The notes beneath the pieces are model-generated. The model saw nothing but the letters and a program-made list of their open reading frames with translations. It was not told where the DNA came from and ran no database searches. The position numbers and the translations under genes are program-made. From a virus: a stretch of DNA of 40,824 nucleotides. Location of the stretch: the IMG/VR virus record IMGVR_UViG_3300032722_000054, positions 1 to 40,824 of that record; one strand, 5' to 3'. This document shows, piece after piece, positions 1 through 40,824 of the stretch (position 1 is the first letter of the stretch; the number at the start of each line of letters is the position of its first letter).

Positions 1-71
1 GCCCAGATAACCACCCCGGAAAGCAGCAGAACAAACCAGACCATCCTGGGCGAATGATTCTCATCCAACAT
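1..71 (-). CDS. Small membrane protein, cut by the left window edge
   Basis: The ATG at 71 opens a frame that runs off the left edge after 23 full codons. A short polar start (MLDENHSPRM) is followed by a hydrophobic stretch (VWFVLLLSGVVIWA), the first part of a membrane helix. It overlaps the upstream gene by 11 bases (ATGTTGGATGA), so it is translationally coupled. If the window is circular, the frame continues without a shift into the ORF ending at 40734. That would give a 53-residue protein with one complete helix and a charged tail. Function unknown; it is too small to assign to holins or any named family. Confidence 0.55.
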   Translation of the reverse strand, partial: MLDENHSPRMVWFVLLLSGVVIW

Positions 72-216
72 GGCTGAAGTCCTCCGGGAGTTCTCCAAGA
101 CTGGCCAACGCGGCGAGCCAGGCGTCGAGGGCTTTGCCCGACAAGAAATAAATCTTCCCGGCCTCCACGACTCCCCCGTAGGCTTCCGCGAGGCTTTGTT
201 TTGCTTTAGCTGTCAT
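61..216 (-). CDS. Small hypothetical protein, 51 aa
   Basis: The start overlaps the stop of the preceding 125-residue gene in an ATGA junction, and the end overlaps the next membrane-protein start. The protein starts MTAKAKQSLAEAYGG and contains FLSGKALDAWLAALASLGEL, a mostly helical stretch, then an acidic end. No family recognised. Coupling on both sides and codon use like its neighbours support it as a real gene of the leftward operon. Small proteins in this position of phage early operons are often host-interaction factors, but nothing in the sequence shows that here. Confidence 0.6.
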   Translation of the reverse strand: MTAKAKQSLAEAYGGVVEAGKIYFLSGKALDAWLAALASLGELPEDFSHVG

Positions 217-590
217 GACTGCTGTTCCTCTTCTTCGATTCCATAGTCCACGCTGTCGTATTCCGCGAGGTCAGCCCAGATAGCCGTTTGCTGTCCGGCC
301 TCGAACGCCTCCCAGAGTTCATCCCCGAACTCGGAAGAGTTGAACTCATGGGCGTTTTGCTCAAACGGGGAGAAGTCCCTCGCCTCATCCGCTGCCTCGA
401 AACAAGTGTCCTCATGCACCTCTCGGATATTTTCCGCCGTGACCTTGACTCGGCCGAGTGAACCCGTCCACAAGACCTGACCTAGGCTCGGCACGTTGTG
501 ACAAGCAATGCCGTGTCCATGGCTCCAGCCGCGTTGCCACGCGGAAGAAAGCAGGTCGTCGGCGGAATATGGAAATGGTGTGACTGGCAT
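213..590 (-). CDS. Acidic hypothetical protein, 125 aa
   Basis: Preceded by GAGAGGAG about 8 bases before the ATG, inside the tail of the tiny upstream ORF. The N-terminal third has an aromatic and small-residue pattern with a GWSHGHG motif (residues 21-27). The second half is very acidic and ends EEEEQQS. The stop overlaps the next start (ATGA). No family is recognised. The strong negative charge is compatible with a DNA-mimic or inhibitor role, but that is speculation; only its place in the early leftward operon is clear. Confidence 0.75.
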   Translation of the reverse strand: MPVTPFPYSADDLLSSAWQRGWSHGHGIACHNVPSLGQVLWTGSLGRVKVTAENIREVHEDTCFEAADEARDFSPFEQNAHEFNSSEFGDELWEAFEAGQQTAIWADLAEYDSVDYGIEEEEQQS

Positions 591-593
591 GGC

Positions 594-668
594 TTACACT
601 CCTCTCAACATATGGCGTTCCTTAGCCGTAACTTCGTGCTTCCCACGAAAAGCTCTTGGCGCGATCAT
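594..668 (-). CDS. Possible 24-residue coupled peptide
   Basis: This very short frame (MIAPRAFRGK... ending MLRGV) starts at an ATGA overlap with the 47-residue gene before it. It ends 3 bases before the next start and contains that gene's ribosome binding site. It may be a real peptide, or simply a translated spacer keeping ribosomes moving to the 125-residue gene. The only evidence is the exact stop/start overlap and spacing. Confidence 0.35.
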   Translation of the reverse strand: MIAPRAFRGKHEVTAKERHMLRGV

Positions 669-808
669 GCTGCCATCGTTCGAGATAAAGATTCGGGAAT
701 TGTCAGGAAAAATCCAAATATTTCCTTGTGAAAATCTTCGTAAAGATTTTCGGGGTCATCTTCCCAGATTTGTTCGCATTTTTTGGCAAAGCTGGCTGCT
801 ATTGACAT
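665..808 (-). CDS. Small hypothetical protein, 47 aa
   Basis: A strong ribosome site (GGAGGAG) sits 7 bases before the ATG at 808. The protein begins MSIAASFAKKCEQIWEDD, with an acidic aromatic middle (ENLYEDFHKEIFGFF), consistent with two short helices. The stop overlaps the next frame (ATGA). It explains most of an otherwise empty stretch between the 125- and 162-residue genes. No family recognised and no function can be assigned. Confidence 0.6.
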   Translation of the reverse strand: MSIAASFAKKCEQIWEDDPENLYEDFHKEIFGFFLTIPESLSRTMAA

Positions 809-825
809 GATTTAGGCTCCTCCGG

Positions 826-1314
826 TCAAAAATTCAACTCAACATTCCTTGCGTCGATTGGCGCGGCCTTGGCCTCCCGGCTGGCGCGAGCTTTCGCCGC
901 TCCGGCTAGGCCAGCCGCCGTAACCCCGGCTGGAATTTTCCGCACTGTCACCCCGCCGCCGACGTCCCGAGCTTGGTATCTCGCATCGTTCTCATGACTA
1001 CTGCGATGTACCATCTTTGGGGACAAACCTCGAGCGACTGCAAGGTCGAACTGACAGAACGGACAGCGGGAATCCGGGAACATGCTGTGGCGTTCCCAAT
1101 GCTGCAGCTGCTGCCGAGTCGGCGCGCCGTCGGAGCCGAGTTCGGTCCGGGACTGGGCTTGGGACAACAAGATTCGCCGGATGGTGTCGGCGGGGTTCAC
1201 TGTGCTGGTTTGCCGCAGCGGAACAACACGTGCCGCTCCTCCGCTGCCTGGTAGCTCGATTTGGAGCCCGCCGTCTGGGGACAAGCTGACGATTAAACTT
1301 GGATTGGCTGGCAT
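826..1314 (-). CDS. Putative zinc-binding protein, 162 aa
   Basis: GGAGGG lies upstream of the ATG at 1314. The middle of the protein carries C84-x2-C87 (RCPFCQ), then H103-x3-H107 (VHRSSH), a spacing close to a C2H2 zinc finger with a long loop. The C-terminal third is rich in Ala, Arg and Lys (AGLAGAAKARASREAKA) and probably helical. The last residues, VELNF, resemble the acidic/hydrophobic Phe tails of two other early proteins here (PELDF, ADIDF). Zinc binding and nucleic-acid binding are inferred from the motif alone; no named family was recognised. Confidence 0.7.
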   Translation of the reverse strand: MPANPSLIVSLSPDGGLQIELPGSGGAARVVPLRQTSTVNPADTIRRILLSQAQSRTELGSDGAPTRQQLQHWERHSMFPDSRCPFCQFDLAVARGLSPKMVHRSSHENDARYQARDVGGGVTVRKIPAGVTAAGLAGAAKARASREAKAAPIDARNVELNF

Positions 1315-1331
1315 GACTTTGCTCCCTCCGG

Positions 1332-1595
1332 TCAGAAATCTAGCTCAGGCAAAGTGGCGACAAACTTTGCCGCGTCTGGATGGTCGAAACCATAAACCTC
1401 TGCTGTGGACTTCGCGAACAAGGTCAAAGCGCGCTCGATGGCAGCCAGCGAAATTGGCCCTGGCCTCGTCCAGACGGCTTTGAACGGCAGGTTCCAGATG
1501 ACTTCCTTGACCTCTCGCGGGAGGAGGTCAAATTGTTCCAAAGACTGCTTCACGTGGGGAAGTCCGACGCATCGGACTGTGTTGAGATTTGACAT
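1332..1595 (-). CDS. Hypothetical protein, 87 aa, with PELDF tail
   Basis: The frame stays open upstream to 1712, but the ATG at 1595 is preferred. It follows a GGAGCCTTCCCC leader nearly identical to that of the gene starting at 2551, and the upstream part would translate a hairpin-rich leader. The protein (MSNLNTVRC...) looks helical and globular with no membrane segment, and ends LPELDF. The preceding bases hold the repeated leader described separately. No family recognised. Confidence 0.7.
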   Translation of the reverse strand: MSNLNTVRCVGLPHVKQSLEQFDLLPREVKEVIWNLPFKAVWTRPGPISLAAIERALTLFAKSTAEVYGFDHPDAAKFVATLPELDF

Positions 1596-1632
1596 GGGGA
1601 AGGCTCCATGAATAGGAACGCGCGAAGCGCGT
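1596..1632 (-). repeat. Early leader repeat, copy 1
   Basis: Read on the minus strand, CGCGCTTCGCGCG is followed by TGGAGCCTTCCCC and then the ATG at 1595. The same order (GC hairpin with a CTT loop, short spacer, GGAGCCTTC) precedes the gene at 2551. The GGAG probably serves as the ribosome site and the hairpin caps or insulates the leader. Confidence 0.5.
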
Positions 1633-1724
1633 ACCCGATAGGGAACAATACCCGTGGGGCCGTGGAAAGTCAACGCCCGTTGGCGATCCCGCGCGTCGCG
1701 CGGCCATGCCAAAATTCGGTCCCC
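1596..1724 (-). promoter_or_regulatory. Hairpin-rich leader between early genes
   Basis: This 129-base gap has no convincing gene. It holds two tight GC hairpins: ACGCGC-GAA-GCGCGT at 1618-1632, and CCGCGCG/CGCGCGG at 1689-1703 with almost no loop. The first lies just before the GGAGCC ribosome region of the 87-residue gene and recurs in altered form ahead of the 179-residue gene. They may attenuate transcription or protect the mRNA; neither is followed by a run of T. Confidence 0.45.
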
Positions 1725-2012
1725 TTATGCCTTTTTGTTATCCCTTTCTCGAGCCTCTCTTGCCTCTTTCCACTTTTGCTCCCTCGCATCGTTTTCAAGT
1801 TTCACAAGCACCAAATCAAGCGCTCGGGAAGTCCGTTCTTTCGCGGCGGAGACAACGGCGGTGAGAAGATCGGAAAAGTCAGCCTGGCTGATGTTCCCGA
1901 TCGCGGCTTTGTTCGCGATGGCTGCCACGTCTTTTCTGATTCGTATGTTTTCTCGATGGAGTTCAAGGAGCCCGTCGAGAATCGCATTTGTTTCTCCTGG
2001 TGTGAACATCAT
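1725..2012 (-). CDS. Helical hypothetical protein, 95 aa
   Basis: The ATG overlaps the end of the preceding 179-residue gene (TGATG). The sequence MMFTPGETNAILDGLLELHR continues as an almost wholly helical, charged protein with heptad-like spacing of Ile/Leu/Val. It ends in a highly basic/acidic helix (KWKEAREARERDNKKA). It is probably a small oligomeric or partner-binding protein. No family recognised. The coupling suggests it acts with the 179-residue protein. Confidence 0.7.
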   Translation of the reverse strand: MMFTPGETNAILDGLLELHRENIRIRKDVAAIANKAAIGNISQADFSDLLTAVVSAAKERTSRALDLVLVKLENDAREQKWKEAREARERDNKKA

Positions 2013-2551
2013 CAGACCAACCCCGCGTCTTTGGTGTCTTGCATTACCTTTTCTCTAAACGCGCGTCCTTCGGCCTCTTTGAGCGCTGCGGGGTTTGGTA
2101 CCCGTTGAACCATATCGAACATTGCGGCGTTTGCCGCGTCGGCTGGGTCTATTCGTCCAGCCGCGGTTGTTTCGCGGGAGAGGGTCGAAGTGTGGGATTG
2201 TTCGATTTGGTCATTGCGACTGGGGAATTGGCTGGTAGGCTGACGATTCCAGGCCGGTGCAACCAGTCCTTGGCGCTTGCGTCTTTTGTACCGCAGCATT
2301 GCCTCGTTTCGTTTATGAGTTAGGGAATAATGGATTAGCTCGGCCTTGATCACGCTGTAGGCAATTGCGATGTTCTTTTCCGACTCGGGCACAAGTAACG
2401 CGATCGCGTCGAAAAACTCGCGGGAGGTTACATCTCCGTGGAGGAGAGATTCACAAGCTATTCTGATTGTGGCGACCATTTCCCGATAGGTCTGGGCGAT
2501 CGACTCGGCCGAGTCGATGATTTCTTTGATGCGGGACTGCGTGATAGGCAT
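2012..2551 (-). CDS. First gene of the leftward operon, 179 aa
   Basis: The ATG at 2551 follows the GGAGCCTTCTCCC leader. Residues 1-80 are helical (MPITQSRIKEIIDSAESIAQ...), followed by a very basic patch (RYKRRKRQ near residue 88) and then a low-complexity Gln/Ser/Thr linker. A final helical section contains FREKVMQDTKDAGLV. The basic patch could bind nucleic acid. As the first leftward gene, nearest the divergent control region, it is likely an early protein. No family recognised. Confidence 0.75.
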   Translation of the reverse strand: MPITQSRIKEIIDSAESIAQTYREMVATIRIACESLLHGDVTSREFFDAIALLVPESEKNIAIAYSVIKAELIHYSLTHKRNEAMLRYKRRKRQGLVAPAWNRQPTSQFPSRNDQIEQSHTSTLSRETTAAGRIDPADAANAAMFDMVQRVPNPAALKEAEGRAFREKVMQDTKDAGLV

Positions 2552-2595
2552 GGGAGAAGGCTCCAGGATGGCGCGAAGTGGCGCGCAAGCGCGAC
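2552..2595 (-). repeat. Early leader repeat, copy 2
   Basis: On the minus strand, CGCGCTTGCGCG is followed by a spacer, TGGAGCCTTCTCCC and the ATG at 2551. It matches copy 1 in order and in most bases. The shared block suggests a common translation or RNA-processing signal for early leftward genes. Confidence 0.5.
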
Positions 2596-2654
2596 AAAGG
2601 GTAGGTAGGGGTATGGTAACATGTATTGTATAACACGATATGCCGTCTTAGTCG

Positions 2655-2664
2655 CCTTCCGTCC
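2655..2664 (-). repeat. GGACGGAAGG iteron, inverted copy
   Basis: Exact 10-base match on the minus strand to two direct copies at 2808 and 2892, all in the divergent region around the AT-rich tract. This is the iterated arrangement expected of initiator or regulator sites, but three copies is a small number. Confidence 0.4.
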
Positions 2665-2807
2665 ACGGGCCAAGGGACTCGTTCGGGCAAGCGTGGACCG
2701 AGGGGAAGGCTAGAGTTTTCTTGTTTTTATATATAAAAAAAAAATGTAGTAAACCGACTGAGAAGAAAAAATGATCCATTCGCCACAATCCGGGAAGATT
2801 GGACAAG

Positions 2808-2817
2808 GGACGGAAGG
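2808..2817 (+). repeat. GGACGGAAGG iteron, direct copy 1
   Basis: Exact copy of the 10-mer, 84 bases before the next direct copy. The context GGGACGGAAGG is shared with the copy at 2892. Confidence 0.4.
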
Positions 2818-2841
2818 AAGCCCAGTAAGGCGAATGTAATG

Positions 2842-2870
2842 TTTGACCGTCAAACCATGGACCGGGGACG
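2842..2870 (-). promoter_or_regulatory. Palindromic CCATRG-TTTGA-N3-TCAAA site, copy C
   Basis: On the minus strand the site reads CCCCGGTCCATGG then TTTGACGGTCAAAC. Copies lie at 16554 (plus strand) and 35660 (minus strand). Each is oriented with local transcription, this one toward the leftward early operon. The inverted repeat TTTGAC/GTCAAA suits a dimeric DNA-binding protein; the conserved flank on one side could make it a directional promoter element. Confidence 0.5.
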
Positions 2871-2891
2871 GCGGGGCAAGGAATGGGCGGG

Positions 2892-2901
2892 GGACGGAAG
2901 G
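2892..2901 (+). repeat. GGACGGAAGG iteron, direct copy 2
   Basis: Exact copy of the 10-mer, about 30 bases to the right of the palindromic CCATGG-TTTGAC site. Confidence 0.4.
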
Positions 2902-3117
2902 CACGCGGGACAACATATGGCTTTGTCCAATACGCCAAATGGTATCCCATGGCGCGTTTCGACTTGCCCGACTCCATACTACATCCGCGCCCATGCGCCC
3001 GCCCACGCGCGTGTCAAACATTGCCCGGTCGCACCACTGGCCAATCCAAGTCATACCCCGGCCTAATTTTAGTATGGCCGATTTTTGAAAAAATTTCCAC
3101 CAGTCCCAAAATTGTTG

Positions 3118-3146
3118 TTGACGGGGAAGTCAATCCGAGCGATAAC
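3118..3146 (+). promoter_or_regulatory. Sigma70-like promoter for the 200-residue gene
   Basis: TTGACG at 3118-3123 is separated by exactly 17 bases from GATAAC at 3141-3146, a reasonable match to -35 and -10 boxes. It lies about 50 bases before the start codon of the next gene, with a small hairpin (GAAGCG/CGCTTC) in the leader. Together with the strong terminator at 3808 it suggests a single-gene transcript. Confidence 0.5.
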
Positions 3147-3193
3147 GAACCCATAGAAGCGAACGGCGCTTCTAAACCAAAGGAAAAGTCACC

Positions 3194-3796
3194 ATGTCTT
3201 ACGTCACTTCAATTGACGGCTTTGATTTTCCCCATGACGCCATTTCGGCCAAGAATAAGGATACGCTGATTCGTCGCACGATTAAGCATATCATGAACAA
3301 CGAAACGTCGTCGGCTGTTGTTGCTAAGCTCCGCGGGGAAGCCGTCAAGGCTCTCGGCGAAAATGCCAGCGAGGAAGCGAAAGAAGCCGCCTGGGAGTCG
3401 GTCAAGTTTGACAAGACCAATCCTGACCATCTCGCTTTGAAGAAAGAAGAGCAAGGCAAGCGCGCGCAAACTATCCTCCATGGCGAAATCGGCGAGTCTA
3501 CTCGCGCGCCGAGCCAGACGCCGCTTGAGGCCGAGATTGCCCGCATTGTCCGCGACCGCGTGATTGCGGTCCTGGTCGGCAAGGGGATACTTGACAAGGG
3601 CCGCAAGCTGCCTAAGCCGGAGCAGACCTTCGCGACGAACAAAGGCGTTCGGACTTTCGGGGACATGTGCGAGGGGTATTACAACGTCAATCGGGCCTCA
3701 GTAGACAAAGACGCCCAGGCATCTCTCGATCGCAAGGCCCGTGAAGCGGCGAAGTTGCAGGCGGAAGCGGCGAAGAGCGCCGACATCGACTTCTAA
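3194..3796 (+). CDS. Putative abundant early protein, 200 aa
   Basis: AAAGGAAAAG precedes the ATG. The protein (MSYVTSIDGFDFPHD...) is soluble and mostly charged and helical, with no recognised domain. The C-terminal 30 residues are an Ala/Lys/Glu-rich helix ending SADIDF. That acidic Phe-terminated tail recalls, without matching, the tips of single-stranded DNA-binding proteins. It stands alone between a promoter-like sequence and a perfect terminator hairpin, an arrangement typical of a strongly expressed gene. Function unknown; a DNA-binding or replication accessory role is one possibility. It is the first gene of the rightward arm. Confidence 0.8.
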   Translation: MSYVTSIDGFDFPHDAISAKNKDTLIRRTIKHIMNNETSSAVVAKLRGEAVKALGENASEEAKEAAWESVKFDKTNPDHLALKKEEQGKRAQTILHGEIGESTRAPSQTPLEAEIARIVRDRVIAVLVGKGILDKGRKLPKPEQTFATNKGVRTFGDMCEGYYNVNRASVDKDAQASLDRKAREAAKLQAEAAKSADIDF

Positions 3797-3807
3797 AAAT
3801 TGGTTCT

Positions 3808-3844
3808 CGCCCCGCAAGAATAATCTTTGCGGGGCGATTTTTTT
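3808..3844 (+). terminator. Rho-independent terminator
   Basis: A perfect 10-base stem CGCCCCGCAA/TTGCGGGGCG with a 9-base loop is followed by ATTTTTTT. It sits 12 bases after the stop of the 200-residue gene and should end that transcript efficiently. Confidence 0.92.
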
Positions 3845-3882
3845 CGTGGTACCTTGACCATACCACCAAGGAGAACCCCGAC

Positions 3883-4125
3883 ATGAGCACGAAGTATTAC
3901 GATGTTTATATCTGGAAGTCCGACATTCGCCATGATAGCTATGACTATCTCGCGACTACCGAACTAGGCAATCTTCCGATGTTGTTCAACGTTCATCACG
4001 ATGTTCTCCCTCGTGTAGAACGCGAAGCGCCAACCGAGGCCGGATGCGTGTTACACTTCAATGGCCGGAAAGTTGTCGGGAATGGAGAAGGCTTGATCGT
4101 ATTCAAGTCAACCATTGCGAAATAG
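3883..4125 (+). CDS. Small hypothetical protein, 80 aa
   Basis: AAGGAG lies 8 bases upstream of the ATG. The protein begins MSTKYYDVYIWKSDIRHDSY and alternates hydrophobic and polar residues, suggesting a small beta-rich fold. There is one Cys and no membrane segment. It is bracketed by two terminator-type hairpins (3808 and 4171), so it may be its own unit, although no clear promoter is visible in the 86-base gap before it. No family recognised. Confidence 0.75.
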   Translation: MSTKYYDVYIWKSDIRHDSYDYLATTELGNLPMLFNVHHDVLPRVEREAPTEAGCVLHFNGRKVVGNGEGLIVFKSTIAK

Positions 4126-4170
4126 TTGGCATTTGCCAACCAGGCCAACATCCAACATCCAACATCGAAC

Positions 4171-4195
4171 GGGGCGAGCAATCGCCCCTTTTCTT
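4171..4195 (+). terminator. Rho-independent terminator
   Basis: A GGGGCGA/TCGCCCC stem with a GCAA loop is followed by TTTTCTTT, 46 bases after the 80-residue gene. Just before it are the small hairpin GTTGGC/GCCAAC and three tandem AACATC(C/G) units (about 4147-4168). It probably ends the transcript of the small gene and isolates the structured element that follows. Confidence 0.85.
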
Positions 4196-4239
4196 TGCGT
4201 TCAATACCCCGCTTCACACTTCCCCGGCAAAAACAAGCT

Positions 4240-4630
4240 GATCCCATCCCGACTCGACCGGGGGACTGGCCGAGGTAGAGAGCCTGGAGGCGAGGTCGGG
4301 ACCACCGCTGACATTTTTGGCCCAAAACACTATGGCTCGATTTTGGGCGAAGCCGGGGCCATGCCAGCCGCAGTCGCCAGAACATCCGATGTGAATTTTG
4401 CCTTGTCCATCCTTGCCCAATTCCTCCAATTCCCCCTTGACTTCCTGGCCAAAACAGTACAAACTTCTCCCCGAGGTCTCAGGAACCCCTCTTCCTGCTG
4501 ATTCTCGGCGCGTGGTGGCGGGGAGCCTACCAGTCGCCAAAGCCGTGCCAGCCGTGGCTTTGGTCGGGTGATGCCCAAAAGTACTGGTAGGCTCTTGCCC
4601 TCCGCGTCTGCGTTCATCGAGAGCCACCAC
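4240..4630 (+). ncRNA. Candidate structured RNA or packaging element before terS
   Basis: This gene-poor stretch holds four separate inverted-repeat groups. A: TCCCGAC (4247) with GTCGGGA (4295), extended past a one-base bulge. B: GCCCAAAA (4320) with TTTTGGGC (4341). C: CCGAG/CTCGG (4471/4504) enclosing CAGGAA/TTCCTG (4480/4492). D: three nested arms, GTGGTGGC/GCCACCAC (4512/4623), GAGCCTACCAGT/ACTGGTAGGCTC (4523/4583) and CCAAAGCC/GGCTTTGG (4537/4556). All these pairs are exact. The element starts after a terminator and ends one base before the TTG of the small terminase gene. It could be a non-coding RNA, a translation-control leader, or a DNA packaging site. Confidence 0.55.
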
Positions 4631-4631
4631 C

Positions 4632-5366
4632 TTGAACCACAACGTCGCGAGCCAGGTTCTCCCGCCCGCCCTAGCCGAGGAAAGCCTCGACGACGAGGTC
4701 AACGGAGCCGCGCGCCGGGATGACGGGACCGAGATTCCGCTCCCGATCGCGCTTGATCTCGACCTCGACACCATCTTTCTCCCCCAAATGGCTTTCGGCC
4801 AGGTCGTCAAGCCGTATGAAGTCGTCATTGTCCGGGAACTGCAGGACAGCGACCTGGCGGCGCTTCTCTCCCCGACGACGCCGAAGGCCCCGCCGAGCAT
4901 CAAGTCCATCCGCGCGATTCATCACAAGATTGCGCAGTTGCTGGCCCAGGGGATCCCAGTTGCGGATATCTCGCTGATGACCGGGACGCCCCCAGGGGCG
5001 ATCCGCCGGCTCGAGGCCGATCCGAGCTTCCAGGCCCTGCAAGTTCACTACACCGGAGTCGTGCAGCTCCAATTTGTCGATGTCGTCGAGCGAATGCGGG
5101 ACCTCGGCATCGCGGCGTTGGAGGAACTGAAGGAACGGCTGGAAGACCAGCCGGGAAGTTTTTCCAACGGGCAGTTGAAAGATCTGGTCGAGTCAGTGTT
5201 GACGAAACCGATGAGCGCGGTGACGTTGGCGAAAGGCTTTGCCGGAGGGGGAGCAGGTCGAGGAGGAGCCGAAGGCTCTCCCCCCGTTAAGCTCGAGATC
5301 GTCTTCAAATCGCCCAAGGCGATTGACGGGGCCAGGTTGGTGCAAGGGGAGGAGGAAGCAGAATGA
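4632..5366 (+). CDS. Putative terminase small subunit
   Basis: The protein is 244 residues from a TTG start; no ATG lies near the beginning, and the ribosome site is weak (GAGAG). An acidic N-terminal half is followed by a helix-turn-helix-like segment around residues 94-130 (IAQLLAQGIPVADISLMTG, then IRRLEADPSFQ), the layout of phage small terminase DNA-recognition domains. A helical oligomerisation stretch follows (RMRDLGIAALEELKERLED, residues 155-173), then a Gly-rich tail. It would recognise packaging sites and load DNA into the large terminase. Unusually, the large subunit is 11 kb away. A different HTH regulator is the main alternative. Confidence 0.65.
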   Translation: MNHNVASQVLPPALAEESLDDEVNGAARRDDGTEIPLPIALDLDLDTIFLPQMAFGQVVKPYEVVIVRELQDSDLAALLSPTTPKAPPSIKSIRAIHHKIAQLLAQGIPVADISLMTGTPPGAIRRLEADPSFQALQVHYTGVVQLQFVDVVERMRDLGIAALEELKERLEDQPGSFSNGQLKDLVESVLTKPMSAVTLAKGFAGGGAGRGGAEGSPPVKLEIVFKSPKAIDGARLVQGEEEAE

Positions 5367-7108
5367 GAAAACTTGCGCTTGCCGGATTGCTCGGCGTTGC
5401 CTTGGCCTTCTTGGTCCCTGAGGCTGGTAAGACCCAAACCACCCAGTGCATCGCCTCGGCCGCGGCCCAGGGAACCTCCGACGCGATCACGATTGCCGCT
5501 CTGCCGTGTGCCCTGACGACGAATTTGTTAATTCTATCCACGACGGCGAGCAATACAACGACGACTCCAACCTTGCAGCCCCTTGGACTCCCCGCGCAAA
5601 CCATCGTCCGAGCCAATGGAATCCCTCTTGCCGTCGGAGACATCGTGGCCAACGGCAAGGCCCTGTTGAATCCAACAGGGACCCAGTGGGTGTTGCTGAA
5701 CCCGGCAAACGTCTCGACGAGCGTCGGGTCAATTTCCGGCCTCGGGGCAAACGTCACCGCAGCGCTTGCACAGGGTCTCAATGGCGCAAGCGGGCTCGTC
5801 GGGGTGACAAACCCGACGCTAGCCGGGGCGAACCTCAACTATACCACCCCGCAAGCCTACGGCGCTTTGGCGAACTCAAACGGCACTCACGGCAACGGCT
5901 ACGACGACACGAGCGCGATCCAATCCGCCCTGACGGCCTCGGCGAATGGAACGATGTTCCTCCCCTGCGGCACGTATCGGATCACGGCTCCGTTGACGGT
6001 GACTGACGCCGCTCCGCGTAATGTGATTGGCGCGGGGGCGTGTACGAAAATTTTCTCCGATCAATCATCCGCCGGCGCTACGTTTTCATTCGTTCCGGCG
6101 ACTGGAGCATGCGGAGCGGGCGAGAATGCCGCGTGTGGGACGGTTTCTCATTTACAGTTTCTTGCTCCGCATACGTATAGCGCGGGGCAGATCGCGATAT
6201 ATTATAATAACACAAACGGGCCTCTTGTTGAGGACGTGGATTTTGTCGGGCAGTACCAGGGAATCAGTTACGTCGCCTCGTACAAACCGATGGTGCTGTT
6301 CTCCCGGTTTTTTGGAGGGTTCAACCATATCGTCAGCACGGATATTTCGTTCAACGCTGGCGAGCTGCTCGGGAACGAGTTTTACCTTTCTAGCGACGTT
6401 TCCGTCATCATCGCGCCGTCGTCGGGTTGCGCGGTTAATGTCAGCATCCGCAACGGCGATTCGGAAGGCAACGCCACGGCGTTTAAGCTAGGGAATATCT
6501 GCGCCGGCACGTTCTCTGAAAACTATGTGGAATGCACGTCGGCGCAAGCGGTTTTTAATTTTGTCGGCTCGGCTGGTCCAGTAGCGATGAGATTTGAGGG
6601 GAACAATCTCTCCCCGGCGGTTACGGGCGGCACGGGGAATATCGTGCTGCAAAATTTGAATAACGCGGTCTGGCAAGGAAATTCGCTTTACGGGGTGAAT
6701 TTCTCCTACGGCTCGCACGTTTCGCAAGTCAGGCTTCGGGCGATTGAGAATACGTCGAGTGGAACCTCATTCCCGGCAACGACGGTTTCAGGCTCCGGGG
6801 CTGGGGCCTCTGCGGCTTATGCCCTGACGGGTGACGATTTCTTCGGCTATGTGACCATGACGGCGGGTGGGGCGGGCATAACGTCGGCTGGGTCGATCAC
6901 GTTGACCTTCACGAATCCCATGGCGCCGAATCACGCGGTTTGCTTGGCTCAAGCATTGAACGGCACCGGGATTTGGACGACGCCCGTGTCGCTCGTGCTG
7001 AACTCGGGGGGGACTGGCTCTACTGTTATTCAATGGACCAACGCGAGTACGAATTTGACCAGCGGAAGCTACTACGGGATTTCGTATCAATGCGGGCCGG
7101 CGTCATGA
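5363..7108 (+). CDS. Tailspike-like beta-helix protein with signal peptide
   Basis: The ATG overlaps the previous stop (ATGA). The 581-residue protein starts with a Sec-type leader (MRKLALAGLLGVALAFLV, cleavage likely near residue 20-25). Around residues 165-215 lies a pectate-lyase/tailspike entry motif (YGALANSNGTHGNGYDDTSA, then FLPCGTYRITAPLTV). Long stretches of Asn-, Gly- and Ser-rich repeats follow, as in right-handed parallel beta-helices. The C-terminal 100 residues look like a separate beta-sandwich. About 11 cysteines are unusual for a cytoplasmic virion protein. The expected role is binding or cleaving host surface glycan; the signal peptide makes its site of action uncertain. Confidence 0.8.
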   Translation: MRKLALAGLLGVALAFLVPEAGKTQTTQCIASAAAQGTSDAITIAALPCALTTNLLILSTTASNTTTTPTLQPLGLPAQTIVRANGIPLAVGDIVANGKALLNPTGTQWVLLNPANVSTSVGSISGLGANVTAALAQGLNGASGLVGVTNPTLAGANLNYTTPQAYGALANSNGTHGNGYDDTSAIQSALTASANGTMFLPCGTYRITAPLTVTDAAPRNVIGAGACTKIFSDQSSAGATFSFVPATGACGAGENAACGTVSHLQFLAPHTYSAGQIAIYYNNTNGPLVEDVDFVGQYQGISYVASYKPMVLFSRFFGGFNHIVSTDISFNAGELLGNEFYLSSDVSVIIAPSSGCAVNVSIRNGDSEGNATAFKLGNICAGTFSENYVECTSAQAVFNFVGSAGPVAMRFEGNNLSPAVTGGTGNIVLQNLNNAVWQGNSLYGVNFSYGSHVSQVRLRAIENTSSGTSFPATTVSGSGAGASAAYALTGDDFFGYVTMTAGGAGITSAGSITLTFTNPMAPNHAVCLAQALNGTGIWTTPVSLVLNSGGTGSTVIQWTNASTNLTSGSYYGISYQCGPAS

Positions 7109-8694
7109 TCCGCGCTCTTCGCATCATCCTGGCGCTTTGGCTCGCGCTGGTCAGCATTGCCAACCCCGCGCTGGCGACGCCCCAAATTGGTTTGACGTTA
7201 TTCGGACAGGCGCATCTAGGCCAGTCAGTCATTGACCTAAATTTCGCGAAGGGGCCTCCGTATTATTTGAAAGGCGCGGCGGGTCCGTTGACGGAATCCC
7301 GAAGCACCTCCGCGACGTGTTTTGATCAAAGCAACAACCTCGTTCAAGTCGCGGCGTTTGTCCCCTGCATCGCGGGCGGGCAGTTGTGGAGCTATGAGGC
7401 GCGGACGAACTCGACCCGAAACAACTCGAATGTAACGGCGGCCGTTATTGGCGTTATTGGCTCGGGAGGTGTACTGCCTGCGAATTGGGTGATCAGCAAT
7501 CTGACTTCCGGGGTAGTCGTGAGCGTCTCAGCGTTGCCCGTGGCCAATGGATATCAGCAAGTCACCTTGAATTTCAACGGTACTCCCGGCACGTCGGGAA
7601 CGATTTATGTAAGCCCTGAACCGGGAGGCGGTAATGTCGTCCCCGCAACGTATGGACAGACGTGGTCAAAATCAGTTATTGCCTCATTTTCTAATACGAC
7701 AAATATTGGAGCGTCTTCGGGGCCTTTTTTCTATGAGTTAAATTCGGGCGGCGGAGGTTTGCTTCAACATTTGTTATCCGCGACAACACCGTTGACGCCG
7801 ACGCGTGTAAGTGTAAGCGCGACAAATTCTAATGTATCAACAGCACAACTATTTAGCGGATACCAAATTCAAGTAACGTCTGGGCTCGCGGTCAATTTCA
7901 ACATCACTCTCGCGCTAGACCAACTCGAACTCAACCCCAACCTCCCCGGCTCGGTCGCGTCGGCGACGGTAGCGGGCGGAGGCTCGCTGTACGTCGGCGC
8001 GTCGGGGACGATGACGTATAGCGGAACGGGCTGCACGACCAATCCGGTATTGAACGTCACGACCTCGGCGGGCGCGATCAACGCGGTTACGAGCGTGGCT
8101 ACGGCGGGCGTCTGCACGACGCTCCCCGTGGCGGGCTCAACGGCTTGGACGCCGGGCGGTGGACTGTCTGCCGGCTCGGGCGCGAGCTTCACGCTCACCC
8201 CGACGAACAACGCGGCCCAGGCGTTCCCGACCCCGCCGATCTTGACCACGAACGCGGCGGTCACGCGGAACGAAAGCCGTGTGTCCATCGCGACGCAATC
8301 TTGCGCGAATCCGTCTTTGCTCGCCATCGGCACGCCAAGCGCGCCGGCCAACACGTTCCAACAGGCGATAGCCATCATAACTAACGGCTCTCAAACGCCT
8401 TCGTTGCAAGTCTACCGCGCATTGGGGCAGTCCTATTTCGCGGCAGGCGGCGCTTTCCCCGGTCCGAATACAACATGGACGACGGGTGTGTCGGGCAAGA
8501 TCGCGTCGTCGATCAACGGCACGACGATGACGGACGTGTTCAACAACGGCGCGCCTTCGACCGGGACCAACACGGCGTTGGGCTCGATGAACTTGCTCGG
8601 CATAGGCAATGCTCCCGTGTTCGGGGCGCAAGCCTGGAACGGCGGAATTTCCCGCGTCGCGCTGGCGTGCGGAAGCAGCCTGACGGGTTATTGA
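7105..8694 (+). CDS. Fibre-type protein with signal peptide
   Basis: The frame is open further upstream, but the ATG at 7105 overlaps the preceding stop (ATGA) and begins a textbook signal peptide (MIRALRIILALWLALVS, cleavage after ...NPALA near residue 24). The 529-residue protein continues with an EARTNSTRNNSN segment common in phage tail appendage proteins. Gly-, Ser- and Thr-rich beta repeats follow, and the last 120 residues resemble a lectin-like sandwich. Six cysteines fall in three close or plausible pairs. A surface-binding fibre or adhesin is the best reading. Family membership is inferred from composition and position rather than a specific motif. Confidence 0.75.
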   Translation: MIRALRIILALWLALVSIANPALATPQIGLTLFGQAHLGQSVIDLNFAKGPPYYLKGAAGPLTESRSTSATCFDQSNNLVQVAAFVPCIAGGQLWSYEARTNSTRNNSNVTAAVIGVIGSGGVLPANWVISNLTSGVVVSVSALPVANGYQQVTLNFNGTPGTSGTIYVSPEPGGGNVVPATYGQTWSKSVIASFSNTTNIGASSGPFFYELNSGGGGLLQHLLSATTPLTPTRVSVSATNSNVSTAQLFSGYQIQVTSGLAVNFNITLALDQLELNPNLPGSVASATVAGGGSLYVGASGTMTYSGTGCTTNPVLNVTTSAGAINAVTSVATAGVCTTLPVAGSTAWTPGGGLSAGSGASFTLTPTNNAAQAFPTPPILTTNAAVTRNESRVSIATQSCANPSLLAIGTPSAPANTFQQAIAIITNGSQTPSLQVYRALGQSYFAAGGAFPGPNTTWTTGVSGKIASSINGTTMTDVFNNGAPSTGTNTALGSMNLLGIGNAPVFGAQAWNGGISRVALACGSSLTGY

Positions 8695-8704
8695 GGATTT
8701 GAAC

Positions 8705-9364
8705 ATGCAAGGTTTCGCAGGATTTGACAGGTCCGACTATCCCGGCAAGGCTGCGATGGACTGGCTGAAAGCCAATACGAACTTGCGTTGGTGCGGGTTC
8801 TATCTCGGCCCCGCGCCGAGCCATCCGAATACGAGCTGGATGGACGCGGACGACGCGGATTTCGAGGGCTGGGGTTTCGCGCCGATCTATGTTGGGCAAG
8901 AGACCGCCGGGCCGGGGAGCCATGTTGTCACGGCGGTTCGAGGAACGACAGATGGTCAGGATGCGTGTAAGTTGATGACGGCCGCGGGGTTCGACCTCGG
9001 CTCCGTCGTCTACCTCGATCTCGAAAACCCTGACCCGGTTCATCAAGCGCCGTATGTCGCCGCCTGGATCGACGCGGTGAAGGCTGGCGGGTTCTCGCCA
9101 GGGGCCTATACGAGTTTCATGGATGGGAAGCAGATCGCGGGGTTGCGGCCTGGGGTGAAGATCTGGGTCTTTCATGTCCCTTCGGTCATTCCGAGGAGAT
9201 TTTCCGGCAAAGTGTTTCCGACACCCGATCCGAAAACGAGCGGGTTTGCTGGCGCGAACGTCTGGCAGTTGTTCGACGCCGCGCTGATCGACGTTCCAGG
9301 GTTCCAGGGCGGAATGCTGGTTGACCTGAACTCGGCGGACTCGGCGGACCTGAGCAAGCCATAA
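8705..9364 (+). CDS. DUF1906 glycoside-hydrolase-like endolysin candidate
   Basis: The ATG at 8705 has GAGGAT 8 bases upstream; a TTG six bases earlier is less likely. The 219-residue protein matches the DUF1906 (Rv2525c-like, TIM-barrel) pattern: MQGFAGFDRSDYPG at the N-terminus, RWCGFYLGP, then VVYLDLENPDP around residues 100-112 with the acidic residues expected at the barrel end. A later Trp-rich strand contains NVWQLFDA. It has no signal peptide of its own. Placed directly before a holin-like gene, it is the likely peptidoglycan-degrading lysin. The exact bond cut is not known. Confidence 0.8.
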   Translation: MQGFAGFDRSDYPGKAAMDWLKANTNLRWCGFYLGPAPSHPNTSWMDADDADFEGWGFAPIYVGQETAGPGSHVVTAVRGTTDGQDACKLMTAAGFDLGSVVYLDLENPDPVHQAPYVAAWIDAVKAGGFSPGAYTSFMDGKQIAGLRPGVKIWVFHVPSVIPRRFSGKVFPTPDPKTSGFAGANVWQLFDAALIDVPGFQGGMLVDLNSADSADLSKP

Positions 9365-9380
9365 AGCGGAGGATGGAAAG

Positions 9381-9596
9381 ATGAACATATCGGCAAATTT
9401 CAAGGCTTGGTTGTCGGTCGCGATGGCGGTGCTCGGCGTGATCGCCTCGGGGATGCTCAAATTCCCCGACTCGATCCCCGACGCAACGCAGCATGTGATC
9501 GTTCAGTGGGACGCCTTTGTGCTCGGGCTGTTCACGGCCGCGAACGCCGTGCTGCATTGGCTTCCCGACACGAACACGACGGGAGCGCCGAAATGA
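9381..9596 (+). CDS. Holin-like protein
   Basis: GGAGG lies 8 bases before the ATG. The 71-residue protein has two hydrophobic helices: about residues 8-27 (AWLSVAMAVLGVIASGML) and 42-60 (WDAFVLGLFTAANAVLHWL). They are joined by a short polar loop and followed by a polar tail, matching the size and layout of two-helix (class II) holins. It lies between the DUF1906 hydrolase and further exported or membrane proteins. Holin function is inferred from context and topology; sequence families of holins are too diverse to name. Confidence 0.65.
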   Translation: MNISANFKAWLSVAMAVLGVIASGMLKFPDSIPDATQHVIVQWDAFVLGLFTAANAVLHWLPDTNTTGAPK

Positions 9597-10186
9597 TCGA
9601 GATTGTTCGCATTGGACCCGCGTTGATCGTGGGAATGCTGTTGCTGGCCTCGCCGGCCCTGGCGAAAGAAAAGCCGTTCCCGAATCAAGATGGCTCCGAG
9701 ACCCCGACGCCGGCCAGCGCGAACGCCGTGGCGGCCAACTCGCAAGGGCCGCTTGGCGCCTTGGCCGATCTCTTCGCGAGCGACTTCGACGCGGCAGAGA
9801 AGCTCGCGACCTCGACCACCATTCAAGATCCGAACGGCGCGGCGTGCTGGGCGGCGTTCAAGCCGTTCGGCGAGGTCTTGAAAGCCCATCCCGGCGTGTT
9901 CACGGGGAAACTTGCGACCGACATCGAGGCCAAGAGACTTGCGGTGATCGCGGCGAGGGCGCTCTGCAACAACGTCTCGTGCCGAACCGTGTTTGTCGAA
10001 GAGGCCAGCATGGCGCAGGGCTTCGTCAAGAATTTGCCGATCTCGGTCTCGGCCAACGCGACGCCGATCGACGTGTTCGCCCAGGGATGCGCGGCGATTC
10101 CGACGTTGCAAGTGACAGCCGCGACAACGACAGCGCCTGTGGCCACTCCGGGCGGTCCGGCTATCCTTACTCCGACTGGCAACTGA
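9593..10186 (+). CDS. Exported hypothetical protein, lysis region
   Basis: An ATGA overlap with the holin-like gene fixes the start. The 197-residue protein begins with a signal peptide (hydrophobic core IGPALIVGMLLLA, cleavage after SPALA near residue 24). A mature region follows with four cysteines (AACWAAF, ALCNNVSC, QGCAAI) that could form two disulfides, then a Thr/Ala/Pro-rich tail. No lipobox is present, so it is probably periplasmic rather than lipid-anchored. No enzyme motif is seen. Its position suggests a role in cell-envelope disruption or in modifying host entry, but this is inference. Confidence 0.7.
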   Translation: MIEIVRIGPALIVGMLLLASPALAKEKPFPNQDGSETPTPASANAVAANSQGPLGALADLFASDFDAAEKLATSTTIQDPNGAACWAAFKPFGEVLKAHPGVFTGKLATDIEAKRLAVIAARALCNNVSCRTVFVEEASMAQGFVKNLPISVSANATPIDVFAQGCAAIPTLQVTAATTTAPVATPGGPAILTPTGN

Positions 10187-10190
10187 CACC

Positions 10191-10790
10191 ATGCTCACTC
10201 ACCGCGAACTCGCCGAACGCGTTTTGCTGGCTTACAAGAACCCAGCGACGATCGACGTTGGCGGCGACGCGCGGTGTGTGGTTGAGATTCTGGAAGACGA
10301 GATCGTGATCGCGTTTCCCGGAACGAGTGATCTCGCCGGGTGGCTTCGCGACTTCTCCGCGTGGCCGAAAGCCGATGTCAACCTCGGACTGCTGCACGAA
10401 GGCTTCGCCGACGCGGCGAGGAGACTGTGGAGCCCGATTTACGCGGTGCTGCTGCAGGAACCGCCGGGAAGGCAAATTACCCTAACCGGACACAGCCTGG
10501 GCGGCGCGATCGCGCAGGACCTTGGCGGGCTACTGGCCCTCCACGCGTTTCTCTTTCGCGTCGTGACCTTCGCCGCGCCCCGCAGCGCCTTCGCGGCGAA
10601 TGTGACGCTGGGGCGCTTGCTGCAAAACGCGACCGAGGCCATGGCCTATGCTCATCGGGGTGACCTCGTTCCGAACTCACCACCCTGGCCGATCTGGAAA
10701 CATGTAGTGCGCCGAACAATGCTTGGCTGGCCTGACGCCCGCCCGATTGAAGATCACGCGATGTCACTTTATCTCAAGGATCTGCCATGA
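10191..10790 (+). CDS. Class 3 lipase family protein
   Basis: The 199-residue protein has the alpha/beta-hydrolase signature of Lipase_3: an oxyanion region AFPGTSDLAGWLRDF (residues 41-55) and the nucleophile elbow GHSLGGA with Ser102. It also has HRGDLVPNSP with Asp158 and a late EDHAMSLY with His189, so the full Ser-Asp-His triad is present. It probably hydrolyses esters in membrane lipids or the outer envelope. It sits inside the lysis module, overlapping the next gene by ATGA. No signal peptide is present, so it would need the holin or lysis itself to reach the envelope. Confidence 0.85.
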   Translation: MLTHRELAERVLLAYKNPATIDVGGDARCVVEILEDEIVIAFPGTSDLAGWLRDFSAWPKADVNLGLLHEGFADAARRLWSPIYAVLLQEPPGRQITLTGHSLGGAIAQDLGGLLALHAFLFRVVTFAAPRSAFAANVTLGRLLQNATEAMAYAHRGDLVPNSPPWPIWKHVVRRTMLGWPDARPIEDHAMSLYLKDLP

Positions 10791-11080
10791 GCGATGTTAC
10801 TCCTTCTCGCGGCGCGATGGCGTCGATTGTGCTGCCGGTGTCAGTTGGGCTGTTCGTGGCCGGTGCGGGATATTTGATTTCAACGATGACGGGGGTTTCG
10901 GGGCTCCAGGTCGCGTTGGCAGATCTGAAGGAAGGTCAGGCGAGGATTGAAAGGCTGATCGAATCGAAGATCGGCGAGATCGAGATCGTGAAGCAACGCC
11001 TTGCCACCGATGAGCAAAAAGAAGCCGACCATGAAGCGCAAGATGTGGCGGCAAGGCTGCTGAGCCCGGGAAGAAAGTGA
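10787..11080 (+). CDS. Membrane-anchored coiled-coil protein, spanin-like
   Basis: It starts in the ATGA overlap with the lipase. The 97-residue protein has one N-terminal hydrophobic helix at about residues 12-35 (IVLPVSVGLFVAGAGYLIST), then a charged helical region (LKEGQARIERLIESKIGEI...) to the end. That topology is shared by inner-membrane spanins and some small holin-associated proteins. Given the lysis neighbours, an envelope-disruption role is plausible. No outer-membrane spanin with a convincing lipobox was found next to it, so the assignment stays tentative. Confidence 0.65.
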   Translation: MSDVTPSRGAMASIVLPVSVGLFVAGAGYLISTMTGVSGLQVALADLKEGQARIERLIESKIGEIEIVKQRLATDEQKEADHEAQDVAARLLSPGRK

Positions 11081-11379
11081 GCCTGTATGCGGTTGTGCTG
11101 ATCTGTAACGCGATAGCAAATCCTTGTAATGAGGAGACTTCTTTGCGCGAAGTCATTGCGGTCTCGCCGTCGCCGGATGAGAAATCATGTTTTGCAACGG
11201 CGGATTTGATGAGGGGGAAGGTTGTGCATGATGTGGGGGAAATTGTGGTGGTGTTTTGTCGAGTTGTGCCAGAGTCGAATGGCTCGAGATTTGGTGGGAC
11301 GAAGGGGGCACCAGCGATCGGACATGTAGGGCCAGGAATTGGTGGAAATGCTGCACATAGTGGGGGAAAGAGCAGATGA
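11077..11379 (+). CDS. Cysteine-containing small protein, lysis region
   Basis: A GTG start overlaps the preceding stop (GTGA), and the end overlaps the next ATG. The 100-residue protein starts SLYAVVLICNAIANPCNEET and carries four cysteines in its first 62 residues (C10, C17, C38, C61). It ends in a Gly-rich tail. The short hydrophobic start could be a weak signal or anchor, but it lacks a proper lipobox. It resembles small exported proteins common in alphaproteobacteria and their phages; no name can be given. Confidence 0.6.
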   Translation: MSLYAVVLICNAIANPCNEETSLREVIAVSPSPDEKSCFATADLMRGKVVHDVGEIVVVFCRVVPESNGSRFGGTKGAPAIGHVGPGIGGNAAHSGGKSR

Positions 11380-11864
11380 AAAGGCAGGTTGTGGGGCTGA
11401 AGACCGCGAGAGTCCTGGAGGCCAAACCGGGGTGTATTCCAGCAGGGAGGGCTCGCGGGGTCAAGGCGTATGGAGTTCGGTATGAGAAGGCGTTAGCCCA
11501 GGTTCTTCCGCTGAATGCAATCCGAGGCCGGTGGTACGAGTTTGAAGACAAGAATGGCCACGGGTACTGCCAAACGGACTTCGACCTGCTCGACTGTGTG
11601 CTGGAATGTAAACATACCTGGACGGAAGACGGGCATGTGGAACTGGAGAAGTTGTACCTTCCGGTGGCCAGACTTGCCTGGCAACGGCCAGCTTTCGGCA
11701 TCGTTGTCGTGAAAAAGCTGGTGCCGGGGATGAGGAAGGTCGAAATCTGCCCCGACCTGGACTCGGCCATCGCCTCGGCCCGCCACGGCTATCGGGCGGT
11801 GTTTCACTGGATCGGGGGAAGTATCCTGAACCATGATGGTCGGGTTGGTGCAAAAGCCGCTTGA
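11376..11864 (+). CDS. Putative PD-(D/E)XK-type nuclease
   Basis: The ATG overlaps the previous stop. The 162-residue protein has a helix containing VRYEKAL (Glu37), then TDFDLLDCVLECKHTW with Asp70/Asp73 and E77-x-K79, then a strand-helix region with many aromatics. The E...D...ExK spacing fits the core of PD-(D/E)XK nucleases, where these residues bind metal and cut DNA. Family membership is inferred from this motif alone. As the last gene of the overlapping chain from 4632, it may act in DNA processing or packaging rather than lysis. Confidence 0.55.
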   Translation: MKRQVVGLKTARVLEAKPGCIPAGRARGVKAYGVRYEKALAQVLPLNAIRGRWYEFEDKNGHGYCQTDFDLLDCVLECKHTWTEDGHVELEKLYLPVARLAWQRPAFGIVVVKKLVPGMRKVEICPDLDSAIASARHGYRAVFHWIGGSILNHDGRVGAKAA

Positions 11865-11889
11865 CAGACAGGACCGTTCACACTAGCCT
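11861..11889 (+). promoter_or_regulatory. Possible promoter
   Basis: A perfect TTGACA overlaps the stop codon of the nuclease-like gene. Seventeen bases later is TAGCCT, a weak -10. It lies before the first non-overlapping gene (11943), where a new transcript would be useful. A hairpin GGGGAA-TG-TTCCCC at 11906-11919 lies in the leader. Confidence 0.35.
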
Positions 11890-11942
11890 ATCGAAGGACA
11901 ACTCTGGGGAATGTTCCCCGTTGCTGCAAAAGGAAAGCGACC

Positions 11943-12254
11943 ATGGCGAAGAGTGAAGGACGGATCAACAAGGCGCAGGAAAATGTTCATCGGGAGCATA
12001 TTGACCGGAGCAAGCTCGGCGGGGCGAAGGGCCGGGGCAGTGATGTTGGGGGTGAGAAACATGCGAACATGCGGGGGGTCCTGGAAGGCGGAAGCCGGGC
12101 TGAAGGCTTTGAACGCCCGATGATCCACGATGGGCTGAAGGGCGCGGTGGGGGAACTCCATCGGCAACATCCGCACAAGCATAATGACCATGGCCCGCAT
12201 CATGGGACGAGCACGCATGTGCGACATGAACCGGTTGGAAAAGTTTATCGTTGA
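11943..12254 (+). CDS. His-rich hypothetical protein, 103 aa
   Basis: AAAGGAAAG precedes the ATG. The protein starts MAKSEGRINKAQENVHREHI and is highly polar throughout. A His-rich C-terminal third contains ELHRQHPHKHNDHGPHHGTS, nine His within 27 residues, which could bind metal. There is no hydrophobic core, so it may be disordered or act as a small virion or scaffold component. It begins a run of three small hydrophilic proteins. No family recognised. Confidence 0.7.
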   Translation: MAKSEGRINKAQENVHREHIDRSKLGGAKGRGSDVGGEKHANMRGVLEGGSRAEGFERPMIHDGLKGAVGELHRQHPHKHNDHGPHHGTSTHVRHEPVGKVYR

Positions 12255-12266
12255 GGGGAGGGTTCG

Positions 12267-12476
12267 ATGGCTTACGACGCGAAAGGAGCGGGAGTTTACT
12301 CCCGAGTTCCTAACCTTGCTAAAAAAGTTGCAACGGATTCAAATCTGAACGAGCAGCAAAGGCAGGGCAATCGGGCCAATCGAGATATTGAAAATACCAT
12401 TGCGAATGATCCGAAAAGTTATGAGCCAGGATATGACTCGACGGCACATAATGACCTTCCCGGCTACGGACGATAA
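12267..12476 (+). CDS. Small hydrophilic protein, 69 aa
   Basis: GGGGAGGG lies before the ATG. The protein (MAYDAKGAGVYSRVPNLAKK...) is polar, rich in Asn/Asp/Gln, and ends DLPGYGR. No membrane segment, cysteine or known motif is present. Good ribosome site and tight spacing to both neighbours support it as a real gene. It resembles small uncharacterised proteins next to virion genes in other podoviruses only in size and composition. Confidence 0.65.
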   Translation: MAYDAKGAGVYSRVPNLAKKVATDSNLNEQQRQGNRANRDIENTIANDPKSYEPGYDSTAHNDLPGYGR

Positions 12477-12487
12477 GGACAACCTCC

Positions 12488-12793
12488 ATGGCTCCTAGGC
12501 TCAACGACACCAAAGCAATCGTCGCCATTCCGTTGTACGATGACAAGTACTGCCGTGGTCGCGCCGGGGAGCGGGATACTCTCCGCGCTGACCCGGACGG
12601 CGGGCGGGCCTACACGACTCGGAGAGCCCAGCCTGGGGTCATGCAGTATTCCTACGACGAGGAAATCAACGATGTGGTTGGGCGAGCTCGGCCCCACCCG
12701 ACCGCTGGCATCGAGTCCATGAAAGCCGCCGTTGGGTTTCTGGGGAAAAAGGTGGCGGAGAGCAGCTGCAAGATGGGAAAGTTCCGTCGATGA
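12488..12793 (+). CDS. Hypothetical protein, 101 aa
   Basis: The ATG follows AAGGACAACCTCC. The protein (MAPRLNDTKAIVAIPLYDDK...) is basic with many Arg, has two cysteines, and ends in a helix (AAVGFLGKKVAESSCKMGKF). The stop overlaps the next fibre gene (ATGA), tying its translation to the exported fibre cluster. No family recognised. Confidence 0.65.
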   Translation: MAPRLNDTKAIVAIPLYDDKYCRGRAGERDTLRADPDGGRAYTTRRAQPGVMQYSYDEEINDVVGRARPHPTAGIESMKAAVGFLGKKVAESSCKMGKFRR

Positions 12794-13404
12794 GGAAGAT
12801 TTTTGCAGCAGTAGGAGTCCTGCTTGGGTTGGGCTTGCCTGCCTCGGCACAAGTCATCCCATCCATCCCTGGCGCCCCGGTTGTCGCCTCTGGTGCCTGG
12901 ATGGGGCCGTATACCCCGCTGGTTCCGCTAAAGCGGGCATCCAACACCACGGCGTATAGCGGGAACCAGATTGTCTGCGGGGCCACCTGCTCCCCGATTG
13001 TCTTGACGGTCGCGGCGCAGAACACCGGGAAGCTGACCGTTTCCCGGATGGGGTTGTTGAAGTCGGGAAGCAGCACCACCAACGCGAGTTTTTCTGCCTG
13101 GTTCTACAGCCAGATTCCGACGCTGCCGAGCGGGGACCAACAGGCCTACACGGGACCTTACGCGGCTGATATGCCGTATTATCTCGGCAGCGCGACTTGC
13201 ACAAGTCCGACAGTGACGAGTGATGCGACTTCGCAAGTCTGGTACGAATGTAGCCTGTCGAATCCAAATGCGAGCGGGACGCTGCAGTGGACGGCCGGGC
13301 CGGGAAGCCAGAATATCTACGCGTTGATTTCCGTCCCGGCGAGCACGGCGTATACTCCGGCGAGCGCGGAGACCTTTACGCTGTATCCTAGCGGGTTTTA
13401 TTGA
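12790..13404 (+). CDS. Exported virion-like beta protein, 204 aa
   Basis: An ATGA overlap fixes the start. A clear signal peptide (MRKIFAAVGVLLGLGLPASA, cleavage after ASA) precedes a Ser-, Thr- and Gly-rich beta protein of the kind found in phage fibre tips or head decorations. Four cysteines occur as IVCGATC and the spaced pair ATC/YEC. The last residues, YPSGFY, end an apparent beta-sandwich. It is translated together with the next fibre (TGATG). The role is probably surface binding; the leader peptide is the odd feature. Confidence 0.7.
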   Translation: MRKIFAAVGVLLGLGLPASAQVIPSIPGAPVVASGAWMGPYTPLVPLKRASNTTAYSGNQIVCGATCSPIVLTVAAQNTGKLTVSRMGLLKSGSSTTNASFSAWFYSQIPTLPSGDQQAYTGPYAADMPYYLGSATCTSPTVTSDATSQVWYECSLSNPNASGTLQWTAGPGSQNIYALISVPASTAYTPASAETFTLYPSGFY

Positions 13405-15065
13405 TGAAGGGCTTGTTTGCCAGGGTCGGGCTTGCCGGGCTTGCGATTGCGGGATGGATGGCTGTTGGGCACGCCCAGACGGCCTCCATTCTCCCCTCCG
13501 CCGAGACTCAATTCTCCGATGCGAACGGCGCGCCATATGCTGGCGGCAAGGTCTACCTGTACGTCCCTGGGACGACCACCCCGAAGAACTCTTGGCAGGA
13601 TCCGAACACCACCACGCTGAACACCAATCCGGTTATCCTGGACTCCGCTGGCCGGGCGATCATTTGGGGCTCGGGGCAATATCGGGAAGTTCTGCAGGAC
13701 AGTCTCGGGAATACCATCTGGGACCAGCTGACCTACGCGATCAACCCGAGTTCGGCTAACGGATTCGCGAATGGGACTCTCGCGGGGAATACCTCAGGTA
13801 GTACTGGAGGGTTGAACTCCATCACGGTTGGGTCGGGGCTGACGCTGTCTGGCTCGGTGCTATCTGTGATTAGTGCGTATCAGACAATCGTCGCGGATAG
13901 TACCTCGCAAAGTGTAGTCTCGGGGTTTAATAATAGTCAGCATGTCGCGACGGGAACTCTGACGTACACCCTGCCGTTGTCGAGCACGCTGCCGAATGGG
14001 TTCATTTTCAAAATCTACGCCCTGACGGGAAATATCACCATTGCGCCGTATGCCTCGGATACGATCCAAGGACAGTCCGTTGGGGCGAATTTGGTCGTGG
14101 CGCAGGGGTCTGTGCTGACGTTGACTACCAATGCGAGTGGGACGTGGTATTACTCGAATTCGGCCATCCCGCCGATCGAGCCTCCATGTGGTCGATTGAC
14201 CTTGGTCACGGCTCAACCTGTGTTGGCCTCGCCGGCGACGAGCATTGGTAGCCTGTTTTATACCCCGTACAATTGCTCGACTGTTCCCGTAGTCGTGAAT
14301 GGCTCCATGGTAAATCTGCCGTTTACCGAGTATAGCCAAAGCCTGACCGACACGAGTCTAAGTCCCGCTGCTGCGACTGCTGGTGGCCTGTACGATGTCT
14401 TCGAGTGGTTGAATGGGACCTCGGTGGTCTTCACTCGGGGTCCTGCCTGGACAAATTCGACTTCCCGAGGGTATAGCCTGAATCGGGTGAACGGGTTCCT
14501 GGTCAACGCGACTGGTGTGACGAATGGACCGGCCTCCGGCGCGGGGGTTTACGTTGGCACCATCGCGGTTGATGCTGGCGGGGCAACGCTCACGTTCAAT
14601 CCGCAGCCTACGCCCGCTTCTGGTGGTCCGACAAACGGGGCTTGGATTGGAATCTGGAATCAATATAACCGTATTCCGCTAGCGGCTCAGGTGCAAGACA
14701 GTAAGTCTACTTGGCCGTATAATACAGCGACGTTTCGCGCTGCCGATGCGTCGAACAACAACCGCATAACGGTCGTAATGGGGCAAGCGGAAGATTCGTC
14801 CATAGTTACATATTCTGGGGCAATCTCAAGCAGTGTTTTCGCAACCTGCTTTGTTGGTGTTGGAGTTAACAGCATTGCGTCTCCTTCGGGTGTCATCGGC
14901 GGAGTGAACGATACGACAGCAACAAACTCGATCACCGCGACATATGCCGGAGCGCCGTTCTTGGGCCTTCAATACTATCAAGCGCTGGAAGCTGGTGGCG
15001 GATCTGGTACGCAAACATGGTCCGGCGGACAAAATATGCAACTTTCCGCAAGTCTGCGGTATTGA
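13404..15065 (+). CDS. Tail fibre protein with signal peptide
   Basis: The ATG at 13404 overlaps the previous stop (TGATG); a TTG three bases earlier is less likely. The 553-residue protein has a signal peptide (MKGLFARVGLAGLAIAGWMA, cleavage after GHA near residue 24). After it comes a classic podoviral head-binding module: FSDANGAPYAGGKVYLYVPG, then VILDSAGRAIIWGSGQYREV, as at the N-terminus of P22-type tailspikes. Repetitive beta regions and a C-terminal domain follow. The head-binding module argues that it is a true virion fibre, which makes the preceding leader peptide notable. Confidence 0.82.
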   Translation: MKGLFARVGLAGLAIAGWMAVGHAQTASILPSAETQFSDANGAPYAGGKVYLYVPGTTTPKNSWQDPNTTTLNTNPVILDSAGRAIIWGSGQYREVLQDSLGNTIWDQLTYAINPSSANGFANGTLAGNTSGSTGGLNSITVGSGLTLSGSVLSVISAYQTIVADSTSQSVVSGFNNSQHVATGTLTYTLPLSSTLPNGFIFKIYALTGNITIAPYASDTIQGQSVGANLVVAQGSVLTLTTNASGTWYYSNSAIPPIEPPCGRLTLVTAQPVLASPATSIGSLFYTPYNCSTVPVVVNGSMVNLPFTEYSQSLTDTSLSPAAATAGGLYDVFEWLNGTSVVFTRGPAWTNSTSRGYSLNRVNGFLVNATGVTNGPASGAGVYVGTIAVDAGGATLTFNPQPTPASGGPTNGAWIGIWNQYNRIPLAAQVQDSKSTWPYNTATFRAADASNNNRITVVMGQAEDSSIVTYSGAISSSVFATCFVGVGVNSIASPSGVIGGVNDTTATNSITATYAGAPFLGLQYYQALEAGGGSGTQTWSGGQNMQLSASLRY

Positions 15066-15066
15066 T

Positions 15067-15133
15067 TGGGACCAAGTCCCATCTCGGAATGCAGGAACCG
15101 AGTTAACAAGAAGCCCTGCAGAGGCAATGCCTC
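15067..15133 (+). promoter_or_regulatory. Three-hairpin leader of the next fibre gene
   Basis: Three exact hairpins follow one another: TGGGAC-CAA-GTCCCA (15067-15081), CTCGG/CCGAG (15083-15102) and GAGGC-AAT-GCCTC (15121-15133). The last abuts the ribosome site AAGGAG. No T run follows. They may stabilise the mRNA or set fibre translation. Confidence 0.45.
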
Positions 15134-15146
15134 AAGGAGAAAAGCG

Positions 15147-16496
15147 ATGATGAAGCGAACGTTGAAGACATTCCTTGGGGTTGGGGCGGCGGTTGCGCTG
15201 TTGTCCTCGGCTGCCTGGTCCGCGGGTTTTTTCACCAACGGCGTGCCTCCGGCGGGTGGGACGCAGTACCCGCTCACGGTGCCCCTCACCGGCAATGAAA
15301 CGGTGCCCGCCGATACGAACCTGACCAATGGTCAGAACCCGGCGAGTGAGGCGATCACGACGGGACAGATCGCCAGCCTTGCAGGTGGCTATGGCATCGG
15401 TTATCGGAATTTGCTGATTGGCGGTTCTGCCACGATCAACCTGTTCCAACGCGCGACGACTGGCGCGAGCCAGACGACGACGGTGGCCTACGGCGGCCCG
15501 GATCGCTGGGCGTATTGGTCGGGCACCAGCACGGCGATGACGGTGAGCCAGGATTCGACCGCGTCGGACGTTCCGGCTGGTGAGAAGTATTCGTTCAAGA
15601 TGGCGCGGACCTCTGGTCAGACCGGCGTTGTGCAGATGTGCATGGCGCAGGAGATCGAATCGGCCAATGTCTACCAACTGCAGGGGCAGACGGTCGAGCT
15701 CGACTGGAACGCCTACACCGGCGCGAATTTTTCCCCGGCCAGTCCGTACAACATGACGGCGTATGTCATCTGGGGCACGGGCACGGATGAGGGAATTTCC
15801 AAGCTGGCCTATGGGCTCAATGCTGGCGGCGGCGGTGGCTCGGCCTGGACGGGTCAGGCCAATGCGACGGCGGCTGTTGTCAGCCTTGGTGGTGTGAGCA
15901 CGGCGGGGCGCTATGCTGCCGTCGCGACCATTCCGCTGACCGCGACGGAAGTCGCCGTGGCCCTGTGCTATACCCCGACTGGCACGGCGGGGACGAATGA
16001 TTACGTCGCGTTGGACTCCATTCAGCTGGTCAAAAATCCGTCGGTGGCGAGCTTAGTCTCCACCACCCTCGGCTACAACGTCGCGAACGGCTTTCCGGCG
16101 ACCCCGTTCGAGCGTCGGCCGACGGCGGTGGAGACTTACCTTCAGCAACGGTACACGTACAGCATTGCGGAAGGCACGATCACTGCCGGCACGATCATGG
16201 TCGGTGGTGGCACGGCGCTGGGAACCACGACCACCTGCAGTGCGTTTATCACGTTCCCGACCTCCATGTTCAAAGCGCCGACATATACGAATGCGCTGAC
16301 GGCGAGCACGTTCAAGCTGGTAAGTGCGAGCCAGGCCGCGACGGCGTTGTCTACCCCGTTCTCGGCGACGCTTGGTGTCAATACCGTCTACGGCGCGAGC
16401 ATGAACTTCACCACTACCGGCATGACGGCGAAGGACTCGTGTGAGCTGGTCTCTGCGGCTGGTAGCGGCTTGATGGTGTTCAGCGGGGAAGAATAA
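15147..16496 (+). CDS. Fibre/appendage protein with signal peptide
   Basis: The frame opens earlier, but AAGGAG 7 bases before the ATG at 15147 decides the start. The 449-residue protein begins with a signal peptide (KRTLKTFLGVGAAVALLSSA, cleavage near WSA, residue 26). A segment YRNLLIGGSATINLFQRATT follows, then DRWAYWSGTS, a layout seen in phage tail appendages with galactose-binding-like domains. Four cysteines are present, two of them near the C-terminal beta domain. It ends with GEE shortly before a GGGGGC hairpin. A host-recognition role is likely; where it acts is open because of the leader peptide. Confidence 0.75.
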   Translation: MMKRTLKTFLGVGAAVALLSSAAWSAGFFTNGVPPAGGTQYPLTVPLTGNETVPADTNLTNGQNPASEAITTGQIASLAGGYGIGYRNLLIGGSATINLFQRATTGASQTTTVAYGGPDRWAYWSGTSTAMTVSQDSTASDVPAGEKYSFKMARTSGQTGVVQMCMAQEIESANVYQLQGQTVELDWNAYTGANFSPASPYNMTAYVIWGTGTDEGISKLAYGLNAGGGGGSAWTGQANATAAVVSLGGVSTAGRYAAVATIPLTATEVAVALCYTPTGTAGTNDYVALDSIQLVKNPSVASLVSTTLGYNVANGFPATPFERRPTAVETYLQQRYTYSIAEGTITAGTIMVGGGTALGTTTTCSAFITFPTSMFKAPTYTNALTASTFKLVSASQAATALSTPFSATLGVNTVYGASMNFTTTGMTAKDSCELVSAAGSGLMVFSGEE

Positions 16497-16509
16497 TTGC
16501 CAGGGACCT

Positions 16510-16525
16510 GGGGGCGAAAGCCCCC
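16510..16525 (+). terminator. GAAA-capped hairpin between fibre and terminase
   Basis: A perfect GGGGGC/GCCCCC stem carries a stable GAAA tetraloop. Only TTGT follows, so intrinsic termination may be weak. It marks the boundary between the fibre cluster and the packaging genes and could also act as an mRNA-stabilising cap. Confidence 0.5.
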
Positions 16526-16553
16526 TTGTCCATGATGACGCTCCTCCCCTCCA

Positions 16554-16572
16554 CCATAGTTTGATGGTCAAA
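16554..16572 (+). promoter_or_regulatory. Palindromic CCATRG-TTTGA-N3-TCAAA site, copy A
   Basis: CCATAG followed by TTTGATGGTCAAA overlaps the very start of the large terminase frame. The 13-base core is identical to the one at 35660 and close to that at 2842. Its position at the terminase start suggests control of the packaging and virion genes, either as an operator or as a phage promoter element. Confidence 0.5.
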
Positions 16573-17943
16573 GTTCACATGCCACAGCTTGACTTGACCC
16601 GAGTTGAATTTCCGGAAAAATTGCAATGTTTGTTCTCGAACAAACGCTACATCGTATTGTATGGTGGGAGAGGGGCCGGACGGTCCTGGGGAGTAGCCAG
16701 GGCTTTGCTAGCTCTCTCCACCGTCCAACCGTTGAATGTCCTTTGCGCCCGTGAACTGCAGAACTCCATCGACGAATCGGTGCATAAGGTGCTGAGTACC
16801 CAGATTGCCAAGCTGAACGTCGCGGACCTGTTTGAAGTCCAGCGGGACCATATTTATGGACCGGGCGGGACGAGCTTCAGCTACATCGGAATTAAGAACA
16901 ACGCGAATAAAGTTAGGTCGTTTGAGGGAATTGATATTTGCTGGGTGGAAGAGGCGAATAAAGTTAGCAAGAATTCCTGGCAGATTTTAATTCCCACCGT
17001 GAGAAAGAAAGGCTCCAAGATCATCATCACGTTCAATCCTGAACTTGAGTCCGACTACACCTATGTCCGATTCGTGAAGGAGGAGAAGAAAAACGCGAGG
17101 GAAGTCAAGAACGACGCCGGGGAGACTCTCTGGTGGGAGACCGACGACACCATCATCTGCAAGATGACCTACAAGGACAATCCTTGGTTTTTTGCTGACA
17201 CCGAACTCGTGCCGGATATGGAGAAGGCAAAGAAGAACGACTACGACGAATATCTGAATGTTTGGGAAGGCAATCCGGCACAGGTGCTCGAAGGCGCGGT
17301 GTACGCGAAGGAGCTCCGACGCGCCCAGACCGAAGGCCGAATCTGTTCCGTTCCGTATGAGAGGGAAATTCCGGTTGACACCTTCTGGGACCTCGGCCGG
17401 GCCGACAACACGGCGATCTGGTTCATGCAACGAGTCGCCATGCAGTACCGGATTTTGGAATACTTCGAGATCTGCGGGGAAGACGTTACGACGATTTTGA
17501 AAGAGTTGCAGAAGAAGAAGTATCTCTACGGCACCATGTTTCTCCCGCATGATGGGAAGCATAAGAAGCTGGTGTATAAGAACTCAATCGAGGAGATCGT
17601 GAGGAATTCCGGCTACAACGTCATCGTCCTGCCGAAGACTCCACAGCTCGACGGCATCAACGCGGCGAGGGAAATGTTCCCGAACTGCTATTTTGACGAA
17701 GAAGGTTGTGAAGACGGGCTCCACGCGCTTCGGCATTACAAGTATGAGATCAAAGATGGGCAGAGGTCGGCGACGCCCAAGCATGATGAGGCTTCCGATG
17801 GCGCGGACGCGTTCAGGTACATGGCGATGGCGAGAAGGCTCCCAAGAGCCAAGTCGGACCTGGCAGCTAGGTTGACTGTCAAATCCACGGCTGGCAGAAC
17901 GCTCGACCGCGTCAAACAAACCGCACTCGGATGGATGGGATAA
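16564..17943 (+). CDS. terL: Terminase large subunit
   Basis: The 459-residue protein carries the packaging ATPase and nuclease domains. Walker A is YGGRGAGRSW (residues 33-42) and Walker B is IDICWVEEAN (123-132), with a coupling motif near FNPE (157-160). The nuclease half includes the strand VDTFWDLGRADNTAIWF and the late DGADAFRYM, giving the usual acidic cluster. This pattern fits PBSX/Terminase_3-type motors that pump DNA into the prohead through the portal. The start is uncertain: ATG at 16564, a TTG at 16561, or ATG at 16579. None has a good ribosome site, and the palindromic site lies across this region. Confidence 0.93.
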   Translation: MVKVHMPQLDLTRVEFPEKLQCLFSNKRYIVLYGGRGAGRSWGVARALLALSTVQPLNVLCARELQNSIDESVHKVLSTQIAKLNVADLFEVQRDHIYGPGGTSFSYIGIKNNANKVRSFEGIDICWVEEANKVSKNSWQILIPTVRKKGSKIIITFNPELESDYTYVRFVKEEKKNAREVKNDAGETLWWETDDTIICKMTYKDNPWFFADTELVPDMEKAKKNDYDEYLNVWEGNPAQVLEGAVYAKELRRAQTEGRICSVPYEREIPVDTFWDLGRADNTAIWFMQRVAMQYRILEYFEICGEDVTTILKELQKKKYLYGTMFLPHDGKHKKLVYKNSIEEIVRNSGYNVIVLPKTPQLDGINAAREMFPNCYFDEEGCEDGLHALRHYKYEIKDGQRSATPKHDEASDGADAFRYMAMARRLPRAKSDLAARLTVKSTAGRTLDRVKQTALGWMG

Positions 17944-17946
17944 CCC

Positions 17947-20205
17947 ATGGCTGAATTTGGCGATGATCCGAGCCCTGCGGTGCTTTCTGGCGATCCAATC
18001 GTGCAGGAGGCGAGAAAGAGGTTTGACCGATGCTCGGAGTGGGAAGCGACGTGGAGAGGTCGATTCCAAGATGACATTCGATTCGCGAATGGGGACAGCG
18101 AGAACGGCTATCAATGGCCGGATGCGATCAAGAACTCGAGAGATAACTCAAACCGCCCTTGCCTGACGATGAATTTGATCGCGCAGCATAATGGAATGAT
18201 TTCCAACCAGGCCAGGATGAATAAATCCACCGTCAAATATGTCGGGATGGGGAACGGGGCAACGCAGGAGAGCGCGAATGTCTTCCGGGACCTGCATAGG
18301 TATATTGAATACCAGTCTCAGGCCCAGGATGCGTACACGATTGCCCGGCAGTTTCAGATTGACGGAGGAATCGGGTACTTTCGCCTGGTGACTGAATACG
18401 AACCAGGGACCTTTGACCAGGATCTGTACATCGCGCCGGTGCTTGACCCGCTGTCGATTTACATGGACCCGGATATTAAGCAGAAGTGTGGAAGTGATAG
18501 CATTTTTTCCCTCGCGTTTGACGACGTTCCGAAGGATGAGTTTTATGATGCGTATCCGAGCTTGAGGGGGAAGATGACCTCCCAGCCGCTTGGCATGGGA
18601 ACAATCTCGGGCGATTGGGTGACGAAGCATAAAATCCGCGTCTGTGAATACTTTCGGAAGATTCCGAAGGAGCATACCCTGGTCTCCTTTGTCCATCGAG
18701 GACAGAGACATGTTGTCCGCAAGGAAAAACTTGAAGACCTGGTCCGTCGCGGAGCTGCCAGAAGAGAAATCCTCAACGATCCGCAGACGAAAATCCGCGA
18801 CGCGGTAGAGCATGAGGTGGAGTGGTATCTCATTGCTGGGACGGAGGTCATTGACAAGACCGTCTGGCTCGGCAAGTACATTCCGATCATTCGAGTGATT
18901 GGGAAGGAGACTGTGATCGACGGGGAACTAGATCGGAAGGGGCATACCAGAGCGATGAAAGACGCTCAGAGAATGTTTAACTACAATGCCTCGGCTCAGG
19001 TCGAGTTCGGTGCCTTGCAGACCAAAGCTCCGTGGCTGGTGGCCGCGAAGGCAATTGAAGAACATGAGGCCATCTGGGCTACGGCGAACATCAACAATCC
19101 GAGCGTCCTCCCATTCAACCATGTTGACGCCGAAAACGCGCCAGATATGCCGATTCCGCCGCCGCAGAGAATCGAACCGCCGCAGGCTTCGCCGGCGTTC
19201 CAGACCGGCATGGAAACCGCAAGTAACCACATCATGATGGTGTCTGGGCAATTTCAGAACCAGATGGGAGAGCAGGGCAACGAACGAACCGGCGCGGCGA
19301 TTGGGAAGAGGCAAGCTCAGTCCGACACTGCAGTTTTTCATTTCCAGGACAACTACGAGTCCGCGTTGATCTTCCTCGGCAAGCAGATTATCGACATCGT
19401 GCCGAAAATCTACGACACCAAGAGGGTCAAGAAAATCATTGCTGATGACGGGGTCGAGTACGAACTTGAGATCGACCCGACATTGCGAGAAGGGTATCTC
19501 GAACGGCAAGCGCATGACGGAACGGTCATCAAACGAGTGTTCAACCCGAATGTTGGAAAGTACGACATCGCGGCGAGCGTTGGGCCGGACTTTGGCTCCA
19601 AGCGGCAGGAAACCCGCGAGGCCCTGACGTTGATACTGACTCAGGCCCCGGCACTCACGGGCCTTATCGGCGACCTGCTGATGAAATCCATGGACTTTGA
19701 AGCTGCGGATGAAGCCGCGATGCGGCTCCGTCGCATGATTCCGCCGATTGCTCTCGGCAAGGGGCCAAGTCAGATGGAGCAAGGGCTGCAACAGCAAGTC
19801 CAAGTGTTGCAAGCCGAGCTGGTCAAATTGATGGATAAGAACGCGAAAGACTCGATTAAGCTCGCTGGCAAGGCAGAACTCCGCGACATCGAGGTCTACG
19901 ACGCGGAAACGAAGCGCATGACTGCGCTGGCGAAAATGCTGCCAACCGACCCGGAGGGGATGAGGGCACTTGTGGAACAGCTCGTGCATGAAAGCCTTTC
20001 GACCGGACTGAACGCGGTGATGAAAGCCAACGCGCCGGAGTTGCCGGAGCAAGCGGGGGATGAGGCGCCAGTCGAACCCCCGCCGGTGCCTGGGGCGAAC
20101 AAGGCCCCGGATGGCGAGTGGTATCTGACCGATCCGACTCGGCATGGGAAATATCTCCACGTCGCTCCGCTCGCGCAGGAACACGCAAAGCCGAGGAGCC
20201 CCTGA
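17947..20205 (+). CDS. P22-type portal protein
   Basis: It starts 3 bases after the terminase stop. The 752 residues match the length and pattern of P22-like portals. The N-terminal region has RFDRCSEWEATWRGRFQDDI and a conserved NSRDNSNRPCLTMNLIAQ segment. A mixed core follows, and the last third is helical (QQQVQVLQAELVKLMDKN, residues 615-632), like the barrel or crown. The Pro-rich acidic tail is typical of a flexible end. Twelve copies would form the DNA channel at one capsid vertex and dock the terminase. The gene order terminase-portal supports it. Confidence 0.9.
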   Translation: MAEFGDDPSPAVLSGDPIVQEARKRFDRCSEWEATWRGRFQDDIRFANGDSENGYQWPDAIKNSRDNSNRPCLTMNLIAQHNGMISNQARMNKSTVKYVGMGNGATQESANVFRDLHRYIEYQSQAQDAYTIARQFQIDGGIGYFRLVTEYEPGTFDQDLYIAPVLDPLSIYMDPDIKQKCGSDSIFSLAFDDVPKDEFYDAYPSLRGKMTSQPLGMGTISGDWVTKHKIRVCEYFRKIPKEHTLVSFVHRGQRHVVRKEKLEDLVRRGAARREILNDPQTKIRDAVEHEVEWYLIAGTEVIDKTVWLGKYIPIIRVIGKETVIDGELDRKGHTRAMKDAQRMFNYNASAQVEFGALQTKAPWLVAAKAIEEHEAIWATANINNPSVLPFNHVDAENAPDMPIPPPQRIEPPQASPAFQTGMETASNHIMMVSGQFQNQMGEQGNERTGAAIGKRQAQSDTAVFHFQDNYESALIFLGKQIIDIVPKIYDTKRVKKIIADDGVEYELEIDPTLREGYLERQAHDGTVIKRVFNPNVGKYDIAASVGPDFGSKRQETREALTLILTQAPALTGLIGDLLMKSMDFEAADEAAMRLRRMIPPIALGKGPSQMEQGLQQQVQVLQAELVKLMDKNAKDSIKLAGKAELRDIEVYDAETKRMTALAKMLPTDPEGMRALVEQLVHESLSTGLNAVMKANAPELPEQAGDEAPVEPPPVPGANKAPDGEWYLTDPTRHGKYLHVAPLAQEHAKPRSP

Positions 20206-21095
20206 TGGATGACTTTTCGTCTACGGTGAATCCGTTAACTGGGCTGCCGTATACACTCGCGGAGCAGACGACTATGCCTAGTTCCGGTATGGTCGGAGCG
20301 GGGATGACAGCTCCGGTCTTGCCGACGGTCAATCCACTTGGCGCGACTGGGCCGGCGCCTCTTGCTCCGGCTTCTCGCTCGCTTCTTACCTACGCGAAAA
20401 ACCCGACGCCAGTGCCGAATGGAGCTGCTGGACCCGGCGGTCTGATGAACGTCGCTTCCCGTGCAAATGTTGCTGGACTTGATCCTGATTATTCAAAACG
20501 ATTGGCACAATTTCAAGCTGACGCAAAAGCGCATGGGATTGAAACTAGTATTATTTCTGGTTATCGAGATGATCCTCTGCAAGCTAAACTTCGTAAAAAT
20601 TATGAAGCAAAACTTGCAGGACAACCATTGCCTTATCCCGAAGAAGGAACCGGAGGGATAGCAGCTAAACCTGGAATGTCCCCACACAATCACAAAAATC
20701 CTGATGGAACCCCGGCGGGACTTGCAGTAGATATGTACGCGGCCGATCCAAAAAACCAGCCGTGGTTGATCGCCAACGCGCCAAAATATGGAATGTTGTC
20801 GGGATCGAGTTTTGGTGATCCTGGACATTTTCAGGATGCAAAATTTGCTGCAACAAATGGGGGACATGCAACACCAACAATATCGCCTGGGGCATCACCT
20901 AGTGAAACAGCTTCTGTAGTTCCGGCTGACACGACGCCAGCTGACACAACTTTGGCTGGCACAAACAGCTCCTTCAACCCCAAGGGGCTCTACACCATGG
21001 CGATGTTGGCCTCGATGTTTCCGCAGCACAAATTCACCCCTGTTGACTACAATCCGTATAAAGTCATGCCGCATCAACCTGGAGTAGGAAACTAA
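20205..21095 (+). CDS. Virion-associated M15 peptidase
   Basis: The ATG overlaps the portal stop (TGATG). A Pro/Gly-rich N-terminal 90 residues precedes a peptidase M15 (VanY/L-Ala-D-Glu endopeptidase-like) domain: SIISGYRDDPLQAKL (residues 115-129), then MSPHNHKNPDGTPAGLAVDM with zinc ligands His161/163 and Asp176, and DPGHFQ with His208. A flexible tail follows. It would cut peptide bridges in peptidoglycan during DNA entry. Bases 20460-20890, covering just this domain, are much richer in A/T and use different codons from the rest of the gene and its neighbours, suggesting the domain was acquired separately. Confidence 0.8.
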   Translation: MDDFSSTVNPLTGLPYTLAEQTTMPSSGMVGAGMTAPVLPTVNPLGATGPAPLAPASRSLLTYAKNPTPVPNGAAGPGGLMNVASRANVAGLDPDYSKRLAQFQADAKAHGIETSIISGYRDDPLQAKLRKNYEAKLAGQPLPYPEEGTGGIAAKPGMSPHNHKNPDGTPAGLAVDMYAADPKNQPWLIANAPKYGMLSGSSFGDPGHFQDAKFAATNGGHATPTISPGASPSETASVVPADTTPADTTLAGTNSSFNPKGLYTMAMLASMFPQHKFTPVDYNPYKVMPHQPGVGN

Positions 21096-21097
21096 TC

Positions 21098-21307
21098 ATG
21101 GCAAAACTTGACTCGAAAGAACGAAACTCGCTCGCAAAAAGCTCCTTCGGCGAGCCCGCGAAACGCAAGTATCCCATGCCGGATAAGTTCCATGCTGCCA
21201 ATGCGAAAGCACGGGCGAGCGAGATGGAGCACAAGGGCAAGCTGTCGTCGAGTGAAAAAACCAAGATTGACGCGAAGGCGGATAGGGTGCTGGGGAAGAA
21301 GAAATGA
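21098..21307 (+). CDS. Small basic protein, 69 aa
   Basis: It follows the M15 gene by 2 bases, with the ribosome site GTAGGA in that gene's end. The protein (MAKLDSKERNSLAKSSFGEP...) is very basic, with the segment RKYPMPDKFHAANAKARASE and a Lys-rich end. Similar small proteins with a YPMPD core are widespread next to phage virion genes; their role is not known. It overlaps the next gene by ATGA. Confidence 0.75.
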   Translation: MAKLDSKERNSLAKSSFGEPAKRKYPMPDKFHAANAKARASEMEHKGKLSSSEKTKIDAKADRVLGKKK

Positions 21308-21681
21308 ACCAGACAGCTTACGGGGCTTCAAAAAGCTCAAAACGTGAGGTCCACGCGCATGAAATGGTAGCAAACCTCGCCAAAGAACTCACCATGGCGG
21401 ACTACGAAGTCCTGATGGGGGATAATATGGTCCGGGCGAGGTGGAAGGCCCGTCATCCTGGTGCAAGCGAACTTGGCCTTCAGGCTGCTTGGATGAAGCG
21501 TTATTGGTCCGCTCATATCGAACCCGCGCGGGCCACCCTTGCCGGAATGTTGTCGCTACCATACGATGACGAGTTGAAATCTCGCATCCATGATGCCTTA
21601 ATCAAAGATGCGACATTGAAGCGGGGGAGGAAGTCTCATCTCGCACTTGCCACCACAGGAGTCGTTGCAAATGGAAGCTGA
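21304..21681 (+). CDS. Hypothetical protein, 125 aa
   Basis: It is translationally coupled by an ATGA overlap. The protein (MNQTAYGASKSSKREVHAHE...) is helical, with two conserved-looking Trp segments (MVRARWKARHPGASELGLQ and AWMKRYWSAHIEPA, about residues 44-79). There is no membrane segment and no known motif. The last 11 bases overlap the scaffold gene in another frame. Its place between portal and scaffold suggests a head-assembly accessory role, inferred only from position. Confidence 0.7.
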   Translation: MNQTAYGASKSSKREVHAHEMVANLAKELTMADYEVLMGDNMVRARWKARHPGASELGLQAAWMKRYWSAHIEPARATLAGMLSLPYDDELKSRIHDALIKDATLKRGRKSHLALATTGVVANGS

Positions 21682-22441
21682 AGCCCAGGTGTCGGAAGTC
21701 GAGGTCAAGCCGGAGGTTGTTCCGGAGGTTGTGGTCGAGGCAAAGCCGGAAGTCAAGGTCGAGGCAAAGCCGGAAGTCAAACCTGACGAAACCCCGGCTG
21801 CCAAGCTCTCCCCGGACAAGTGGAGGGAGAAGAAACTGTTGGACCGGGTTGCCAGTCTGACCAAGACGAAGAGCCAGCTTGAGGCCCAGCTCGCGAACCA
21901 GCAGGTCGCGAAAGCCGCTCCGATTGTCGCCGATCCGGCGGATCTGGATGCCCGAGTTGACGCGCTGGCGGAGGCCAAAGCCGCGCAGAGACTGTTCGAC
22001 GCGAAGTGCCTCGAGGTCGTGAAAGAAGGCAAAGCAACGTTTCCCGACTTTGATGACCGGGTGAAAGACCTGCAGCAAGTCGCCGACCTGTCCGACCCGA
22101 AGTCCCAGGCGAAGTATACCTCCTTCATCGACGCGATTATCGAGACCGGGGATGGAGCGAGACTCATCCACGACCTCGCACTTGACCCGGAAGAAGCCGA
22201 GCGGATTTTCGCCCTTCCTCCGGTCAAGCAGGGAATCGCGCTGGCCAAGTTGGCTGCGGTTGTTCCGGAGCCGGTTTCTGGTGCTCCGAAACCGATCACT
22301 CCGGTTGGCGGCCGAGCTGCCTCGCGCGAACCGATTGATCCGAGGGACAAGACTCGGGCGGATAAACTCGCGACGGCCGAGTGGATGGCGCGGCGGAATG
22401 CCCAGGTGGAAGCGGACTTCAAGGCCCGCCGAGGTTACTAA
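21671..22441 (+). CDS. Scaffolding protein
   Basis: The start at ATG 21671 is chosen for AGGAG about 10 bases upstream. The 256-residue protein has a highly acidic, repetitive N-terminus (EVKPEVVPEV, VEAKPEVKVEAKPEVK). Helical coiled-coil stretches follow (LLDRVASLTKTKSQLEAQLA, residues 51-75), then a basic C-terminal helix (WMARRNAQVEADFKARRGY). This is the usual build of podoviral scaffolds, whose basic C-terminal helix binds coat protein. It lies directly upstream of the coat gene, the standard order. It would guide prohead assembly and leave before or during packaging. Confidence 0.8.
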   Translation: MEAEAQVSEVEVKPEVVPEVVVEAKPEVKVEAKPEVKPDETPAAKLSPDKWREKKLLDRVASLTKTKSQLEAQLANQQVAKAAPIVADPADLDARVDALAEAKAAQRLFDAKCLEVVKEGKATFPDFDDRVKDLQQVADLSDPKSQAKYTSFIDAIIETGDGARLIHDLALDPEEAERIFALPPVKQGIALAKLAAVVPEPVSGAPKPITPVGGRAASREPIDPRDKTRADKLATAEWMARRNAQVEADFKARRGY

Positions 22442-22445
22442 TCTT

Positions 22446-22628
22446 GCAAGGAGATTTCCTTGCCAGTTCTTAGTCCTGTCTGACTTTGCGGGGGAGGAAT
22501 TCCTCCCCCTTGCGACTGGAGCGCATAATCTCCTGCGGGGAATGCTCCCCTTGGTATCACTGAGGCTTTACCATCCTCAAACGCATAGGTCCGCGCGGAG
22601 TCGGACTAGCAGGGGCAGCGCCCCTTTT
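22446..22628 (+). promoter_or_regulatory. Six-hairpin leader of the coat gene
   Basis: The 200-base gap before the coat gene has no ORF but holds successive exact inverted repeats: GCAAGGA/TCCTTGC (22446-22463), a perfect 20-base palindrome GGGGGAGGAATTCCTCCCCC (22490-22509), GGGGA-ATGC-TCCCC (22537-22550), TGAGG/CCTCA (22561-22579), GTCCG/CGGAC (22589-22606) and GGGGC-AGC-GCCCC plus TTTT (22612-22628). The last is terminator-like. The group may tune coat expression relative to scaffold, by attenuation, RNA processing or mRNA protection. Confidence 0.6.
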
Positions 22629-22641
22629 GGAGACTGCCATC

Positions 22642-23865
22642 ATGGCTAATAGCTTACTCACCATCGGTATGATCACCAGGGAAGCCGTTCGGCTCTGGAA
22701 AAATTCCAACGCGTTCTTGCAGAACGTGGACATGCAATACGACGACAGCTTTGCGGTCCAGGGCGCGAAGATCGGTCAGGCGATTTCCATCAGACTGCCC
22801 AATGACTACACGGTAGTCACCGGCCCGGCCCTGAGCGTTCAGGACACCGTGGAACAGTCCACCACGCTGGTCCTCGCGACCCAGAAACACATCGACGTTT
22901 CCTTCACCACGGCCCAGCGGACCATGGCCCTCGACGATTATTCCCGCCGTGTGCTCGCGCCGATGGTGAACAACCTCGCCGGTGCGGTCGCGGTGGACAT
23001 CATGTCTGGCGCCGAAGGCGGCATCTGCAACTTCGTCGCGAACCAGGACGTGAACGGGAACGTGTTGAGCCCGATCGCCTCGACGTATCTGAACGCTGGG
23101 GCGAGCCTCGACATCAACTCGGCTCCGATCGCGAATCGGAAGATCGTCAACGGGCCTCGGACTGAAGCTCGAGTCGTCGCGGCGCTCGCGGGTCTGCTGA
23201 ATCCCGTGGCGCAGATCTCGTCCCAGTACATCACCGGCCGGATGTATGACGCGCTCGGCTTCATCTGGATGAAAGACCAGACCGCGATCATTCACACGAA
23301 CGGCACGCTCGCACAGAACTCCGCCACGGTCAACGGTGCGAACCAGACCGGGCTGACGTTGACGGTCAACGCGCTCGCTGGCAGCATCAACCAGGGCGAT
23401 ATTTTCACCCTCGCTGGTGTCTACAAGGTCAACCGGATCACGAAGGCCAGCACGGGTGAGCTGGAGCAATTCGTCGCGACGGCTAACGCGGCGGTTGGTG
23501 CGACCAGCATCAGCATCTACCCCGCCATCGTTCCTCCGCAGGGTGGTCAGCCGGTGCAGTACCAAACCGTGACGGCCTCCCCGGCCAACGGCGCGGCGCT
23601 GAATCCGACGAACTCGCTGGGTGCCAGTGCTCAGTACCGGAAGAACTTCGCCTATGCGCCGGAAGCTGTGACTCTGGCCATGGCGGATCTCGAAATCCCC
23701 GGCGGGGTGCATGAATCGGCCAGAGAAGAATTCGACGGCGTCTCCATGCGAATGATTACGGACTACGTTCCGCAGACGGATCAGATGGTCACTCGACTTG
23801 ATGTCCTCTATGGCTACCTCTGGATTCGTCCGGAGTGGGCGGTCATCGTCGCGGATCAGATTTAG
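22642..23865 (+). CDS. Major coat protein, P22 gp5-like
   Basis: TTGGAG lies about 10 bases before the ATG at 22642, and this start puts MANSLLTIGMITREAVRLWK at the N-terminus, typical of P22-type coats. The 407 residues include IGQAISIRLPNDYTVVTGPA, SVQDTVEQSTTLVLATQ and DVSFTTAQRTMALDDYSRR, the spine/E-loop pattern of this HK97-fold family. A probable insertion domain lies at about 220-310 (GDIFTLAGVYKVNRITKAS). The C-terminus ends LWIRPEWAVIVADQI. It forms the icosahedral shell. The neighbours (scaffold before, terminator after) fit a very highly expressed gene. Confidence 0.92.
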   Translation: MANSLLTIGMITREAVRLWKNSNAFLQNVDMQYDDSFAVQGAKIGQAISIRLPNDYTVVTGPALSVQDTVEQSTTLVLATQKHIDVSFTTAQRTMALDDYSRRVLAPMVNNLAGAVAVDIMSGAEGGICNFVANQDVNGNVLSPIASTYLNAGASLDINSAPIANRKIVNGPRTEARVVAALAGLLNPVAQISSQYITGRMYDALGFIWMKDQTAIIHTNGTLAQNSATVNGANQTGLTLTVNALAGSINQGDIFTLAGVYKVNRITKASTGELEQFVATANAAVGATSISIYPAIVPPQGGQPVQYQTVTASPANGAALNPTNSLGASAQYRKNFAYAPEAVTLAMADLEIPGGVHESAREEFDGVSMRMITDYVPQTDQMVTRLDVLYGYLWIRPEWAVIVADQI

Positions 23866-23878
23866 TCGCGGTCGTTGT

Positions 23879-23907
23879 AGGCAGGGGAACAACTCCCCTG
23901 CCTTTTT
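23879..23907 (+). terminator. Terminator after the coat gene
   Basis: A 10-base stem AGGCAGGGGA/TCCCCTGCCT with a 5-base loop is followed by TTTTT. It is 14 bases after the coat stop codon. It probably ends or thins the abundant coat transcript before the tail genes. Confidence 0.9.
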
Positions 23908-23931
23908 CTGACACACAGGAGTCCCTCCACC

Positions 23932-24336
23932 ATGGCGAATTTTGAAGAACTTCGATCTCACCTGACGCTCCACCACGCCGCGACCCCGCAGAGGCAGTGG
24001 GAGGCGCTGAACGCCCTCGACTCGGTCAAATCGGGCTTGTCGCGCCTTGCCGCTCTCGGCCACCGTTTCGACATCACGGAGGCGGAGGAACTCATCGTGT
24101 CCGAGTGGCCGAGGATGTTCTATCACCCGGAGCATGGGGAGCTGGTCGTTCACTCGTTGGAAACCGCGCAGGGACTTTCGCTCGGCTGGTCGGACAAACC
24201 GATTGGGTGGACGGGGGAAGCCGAGGCCAAGCCGGAGACTTCCGAAGTCATTCCGACTTCCCCCGCTCCGATCACCGTTGACATTGCTCAGTTGGCCGCG
24301 TCGGGCCAGCTCGAGTATGGTTCTTTCGACGAGTAA
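23932..24336 (+). CDS. Hypothetical head-tail region protein, 134 aa
   Basis: CAGGAGTCC lies about 9 bases before the ATG. The N-terminal 75 residues are helical (MANFEELRSHLTLHHAATPQ...). A short beta-rich part with WPRMFYHPEHGELVV (about residues 60-74) follows, then an acidic Pro-rich tail ending QLEYGSFDE. No motif identifies it. In P22-like phages the genes right after coat encode head-completion or decoration proteins, so that is the likely setting. Confidence 0.75.
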   Translation: MANFEELRSHLTLHHAATPQRQWEALNALDSVKSGLSRLAALGHRFDITEAEELIVSEWPRMFYHPEHGELVVHSLETAQGLSLGWSDKPIGWTGEAEAKPETSEVIPTSPAPITVDIAQLAASGQLEYGSFDE

Positions 24337-24366
24337 CCCCCACCACAAGGAACAGGAATAATCTCC

Positions 24367-24906
24367 ATGGCCACCAGAGCAAAACGTTTCACCATCTTCG
24401 ACGCGCTGGAAGAGCGCGGTGACTTCGACAAGAACCCGGCGAATGCGAGTAGCCGGGATAATGAAGGTCGCGGGCTGTACAAAGGCCCGCAGAAATTTCC
24501 CATGCTGGTCTACCATCCCGAAGGGGAGGAAGAGATCATCGTGCCCGCGACGGCCGAGAATACCCCGTTTGGTCCGAAGTGGCTGAACGAGCATAGGGTT
24601 ATCATTCACAAGGAAGTCAACTCGGAGGAAGAGCTGAAAGCGGCCTTCGCCGACGGCTGGCATGACCACCCGGCGAAGGCGATTGCTGCCGGGAATGCCA
24701 AGCGAGACCCGGCGAATCGTCGTCCTGTTCCGCCGATTTCGAGTGCACAAACGATCAATGACCTCCAGGCTCAGCTTGACGCGGCCCAGGCTGCCCTTGC
24801 CCTGGCGAATGCCAACAAGGCGATTTCGGAGCCGAGCAAACCCGCCCCGAACCCTTCCTTCGGCGAGAAGCTCAAGAAAGCCGTCGCTTCTGAAACCCTG
24901 GTGTAG
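24367..24906 (+). CDS. Hypothetical head-region protein, 179 aa
   Basis: The ribosome site is AAGGAACAGG, about 14 bases before the ATG. Residues 1-100 look globular, with repeated short acidic/aromatic segments (FPMLVYHPEGEEEIIVPA and WLNEHRVIIHKEVNSEEELK). A helical, Ala-rich region follows (LQAQLDAAQAALALANAN, residues 132-149), ending in a basic tail. The first part shares the YHPE(H/G)GE core with the 134-residue neighbour, so the two may be distant relatives. Function unknown; probably a virion or assembly protein. Confidence 0.75.
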   Translation: MATRAKRFTIFDALEERGDFDKNPANASSRDNEGRGLYKGPQKFPMLVYHPEGEEEIIVPATAENTPFGPKWLNEHRVIIHKEVNSEEELKAAFADGWHDHPAKAIAAGNAKRDPANRRPVPPISSAQTINDLQAQLDAAQAALALANANKAISEPSKPAPNPSFGEKLKKAVASETLV

Positions 24907-24911
24907 CCGAC

Positions 24912-25685
24912 TTGGCCGCGCAGCTTCCGCTTAACACCACCGTCGGGGACTTGTGTGTTCAAGCCCTGAAAGACGCCGGGGCTCTCGGCGTCGGTCAGAC
25001 GGCGCTTGCGGAAGATGTCAACGATGCCTGGATTCGGCTGCAATGGTTGTTGCAGCAGTGGGAGAGGCAAAGTCTACTAGTCTATCATCTGGTGACCTAC
25101 CTTCAAGTCTCCGACGGCCGGACCACGCCATACCTTGTCGGCCCTGGAAGTCCCGACATCAACATCGGAACTCCAGGGCTGACCGCCCGGCCGAATCGAA
25201 TCGAGTCGGCGTTTTTCGTCCAAAACATCTCAAGTCCAAATGGTCCGATTCGCTTCAGCCTCCGGCTGTTGCAGTCCATGGTTGACTACAACAACCTGGC
25301 TATGCCGGGGTTGCAAACATTTAGCCTGGTTGCCTTCTACGACGCCGCATGGCCGAATGGGATGTTGTACGTCTGGCCATGGCCGAACGCGGCACAGTAC
25401 TCGGTCGGGGTGACAGCCAGAGAGCAACTGCCGGCGAGTTGGCCGAGTTTAACCACGAATGTGGTCCTGCCGTTCGAGTACTACCTCGCGATGGTGTCAA
25501 ACCTCGCTATGCTCCTCCGACCCAAGTATGGCCTCGGAACCTTCCCAGGCGACATGGTTCCGACGATTGCGAAGAATTCACTTGCTGTTCTTCGCAAAGG
25601 CAATACCAGAATTCGGAATCTCGACATGCCGGCGAGCCTGAAACGAAAAGGACTTTATTCGATCTTCTCTGACCAGATGTACTAA
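24912..25685 (+). CDS. Tail accessory factor, P22 gp4-like
   Basis: The start is a TTG, 5 bases after the previous stop; no nearby ATG fits. The 257-residue protein begins with the gp4-type helical start (TTVGDLCVQALKDAGALGVG, then DAWIRLQWLLQQWERQSLLV). A beta section with YLVGPGSPDINIG follows, and near the end comes FEYYLAMVSNLAMLLRPKYG, typical of this tail-hub family. Twelve copies would bind below the portal and form the adaptor for the rest of the tail. It lies upstream of the gp10-like gene as in P22. Confidence 0.85.
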   Translation: MAAQLPLNTTVGDLCVQALKDAGALGVGQTALAEDVNDAWIRLQWLLQQWERQSLLVYHLVTYLQVSDGRTTPYLVGPGSPDINIGTPGLTARPNRIESAFFVQNISSPNGPIRFSLRLLQSMVDYNNLAMPGLQTFSLVAFYDAAWPNGMLYVWPWPNAAQYSVGVTAREQLPASWPSLTTNVVLPFEYYLAMVSNLAMLLRPKYGLGTFPGDMVPTIAKNSLAVLRKGNTRIRNLDMPASLKRKGLYSIFSDQMY

Positions 25686-25711
25686 CCTCATCCACGAAAG
25701 GAAACAAGAAC

Positions 25712-26164
25712 ATGGTTGCGAAATCTTTCTCCGGCTTGCTGAACCCCAACGATCTGACTCCCGGGCCGAGGTTGATTGACGGAAGCACGATTGCTGCGTT
25801 GGTCCAGCAAAACAACACGGGCAACACCGGCCTGACTGCCCTGGCTGGCGGCGGTTACACTGGCGCGACGCCCTGCTCGAATTACATCAACGAGTTCACC
25901 ACGGTCGCGAGCGCAAATGACTCGGCGGTTCTGCCGAGTGCGATCGCCGGGATCGAGATCACCGTCATCAACTCCGGCGCGCAGAATCTTCGACTTTACT
26001 GCTCCACAGGCAATCAGGCCAATTTGAATGCCTCCGGCGTTGCCCAGGCTGACACGATTATCCCGCAAGGCGGCGGAACGGCGACGTATATCACCATCCC
26101 GGCGAATGGAACTGCGGTGATGTCGGCAACGGCCCTGGGCCGTTGGAAGAGCCAGAATTATTGA
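25712..26164 (+). CDS. Small virion beta protein, 150 aa
   Basis: GAAAGGAAAC lies about 7 bases before the ATG. The protein (MVAKSFSGLLNPNDLTPGPR...) turns into Thr-, Gly- and Ala-rich beta strands with AIAGIEITVINSGAQNLRLY near residue 80, a jelly-roll-like pattern seen in head-decoration or tail-knob proteins. Two cysteines are present. No leader peptide, unlike the fibre genes. Virion protein by position; exact role not known. Confidence 0.7.
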   Translation: MVAKSFSGLLNPNDLTPGPRLIDGSTIAALVQQNNTGNTGLTALAGGGYTGATPCSNYINEFTTVASANDSAVLPSAIAGIEITVINSGAQNLRLYCSTGNQANLNASGVAQADTIIPQGGGTATYITIPANGTAVMSATALGRWKSQNY

Positions 26165-26194
26165 TCGAGGTCGTGCGGCAGAACTGGCAACCTC

Positions 26195-27697
26195 ATGGCC
26201 CGGTTGGATCTCATCGGCGGAGCATACTACGGCCGGAGTGTGCTCTCCGGGGCGATGAAATGCGTTAACCTTTTTCCGGAGAAAAATCGAAAGGACGCGA
26301 CCAGCCCAGTTAGTCATTACCAACGACCGGGATTGAGGGCGCTGAGCGCTCCGATCGTCTCCGCCCCCGGCCGAGGCATTTGGCGTGCTTCTAACGGAAA
26401 TGGTTACTGTGTCATCGGGCAAAACTTGTATTCCCTGGACGCTAACTGGAACTTGACTCAGGTTGGCACCTTGGTCTTTCCCGGCGCGACTGTCGTCTCC
26501 GCCGCTGACAACGGTACGACAATGGTCATCGGGGATGGGACTGGCGTTGGCTACCAGGTGACTTTGGCGACGAACGCGTTTTCTCTCATCGCCGATCCGA
26601 CGAATATTTTTGCCGGGACGAGTCAATGGCAGTACCTGGACACGTTTTTGCTTTGGGCCTTGCCGAATAGTCAACTTTTTGGCAGCTCCCTGTCGAACGA
26701 AGTCACCTTCGACGCAACGTATGTCGCGGGGAAGACAGGGTATCCGGACAAGCTCAAGACAATTTATGTCAACAAGCGAATTTTGTATCTGTTGGGAGAC
26801 CTCAAGTCTGAAGTCTGGTATGATGCAGGAAATTCTCTTTTCCCGTTTGCGATTCTCCCTGGAGCCTACATCGAACACGGCATTGCGGCGATTCGGAGCG
26901 TTGCGAGCGCCGACACGAGTGTTTTCTGGCTCGCGCAGAATCTTCAAGGCATCGGACTGATTCTGAGACAAAAGACTTACGAGACCAAGGTTATCTCGAA
27001 CCACGCGATTAGCTTCGCGATTCGGCAGATGATCGCAAATGGCGCAGATGTCTCCGACGCCGTGGCGTACACCTACACCCAAGATGGGCATTTGTTCTAC
27101 GTCATCACGTTTATTTCCGGCGACCAGACCTGGGTTTACGATGACGCGATCGGGGACCCGGAGCTGGCTTGGCATCAACGCGGGTGGACCGACAGCGACG
27201 GAGTGCTTCATCGTGAACGGCTCATCCAAGCCGCGTATATCAACGGGACGAATGTTGGGATTGATTGGCAGAATGGAACCATCTACGCCCTCGATCCGAA
27301 TTATTACTTCGATCAGGTGAATGGGGTCGCCGGGGCAATTAACTACACGAGGACCTTTCCGCAGGTCTGGATGCTAGATGGCCCAAATGGACCTGTCGAT
27401 GCCTCCGGCCACGGGATGCAGTTGAGCAAGTTCACGCTCGACCTCGAGTGCGGCAACGGACCGATCGACATCAATGGATTGCCAGCAAGTGTGAGCCTCC
27501 GGTACTCCCGCGACCGGGGAAAGACATTCTCAGCGAGTGTGCTCCAATCCGCCGGGGAGCCTGGCAAGTATGAAACCCAGCCGAAATGGGGACCCCTCGG
27601 CTTCTCTCGCTTCCCGGTGTTCGAGGTCAACTATTCCTTCGCCGGCCAAGCGACGCTTAACTGCGCCTGGCTTGATGGAAAGGTGGCGACGCAGTGA
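26195..27697 (+). CDS. DNA stabilisation/tail protein, P22 gp10-like
   Basis: The 500-residue protein opens with the family start MARLDLIGGAYYGRSVLSG, then CVNLFPEKN and YQRPGLRALS. Propeller-like repeats of short strands follow (VSAADNGTTMVIGDG, LYLLGDLKSEVWYDAGN, VFWLAQNLQGIGLILR). This is the pattern of P22 gp10, the packaged-DNA stabilisation protein. Six copies would plug the tail below gp4 and keep packaged DNA inside. The 3' end overlaps the next gene (GTGA). The ribosome site is weak. Confidence 0.87.
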   Translation: MARLDLIGGAYYGRSVLSGAMKCVNLFPEKNRKDATSPVSHYQRPGLRALSAPIVSAPGRGIWRASNGNGYCVIGQNLYSLDANWNLTQVGTLVFPGATVVSAADNGTTMVIGDGTGVGYQVTLATNAFSLIADPTNIFAGTSQWQYLDTFLLWALPNSQLFGSSLSNEVTFDATYVAGKTGYPDKLKTIYVNKRILYLLGDLKSEVWYDAGNSLFPFAILPGAYIEHGIAAIRSVASADTSVFWLAQNLQGIGLILRQKTYETKVISNHAISFAIRQMIANGADVSDAVAYTYTQDGHLFYVITFISGDQTWVYDDAIGDPELAWHQRGWTDSDGVLHRERLIQAAYINGTNVGIDWQNGTIYALDPNYYFDQVNGVAGAINYTRTFPQVWMLDGPNGPVDASGHGMQLSKFTLDLECGNGPIDINGLPASVSLRYSRDRGKTFSASVLQSAGEPGKYETQPKWGPLGFSRFPVFEVNYSFAGQATLNCAWLDGKVATQ

Positions 27698-28167
27698 CCA
27701 CCGGAACAAACACCAAAGCGAATAATCCGACGGTGCCGGATCTCGGCTTTCCGTTTGTGAACGAAGAAGGGATTATCTCGCTTCCGTGGTACAGGCTGTT
27801 GATTGACCTGCTGAGGCGAACCGGCGGGAGTCAGTATTCCGTCCCCTCGGCGGTGTACTTTGTACTGAGTTCCCTCGGCCTCACGGCGTATTTGGTTGAC
27901 ACGAATAAGAGCCTGGGAAATATCATCACCACCTTGTCTCCTGGTGGCGCGGCGGTTCCTGCCGCTCCAGTGACTTCGCCGTTTGTTTACCAGGCAGCTG
28001 GGGCAGGAACCCTCCTAGTTGAATCTGGCCAAGTTGAAATGTCCCGTGATGGAGTTAATTGGTATGTCTTTGGCCTAGCTGGTGGGGCGATTTCGCTTCG
28101 ATCTGGTGATTCCGTTCGGGTTACTTGGTACAACGTCGTGCCGAAAATCACCTGGATGCCGAGCTGA
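27694..28167 (+). CDS. Hypothetical tail-region protein, 157 aa
   Basis: A GTG start in a GTGA overlap links it to the gp10-like gene. The N-terminal part has the motif PDLGFPFVNEEGIISLPWYR followed by a short helix (LLIDLLRRTGG), a start seen in small proteins next to gp10 in related podoviruses. A beta-sandwich-like C-terminal part follows (VESGQVEMSRDGVNWYVFG, then VRVTWYNVVPKITW). It is probably a tail or appendage component. It ends in a TGATG overlap with the sulfotransferase-like gene. Confidence 0.75.
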   Translation: MTTGTNTKANNPTVPDLGFPFVNEEGIISLPWYRLLIDLLRRTGGSQYSVPSAVYFVLSSLGLTAYLVDTNKSLGNIITTLSPGGAAVPAAPVTSPFVYQAAGAGTLLVESGQVEMSRDGVNWYVFGLAGGAISLRSGDSVRVTWYNVVPKITWMPS

Positions 28168-29240
28168 TGGCCTCTTTTGTCGTCTTCTCCGCCGGAAGAA
28201 GCCGAACGGCTTGGCTTGCCCGACTTTTGTCCCACGGTAAGTGGACCTGCGAGCATGAGGCAAGTCGATTTGCCCGAAGTCTGGATGATGTGAAAGCGGC
28301 TTTGCGGCTGCCATATATCGGCTACATCGACACCTCCGCTGCGGCGTTTTGGCGAAATGTTGTCAAGATGGCTCCGGAGGCCAAATTTGCTGTCATCCAC
28401 CGCGACCCGGAAGCCATTGTTCGCTCTTTTCTTTCCCTGCCAACGCACGGCGCGTTTACATGGGACGAGGCAAAGGTTAGACTGCACGTAGCGCAGCAGG
28501 TCGCGAAGCTAAGGCAGATTGAAGCAAGGGTACCGGGGGTCTGCAGCCTGAACGCCGATGACCTGGATGATTACGGCAAGACGAATGGACTGGTACAACA
28601 TTTGACCGGGGAGACCCTGGACCGGGTTAGGTGGAAAAAAGCGAAGAAGGTCAATGTTCAGGCGAGCGTGCCTGGGTTGTTCCGTCAGGCTGACGCCGGG
28701 AAAGAAAAACTAGCCCGGCTAGGACTCGAACTCCGACAAGAATCAATCAGGGCAATGCGTCGGGCCGCACCTGTCGACTGGTCGTCTTTCGAGTTTGTCA
28801 ACCTGTCCCTGGCCAATTTTTTATTCGCGGGGAAGGACCTGTTCATCCAGCATTCAAGAAGCGTCGGCGAGCCTGATGATTCTTGGACGAGGAAAAATCT
28901 GGAGCAATGGGCGAAAATCGAGTCGGCAGGGAATTTGTTGATTCTAACAGCCTGGAAGAACAACAAGATGGTTGGGTATCTGATGACCATTCTTTCTCCA
29001 AGTCTCGAGCGCCGTGGCTCCATGGAGGCGGTCAACACGACTTTCTTCGCGGGGAAGGATTTTCCTGGCCTTGGTCGGAGACTCCAGCTGATAATGATAA
29101 CCGCGCTGCGGGAGCTAAAATTCGACAAACTTTGGCTTCGGGATGGAACCCGTGGTTCTGGTGGTCGAATGGGCCTTATGTATTCTCGACTTGGTGCTTT
29201 GCCCGATGGCCAACTTTGGTCATTTGACCTGAAGGATTGA
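28167..29240 (+). CDS. Sulfotransferase-like plus GNAT-like fusion
   Basis: The start at 28167 overlaps the previous stop (TGATG). The 357-residue protein has two parts. Residues 1-180 look like a P-loop sulfotransferase: FSAGRSRTAWLARLLS (7-22) as the 5'-phosphosulfate loop and VIHRDPEAIVRSFLSL (76-91) as the 3'-phosphate site. Residues 205-357 resemble a GNAT acyltransferase: LLILTAWKNNKMVGYLMTIL (257-276), an acceptor-loop-like PGLGRRLQLIM (300-310) and LRELKFDKLWLRDG (314-327). It may modify a host-surface glycan, lipid or virion protein. The assignment is by motif pattern, and the substrate is unknown. Confidence 0.6.
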   Translation: MASFVVFSAGRSRTAWLARLLSHGKWTCEHEASRFARSLDDVKAALRLPYIGYIDTSAAAFWRNVVKMAPEAKFAVIHRDPEAIVRSFLSLPTHGAFTWDEAKVRLHVAQQVAKLRQIEARVPGVCSLNADDLDDYGKTNGLVQHLTGETLDRVRWKKAKKVNVQASVPGLFRQADAGKEKLARLGLELRQESIRAMRRAAPVDWSSFEFVNLSLANFLFAGKDLFIQHSRSVGEPDDSWTRKNLEQWAKIESAGNLLILTAWKNNKMVGYLMTILSPSLERRGSMEAVNTTFFAGKDFPGLGRRLQLIMITALRELKFDKLWLRDGTRGSGGRMGLMYSRLGALPDGQLWSFDLKD

Positions 29241-29244
29241 TCTC

Positions 29245-29991
29245 ATGGGAATGGCAGCAGCTATTGTCGGAGCCGGGGCACTTGGAGTCGCCGGGTCGGT
29301 CGCCTCGGGGGTTATTGGTGCGAACGCGGCCCAGAGTGCGGCAAGTACCCAGGCTGCTGCGGCTGACACGGCATCCAACAACACCCTCGCGATGTTCAAC
29401 AAGACCCAGGCGAATCTCGCCCCGTTCGTCGGCGCGGGGACGAATGCGTTGACGCAGATGCAAAATCTCACCGGGACGAATCCGGGCGGGAACCCGCTGA
29501 CCGCTCCGTTGACGGCGAAGTTCAACCCGACAATGACCGACCTCGCCGCGACGCCAGGGTATCAGTTCACCCTCGATCAGGGGCTCAAGTCGACGCAGAA
29601 TGGCTTTGCGGCCCAGGGACTCGGGACCTCCGGCGCGGCGCTGAAAGGCGCGGCGAACTATGCTGAAGGGCTCGCTGGCACGACGTACCAGCAGCAGTTT
29701 CAGAATTACCTCACGCAGAACCAGCAAATCTACAACCTGCTAGGTGGACAGACTTCCCTCGGCGAGAACGCTGCCGCGACGACAGGCAACCAGGGCCTGA
29801 CCGCGACCGGCCAGGCTGGCAACTTCTTGACCTCCGGCGCTGCGGCGAGCGCGGCGGGGACGATCGGCGCGGCGAACTCGACAATTAACAGCCTATCCGG
29901 CATCAGCTCGGCTGGTAACAACACCGCCATGATGCTGGCGTTGAATAATTCCGGGTTGTTCAGCAGTGGTGCTGGCGCGAGCAGCGGTTAA
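29245..29991 (+). CDS. DNA-ejection protein, P22 gp20/gp7-type
   Basis: AAGGATTG lies upstream of the ATG. The 248-residue protein is small-residue-rich and helical: an N-terminal hydrophobic Ala/Gly segment (AAAIVGAGALGVAGSVASGV), FNKTQANLAPFVGAGTNAL, then the diagnostic ATPGYQFTLDQGLKSTQNGF, GTSGAALKGAANYAEGLA and TTYQQQFQNYL. This series is typical of podoviral DNA transfer proteins, which leave the capsid with the DNA and help it cross the envelope. It starts the ejection-gene block. Confidence 0.82.
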   Translation: MGMAAAIVGAGALGVAGSVASGVIGANAAQSAASTQAAAADTASNNTLAMFNKTQANLAPFVGAGTNALTQMQNLTGTNPGGNPLTAPLTAKFNPTMTDLAATPGYQFTLDQGLKSTQNGFAAQGLGTSGAALKGAANYAEGLAGTTYQQQFQNYLTQNQQIYNLLGGQTSLGENAAATTGNQGLTATGQAGNFLTSGAAASAAGTIGAANSTINSLSGISSAGNNTAMMLALNNSGLFSSGAGASSG

Positions 29992-30002
29992 AGGAGTCCT
30001 CC

Positions 30003-30551
30003 ATGCCTGACGACGCGATGAATACGGAATTGCCAGGGCCTTCGGCTCCCCCTGCGGCTGGCACCTTGCCCCCCGGCCATCCCCTCGCCCCGCTTGACCA
30101 AGCCCATCAACAGGCCAAAGCGGTGCATGGCAAGGTCGAGCAGGCAAGTGGAATGCTTGCCACGACGAGAGCGGAACTCGACAAACTTACGGCCCTCGGC
30201 GACGCGGTGACATCCGACGATGTGCTGGAAGGGATGTCCAAGCTCGTGGCCGCCGGGGCGGACCCAAAAGTCTTGCTGGCTCTGATGGCCGGGAATCCAG
30301 CCCAAGGCACCCCGCCGATGCCGGAGGGTGGAACCGCGCTGGCGGGCTGGATTGCCCAGCAGGACCAAACTATCAAGGCCCAGGAAGCCCAGATTGGGCA
30401 GATCAAGGCCCAGACCCAGCACGCGCTTGGCATCGCAGCAACGAGGGTCCTCGCGGGGCACCGGGCCATGAGCATGATGGGAGCCGGCGAAGCCGGTCCG
30501 GTCCAACCTAGTGCTCCTCCGGCTGGCAATCCCAACCCTCTCCTACACTAG
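30003..30551 (+). CDS. Internal virion protein candidate, 182 aa
   Basis: AAAGGAGTCC lies 7 bases before the ATG. A Pro-rich start (PGPSAPPAAGTLPPGHPL) is followed by coiled-coil helices (QAHQQAKAVHGKVEQASGML and WIAQQDQTIKAQEAQIGQIK), and the protein ends in a Pro/Gly tail. Position between two ejection-type genes and the helical, flexible build suggest an internal virion or ejection accessory protein. No named family. Confidence 0.7.
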   Translation: MPDDAMNTELPGPSAPPAAGTLPPGHPLAPLDQAHQQAKAVHGKVEQASGMLATTRAELDKLTALGDAVTSDDVLEGMSKLVAAGADPKVLLALMAGNPAQGTPPMPEGGTALAGWIAQQDQTIKAQEAQIGQIKAQTQHALGIAATRVLAGHRAMSMMGAGEAGPVQPSAPPAGNPNPLLH

Positions 30552-30562
30552 GACCTGACTCG

Positions 30563-32341
30563 ATGCCGACCGTTGACACCGACCTGAACCCCGTCCCGTT
30601 CAATCCTGGCGGAGACATGAACCCCCTCGGCGTTGTTGACAACGTCATGACGCTGCGGGGGAAGATGCTGCAACAGCAGCAGATGTCGCAGATGCTGGCG
30701 GCGAGGCAAAAGTTTGGCCAGATCGTCGCGGCGACCCAGGCGAGCGGTGGTTCTATGGAAGACGGGCTCAATGCGGCCCTGAAAGATCCGCTGGTTGCTG
30801 GGTATGGCGGGGAGCTTTACGCCCAGTATAAACAAGGCTTGCTAGCAAATGTGCAGATTCAGGGGGAACAGCAACGGCAGTCCGTCGATGGTCTCGGTGT
30901 GGTGCATAAGGCAATCGCGGCAGCCGGAGACGATCCGAGGAACTTTGACAAATCGGTGAATGCCGGACTTGCGGCATTGAGCCCGACTGCGCGCGCGCGC
31001 GACGCCGAGGCCGTTGGACATATCAAGACCATGCTGACGACGAACCCGGATGGAACCCCGGCAGATCCGGCGACTTATGCCGCGAACCGCGCTCGCTGGG
31101 CGATCTCCACCGGCGCTCTGGATCCTGGAACGATCGGGGCGTTGTACGGTACTCCGAAGGAAGTTGACCAAGGCGGGCAGAAAGCTTTTGGCAACGTGAC
31201 TTCAACCCTTCCGGGGTATCCTGGCGCTCCGGCTCCGGGAAGTTTTACCCCTGGCTCCATCGTCCCCATGGGCGTCGCGCCGAGGACGGAGGTGACCCCT
31301 GGTGGGGGTAGTCTGACCATCCCGGCAGTGCCTCCGGGAGCTGCGAATCCGTTGACTGGAGGAGGGGGACAGGGTGCGACTCCGGCTCCTCCGGCTGGAA
31401 GTCCCAACCCCCTCAGCGCGGCAAGTTCCATTCCGACCACGAATCTCGCCGGCTCCCCGGCCCAACCCATGCCGAGCGCGGGAGCCGGAACGGCAAGCGG
31501 CAAGACGACTCCGACCTCGACCTTCGGCGGCGGGCCGACTGTTGCCCCGGACGACATCCTGCCTAAACCGGTGCTTGGGACCAACGGACTGCCGGTTCGC
31601 ACGGCGGATCAGCAAGGCTCGGTGGGGGAGCTGGTCAAGCAGTTTAACGAACACCAGCCGCAATATGACATGACAGCCCAGTCTCTCGCCCGGCTTGACA
31701 ACGCGAAGGATAACATTCAGACTCTGGCTAAAGGTGGTGGGTGGATGACGCCGGGAGCTGCAGGAGCCATTCGGGCAAATCTGGGCAATGTTATCAATAC
31801 ATTCTCTGCTATTGTTGACCCCAAGGCCCCTCCGCCTGTTGACATCAACAAGGTCGCGGCGGCCCAGGATTTGATCAAGGAGACCAACACTCTCGGTTTC
31901 TCCCTCGCCCATCAGATGTTCGGCGGGGGCAGAGAGCCGCTCGGGATCGTCAACGATGCGATCAGCTCGGTTCCTGGAATTGAGAACTCGCCTCTCGGCG
32001 GAATGCTAGTTGCTGACATTCTCAAAGCCGGTGCGACCTGGCAACTGGATCAACGGGCCTTTAAGCAGGACTGGCTGGAACGAACCCACGGCGACCTTAC
32101 CGGCGCGGATACGGCGTTTGCCAAGCTGAACCCTCCTAGCTCCTACATGGGCAAGGTAATGGAGACCTACGGCCTCGGGCCGAAAGGGTTCACGAGCCCG
32201 GAGGCGGTGAAATCTGCCGTCCAAAACCACCTGATAACGTCGAAAATGGCCTATGACCAGATGAAGGCCCAAGGGATGATCTCGGACAAAGTCTACAACG
32301 CGGCGGCCAAGCGAGACTTTGAACCTACTGGGAGTCAATAA
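30563..32341 (+). CDS. Putative DNA-ejection/internal protein, 592 aa
   Basis: It starts with ATG at 30563 without a strong ribosome site. Residues 1-200 are helical and Gln/Met-rich (RGKMLQQQQMSQMLAARQKF). Residues 210-340 are a low-complexity Pro/Gly/Thr linker, and residues 350-590 are again helical, ending with YDQMKAQGMISDKVYNAAAK. This helix-linker-helix build resembles internal virion proteins that extend into the periplasm during DNA entry. It ends 2 bases before the next ejection gene. No catalytic motif was seen. Confidence 0.72.
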   Translation: MPTVDTDLNPVPFNPGGDMNPLGVVDNVMTLRGKMLQQQQMSQMLAARQKFGQIVAATQASGGSMEDGLNAALKDPLVAGYGGELYAQYKQGLLANVQIQGEQQRQSVDGLGVVHKAIAAAGDDPRNFDKSVNAGLAALSPTARARDAEAVGHIKTMLTTNPDGTPADPATYAANRARWAISTGALDPGTIGALYGTPKEVDQGGQKAFGNVTSTLPGYPGAPAPGSFTPGSIVPMGVAPRTEVTPGGGSLTIPAVPPGAANPLTGGGGQGATPAPPAGSPNPLSAASSIPTTNLAGSPAQPMPSAGAGTASGKTTPTSTFGGGPTVAPDDILPKPVLGTNGLPVRTADQQGSVGELVKQFNEHQPQYDMTAQSLARLDNAKDNIQTLAKGGGWMTPGAAGAIRANLGNVINTFSAIVDPKAPPPVDINKVAAAQDLIKETNTLGFSLAHQMFGGGREPLGIVNDAISSVPGIENSPLGGMLVADILKAGATWQLDQRAFKQDWLERTHGDLTGADTAFAKLNPPSSYMGKVMETYGLGPKGFTSPEAVKSAVQNHLITSKMAYDQMKAQGMISDKVYNAAAKRDFEPTGSQ

Positions 32342-32343
32342 CC

Positions 32344-35088
32344 ATGGCAAGCCCGAGTGATGTTGACCCGTTGGCGGGAATTAACTCGACGTTGAAGGCT
32401 GGTCCTGGGGCGGAGGTTGATCCACTCGCCGGCGTGACGGACTTTACAAAGGATTATGAAAGCAAGGGGACGCAAAGGTCTTCCGACTGGGCCTCGGGCT
32501 CGGCCCTGCATGCTCCAGCCTACGCGGCCCAACAAGTCGGCAAGGGAATCATCGACACAGCGAAGTTGCCGAGTGAGGTTGATTCGATCCTCCACTGGGC
32601 CGGGAGTTTCTTGCCAGATGAAGTCCGGAACTCGCCGACTGCCAATGCGGCTTTGGATGCCGCTAGCTCGGCCATCAACCCTGTCGGGGCCATTGCGAAC
32701 AAGGTCAGCCAGCTGGCTGTTGGTAAGAACGCGACTGACCTGCTGAAACCAAGCCCTGAGACCGTTGACTCGGCCACGAATGCACTCGGCCTCAACTCGC
32801 TCAAGCCGCAGAACGTTGCGGAAGACCTGGTAGGTGGGGCATCTTCCGGCCTTGGCTCTGCCGTTCCATTCGCCATCGCGGAGCCGGAATCTGCCCCCAT
32901 GCAGCTCGGCGCGGGTGTGGCTGGTGGACTTGCTGGCAAGATTGCCGAATGGGCTGATCCTGGCTCTACCTGGGCCCCCGTAATCGCCGGGGCGCTTGGT
33001 GGGCTAAGCACAGGCATGGGCATTCATTATTTTTCCCACTTGGCAGATCTTGCAACCGCGAAAGCGGCCGTCGAGGCCTCCGCGAAAGAACTAGCCGCCG
33101 CGCAAGCCTCCAAAGACGCTCTGACCCTCGGCAAGGCCAATGAACTCGTGCCGAACTTTGACGCGCTGAACTCCGCCAAAGACGCCGTGAAGCAAGCTCA
33201 GGTCGAACACGAGACCGCTGCGAATGTGGCCATCGCGGCAAGTAAGGATGTCCAAGACGCGTCGATCGCTGCGGCCAGGGCCCAGATTGACACCAGCAAA
33301 ACAAACCTCGACCTTGCAACGAAACAACATGAGGCCAATGTTGTCTCATCTGCCGAAACCCGAGACCAAGCGATTGCGAAGACGCAAGAGACAATCGCGG
33401 ACTCGAAAGGCCAGCTTGACGACCAGTTGGCTGATTTGAAATCCCGCGCGAGACAGTCGGAAGCCTCGCGCGACGCGGCGATTGACTCGGCCAAAGCTGG
33501 CACCGCTCCGATTGCGGATGAGGACATCGAATCCGGGCTGAAGTCCATCGCGGATAAACACTCTACCGAGATCGACCCGGATAAAGTCGGTGAAATTGGG
33601 CAAGCGCAAGCGAGGAATTTTGTAACTTCCACCACGGGTAGTCTCGCGAAAGCCGAAGACGCCGCTTGGGCTCCGCTGAATGCCAAGATGGCCGAGGCCG
33701 GATCGCAGGAAATGCCGGGATTTGAGGCAGCGGTTAACGCAGCGAAGGGCCGAGGGGGAGCCCTGGCCGAGACTCTCGCCAAAGTCGTTCCGAATAACGC
33801 GACTGGACTCGCGAAGACCCTGGAAAAATTCGTCCCGGATGAGGCGACAGGAATCGCCGCGCCGGGTCCTAGCTTTGCCGATATGAAAGAACTTCGGTCT
33901 GCCCTCGGCGAGGCTCGGGGAAACCCGATGGCGTTGAAGGACATCGGGGAGAAAAATCTTACCTCCATGTACGCGGCCCTGACCTCCGACATGCGCGCGG
34001 CGGCGGAAAAGGCAGGGATGGCTGACGCTTTCGACGCTGCGAATGGGGTGTCGAAGGAAGGCCGAGATTTCGTTGACGGAGTCTTGTCCAAAATCGCGGC
34101 GAGTGATAAGCCACAGGCTGGAAAAGACCTTGCTCCTGGTGAGGTCGTGCACCAACTGTTGACTCAGGCTAAAAACACTGGAACCACCCTGGCGGCTCTT
34201 CGCGCTCGACCGGAGTTCAAAAATTTCGTCGATGGCCTTGCGGCGGTGCAGATCAACAAAGCGATAGCCAGCCCGAAGGAATGGCAAAGCCTCGCGCCTG
34301 GGGCGAAGGCCGCGTTGGTGCCTGAGGCAGCGGATCGCGCGGCGATCGAGACCTTACTCGCGGATAAAGGCCGAGCGGTTGGTGACTCTGCCCCTGCGAT
34401 CAAAGCCGCGCATGACGCGCATTTGAGCAATCTGGAACAAATCGAAGCCGAAAGACTTGCGGCAAGTCAGGCTCACAAGACCGCTGTTGCGAATGCGAAA
34501 GCGGAAGCGGAATACGCGAAGACGAGCCATAAGACGAATGTGGAAGAGTCTGGAAGAGGACTGGAAGCGGCGAGCCAAGCGCATAAGGCAACGGTCGAAA
34601 AAGCCACGGATTTGATCGCCCAGGCGAAAGCCGCCCATGCGGAGGATAAGGTTGCCGCGAGGACTTCTACTGCGAATGCGATTGCCAATGCGAGGGCCGA
34701 GGCCGAGGCGACGACTCGAGGCATTCGGCGAGGGAATGTTGAGACCCAGGCGGAAGGGATTCGGAAAGGCTTGGATGTCTCCGGGGCTCAGAGAAACCTG
34801 GCAAGTGCCAAAGAACACTTGGCTAGTTTCTCCCCGACCCCGAGTCAACATGGCATCAATGCGCTCGTTGGTGCGGATCTGGGCGAGCACCTGGGAGATG
34901 TCTCTGGCCATCTGCTTGGCCTCTCTGGCATCCCATACCACGCCTCTGCCCTGGTCGGCGCGGCGCTGCCAACTGCGATCAGAGGGGTCAAGAACTTCCT
35001 GACCTCGCCGGGGAAGACGAGGTCTGCTGTGCAGGGTGGAATTGGTGGAAGTGAGGCGGGGTCTACAAACCCCCTGCTCCGCCGCTAA
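32344..35088 (+). CDS. Large internal virion/ejection protein, 914 aa
   Basis: It begins two bases after the preceding stop. The N-terminal 30 residues contain two near repeats, VDPLAGINSTLKAG and VDPLAGVTDF. Hydrophobic Ala/Gly stretches follow at about 195-245 (LGAGVAGGLAGKIAEW, VIAGALGGLSTGMGIHYF) that could enter a membrane. Several hundred residues of Ala/Lys/Glu coiled coil follow (AVKQAQVEHETAANVAIAAS, then a similar LEAASQAHKATVEKATDLIA around 740). A C-terminal Ala/Gly part ends NPLLRR. Size and build match the largest ejection protein of podoviruses, which forms part of the DNA conduit through the cell envelope. Its stop codon overlaps that of the minus-strand gene. Confidence 0.78.
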   Translation: MASPSDVDPLAGINSTLKAGPGAEVDPLAGVTDFTKDYESKGTQRSSDWASGSALHAPAYAAQQVGKGIIDTAKLPSEVDSILHWAGSFLPDEVRNSPTANAALDAASSAINPVGAIANKVSQLAVGKNATDLLKPSPETVDSATNALGLNSLKPQNVAEDLVGGASSGLGSAVPFAIAEPESAPMQLGAGVAGGLAGKIAEWADPGSTWAPVIAGALGGLSTGMGIHYFSHLADLATAKAAVEASAKELAAAQASKDALTLGKANELVPNFDALNSAKDAVKQAQVEHETAANVAIAASKDVQDASIAAARAQIDTSKTNLDLATKQHEANVVSSAETRDQAIAKTQETIADSKGQLDDQLADLKSRARQSEASRDAAIDSAKAGTAPIADEDIESGLKSIADKHSTEIDPDKVGEIGQAQARNFVTSTTGSLAKAEDAAWAPLNAKMAEAGSQEMPGFEAAVNAAKGRGGALAETLAKVVPNNATGLAKTLEKFVPDEATGIAAPGPSFADMKELRSALGEARGNPMALKDIGEKNLTSMYAALTSDMRAAAEKAGMADAFDAANGVSKEGRDFVDGVLSKIAASDKPQAGKDLAPGEVVHQLLTQAKNTGTTLAALRARPEFKNFVDGLAAVQINKAIASPKEWQSLAPGAKAALVPEAADRAAIETLLADKGRAVGDSAPAIKAAHDAHLSNLEQIEAERLAASQAHKTAVANAKAEAEYAKTSHKTNVEESGRGLEAASQAHKATVEKATDLIAQAKAAHAEDKVAARTSTANAIANARAEAEATTRGIRRGNVETQAEGIRKGLDVSGAQRNLASAKEHLASFSPTPSQHGINALVGADLGEHLGDVSGHLLGLSGIPYHASALVGAALPTAIRGVKNFLTSPGKTRSAVQGGIGGSEAGSTNPLLRR

Positions 35089-35189
35089 TCACACAACCAG
35101 TTCACGAAAGTTCCGAAAGCCCACACGAGCAGGAGTGGAACTCCGACAATCGCGAGGACCGCGAAGAATCTGATGTCTTCGGGATTCAT
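35085..35189 (-). CDS. Tiny membrane protein, 34 aa
   Basis: It starts in an ATGA overlap with the 55-residue gene, with GAAGGA nearby. The sequence MNPEDIRFFAVLAIVGVPLL continues to one hydrophobic helix (about residues 8-30) and a short end with one Cys. The stop (CTAA region) shares bases with the stop of the 914-residue plus-strand gene, so the two arms meet tail to tail. Single-helix peptides like this may affect the host membrane; no family known. Confidence 0.6.
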   Translation of the reverse strand: MNPEDIRFFAVLAIVGVPLLLVWAFGTFVNWLCD

Positions 35190-35353
35190 GAGAAAAATTC
35201 CTTCGGAAGCTCGAAAGTCCAAAAAGGTACGAGACAACCTTGTGCCTTTAGCTCTCGAATTCGATCATTAGCCTGACGAATGCAAGTTCGAGGCATTGAA
35301 CGATCGAAAATTGGAATGCCTCGATGATACCCGGTAAATATCCACAAGTACAT
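35186..35353 (-). CDS. Small basic protein, 55 aa
   Basis: GGAGCCCAGGTC lies before the ATG at 35353. The protein (MYLWIFTGYHRGIPIFDRSM...) is basic with several aromatics and two cysteines, and has a helix RQANDRIRELKAQGC in the middle. It lies 11 bases after the 88-residue gene and overlaps the 34-residue gene (ATGA), forming a three-gene leftward unit at the convergence point. No family recognised. Confidence 0.6.
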   Translation of the reverse strand: MYLWIFTGYHRGIPIFDRSMPRTCIRQANDRIRELKAQGCLVPFWTFELPKEFFS

Positions 35354-35364
35354 GACCTGGGCTC

Positions 35365-35631
35365 CTACTGCGGCCGAATCGCCACTTCGACCTTGTCGAG
35401 CATCTCGCTTAACTCACGTCGAAGGGCAATCACGGTCTCGATCGGCATGGTCACGGCGACGCGAGGGTGAAGCGAGATTTGCGCTCCGGTGGAGGTCGAA
35501 ATCACGAAACGCTCGGAGAAGACGAGCCTAAGGTTACTCCCCAACATGTTGAACCCGTAGGAGTTCACGAAGACGGATTCGCAGGACAGCAACAGGGACA
35601 AAGTGGATTCAGCGTCAAGGGGCTCGGACAT
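35365..35631 (-). CDS. Hypothetical protein, 88 aa
   Basis: The protein (MSEPLDAESTLSLLLSCESV...) forms a beta-rich middle (NLRLVFSERFVISTSTGAQI), then a C-terminal helix (IALRRELSEMLDKVEVAIR). It resembles small soluble phage proteins whose role is unknown. The palindromic site at 35660 lies 29 bases upstream in the same orientation, suggesting that it is the first gene of the three-gene unit ending at 35085. Confidence 0.72.
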   Translation of the reverse strand: MSEPLDAESTLSLLLSCESVFVNSYGFNMLGSNLRLVFSERFVISTSTGAQISLHPRVAVTMPIETVIALRRELSEMLDKVEVAIRPQ

Positions 35632-35659
35632 GGAATTCTTTCTGGACGCGAATGCGTCC

Positions 35660-35690
35660 TTTGATGGTCAAACTATGGACCGGGGATCGG
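35660..35690 (-). promoter_or_regulatory. Palindromic CCATRG-TTTGA-N3-TCAAA site, copy B
   Basis: On the minus strand the order is CCCCGGTCCATAG, then TTTGACCATCAAAG. With the copy at 2842 it shares nearly 26 bases, including the CCCCGGTCCAT flank; with the copy at 16554 it shares CCATAG and the 13-base core (reverse orientation of the centre). It sits just before the 88-residue gene and overlaps the end of the HNH gene. Confidence 0.5.
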
Positions 35691-36366
35691 TCGTTTGTGT
35701 TTCTCTCATCATCTTATCAGCTTCAGTTTTACCGAACTGCCTAACACAGTTAACATAAAATTCAATATCAATTTTTGTCCAATTTGCCTTCTTTAACTCC
35801 CGCTGCAAGTTCTTCAATTCCTTCTGCTCCCTTAAAATCTCGTGCCCAATCAATAATTCGCTGTCGCTTCTTCCAATGCCATTGTTGTTGACATCGCTCC
35901 CGACAGAATTTCTGCCATGCTCGGTCGGGGAGAAAAAGATCTCCGCAATTGACGCATTTGGATTCTTCGCGTTTTCCCATTTCAGTCTATCCTCAAGTCT
36001 TGCTTGCTTGTTTCTGTTGAAAACAACCGCAGTCCAGAGCGTGTATCCGAATTCTTCTAATTCCTTCGCGGTGAAGTTGTTGTATCCGCTCCAGCGAAGT
36101 TTGAGCCTTTCTTGAATATAATCTCTTTTATGATTAACAGTCTCAAATACTTTATCACTTGCAATTGAGTTGCATTCAAGACAACTCGGCAGAATAAATC
36201 TTCCACTGCTAACATCGAGCACTTCTGCCATCATGACTGCTTTTGAGATCGGCAAGAAATGATCCCCGCATTCCTCCCATTCCCCGCAATAGACGCAGAG
36301 ACCCCCGTTGTTGAGTCGGTAGTAAAGCGCGTTTTGACGGCGCATATCTGATTCGCGTTGGCGCAT
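35668..36366 (-). CDS. HNH endonuclease
   Basis: The 232-residue protein has a zinc-ribbon HNH core: CVYCGEW (C24, C27), CGDHFLPIS with Asp35-His36, and LPSCLECNSIASDK (C62, C65, N66). Helical regions follow, with KELKNLQRELKKANWTKID near residues 180-198. HNH enzymes nick or cut DNA; free-standing ones in phage genomes are often mobile (homing) or help packaging. It is clearly richer in A/T than the flanking genes and has its own sigma70-type promoter, so it looks like an acquired cassette. The middle-to-C-terminal part fully contains another ORF in a second frame. Confidence 0.82.
   Translation of the reverse strand: MRQRESDMRRQNALYYRLNNGGLCVYCGEWEECGDHFLPISKAVMMAEVLDVSSGRFILPSCLECNSIASDKVFETVNHKRDYIQERLKLRWSGYNNFTAKELEEFGYTLWTAVVFNRNKQARLEDRLKWENAKNPNASIAEIFFSPTEHGRNSVGSDVNNNGIGRSDSELLIGHEILREQKELKNLQRELKKANWTKIDIEFYVNCVRQFGKTEADKMMRETQTTDPRSIV
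35768..35980 (-). CDS. Zinc-ribbon protein nested in the HNH gene
   Basis: The 70-residue frame lies wholly inside the HNH gene in a different frame. It has its own ribosome site (GAGGAT about 10 bases upstream of the ATG) and a strong conserved-type pattern: CVNCGDLFLPDRAWQKFCRE with C9, C12, C26 and C30, then WHWKKRQRIIDWARDF. This C-x2-C...C-x3-C plus basic helix is typical of small phage zinc-ribbon, DNA-binding-like proteins and is unlikely by chance. Either both frames are translated (overprinting), or a programmed or assembly frameshift joins the HNH N-terminal part to this end. Confidence 0.55.
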   Translation of the reverse strand: MGKREESKCVNCGDLFLPDRAWQKFCRERCQQQWHWKKRQRIIDWARDFKGAEGIEELAAGVKEGKLDKN

Positions 36367-36373
36367 GGGAATT

Positions 36374-36403
36374 ATTGTAATGCATTAGAAATGCATTTGT
36401 CAA
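36374..36403 (-). promoter_or_regulatory. Sigma70 promoter with overlapping palindromes
   Basis: On the minus strand, TTGACA (36398-36403), an 18-base spacer and TACAAT (36374-36379) lie just before the HNH start. The spacer holds AATGCATT-TCT-AATGCATT-like inverted repeats (two ATGCAT palindromes), a likely operator. A near-consensus host-type promoter is unusual inside a phage operon and suggests independent control of this cassette. Confidence 0.75.
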
Positions 36404-36484
36404 TGCGTTAAGGTAGGTCGGGATGTCCAAGGCCAAAATCATGGCTTTCCCTTCGCGCATGGCCGTTAACTCCCCTTTGACCCG

Positions 36485-36862
36485 TTACGAACGCCTCATT
36501 TTCCCGTTTCCATCCCCCGGCACCAATCCCGCTCCCACCGGAGCAAAGAAGCAATACGGATGCGTCACGCTCGGGGCTTCGCCGCCGAAGGTCGGCCAGT
36601 TGGTTCCGTAGAAAATCCAATACTGCCCATCGAGGCTCGGCAGCGCGTCTTTGAACGGAACGACGTATGGATAGCCTCGTATGTGGTATCCGTCGGACTC
36701 GAGAGTGATGTCGGACGGGGTGAGCAAGTGCGCGTCAGCTGGCCCGCAACACGCAGCTTTGACCCACGCGGGGACCTCGGTCCCATCGGCCCAGAGATCG
36801 TGTGGGGAAGCAGAAGTGACGTAAAACAGCACTGCCCCAACCAGACTAAACCTTTTCATCAT
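36485..36862 (-). CDS. Secreted Cys-pair protein, 125 aa
   Basis: The start overlaps the end of the winged-helix gene by 17 bases. A signal peptide (MMKRFSLVGAVLFYVTSA) leads into HDLWADGTEVPAWVKAACCG, with adjacent cysteines, a pattern known in small exported proteins of alphaproteobacteria. Aromatic-rich beta segments follow (YWIFYGTNWPTFGGE) with another Cys in PYCFF. It is expected in the periplasm or outside the cell. The function is not known; possibilities include envelope change or superinfection exclusion. Confidence 0.75.
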   Translation of the reverse strand: MMKRFSLVGAVLFYVTSASPHDLWADGTEVPAWVKAACCGPADAHLLTPSDITLESDGYHIRGYPYVVPFKDALPSLDGQYWIFYGTNWPTFGGEAPSVTHPYCFFAPVGAGLVPGDGNGKMRRS

Positions 36863-37190
36863 CCAGCCTCCTCCCGCTCATGGAATATCCAACACCCCAG
36901 ATAGAATGAATCTTGACTCCATGTGGCCGGAGTTTTTTCCTCAGTCGGCAAAGCAGAACTTGAAGTGTCCCCCCTCCAAATCCTTTCGCGTTGTCAGAGT
37001 GAAGGTACATGGCGGTTTCAATCTGTTCTTTAGTCGCGATCTTGTTAATCAACAAGCAAGCGAAGATTCTTGCCTCGGTTCTCGTAAGCCCCCAACCAGG
37101 CGGCGTGGTGCATTTGGCCTGAAAAATGGCCTCGTATTCCTCGACCTTGGCCTGGAGCCGTTCGATCTTGTTCAGCAGGTTCTCAACCAT
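36846..37190 (-). CDS. Winged-helix regulator without receiver domain
   Basis: The 114-residue protein has a short N-terminal coiled coil (LLNKIERLQAKVEEYEAIF, residues 5-23). An OmpR/PhoB/CtrA-type winged helix follows: GLTRTEARIFACLLINKIAT (34-53), a recognition helix in TLQVLLCRLRKKLRPHG (75-91) and the wing IHSIWGVGYSM (94-104). It lacks the phosphorylated receiver of full response regulators, so it should bind DNA without a sensor kinase signal. Similar proteins occur in Rhizobiales genomes and phages. It may compete at host response-regulator sites or regulate phage promoters. Confidence 0.83.
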   Translation of the reverse strand: MVENLLNKIERLQAKVEEYEAIFQAKCTTPPGWGLTRTEARIFACLLINKIATKEQIETAMYLHSDNAKGFGGGTLQVLLCRLRKKLRPHGVKIHSIWGVGYSMSGRRLDDEKV

Positions 37191-37200
37191 GGGTCTGCCC

Positions 37201-38421
37201 TCACTCCTTCGGCTTCAGGAAAACCCCTTTCGGGATATATTTCTCCGTCCCGGCTTGTCGGACAAACGCGCCGGATTTCTCGGCCAGCTCGACGATCGCT
37301 TTGACTTTCTCACTTGGCGCTCGTTCGGATACGAACGAGTAAAGCAGGGTGGAGTCCAGCGGTTCATTCTTATCCTTGATATACTTCGCGACCCCCCAGC
37401 GATGGAGTTCTTCGATGATGGATTGGTCCGACTTCCCGGTCATCGCGCGGAAGATGTCCGGCATGGTGGTCTCGGCCTCCAGCAACCACGACACCGCGCG
37501 GGTCGCGTCGGCGAGGGAAATCTGCATGGACTTGCCCCGGGAGATCGCGGAAATCCCGGAAAGTTTCATCACATTCATGGCTCGGTTGGAGCAGTACGCA
37601 TTTAGCTTGGAATGACTCGGAATAGGCTGGCCGCCGTCCATCCACCAGTTCTGGAAGAATTCGATAGCATCAGGCGCCCAGGTGATCTCGCCCTGCAGCC
37701 GCGAGAGTTCGCCAAGGCGGGTCAGAATTCGCTGTCGAACTCCCCCAACCTGCTCCGTGATCAAAAACGGATCGCGGATGCGCGTTTCAGACGAAAACAC
37801 CATGATACACCGTCTACCAAGTCCTGTGGTCCATACTTCTTCAGGAAAGGAAGAGGACATAAGCGAAGGCTGAATGCCTCCAAGCATATTGAGCACAGGA
37901 TATTCAATATCAATACGAGCAGGATGACCGTGGCGACGACGCTCAGTGTGAGATTCTTCATTGTTGTAAATTCCATTGAGGGCTCCGATGAATTCCATGT
38001 CATACGCTGGCAGTAGCACCGAGAACTCCTCCGCCCCGACAAACAGCGCGGAATAGCTATAATGGTCGCCTTTGGCCGTGATTCGAGTCTGCTTTGAGTC
38101 AAACAAGGTGTCGATCAGGCTTGCTTTCGTCACCGACTTATCCGCGACTCGGAACGCCTTGCTCTTTGTCCCAGGTTCCAGCGCGTTGAAGATCAAGTCC
38201 CGAGTCGTCGAGATAATCTGCTTTCCGGTCCCCGGTGGGGCGACCAGGAGGGTGTACAAATTCGGAAAGGTGATGAAGCGCCCGGTCCGAATCCAGATAC
38301 GACGTTCGAGTGCCCCGGCGACCAGGCTGATCCCCGCCCACTTCCGAAAGATCTCGGGGGACCATTCGTCCTGGGTAAGGGTGAAGAAGTCGGAAACCAG
38401 GTCGTGGGGAGCGTCAGGCAC
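37201..38421 (-). CDS. P-loop replication ATPase (DUF3987-like)
   Basis: The 406-residue protein has a P-loop VAPPGTGKQ (residues 60-68); the residue after GK is Gln instead of the usual Ser/Thr. An acidic Walker B-like strand (ALFVGAEEFSVLL) follows, then NMLGGIQPSLM and GLGRRCIMVFSSE, the arrangement of DUF3987-type primase-helicase proteins. It lies directly downstream of the DNA polymerase, so a helicase or initiation role in replication is likely. No primase zinc finger or TOPRIM motif is visible. The substituted P-loop residue makes ATP hydrolysis worth testing. Confidence 0.68.
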   Translation of the reverse strand: MPDAPHDLVSDFFTLTQDEWSPEIFRKWAGISLVAGALERRIWIRTGRFITFPNLYTLLVAPPGTGKQIISTTRDLIFNALEPGTKSKAFRVADKSVTKASLIDTLFDSKQTRITAKGDHYSYSALFVGAEEFSVLLPAYDMEFIGALNGIYNNEESHTERRRHGHPARIDIEYPVLNMLGGIQPSLMSSSFPEEVWTTGLGRRCIMVFSSETRIRDPFLITEQVGGVRQRILTRLGELSRLQGEITWAPDAIEFFQNWWMDGGQPIPSHSKLNAYCSNRAMNVMKLSGISAISRGKSMQISLADATRAVSWLLEAETTMPDIFRAMTGKSDQSIIEELHRWGVAKYIKDKNEPLDSTLLYSFVSERAPSEKVKAIVELAEKSGAFVRQAGTEKYIPKGVFLKPKE

Positions 38422-38450
38422 ATTGGTTCTTTCGGGGGTTTGTTTTGGTT

Positions 38451-38469
38451 GAAGCGGCCCGGCCGCTTC
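38451..38469. terminator. Perfect hairpin between polymerase and ATPase genes
   Basis: GAAGCGGC-CCG-GCCGCTTC forms a perfect 8-base stem across the polymerase stop codon region. Neither side is followed by a clear T run. It may cap or divide the mRNA between the two replication genes. Confidence 0.4.
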
Positions 38470-40082
38470 TAGTTCATCCGACGGGCAAGCCCGGACTCAC
38501 GACGGCGGAGGTCCGGGGAACCAGGCTTGAACTTGACCAGCCCTTCGAGATTCAGGCGGGGAATTTTCTTCCCCTCGACGCGTGCTTTCGCTTGGTCCGC
38601 CTGAGTCACCTGGCTCCCCCAGTTCCAGCCGACCTTGGCCTCCCCCGGAACGACATAACGGCGTCCGTTGGGGGCGACGAGTTCGACTTTGATTAGTTCA
38701 AGAACCCGGCCGATGATTTCCGCCTCGTCAAGGCTTTCGGGATACTGGAAGGTAATCGAGTCGTAGGTCTGGGCCAACAACTCAATCCGGCGCTCGTACT
38801 TCCAGGCCCGCCAAAGGCCCAGGTTCATTCTGTCTGCTGTTGTCGATTGAGGCAAAAACGCAATAGCTTCTCGTAAAGTCGCATCATCTCCGGGTCGTCC
38901 AAAAAAATGTCTGCGACGGCCAAAAGGGGTCGTAATGGATTGGGTGGTTTGCAGCTGCTCGGCTGTCCACCTCCACCAGCGAGGGATCGCGGGGAAGGCG
39001 GGGAGGATTTCCGGAGTTCCGTTTTGGCGGTTTTCAGGGGCTCCTCGGCAATATCGTGCTTGAAATTCCTCCATAAGCGAGGTCGGGACTTTGAGGCTTC
39101 TAGCAGCAGTCCAAGCTGTTCCCATGTAGTTCGAGAGATGTGAACCCCTTTTAGCCATGTCCCGGTAGGAAAATTCTCGATAAAAATTTCTGTCGGCGAT
39201 AGCGCGATCTGCAGCTTTATTTCCTGTCCATCCGAGCCCCGGCCAAATCCGCTTAGCGTTATTCGTGTGGAGGTCTCCTCCTTCACAATTGTTAAGGAAA
39301 TCCCAGTCATTGAAAAGGCATCCGCAGAAGAATCCGACATCTCTTGCCTCCACTTGTTCAAGGTCGATTACAGCCATTCGGTAGCCGGGGTCAGCGGTGA
39401 AGACATATCTCAACCCCGGTGCGATATTTTGAGCATTCCGACCAGTTCCGAATGCGTTCTCGGAGGAGCTGGGCCTCCCCGTCTCCGTTCCAGCGATGTT
39501 ATACGCCGCGCGGAAGCGGCCATCCGGGTCGATCTCGGTCTCGAAGACTTCAAGTTGCTTCGCGAGGTCCCGAATGGTCAAGATGAGATTGACGAAAGGT
39601 CTGGCATACAAGTATTCATCTAGCTTCTCCAGAGCCTCCCGGTCTACCGAGACTCGCGGGATGCCTTTTTTCCGCAGGATGACTTCGGGGAGCCGAAGTT
39701 CGGAGTAGAAGAATTCTTTCAGCTGTTTGACTGACCTGGGGTTGAGCCCGGAGGACCAGACGGAAGTCGCCAAGGTATCCAACAACCCTTGAAGTTCCCC
39801 AATCCGGCCCCGAAGCTCCTCCGCAGCCTGACGTCTTGCCAGCTCATCCACCGCGAAGCCCCGCATCATGAGGTCGAGGTAGGGGGCCTGCAAGGCCCGC
39901 TCGAAGGAATAAATTCCAGCCCAGGAGGACTTGCTGTGGCTTGCCACCCGGTTAATCTCGTTGAATATCTCCGTCGTCAGACAGCAGTCAAGTCCGTTGT
40001 AGACCTGGAGCCCGTCATCGGCAGACAGCCGGCGTCCTCCATAGACATTCCCCTCGGCAAGCTGGCTCGTGTCAACTAACAT
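38469..40082 (-). CDS. Family A DNA polymerase, exonuclease domain mostly missing
   Basis: The 537-residue protein has all polymerase motifs: AGTETGRPSS (197-206), motif A AVIDLEQVEARD with catalytic Asp240, motif B RDMAKRGSHLSNYMG with Lys311, and motif C QTYDSITFQYP with Asp441, where the usual His before Asp is Tyr. At the N-terminus, QVYNGLDCCLTTEIF (Tyr28, Asp32) matches the last exonuclease motif (Exo III), but Exo I and II are absent. The start overlaps the DUF1937 gene (TGATG). It probably copies the phage genome without proofreading, unless an exonuclease part is supplied by another protein. There is a short extra segment around residues 347-360. Confidence 0.88.
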   Translation of the reverse strand: MLVDTSQLAEGNVYGGRRLSADDGLQVYNGLDCCLTTEIFNEINRVASHSKSSWAGIYSFERALQAPYLDLMMRGFAVDELARRQAAEELRGRIGELQGLLDTLATSVWSSGLNPRSVKQLKEFFYSELRLPEVILRKKGIPRVSVDREALEKLDEYLYARPFVNLILTIRDLAKQLEVFETEIDPDGRFRAAYNIAGTETGRPSSSENAFGTGRNAQNIAPGLRYVFTADPGYRMAVIDLEQVEARDVGFFCGCLFNDWDFLNNCEGGDLHTNNAKRIWPGLGWTGNKAADRAIADRNFYREFSYRDMAKRGSHLSNYMGTAWTAARSLKVPTSLMEEFQARYCRGAPENRQNGTPEILPAFPAIPRWWRWTAEQLQTTQSITTPFGRRRHFFGRPGDDATLREAIAFLPQSTTADRMNLGLWRAWKYERRIELLAQTYDSITFQYPESLDEAEIIGRVLELIKVELVAPNGRRYVVPGEAKVGWNWGSQVTQADQAKARVEGKKIPRLNLEGLVKFKPGSPDLRRRESGLARRMN

Positions 40083-40498
40083 CAGGCTCTCTCCACGCCA
40101 GCGACACTTGTCCCAACTTGGCCGGTCAGTCGCCAGTCCGCGTTATCGAACTGCCAACCCGCCCAGCCTTTCGGTTCAATGCCTCGGATCGGAATTTTGC
40201 GCTCGAGGGCAAAGACTAGTTCTTTCTTAAGGCCGATGGAGTCCTTCCAGCCATCAATTAGCAAGATGTACAGTCCGCTAGCTCGCTCCAGCATCGCCTG
40301 GTTGTAACCCCACCAAAAACCCGCATCGGTGGGCATTTTGAACTTGGTGCTGATCTCATGGTTGTGGATAATCGGGGAGTAGACCCAATACTTATTCCAC
40401 AGCAACCAATAAGTCGCCTTTTCGGTCTGGTCGAATCTGGCCTTGACGACCTCGGGGTCTTTGTGGGAGTACGGGCTGGCAAGGTAATAGAAACTCAT
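40082..40498 (-). CDS. DUF1937 protein (nucleoside-deoxyribosyltransferase-like)
   Basis: The 138-residue protein starts MSFYYLASPYSHKDPEVVKA, the hallmark of DUF1937, with a strand followed by SPYS and a helix. Further segments are VYSPIIHNHEIS (residues 39-50) and LYILLIDGWKDSIGLKKELV. The fold is predicted to resemble nucleoside 2-deoxyribosyltransferases, so it may act on nucleotides or nucleosides. It overlaps genes on both sides (ATGA and TGATG), directly before the polymerase, which suits a role in nucleotide supply or base modification. Activity is not shown for the family as far as I know. Confidence 0.82.
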   Translation of the reverse strand: MSFYYLASPYSHKDPEVVKARFDQTEKATYWLLWNKYWVYSPIIHNHEISTKFKMPTDAGFWWGYNQAMLERASGLYILLIDGWKDSIGLKKELVFALERKIPIRGIEPKGWAGWQFDNADWRLTGQVGTSVAGVERA

Positions 40499-40695
40499 GA
40501 TACTCTTCCTCCGGCCGCATCCCGTGCAAGATTTTTATGCGGAACGATCACGTGCTCCCTCGCGAGTCGATTTACCAGACTCTCTCTTTCATTCGCGCAA
40601 GATACCATCCAACTTCCCCAACCGATCGCCGCGTCGAAATCCTGGTCGATTTTTTTGATTCGTTCTAACATTTGCTCTATTGATTGTTTTTCCAC
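40495..40695 (-). CDS. Small helical protein, 66 aa
   Basis: A GTG start at 40695 has GGGAGGA about 8 bases upstream. The protein (MEKQSIEQMLERIKKIDQDF, with initiator Met) contains AAIGWGSWMVSCANERESLV and is helical with a basic end. It overlaps the DUF1937 start (ATGA). No family recognised. It belongs to the replication part of the leftward arm by position. Confidence 0.65.
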   Translation of the reverse strand: MEKQSIEQMLERIKKIDQDFDAAIGWGSWMVSCANERESLVNRLAREHVIVPHKNLARDAAGGRVS

Positions 40696-40733
40696 AACCT
40701 AGTCCTCCCAGGGGAACAACATGACGAATGATA

Positions 40734-40824
40734 TTATTCATCCGCCTTTACTCCAACTTCGTCGCTTCGGTGCTTTCGCATGAGTTTCCACGCGGGCTCG
40801 GAGGTATAGATGCTGCCGAGGAAG
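40734..40824 (-). CDS. C-terminal part of an ORF cut by the right edge
   Basis: The last 29 residues of a protein entering from beyond the right edge (FLGSIYTSEPAWKLMRKHRS..., ending KADE). Joined in frame to the ORF leaving the left edge, it completes a membrane helix and gives a 53-residue protein. Alternatively it could be the end of an exonuclease domain, because SIYTSEPAWK loosely recalls the segment before the last exonuclease motif of family A polymerases. The circular reading is preferred. Confidence 0.5.
   Translation of the reverse strand, partial: FLGSIYTSEPAWKLMRKHRSDEVGVKADE

Follow-up and report, generated by a model that had tools for sequence, protein, structure and literature searches.

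Immediately upstream of the small terminase gene (terS) of an uncultured phage lies a stretch of DNA (positions 4240-4630) whose role is not apparent from its reading frames. The original prediction, made on the IMG/VR record IMGVR_UViG_3300032722_000054 (40,824 nucleotides, hereafter the window), had seen in it an element rich in inverted repeats and had proposed a novel non-coding RNA, a regulatory leader of terS or a cos/pac-like packaging site. We therefore asked which of these functions the region is likely to serve, by analysis of its folding, its conservation among relatives and its position with respect to genome ends.

Genomic context and identity of the small terminase gene

The window is a single linear record from a P22-like phage, with a P22-type portal and coat and a Terminase_3 large subunit (TerL), and encodes a family A DNA polymerase on its minus strand. 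A second IMG/VR contig (G001, loci L285-L286) bridges the two ends of the window: it runs on from the right end through a further 15.4 kb and into the left end, at 99.98-100% identity. The genome map is therefore circular, with a length of about 56.2 kb. The 15.4 kb added by this contig code for a UvrD-like helicase, a PD-(D/E)XK nuclease and an AAA protein, all on the minus strand. Among the late genes that lie between terS and terL are those for an Rv2525c-like glycoside-hydrolase-like protein and a class 3 lipase (window 8699-9364 and 10191-10790).

The main features around the region are listed in Table 1. A terminator had been predicted to isolate the region from the preceding gene, and an intrinsic terminator was indeed found there. 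The region was also confirmed to be devoid of convincing genes, as none of its open reading frames matched Pfam or PHROGs. Reading frames 4214-4909 (-), 4330-4617 (-) and 4115-4501 (+) were considered as genes and rejected, having no homologues.

Table 1 Features of the window around the terS upstream region
Feature	Position	Strand	Remarks
Upstream gene	3883-4125		set apart from the element by the intrinsic terminator
Intrinsic terminator	4171-4188	+	7-pair stem, T-rich tail
Core motif CCGGGGGACTGGCC	4258-4271	+	proposed terminase cutting/nicking core; single copy in window
Spacer	4272-4322	+	51 bp in window; length conserved, sequence largely free between groups
Second conserved block CAAAACACTATGGCTC	4323-4338	+	4323-4336 = CAAAACACTATGGC; consensus cAAAACACcaTGGCca; putative TerS-binding site
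terS-leader hairpin	4523-4594	+	12-bp arms 4523-4534/4583-4594; inner 8-bp arms 4537-4544/4556-4563
terS, small terminase subunit	4632-5366	+	TTG start assumed
terL, large terminase subunit	16561-17943	+	Terminase_3, PF04466, 1.3e-40

No Pfam or PHROG family passed for the protein encoded by 4632-5366. Homologues were found in 17 of the 48 records searched, 46 of which had been recruited through the large subunit. Among cultured phages, a related TerS was found in Caulobacter phage Kuura alone; its annotated TerS matched this protein with 33% identity over 97 amino acids. The predicted fold consists of a helix-turn-helix (HTH) followed by long helices. Foldseek searches with this model gave no TerS match at E ≤ 0.001, and its structural likeness to four solved small terminases (2ao9, Z 8.4; NV1 7joq, Sf6 3hef and PaP3 6w7t; overall range 5.7-8.4) comes from a second-look aligner only. 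Unrelated HTH proteins reached similar Z values, and the fold alone would therefore not name the gene a small terminase. Homology to an annotated TerS, the HTH and long-helix architecture and location on the terL strand together identify it as one. Searches of bacterial genomes with the TerS profile and with the element pattern described below returned nothing, nor was TerS found in plasmids.

Inverted repeats and folding of the region

Six exact inverted-repeat pairs of at least 8 bp, the longest of 12 bp, were counted in 4240-4630, where dinucleotide shuffles gave 1.1 ± 1.0 pairs. None of 500 shuffles reached six pairs and 0.4% reached a length of 12 bp; among 203 sampled stretches of the window this one was the richest in inverted repeats. 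The inverted repeats reported in the original prediction are thus present. The accompanying claim of much more secondary structure than in a normal spacer did not hold, as folding of the 416-base region was ordinary when compared with shuffled sequences (z -0.22 and -0.26 on the two strands). Only 4501-4640, the terS leader, was unusual, with a z of -3.60 and none of 200 shuffles as stable. Of the three nested arms that had been described for this last domain, the 12-bp and inner 8-bp arms do pair, while the outer arm GTGGTGGC/GCCACCAC is absent from the minimum-energy fold. The terS leaders of 11 relatives were mostly ordinary (z +0.9 to -2.05) and did not show the hairpin at the same place; its 12-bp arm sequence occurs nowhere else in the genome sequence compared. 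The hairpin is thus probably specific to the window and separate from the conserved element presented below; being locally significant, it may belong to a regulatory leader of terS, as had been proposed.

The excess of exact inverted repeats and the local fold of the leader are what a structured non-coding or cis-regulatory RNA spanning 4240-4630 would have in its favour. Such an RNA is nevertheless very improbable in our assessment, as the region showed no excess of folding on either strand and no match to Rfam at gathering or relaxed thresholds. A consensus fold of 17 homologous sites, which covers the element, consisted of three base pairs, none supported by compensatory changes; this is the outcome that the prediction of an RNA had itself named as speaking against it. 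Stems bridging the conserved core were hardly longer than those in shuffled sequences. We therefore read the element as a DNA site rather than as an RNA.

A conserved bipartite element upstream of terS

Comparison of the DNA upstream of terS among relatives revealed the core motif CCGGGGGACTGGCC. This core and its partner at 4323-4338 are absent from the first description of the region. In all, 26 distinct sites carry the core on the terS strand, at distances from 34 bp to 2.6 kb ahead of terS; two of them are weak (L024, with a poor core and the second block missing, and L085). The TerS proteins of the relatives that carry the core are only about 30-40% identical to that of the window, with values of 27-36% over the alignment. 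Two TerS loci, L100 and L140, had no recognisable element site. By eye, G+C-rich hairpins resembling the terminator of the window could be made out directly ahead of the core in L059, L094, L099 and L134.

As the core had first been noticed via the window sequence, its specificity was tested separately. When both strands of 79 TerL-anchored loci were scanned (2.0 million positions), all six core sites scoring at least 18 bits were located upstream of terS and on the same strand. At least 120 exact core matches were found in viral contigs, mostly in unrelated contexts; those outside the TerS family of the window lay in unrelated contexts and were not accompanied by the second block. The word GGGGACTGGCC was single-copy in all records but one. 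That record, G011, carries two such words on the terS strand (36237-36247 and 53440-53450), 17 kb apart. The core was not found upstream of terS in H66 and Manatee Spring, two F116-like TerL relatives, blastn of the region against cultured phages gave no hits, and a literature search for the core string returned no phage paper among the matches listed.

The second part of the element emerged when the first group of relatives was searched de novo for motifs over the 160 bp that follow the core; this returned cAAAACACcaTGGCca with a log-likelihood of 108, compared with 43-53 in shuffled sets. In the window this block is preceded by a T-tract (4314-4318). In a second group of relatives (L094-L099 and kin) the corresponding position, about 52 bp beyond the core, is occupied by AAAAAGGTGATGGACC. 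In nine loci, 49-51 bp separate the core from the start of the block, and in three the gap is 60-62 bp; counted from the core start, the offsets are +63 to +66 or +74 to +76. The difference of approximately 10-12 bp is one helical turn, as would be expected if a single protein complex contacted both parts on the same side of the helix. Further copies of the block downstream numbered five where 1.5 were expected, and were mostly weak.

Three TGgCCmAAAA-like words were also observed at 4318-4326, 4446-4454 and 4572-4580, with spacings of 128 and 126 bp. The first overlaps the second block, and the three supply part of the inverted repeats. They could be accessory binding sites or could have arisen by chance.

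At many loci the core reads PGDWP in one forward frame, and its conservation might in principle reflect a short peptide (forward PGDWP..., reverse ...GQSPG). We regard this as most improbable: the reading frames around the core are unrelated between loci in sequence and length, the distance to the second block shifts by single bases or by about one helical turn and so breaks the frame, and no family match was found in the window.

The position of the element raises the further question of whether it serves the late genes as a whole, as a phage- or host-factor-dependent promoter or an antitermination site switching them on. It begins the rightward late region, after a terminator and oriented like the late genes, among the first of which terS is usually found. 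In five relatives (L127, L124, L126, L122 and L245) it is separated from terS by 1.7-2.6 kb with forward reading frames, and what it marks is therefore the beginning of the late region, not terS as such; with core-terS distances of up to 2.6 kb, the element need not be terS-specific. We nevertheless consider a late-operon control site unlikely. No sigma-70-like promoter was found in 3750-4700, the element is single-copy in nearly all records, and its 82-bp bipartite layout, with a fixed or one-turn-longer spacing and an A-tract, would be unusual for a promoter. Late control would also leave unexplained the contig ends at the core, which are discussed below, and the co-occurrence of the element with the TerS family.

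A site for the initiation of packaging is consistent with the same observations, namely a conserved DNA site by terS and terL, in the same orientation and present once per genome (with G011, L100 and L140 as exceptions). Of the functions offered in the original prediction, the cos/pac-like packaging site is thus the one backed by comparative evidence from relatives. That support comprises conservation, orientation, a fixed spacing with a one-turn alternative, mostly single copy and co-occurrence with the TerS family, all of which the sequence comparisons show.

Genome ends, packaging type and proposed function

Two contig ends fall at the core: the contig of one relative (G056, locus L133) begins 3 nt after it, and the circular contig G013 has its break within the core. 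By a rough estimate of our own, 0.05 ends within 20 nt of the core would be expected over about 27 contigs. Several contigs run through the core, so that this evidence is weak, and the contig ends give a thin indication of a cut there.

The genome end of phage Kuura has been mapped by PhageTerm, revealing 606-bp direct terminal repeats (PMC9959647). In its genome (OQ067476, 43079-43213), a run of twelve A begins about 48 bp beyond a diverged core, TCGGGGGTCTGGTC; this core is located upstream of terS, about 130 bp outside the mapped genome end. Kuura thus resembles the present phage in its related TerS, in a genome end within the same divergent junction upstream of terS and in a diverged core with an A-tract nearby. 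Its core differs at three of 14 positions, and nine other core matches in the Kuura genome rank above it, although it is the only one of 20 weak matches to have a long A-tract at the right spacing. Owing to the three mismatches the likeness could be due to chance; the Kuura site is possibly a distant form of the element.

The type of packaging can be argued in several directions. A pac type is favoured by the P22-like head genes, the circular map and the F116-like relatives of TerL, which are headful packagers (PMC5217972). A defined cut, at a cos site or a terminal repeat, is favoured by the near-invariant core and the contig ends found there, and terminal repeats in particular are favoured by Kuura. 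The circular genome map is also compatible with a cos or terminal-repeat phage.

Known packaging systems offer partial parallels. The present phage resembles those with headful pac packaging (P22, SPP1, Sf6 and F116-like) in its P22-like portal and coat and its Terminase_3 TerL, and its own genome map is circular. The pac site of P22 lies inside its terS gene, whereas the present element is intergenic. In N15, the cos site comprises cosN and one R3 TerS site as a simple cosB (PMC4669245). Like N15 and lambda-type cos sites, the present element has a GC-rich core upstream of terS and, towards terS, one TerS-binding-like block at a short fixed distance; no sequence similarity was noted and no cosQ was identified, and the likeness is one of layout. 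In contrast to lambda-type phages, the present TerL belongs to Terminase_3, the head genes are P22-like, and the core hardly varies although the TerS proteins diverge widely; it can be as far as 2.6 kb away from terS. In HK97, the TerS site is 15-29 bp downstream of the cut and an A-tract is essential for TerS binding (PMC10370121). An A-tract beside G/C bases downstream of the (here proposed) cut is likewise found in the present element, but about 50 bp from the core as opposed to the 15-29 bp of HK97.

Overall, we propose that window 4258-4338 is probably where the terminase of this P22-like phage recognises and cuts the DNA, be it a site of the cos, pac or terminal-repeat type. TerS, the product of the gene just downstream, would bind the A-tract/CACyaTGGCC block through its helix-turn-helix and would thereby place TerL on the GC-rich core about 50 bp upstream. 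The concatemer would then be cut at the core, and packaging would start towards terS, terL and the portal. More tentatively, and with less than even confidence, we suggest that the core may be a nearly invariant, sequence-specific TerL cutting signal in a large uncultured group of P22-like phages, across TerS proteins that are approximately 30-40% identical.

Phage packaging sites are a known kind of element; they are usually found only by sequencing of virion ends and differ between related phages. To our knowledge, known packaging sites diverge much faster than the present core, and as far as could be searched neither this sequence family nor the depth to which it is conserved has been described. 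Because its spacing varies by one helical turn, the element may provide a clean system for studying the coupling between TerS position, DNA bending and TerL cutting. If the more tentative of these readings is true, genome ends could be predicted from sequence alone by a 14-bp word and an A-tract block at a distance of about 50 or 61 bp. A signal that can be read in the DNA would allow both genome ends and the direction of packaging to be predicted for many uncultured phages.

Follow-up and report, generated by a model that had tools for sequence, protein, structure and literature searches.

Fibre and head genes of the window

The DNA analysed here (the window) is a virus record of 40,824 bases with P22-like head genes. 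A block at 16561..23865 (+) contains the genes for TerL (16561-17943, +), a P22-like portal (17947-20205, +), a VanY-like D-Ala-D-Ala carboxypeptidase (20118-21095, +; 2.3e-7), a scaffold (21647-22441, +) and the major head protein (22627-23865, +); TerL, portal, scaffold and major head protein indicate a P22-like phage. The position of the VanY-like peptidoglycan enzyme between the portal and scaffold genes is unusual. An Hc3/gp10-like gene (26195-27697) and an ejection-type protein gene (29245-29991) follow, and among these tail/ejection genes is a sulfotransferase-like gene (28170-29237, +) with a Pfam Sulfotransfer_3 match of 7e-6, at the cut-off. The portal is 25-41% related to portals of Acetobacter phage phiAX1, Pseudomonas phage PAE2 and other podoviruses. 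A scan with the coat protein gives relatives in three MAG contigs, two of them labelled Xanthobacteraceae and Rhizobiales, and on these labels a Rhizobiales host is likely.

The head gene block adjoins the last of five genes, termed here A to E, whose products are fibre/spike proteins or orphans. A (581 aa, 5363..7108, +) shows a leader at about aa 1-24, a small module with Cys29/Cys49 and a pectate-lyase-like beta-helix at aa 180-234 (Pfam Pect-lyase_RHGA_epim 4.6e-5, under the curated cut-off; putative pectin lyase 7chu, 2.5e-4). The first module of A is found in two other contigs, L023 and L082, with a leader in both. B (529 aa, 7105..8694, +) is an orphan with a leader at 7105-7176, predicted cleavage between ANPALA and TP, and six cysteines in the mature part. 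C (204 aa, 12790..13404, +) is also an orphan, with a leader at 12790-12849, predicted cleavage between PASA and QV, and four cysteines. Single-protein scans with A, B and C gave no relatives. Between B and C lies a lysis region (8699-10790, +) encoding an Rv2525c-like glycoside-hydrolase-like protein, a protein with a leader and a class 3 lipase. The leader-carrying protein of this region (197 aa, 9593..10186, +; leader 9593-9664, predicted cleavage between SPALA and KE; four cysteines) has no family match.

Sec-type leaders are found at the starts of A (5363), B (7105), C (12790), D (13404) and E (15147), as the preliminary description had reported, and at 9593. All five of A to E pass a rule-based Sec/signal peptidase I scorer that recovers 10 of 11 known E. 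coli leaders as a positive control, and residue shuffles of the N-termini match the observed scores in only 0-12 of 500 trials. Among the remaining 42 genes of the window the only passes are a membrane, holin-like open reading frame at 9381 and a gene at 36485 (−). The latter (36485-36862, −) encodes a small leader-carrying protein with a conserved AACCGPxDAH motif, away from the fibre module; a relative (10481) is situated beside the leader-carrying fibres of contig L012. Cleavage sites of A-x-A type had been proposed for four of the five proteins. Those of B (NPALA), C (PASA) and D (GHA) are clear, but in E the proposed WSA places a tryptophan at −3, and cleavage between SSA and A is to be preferred. 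The cleavage site of A is poor, the weakest of the five; the two relatives of A (L082, L023) show leaders before the same mature start. The protein at 9593 does have a leader of the kind described, but its n-region is net-uncharged and it fails the scorer on the charge rule only.

The start codons of A, B, C and 9593 overlap the preceding stop codon in the form ATGA, that of D lies in a TGATG stop-start overlap, and that of E is behind the Shine-Dalgarno sequence AAGGAG. These starts are predictions and many in-frame start codons are present, so that translation might truly begin downstream and the leaders never be made. The stop-start overlaps and Shine-Dalgarno sequence at the leader starts, the lack of a Shine-Dalgarno sequence at most downstream starts and the presence of leaders in all 27 divergent E homologues make such an artefact very improbable. 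Better-supported downstream starts had been named as a possible objection; the leader start codons of the five genes are well supported by their sequence context.

By inspection, none of the window leaders shows a lipobox with Cys at +1 (signal peptidase II), and none of the proteins that carry them shows a C-terminal hydrophobic anchor as in pIII of filamentous phage. A to E contain no muralytic or lytic domain and in this respect do not resemble SAR or signal-peptide endolysins.

D, a tailspike with a leader

The D gene starts with a leader (13404..13475, +; predicted cleavage between VGHA and QT) followed by a tailspike head-binding domain (aa 25-110; 13476..13733, +) and a C-terminal receptor-binding part related to the Pam5 tail spike (14256..15065, +). 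In profile comparison with the PDB, aa 25-110 match the structures of the Pam1 head-binding domain (7eeq, 6e-17) and the Pan3 spike (9vyg, 7e-14), in agreement with the earlier statement that a podoviral head-binding module comes right after the leader. The AF2 model of full-length D superimposes on 9vyg (Foldseek) with an rmsd of 1.4-1.7 Å over 78 columns; the leader lies outside the folded domain, with low confidence there. For the C-terminal part a low-confidence model suggests a C1q/TNF-like trimeric-lectin fold.

The same head-binding domain is found in P22/Pam1-type tailspikes (7eeq, 9vyg; Pseudomonas phage PAE2, Rhodoferax phage P26218, Xanthomonas phage PBR31), and P22-like TerL, portal, coat and Hc3 are also common to these systems and the window phage. 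However, known spikes of this type start at the domain and are leaderless, whereas D has a Sec leader first, and the leader-carrying forms acquire cysteine pairs. In 18 leaderless D homologues, which include cultured phages with annotated starts, the initiator Met lies within a few residues of the predicted +1 residue of the leader-carrying forms. Thus the head-binding domain begins at the initiator Met in isolates and other contigs, and the predicted cleavage would recreate the leaderless N-terminus. In the D precursor the domain is not N-terminal; it would become so if the leader were cleaved.

Over the stretches examined, each contig has one head-binding protein, which carries a leader in 11 contigs. 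In the whole window, the domain of D is the sole recognised head-binding domain. This favours D as the phage's own spike and not a decoy copy. No virion anchor is recognised in B, C or E. Short leaderless head-binding proteins are found in L023 (4768-5826), L036 (5180-5911) and L082 (complement 5281-6135), where the other fibres carry leaders. A leaderless cytoplasmic anchor combined with exported fibres is a possible second architecture in L023, L036 and L018/L082.

The E family and cysteine pairs of leader-carrying proteins

E consists of a leader (15147..15221, +; cleavage between SSA and A or between WSA and G), a carbohydrate-binding-like beta-sandwich with Cys165-Cys274 (15408..16046, +; phrog_4492 tail fiber, 5e-20) and a C-terminal part with variable cysteine pairs (16047..16496, +), which in the window is Cys364-Cys432. 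A scan with E gave 20 loci and a scan with the E alignment gave more, most of the relatives being metagenome contigs; E was not found in cultured phages by tblastn or in named genomes by contig search. A leader is present in 27/27 complete members of the leader-carrying group, the window and L080 included, mostly behind a Shine-Dalgarno sequence. The median pairwise identity of these proteins is 47% (first 26), and the leaders thus persist under sequence divergence. It is the type of leader, not its sequence, that is conserved, in the 27 E relatives as well as in the 11 contigs with leader-carrying head-binding domains and the two relatives of A.

In several P22-like contigs E is directly upstream of TerL, as in the window, and the order E-TerL-portal is kept. 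L058 displays D and then E, both with leaders, in the window order. In other E carriers the major head protein is of another kind (phrog_212) and there are tail-fibre genes with leaders and phrog_863 domains; the leader-carrying fibre trait thus spans at least two head lineages. L081 encodes four leader-carrying fibre-module proteins, one of which is a 927-aa head-binding tailspike, and L012 encodes five leader-carrying fibre-like proteins in a row. Within the phage fibre module of L012, arabinofuranosidase-like proteins with leaders are found at 7849-8898 and 9471-10481. Acetobacter phage phiAX1 (L054; PMC8566455), which is inducible with mitomycin C from host ATCC 21760 and is classed as incomplete by PHAST, has leader-carrying proteins at 26418-27383 and 27387-29312, between the tail accessory and gp10-like genes; one of the pair is a GH66 enzyme, and the mature cysteine counts are even (4, 6).

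Leaderless forms are found as well. The related isolate PAE2 is leaderless, and the cultured Bradyrhizobium phage ppBeUSDA76-2, used as a negative control, shows no leader in 25 genes. A 54.6 kb contig (L079) from a Xanthobacteraceae-family genome carries a leaderless E homologue with a different N-terminal module. Fibres of the phrog_4492 and DUF2793/GTA types share the E sandwich or its C-terminal domain; the homologues examined are leaderless and without the core cysteine pair, unlike leader-carrying E.

The preliminary description had noted many cysteines, often in pairs, in the mature parts. Cysteines are indeed many, and they evolve in pairs, but their abundance is not diagnostic, as the leaderless D homologues are equally rich. 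Parity is distinctive: the cysteine count of the mature part of leader-carrying E is even in 27/27 sequences (26/26 plus L080), and other residues show no such parity. In the alignment of these proteins the cysteine columns are gained and lost together as pairs. Cys165-274 is present in 27/27, the two cysteines of 312-318 occur in the same 10 sequences (10/10, Fisher 1.9e-7) and those of 398-421 in the same 16 (16/16, Fisher 1.9e-7), these p-values overstating independence as the sequences are related. The pair 356-366 is found in 11 sequences, with one exception that uses 364; 364-432 is found in seven and 64-68 in three. In the leaderless homologue of L079, positions 165 and 274 are Ser/Asn, and both core cysteines are absent from the leaderless fibres L084, L085 and L092 (3/3).

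The same restriction to leader-carrying forms is seen in three unrelated modules, the E lectin, the D head-binding domain and the A N-terminal module. The QCF/NGC cysteine pair of the D head-binding domain is present in six leader-carrying forms and in zero leaderless ones. Cys29/Cys49 of the A module are present in three leader-carrying forms (A, L082, L023), and neither is found in the leaderless Rhodoferax phage copy. Over the viral contigs, even counts are found in 62/67 leader-carrying proteins vs 92/146 open reading frames without a leader (Fisher 2.6e-6, subject to the same relatedness), and in 46/51 leader-carrying proteins when the E family is removed. Among the exceptions with odd counts are two window proteins, A with 11 cysteines and D with three. 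The confinement of paired cysteines to leader-carrying forms suggests an oxidising compartment, and as evidence it is independent of the leaders themselves.

Hydrophobic N-terminal segments may have other roles, and A lacks a good cleavage site. The segments could therefore stay uncleaved as membrane-targeting or trimer-assembly segments, with the fibres waiting at the inner membrane on its cytoplasmic side. This is improbable, since the n-h-c pattern and the small −1 residue are kept in 27 divergent E proteins, the even and pairwise covarying cysteines of the leader-carrying forms point to an oxidising compartment, and leaderless homologues manage without the segment.

Proposed export of the fibres and assembly of the virion

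From the computed leaders and their conservation, the head-binding domain and the cysteine pairs peculiar to leader-carrying forms, we infer export, cleavage, disulfide formation and attachment at the time of lysis. The fibre/spike proteins would be made with cleavable Sec signal peptides and exported to the periplasm of the host, which would be Gram-negative and probably one of the Rhizobiales; there, signal peptidase I would cut the leaders and the fibres would fold with disulfide bonds. Heads would presumably be packaged in the cytoplasm. Once holin and endolysin had broken the envelope, virions would come into contact with the fibres already in place, and assembly would end with attachment of D to the tail machine through its exported head-binding domain. 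Export is well supported by the sequence evidence, and joining of the virion is an extrapolation from it; the whole sequence of events, from Sec export to docking at lysis, is given somewhat better than an even chance. A difficulty is that cytoplasmic heads and periplasmic fibres must somehow meet. P22 spikes join heads last and do so in vitro, and late docking is therefore plausible. Also against docking of exported fibres is the short leaderless head-binding protein kept by the E-carrying relatives L023, L036 and L018/L082; the exported fibres thus may not always be the anchor.

The main rival is that the proteins are exported but have no place in the virion, and act, in the periplasm or after release, as lectins and depolymerases to block receptors, serve as decoys, or clear envelope or exopolysaccharide around the dying cell. 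This applies especially to A, B, C and E, in which no domain for anchoring to the virion is recognised. Leader-carrying enzymes without a head-binding domain, e.g. the GH66 protein of phiAX1 and the arabinofuranosidase-like proteins of L012, fit such a role, as does the separate leaderless head-binding protein of some relatives. However, in D the leader is fused to a domain for attachment to the virion, neither a further head-binding protein nor a fibre without a leader is recognised in the window, and a decoy needs no leader as lysis would free it. A purely secreted role is accordingly rated as a minority possibility, though a substantial one. The preliminary description had left the choice between a secreted system and a route of tail maturation; tail maturation fits best, the mature N-terminus of D being the only virion-attachment domain in the window.

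Exported receptor-binding proteins have a precedent in pIII of filamentous phage, whose Sec-exported, disulfide-bonded domains are made in the periplasm. But pIII has a membrane anchor and is assembled as the particle is extruded, whereas the leader-carrying proteins of the window show no C-terminal anchor on inspection and their head-gene context is that of a tailed phage. Tailed-phage morphogenesis is taught as cytoplasmic. Proteins of tailed phages that use host Sec during lysis are known, the signal-peptide endolysins (fOg44 Lys44 and others; PMC6116005). Signal-peptide and SAR endolysins are lytic enzymes; the leader-carrying proteins of the window are fibre/spike proteins. No account of exported tail fibres of tailed phages was found in the open-access literature, subscription journals and preprints being outside the scope of the search. 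Thus the spike domains are known and the compartment would be new.

It is an even proposition that some tailed phages, probably infecting Rhizobiales and drawn from two or more head lineages, complete their virions outside the cytoplasm, with fibres secreted, oxidised and docked during lysis. If so, there would be a second assembly compartment, and host Sec and Dsb would take part in producing infectious particles. The route would yield disulfide-stabilised adhesins that survive outside, in soil or water, and such spikes might misfold when expressed in the cytoplasm. It would also explain the signal peptides on spike genes in many environmental contigs, which annotators may call host genes. 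For any fibre family, the paired-cysteine signature offers an easy way to test for the compartment.
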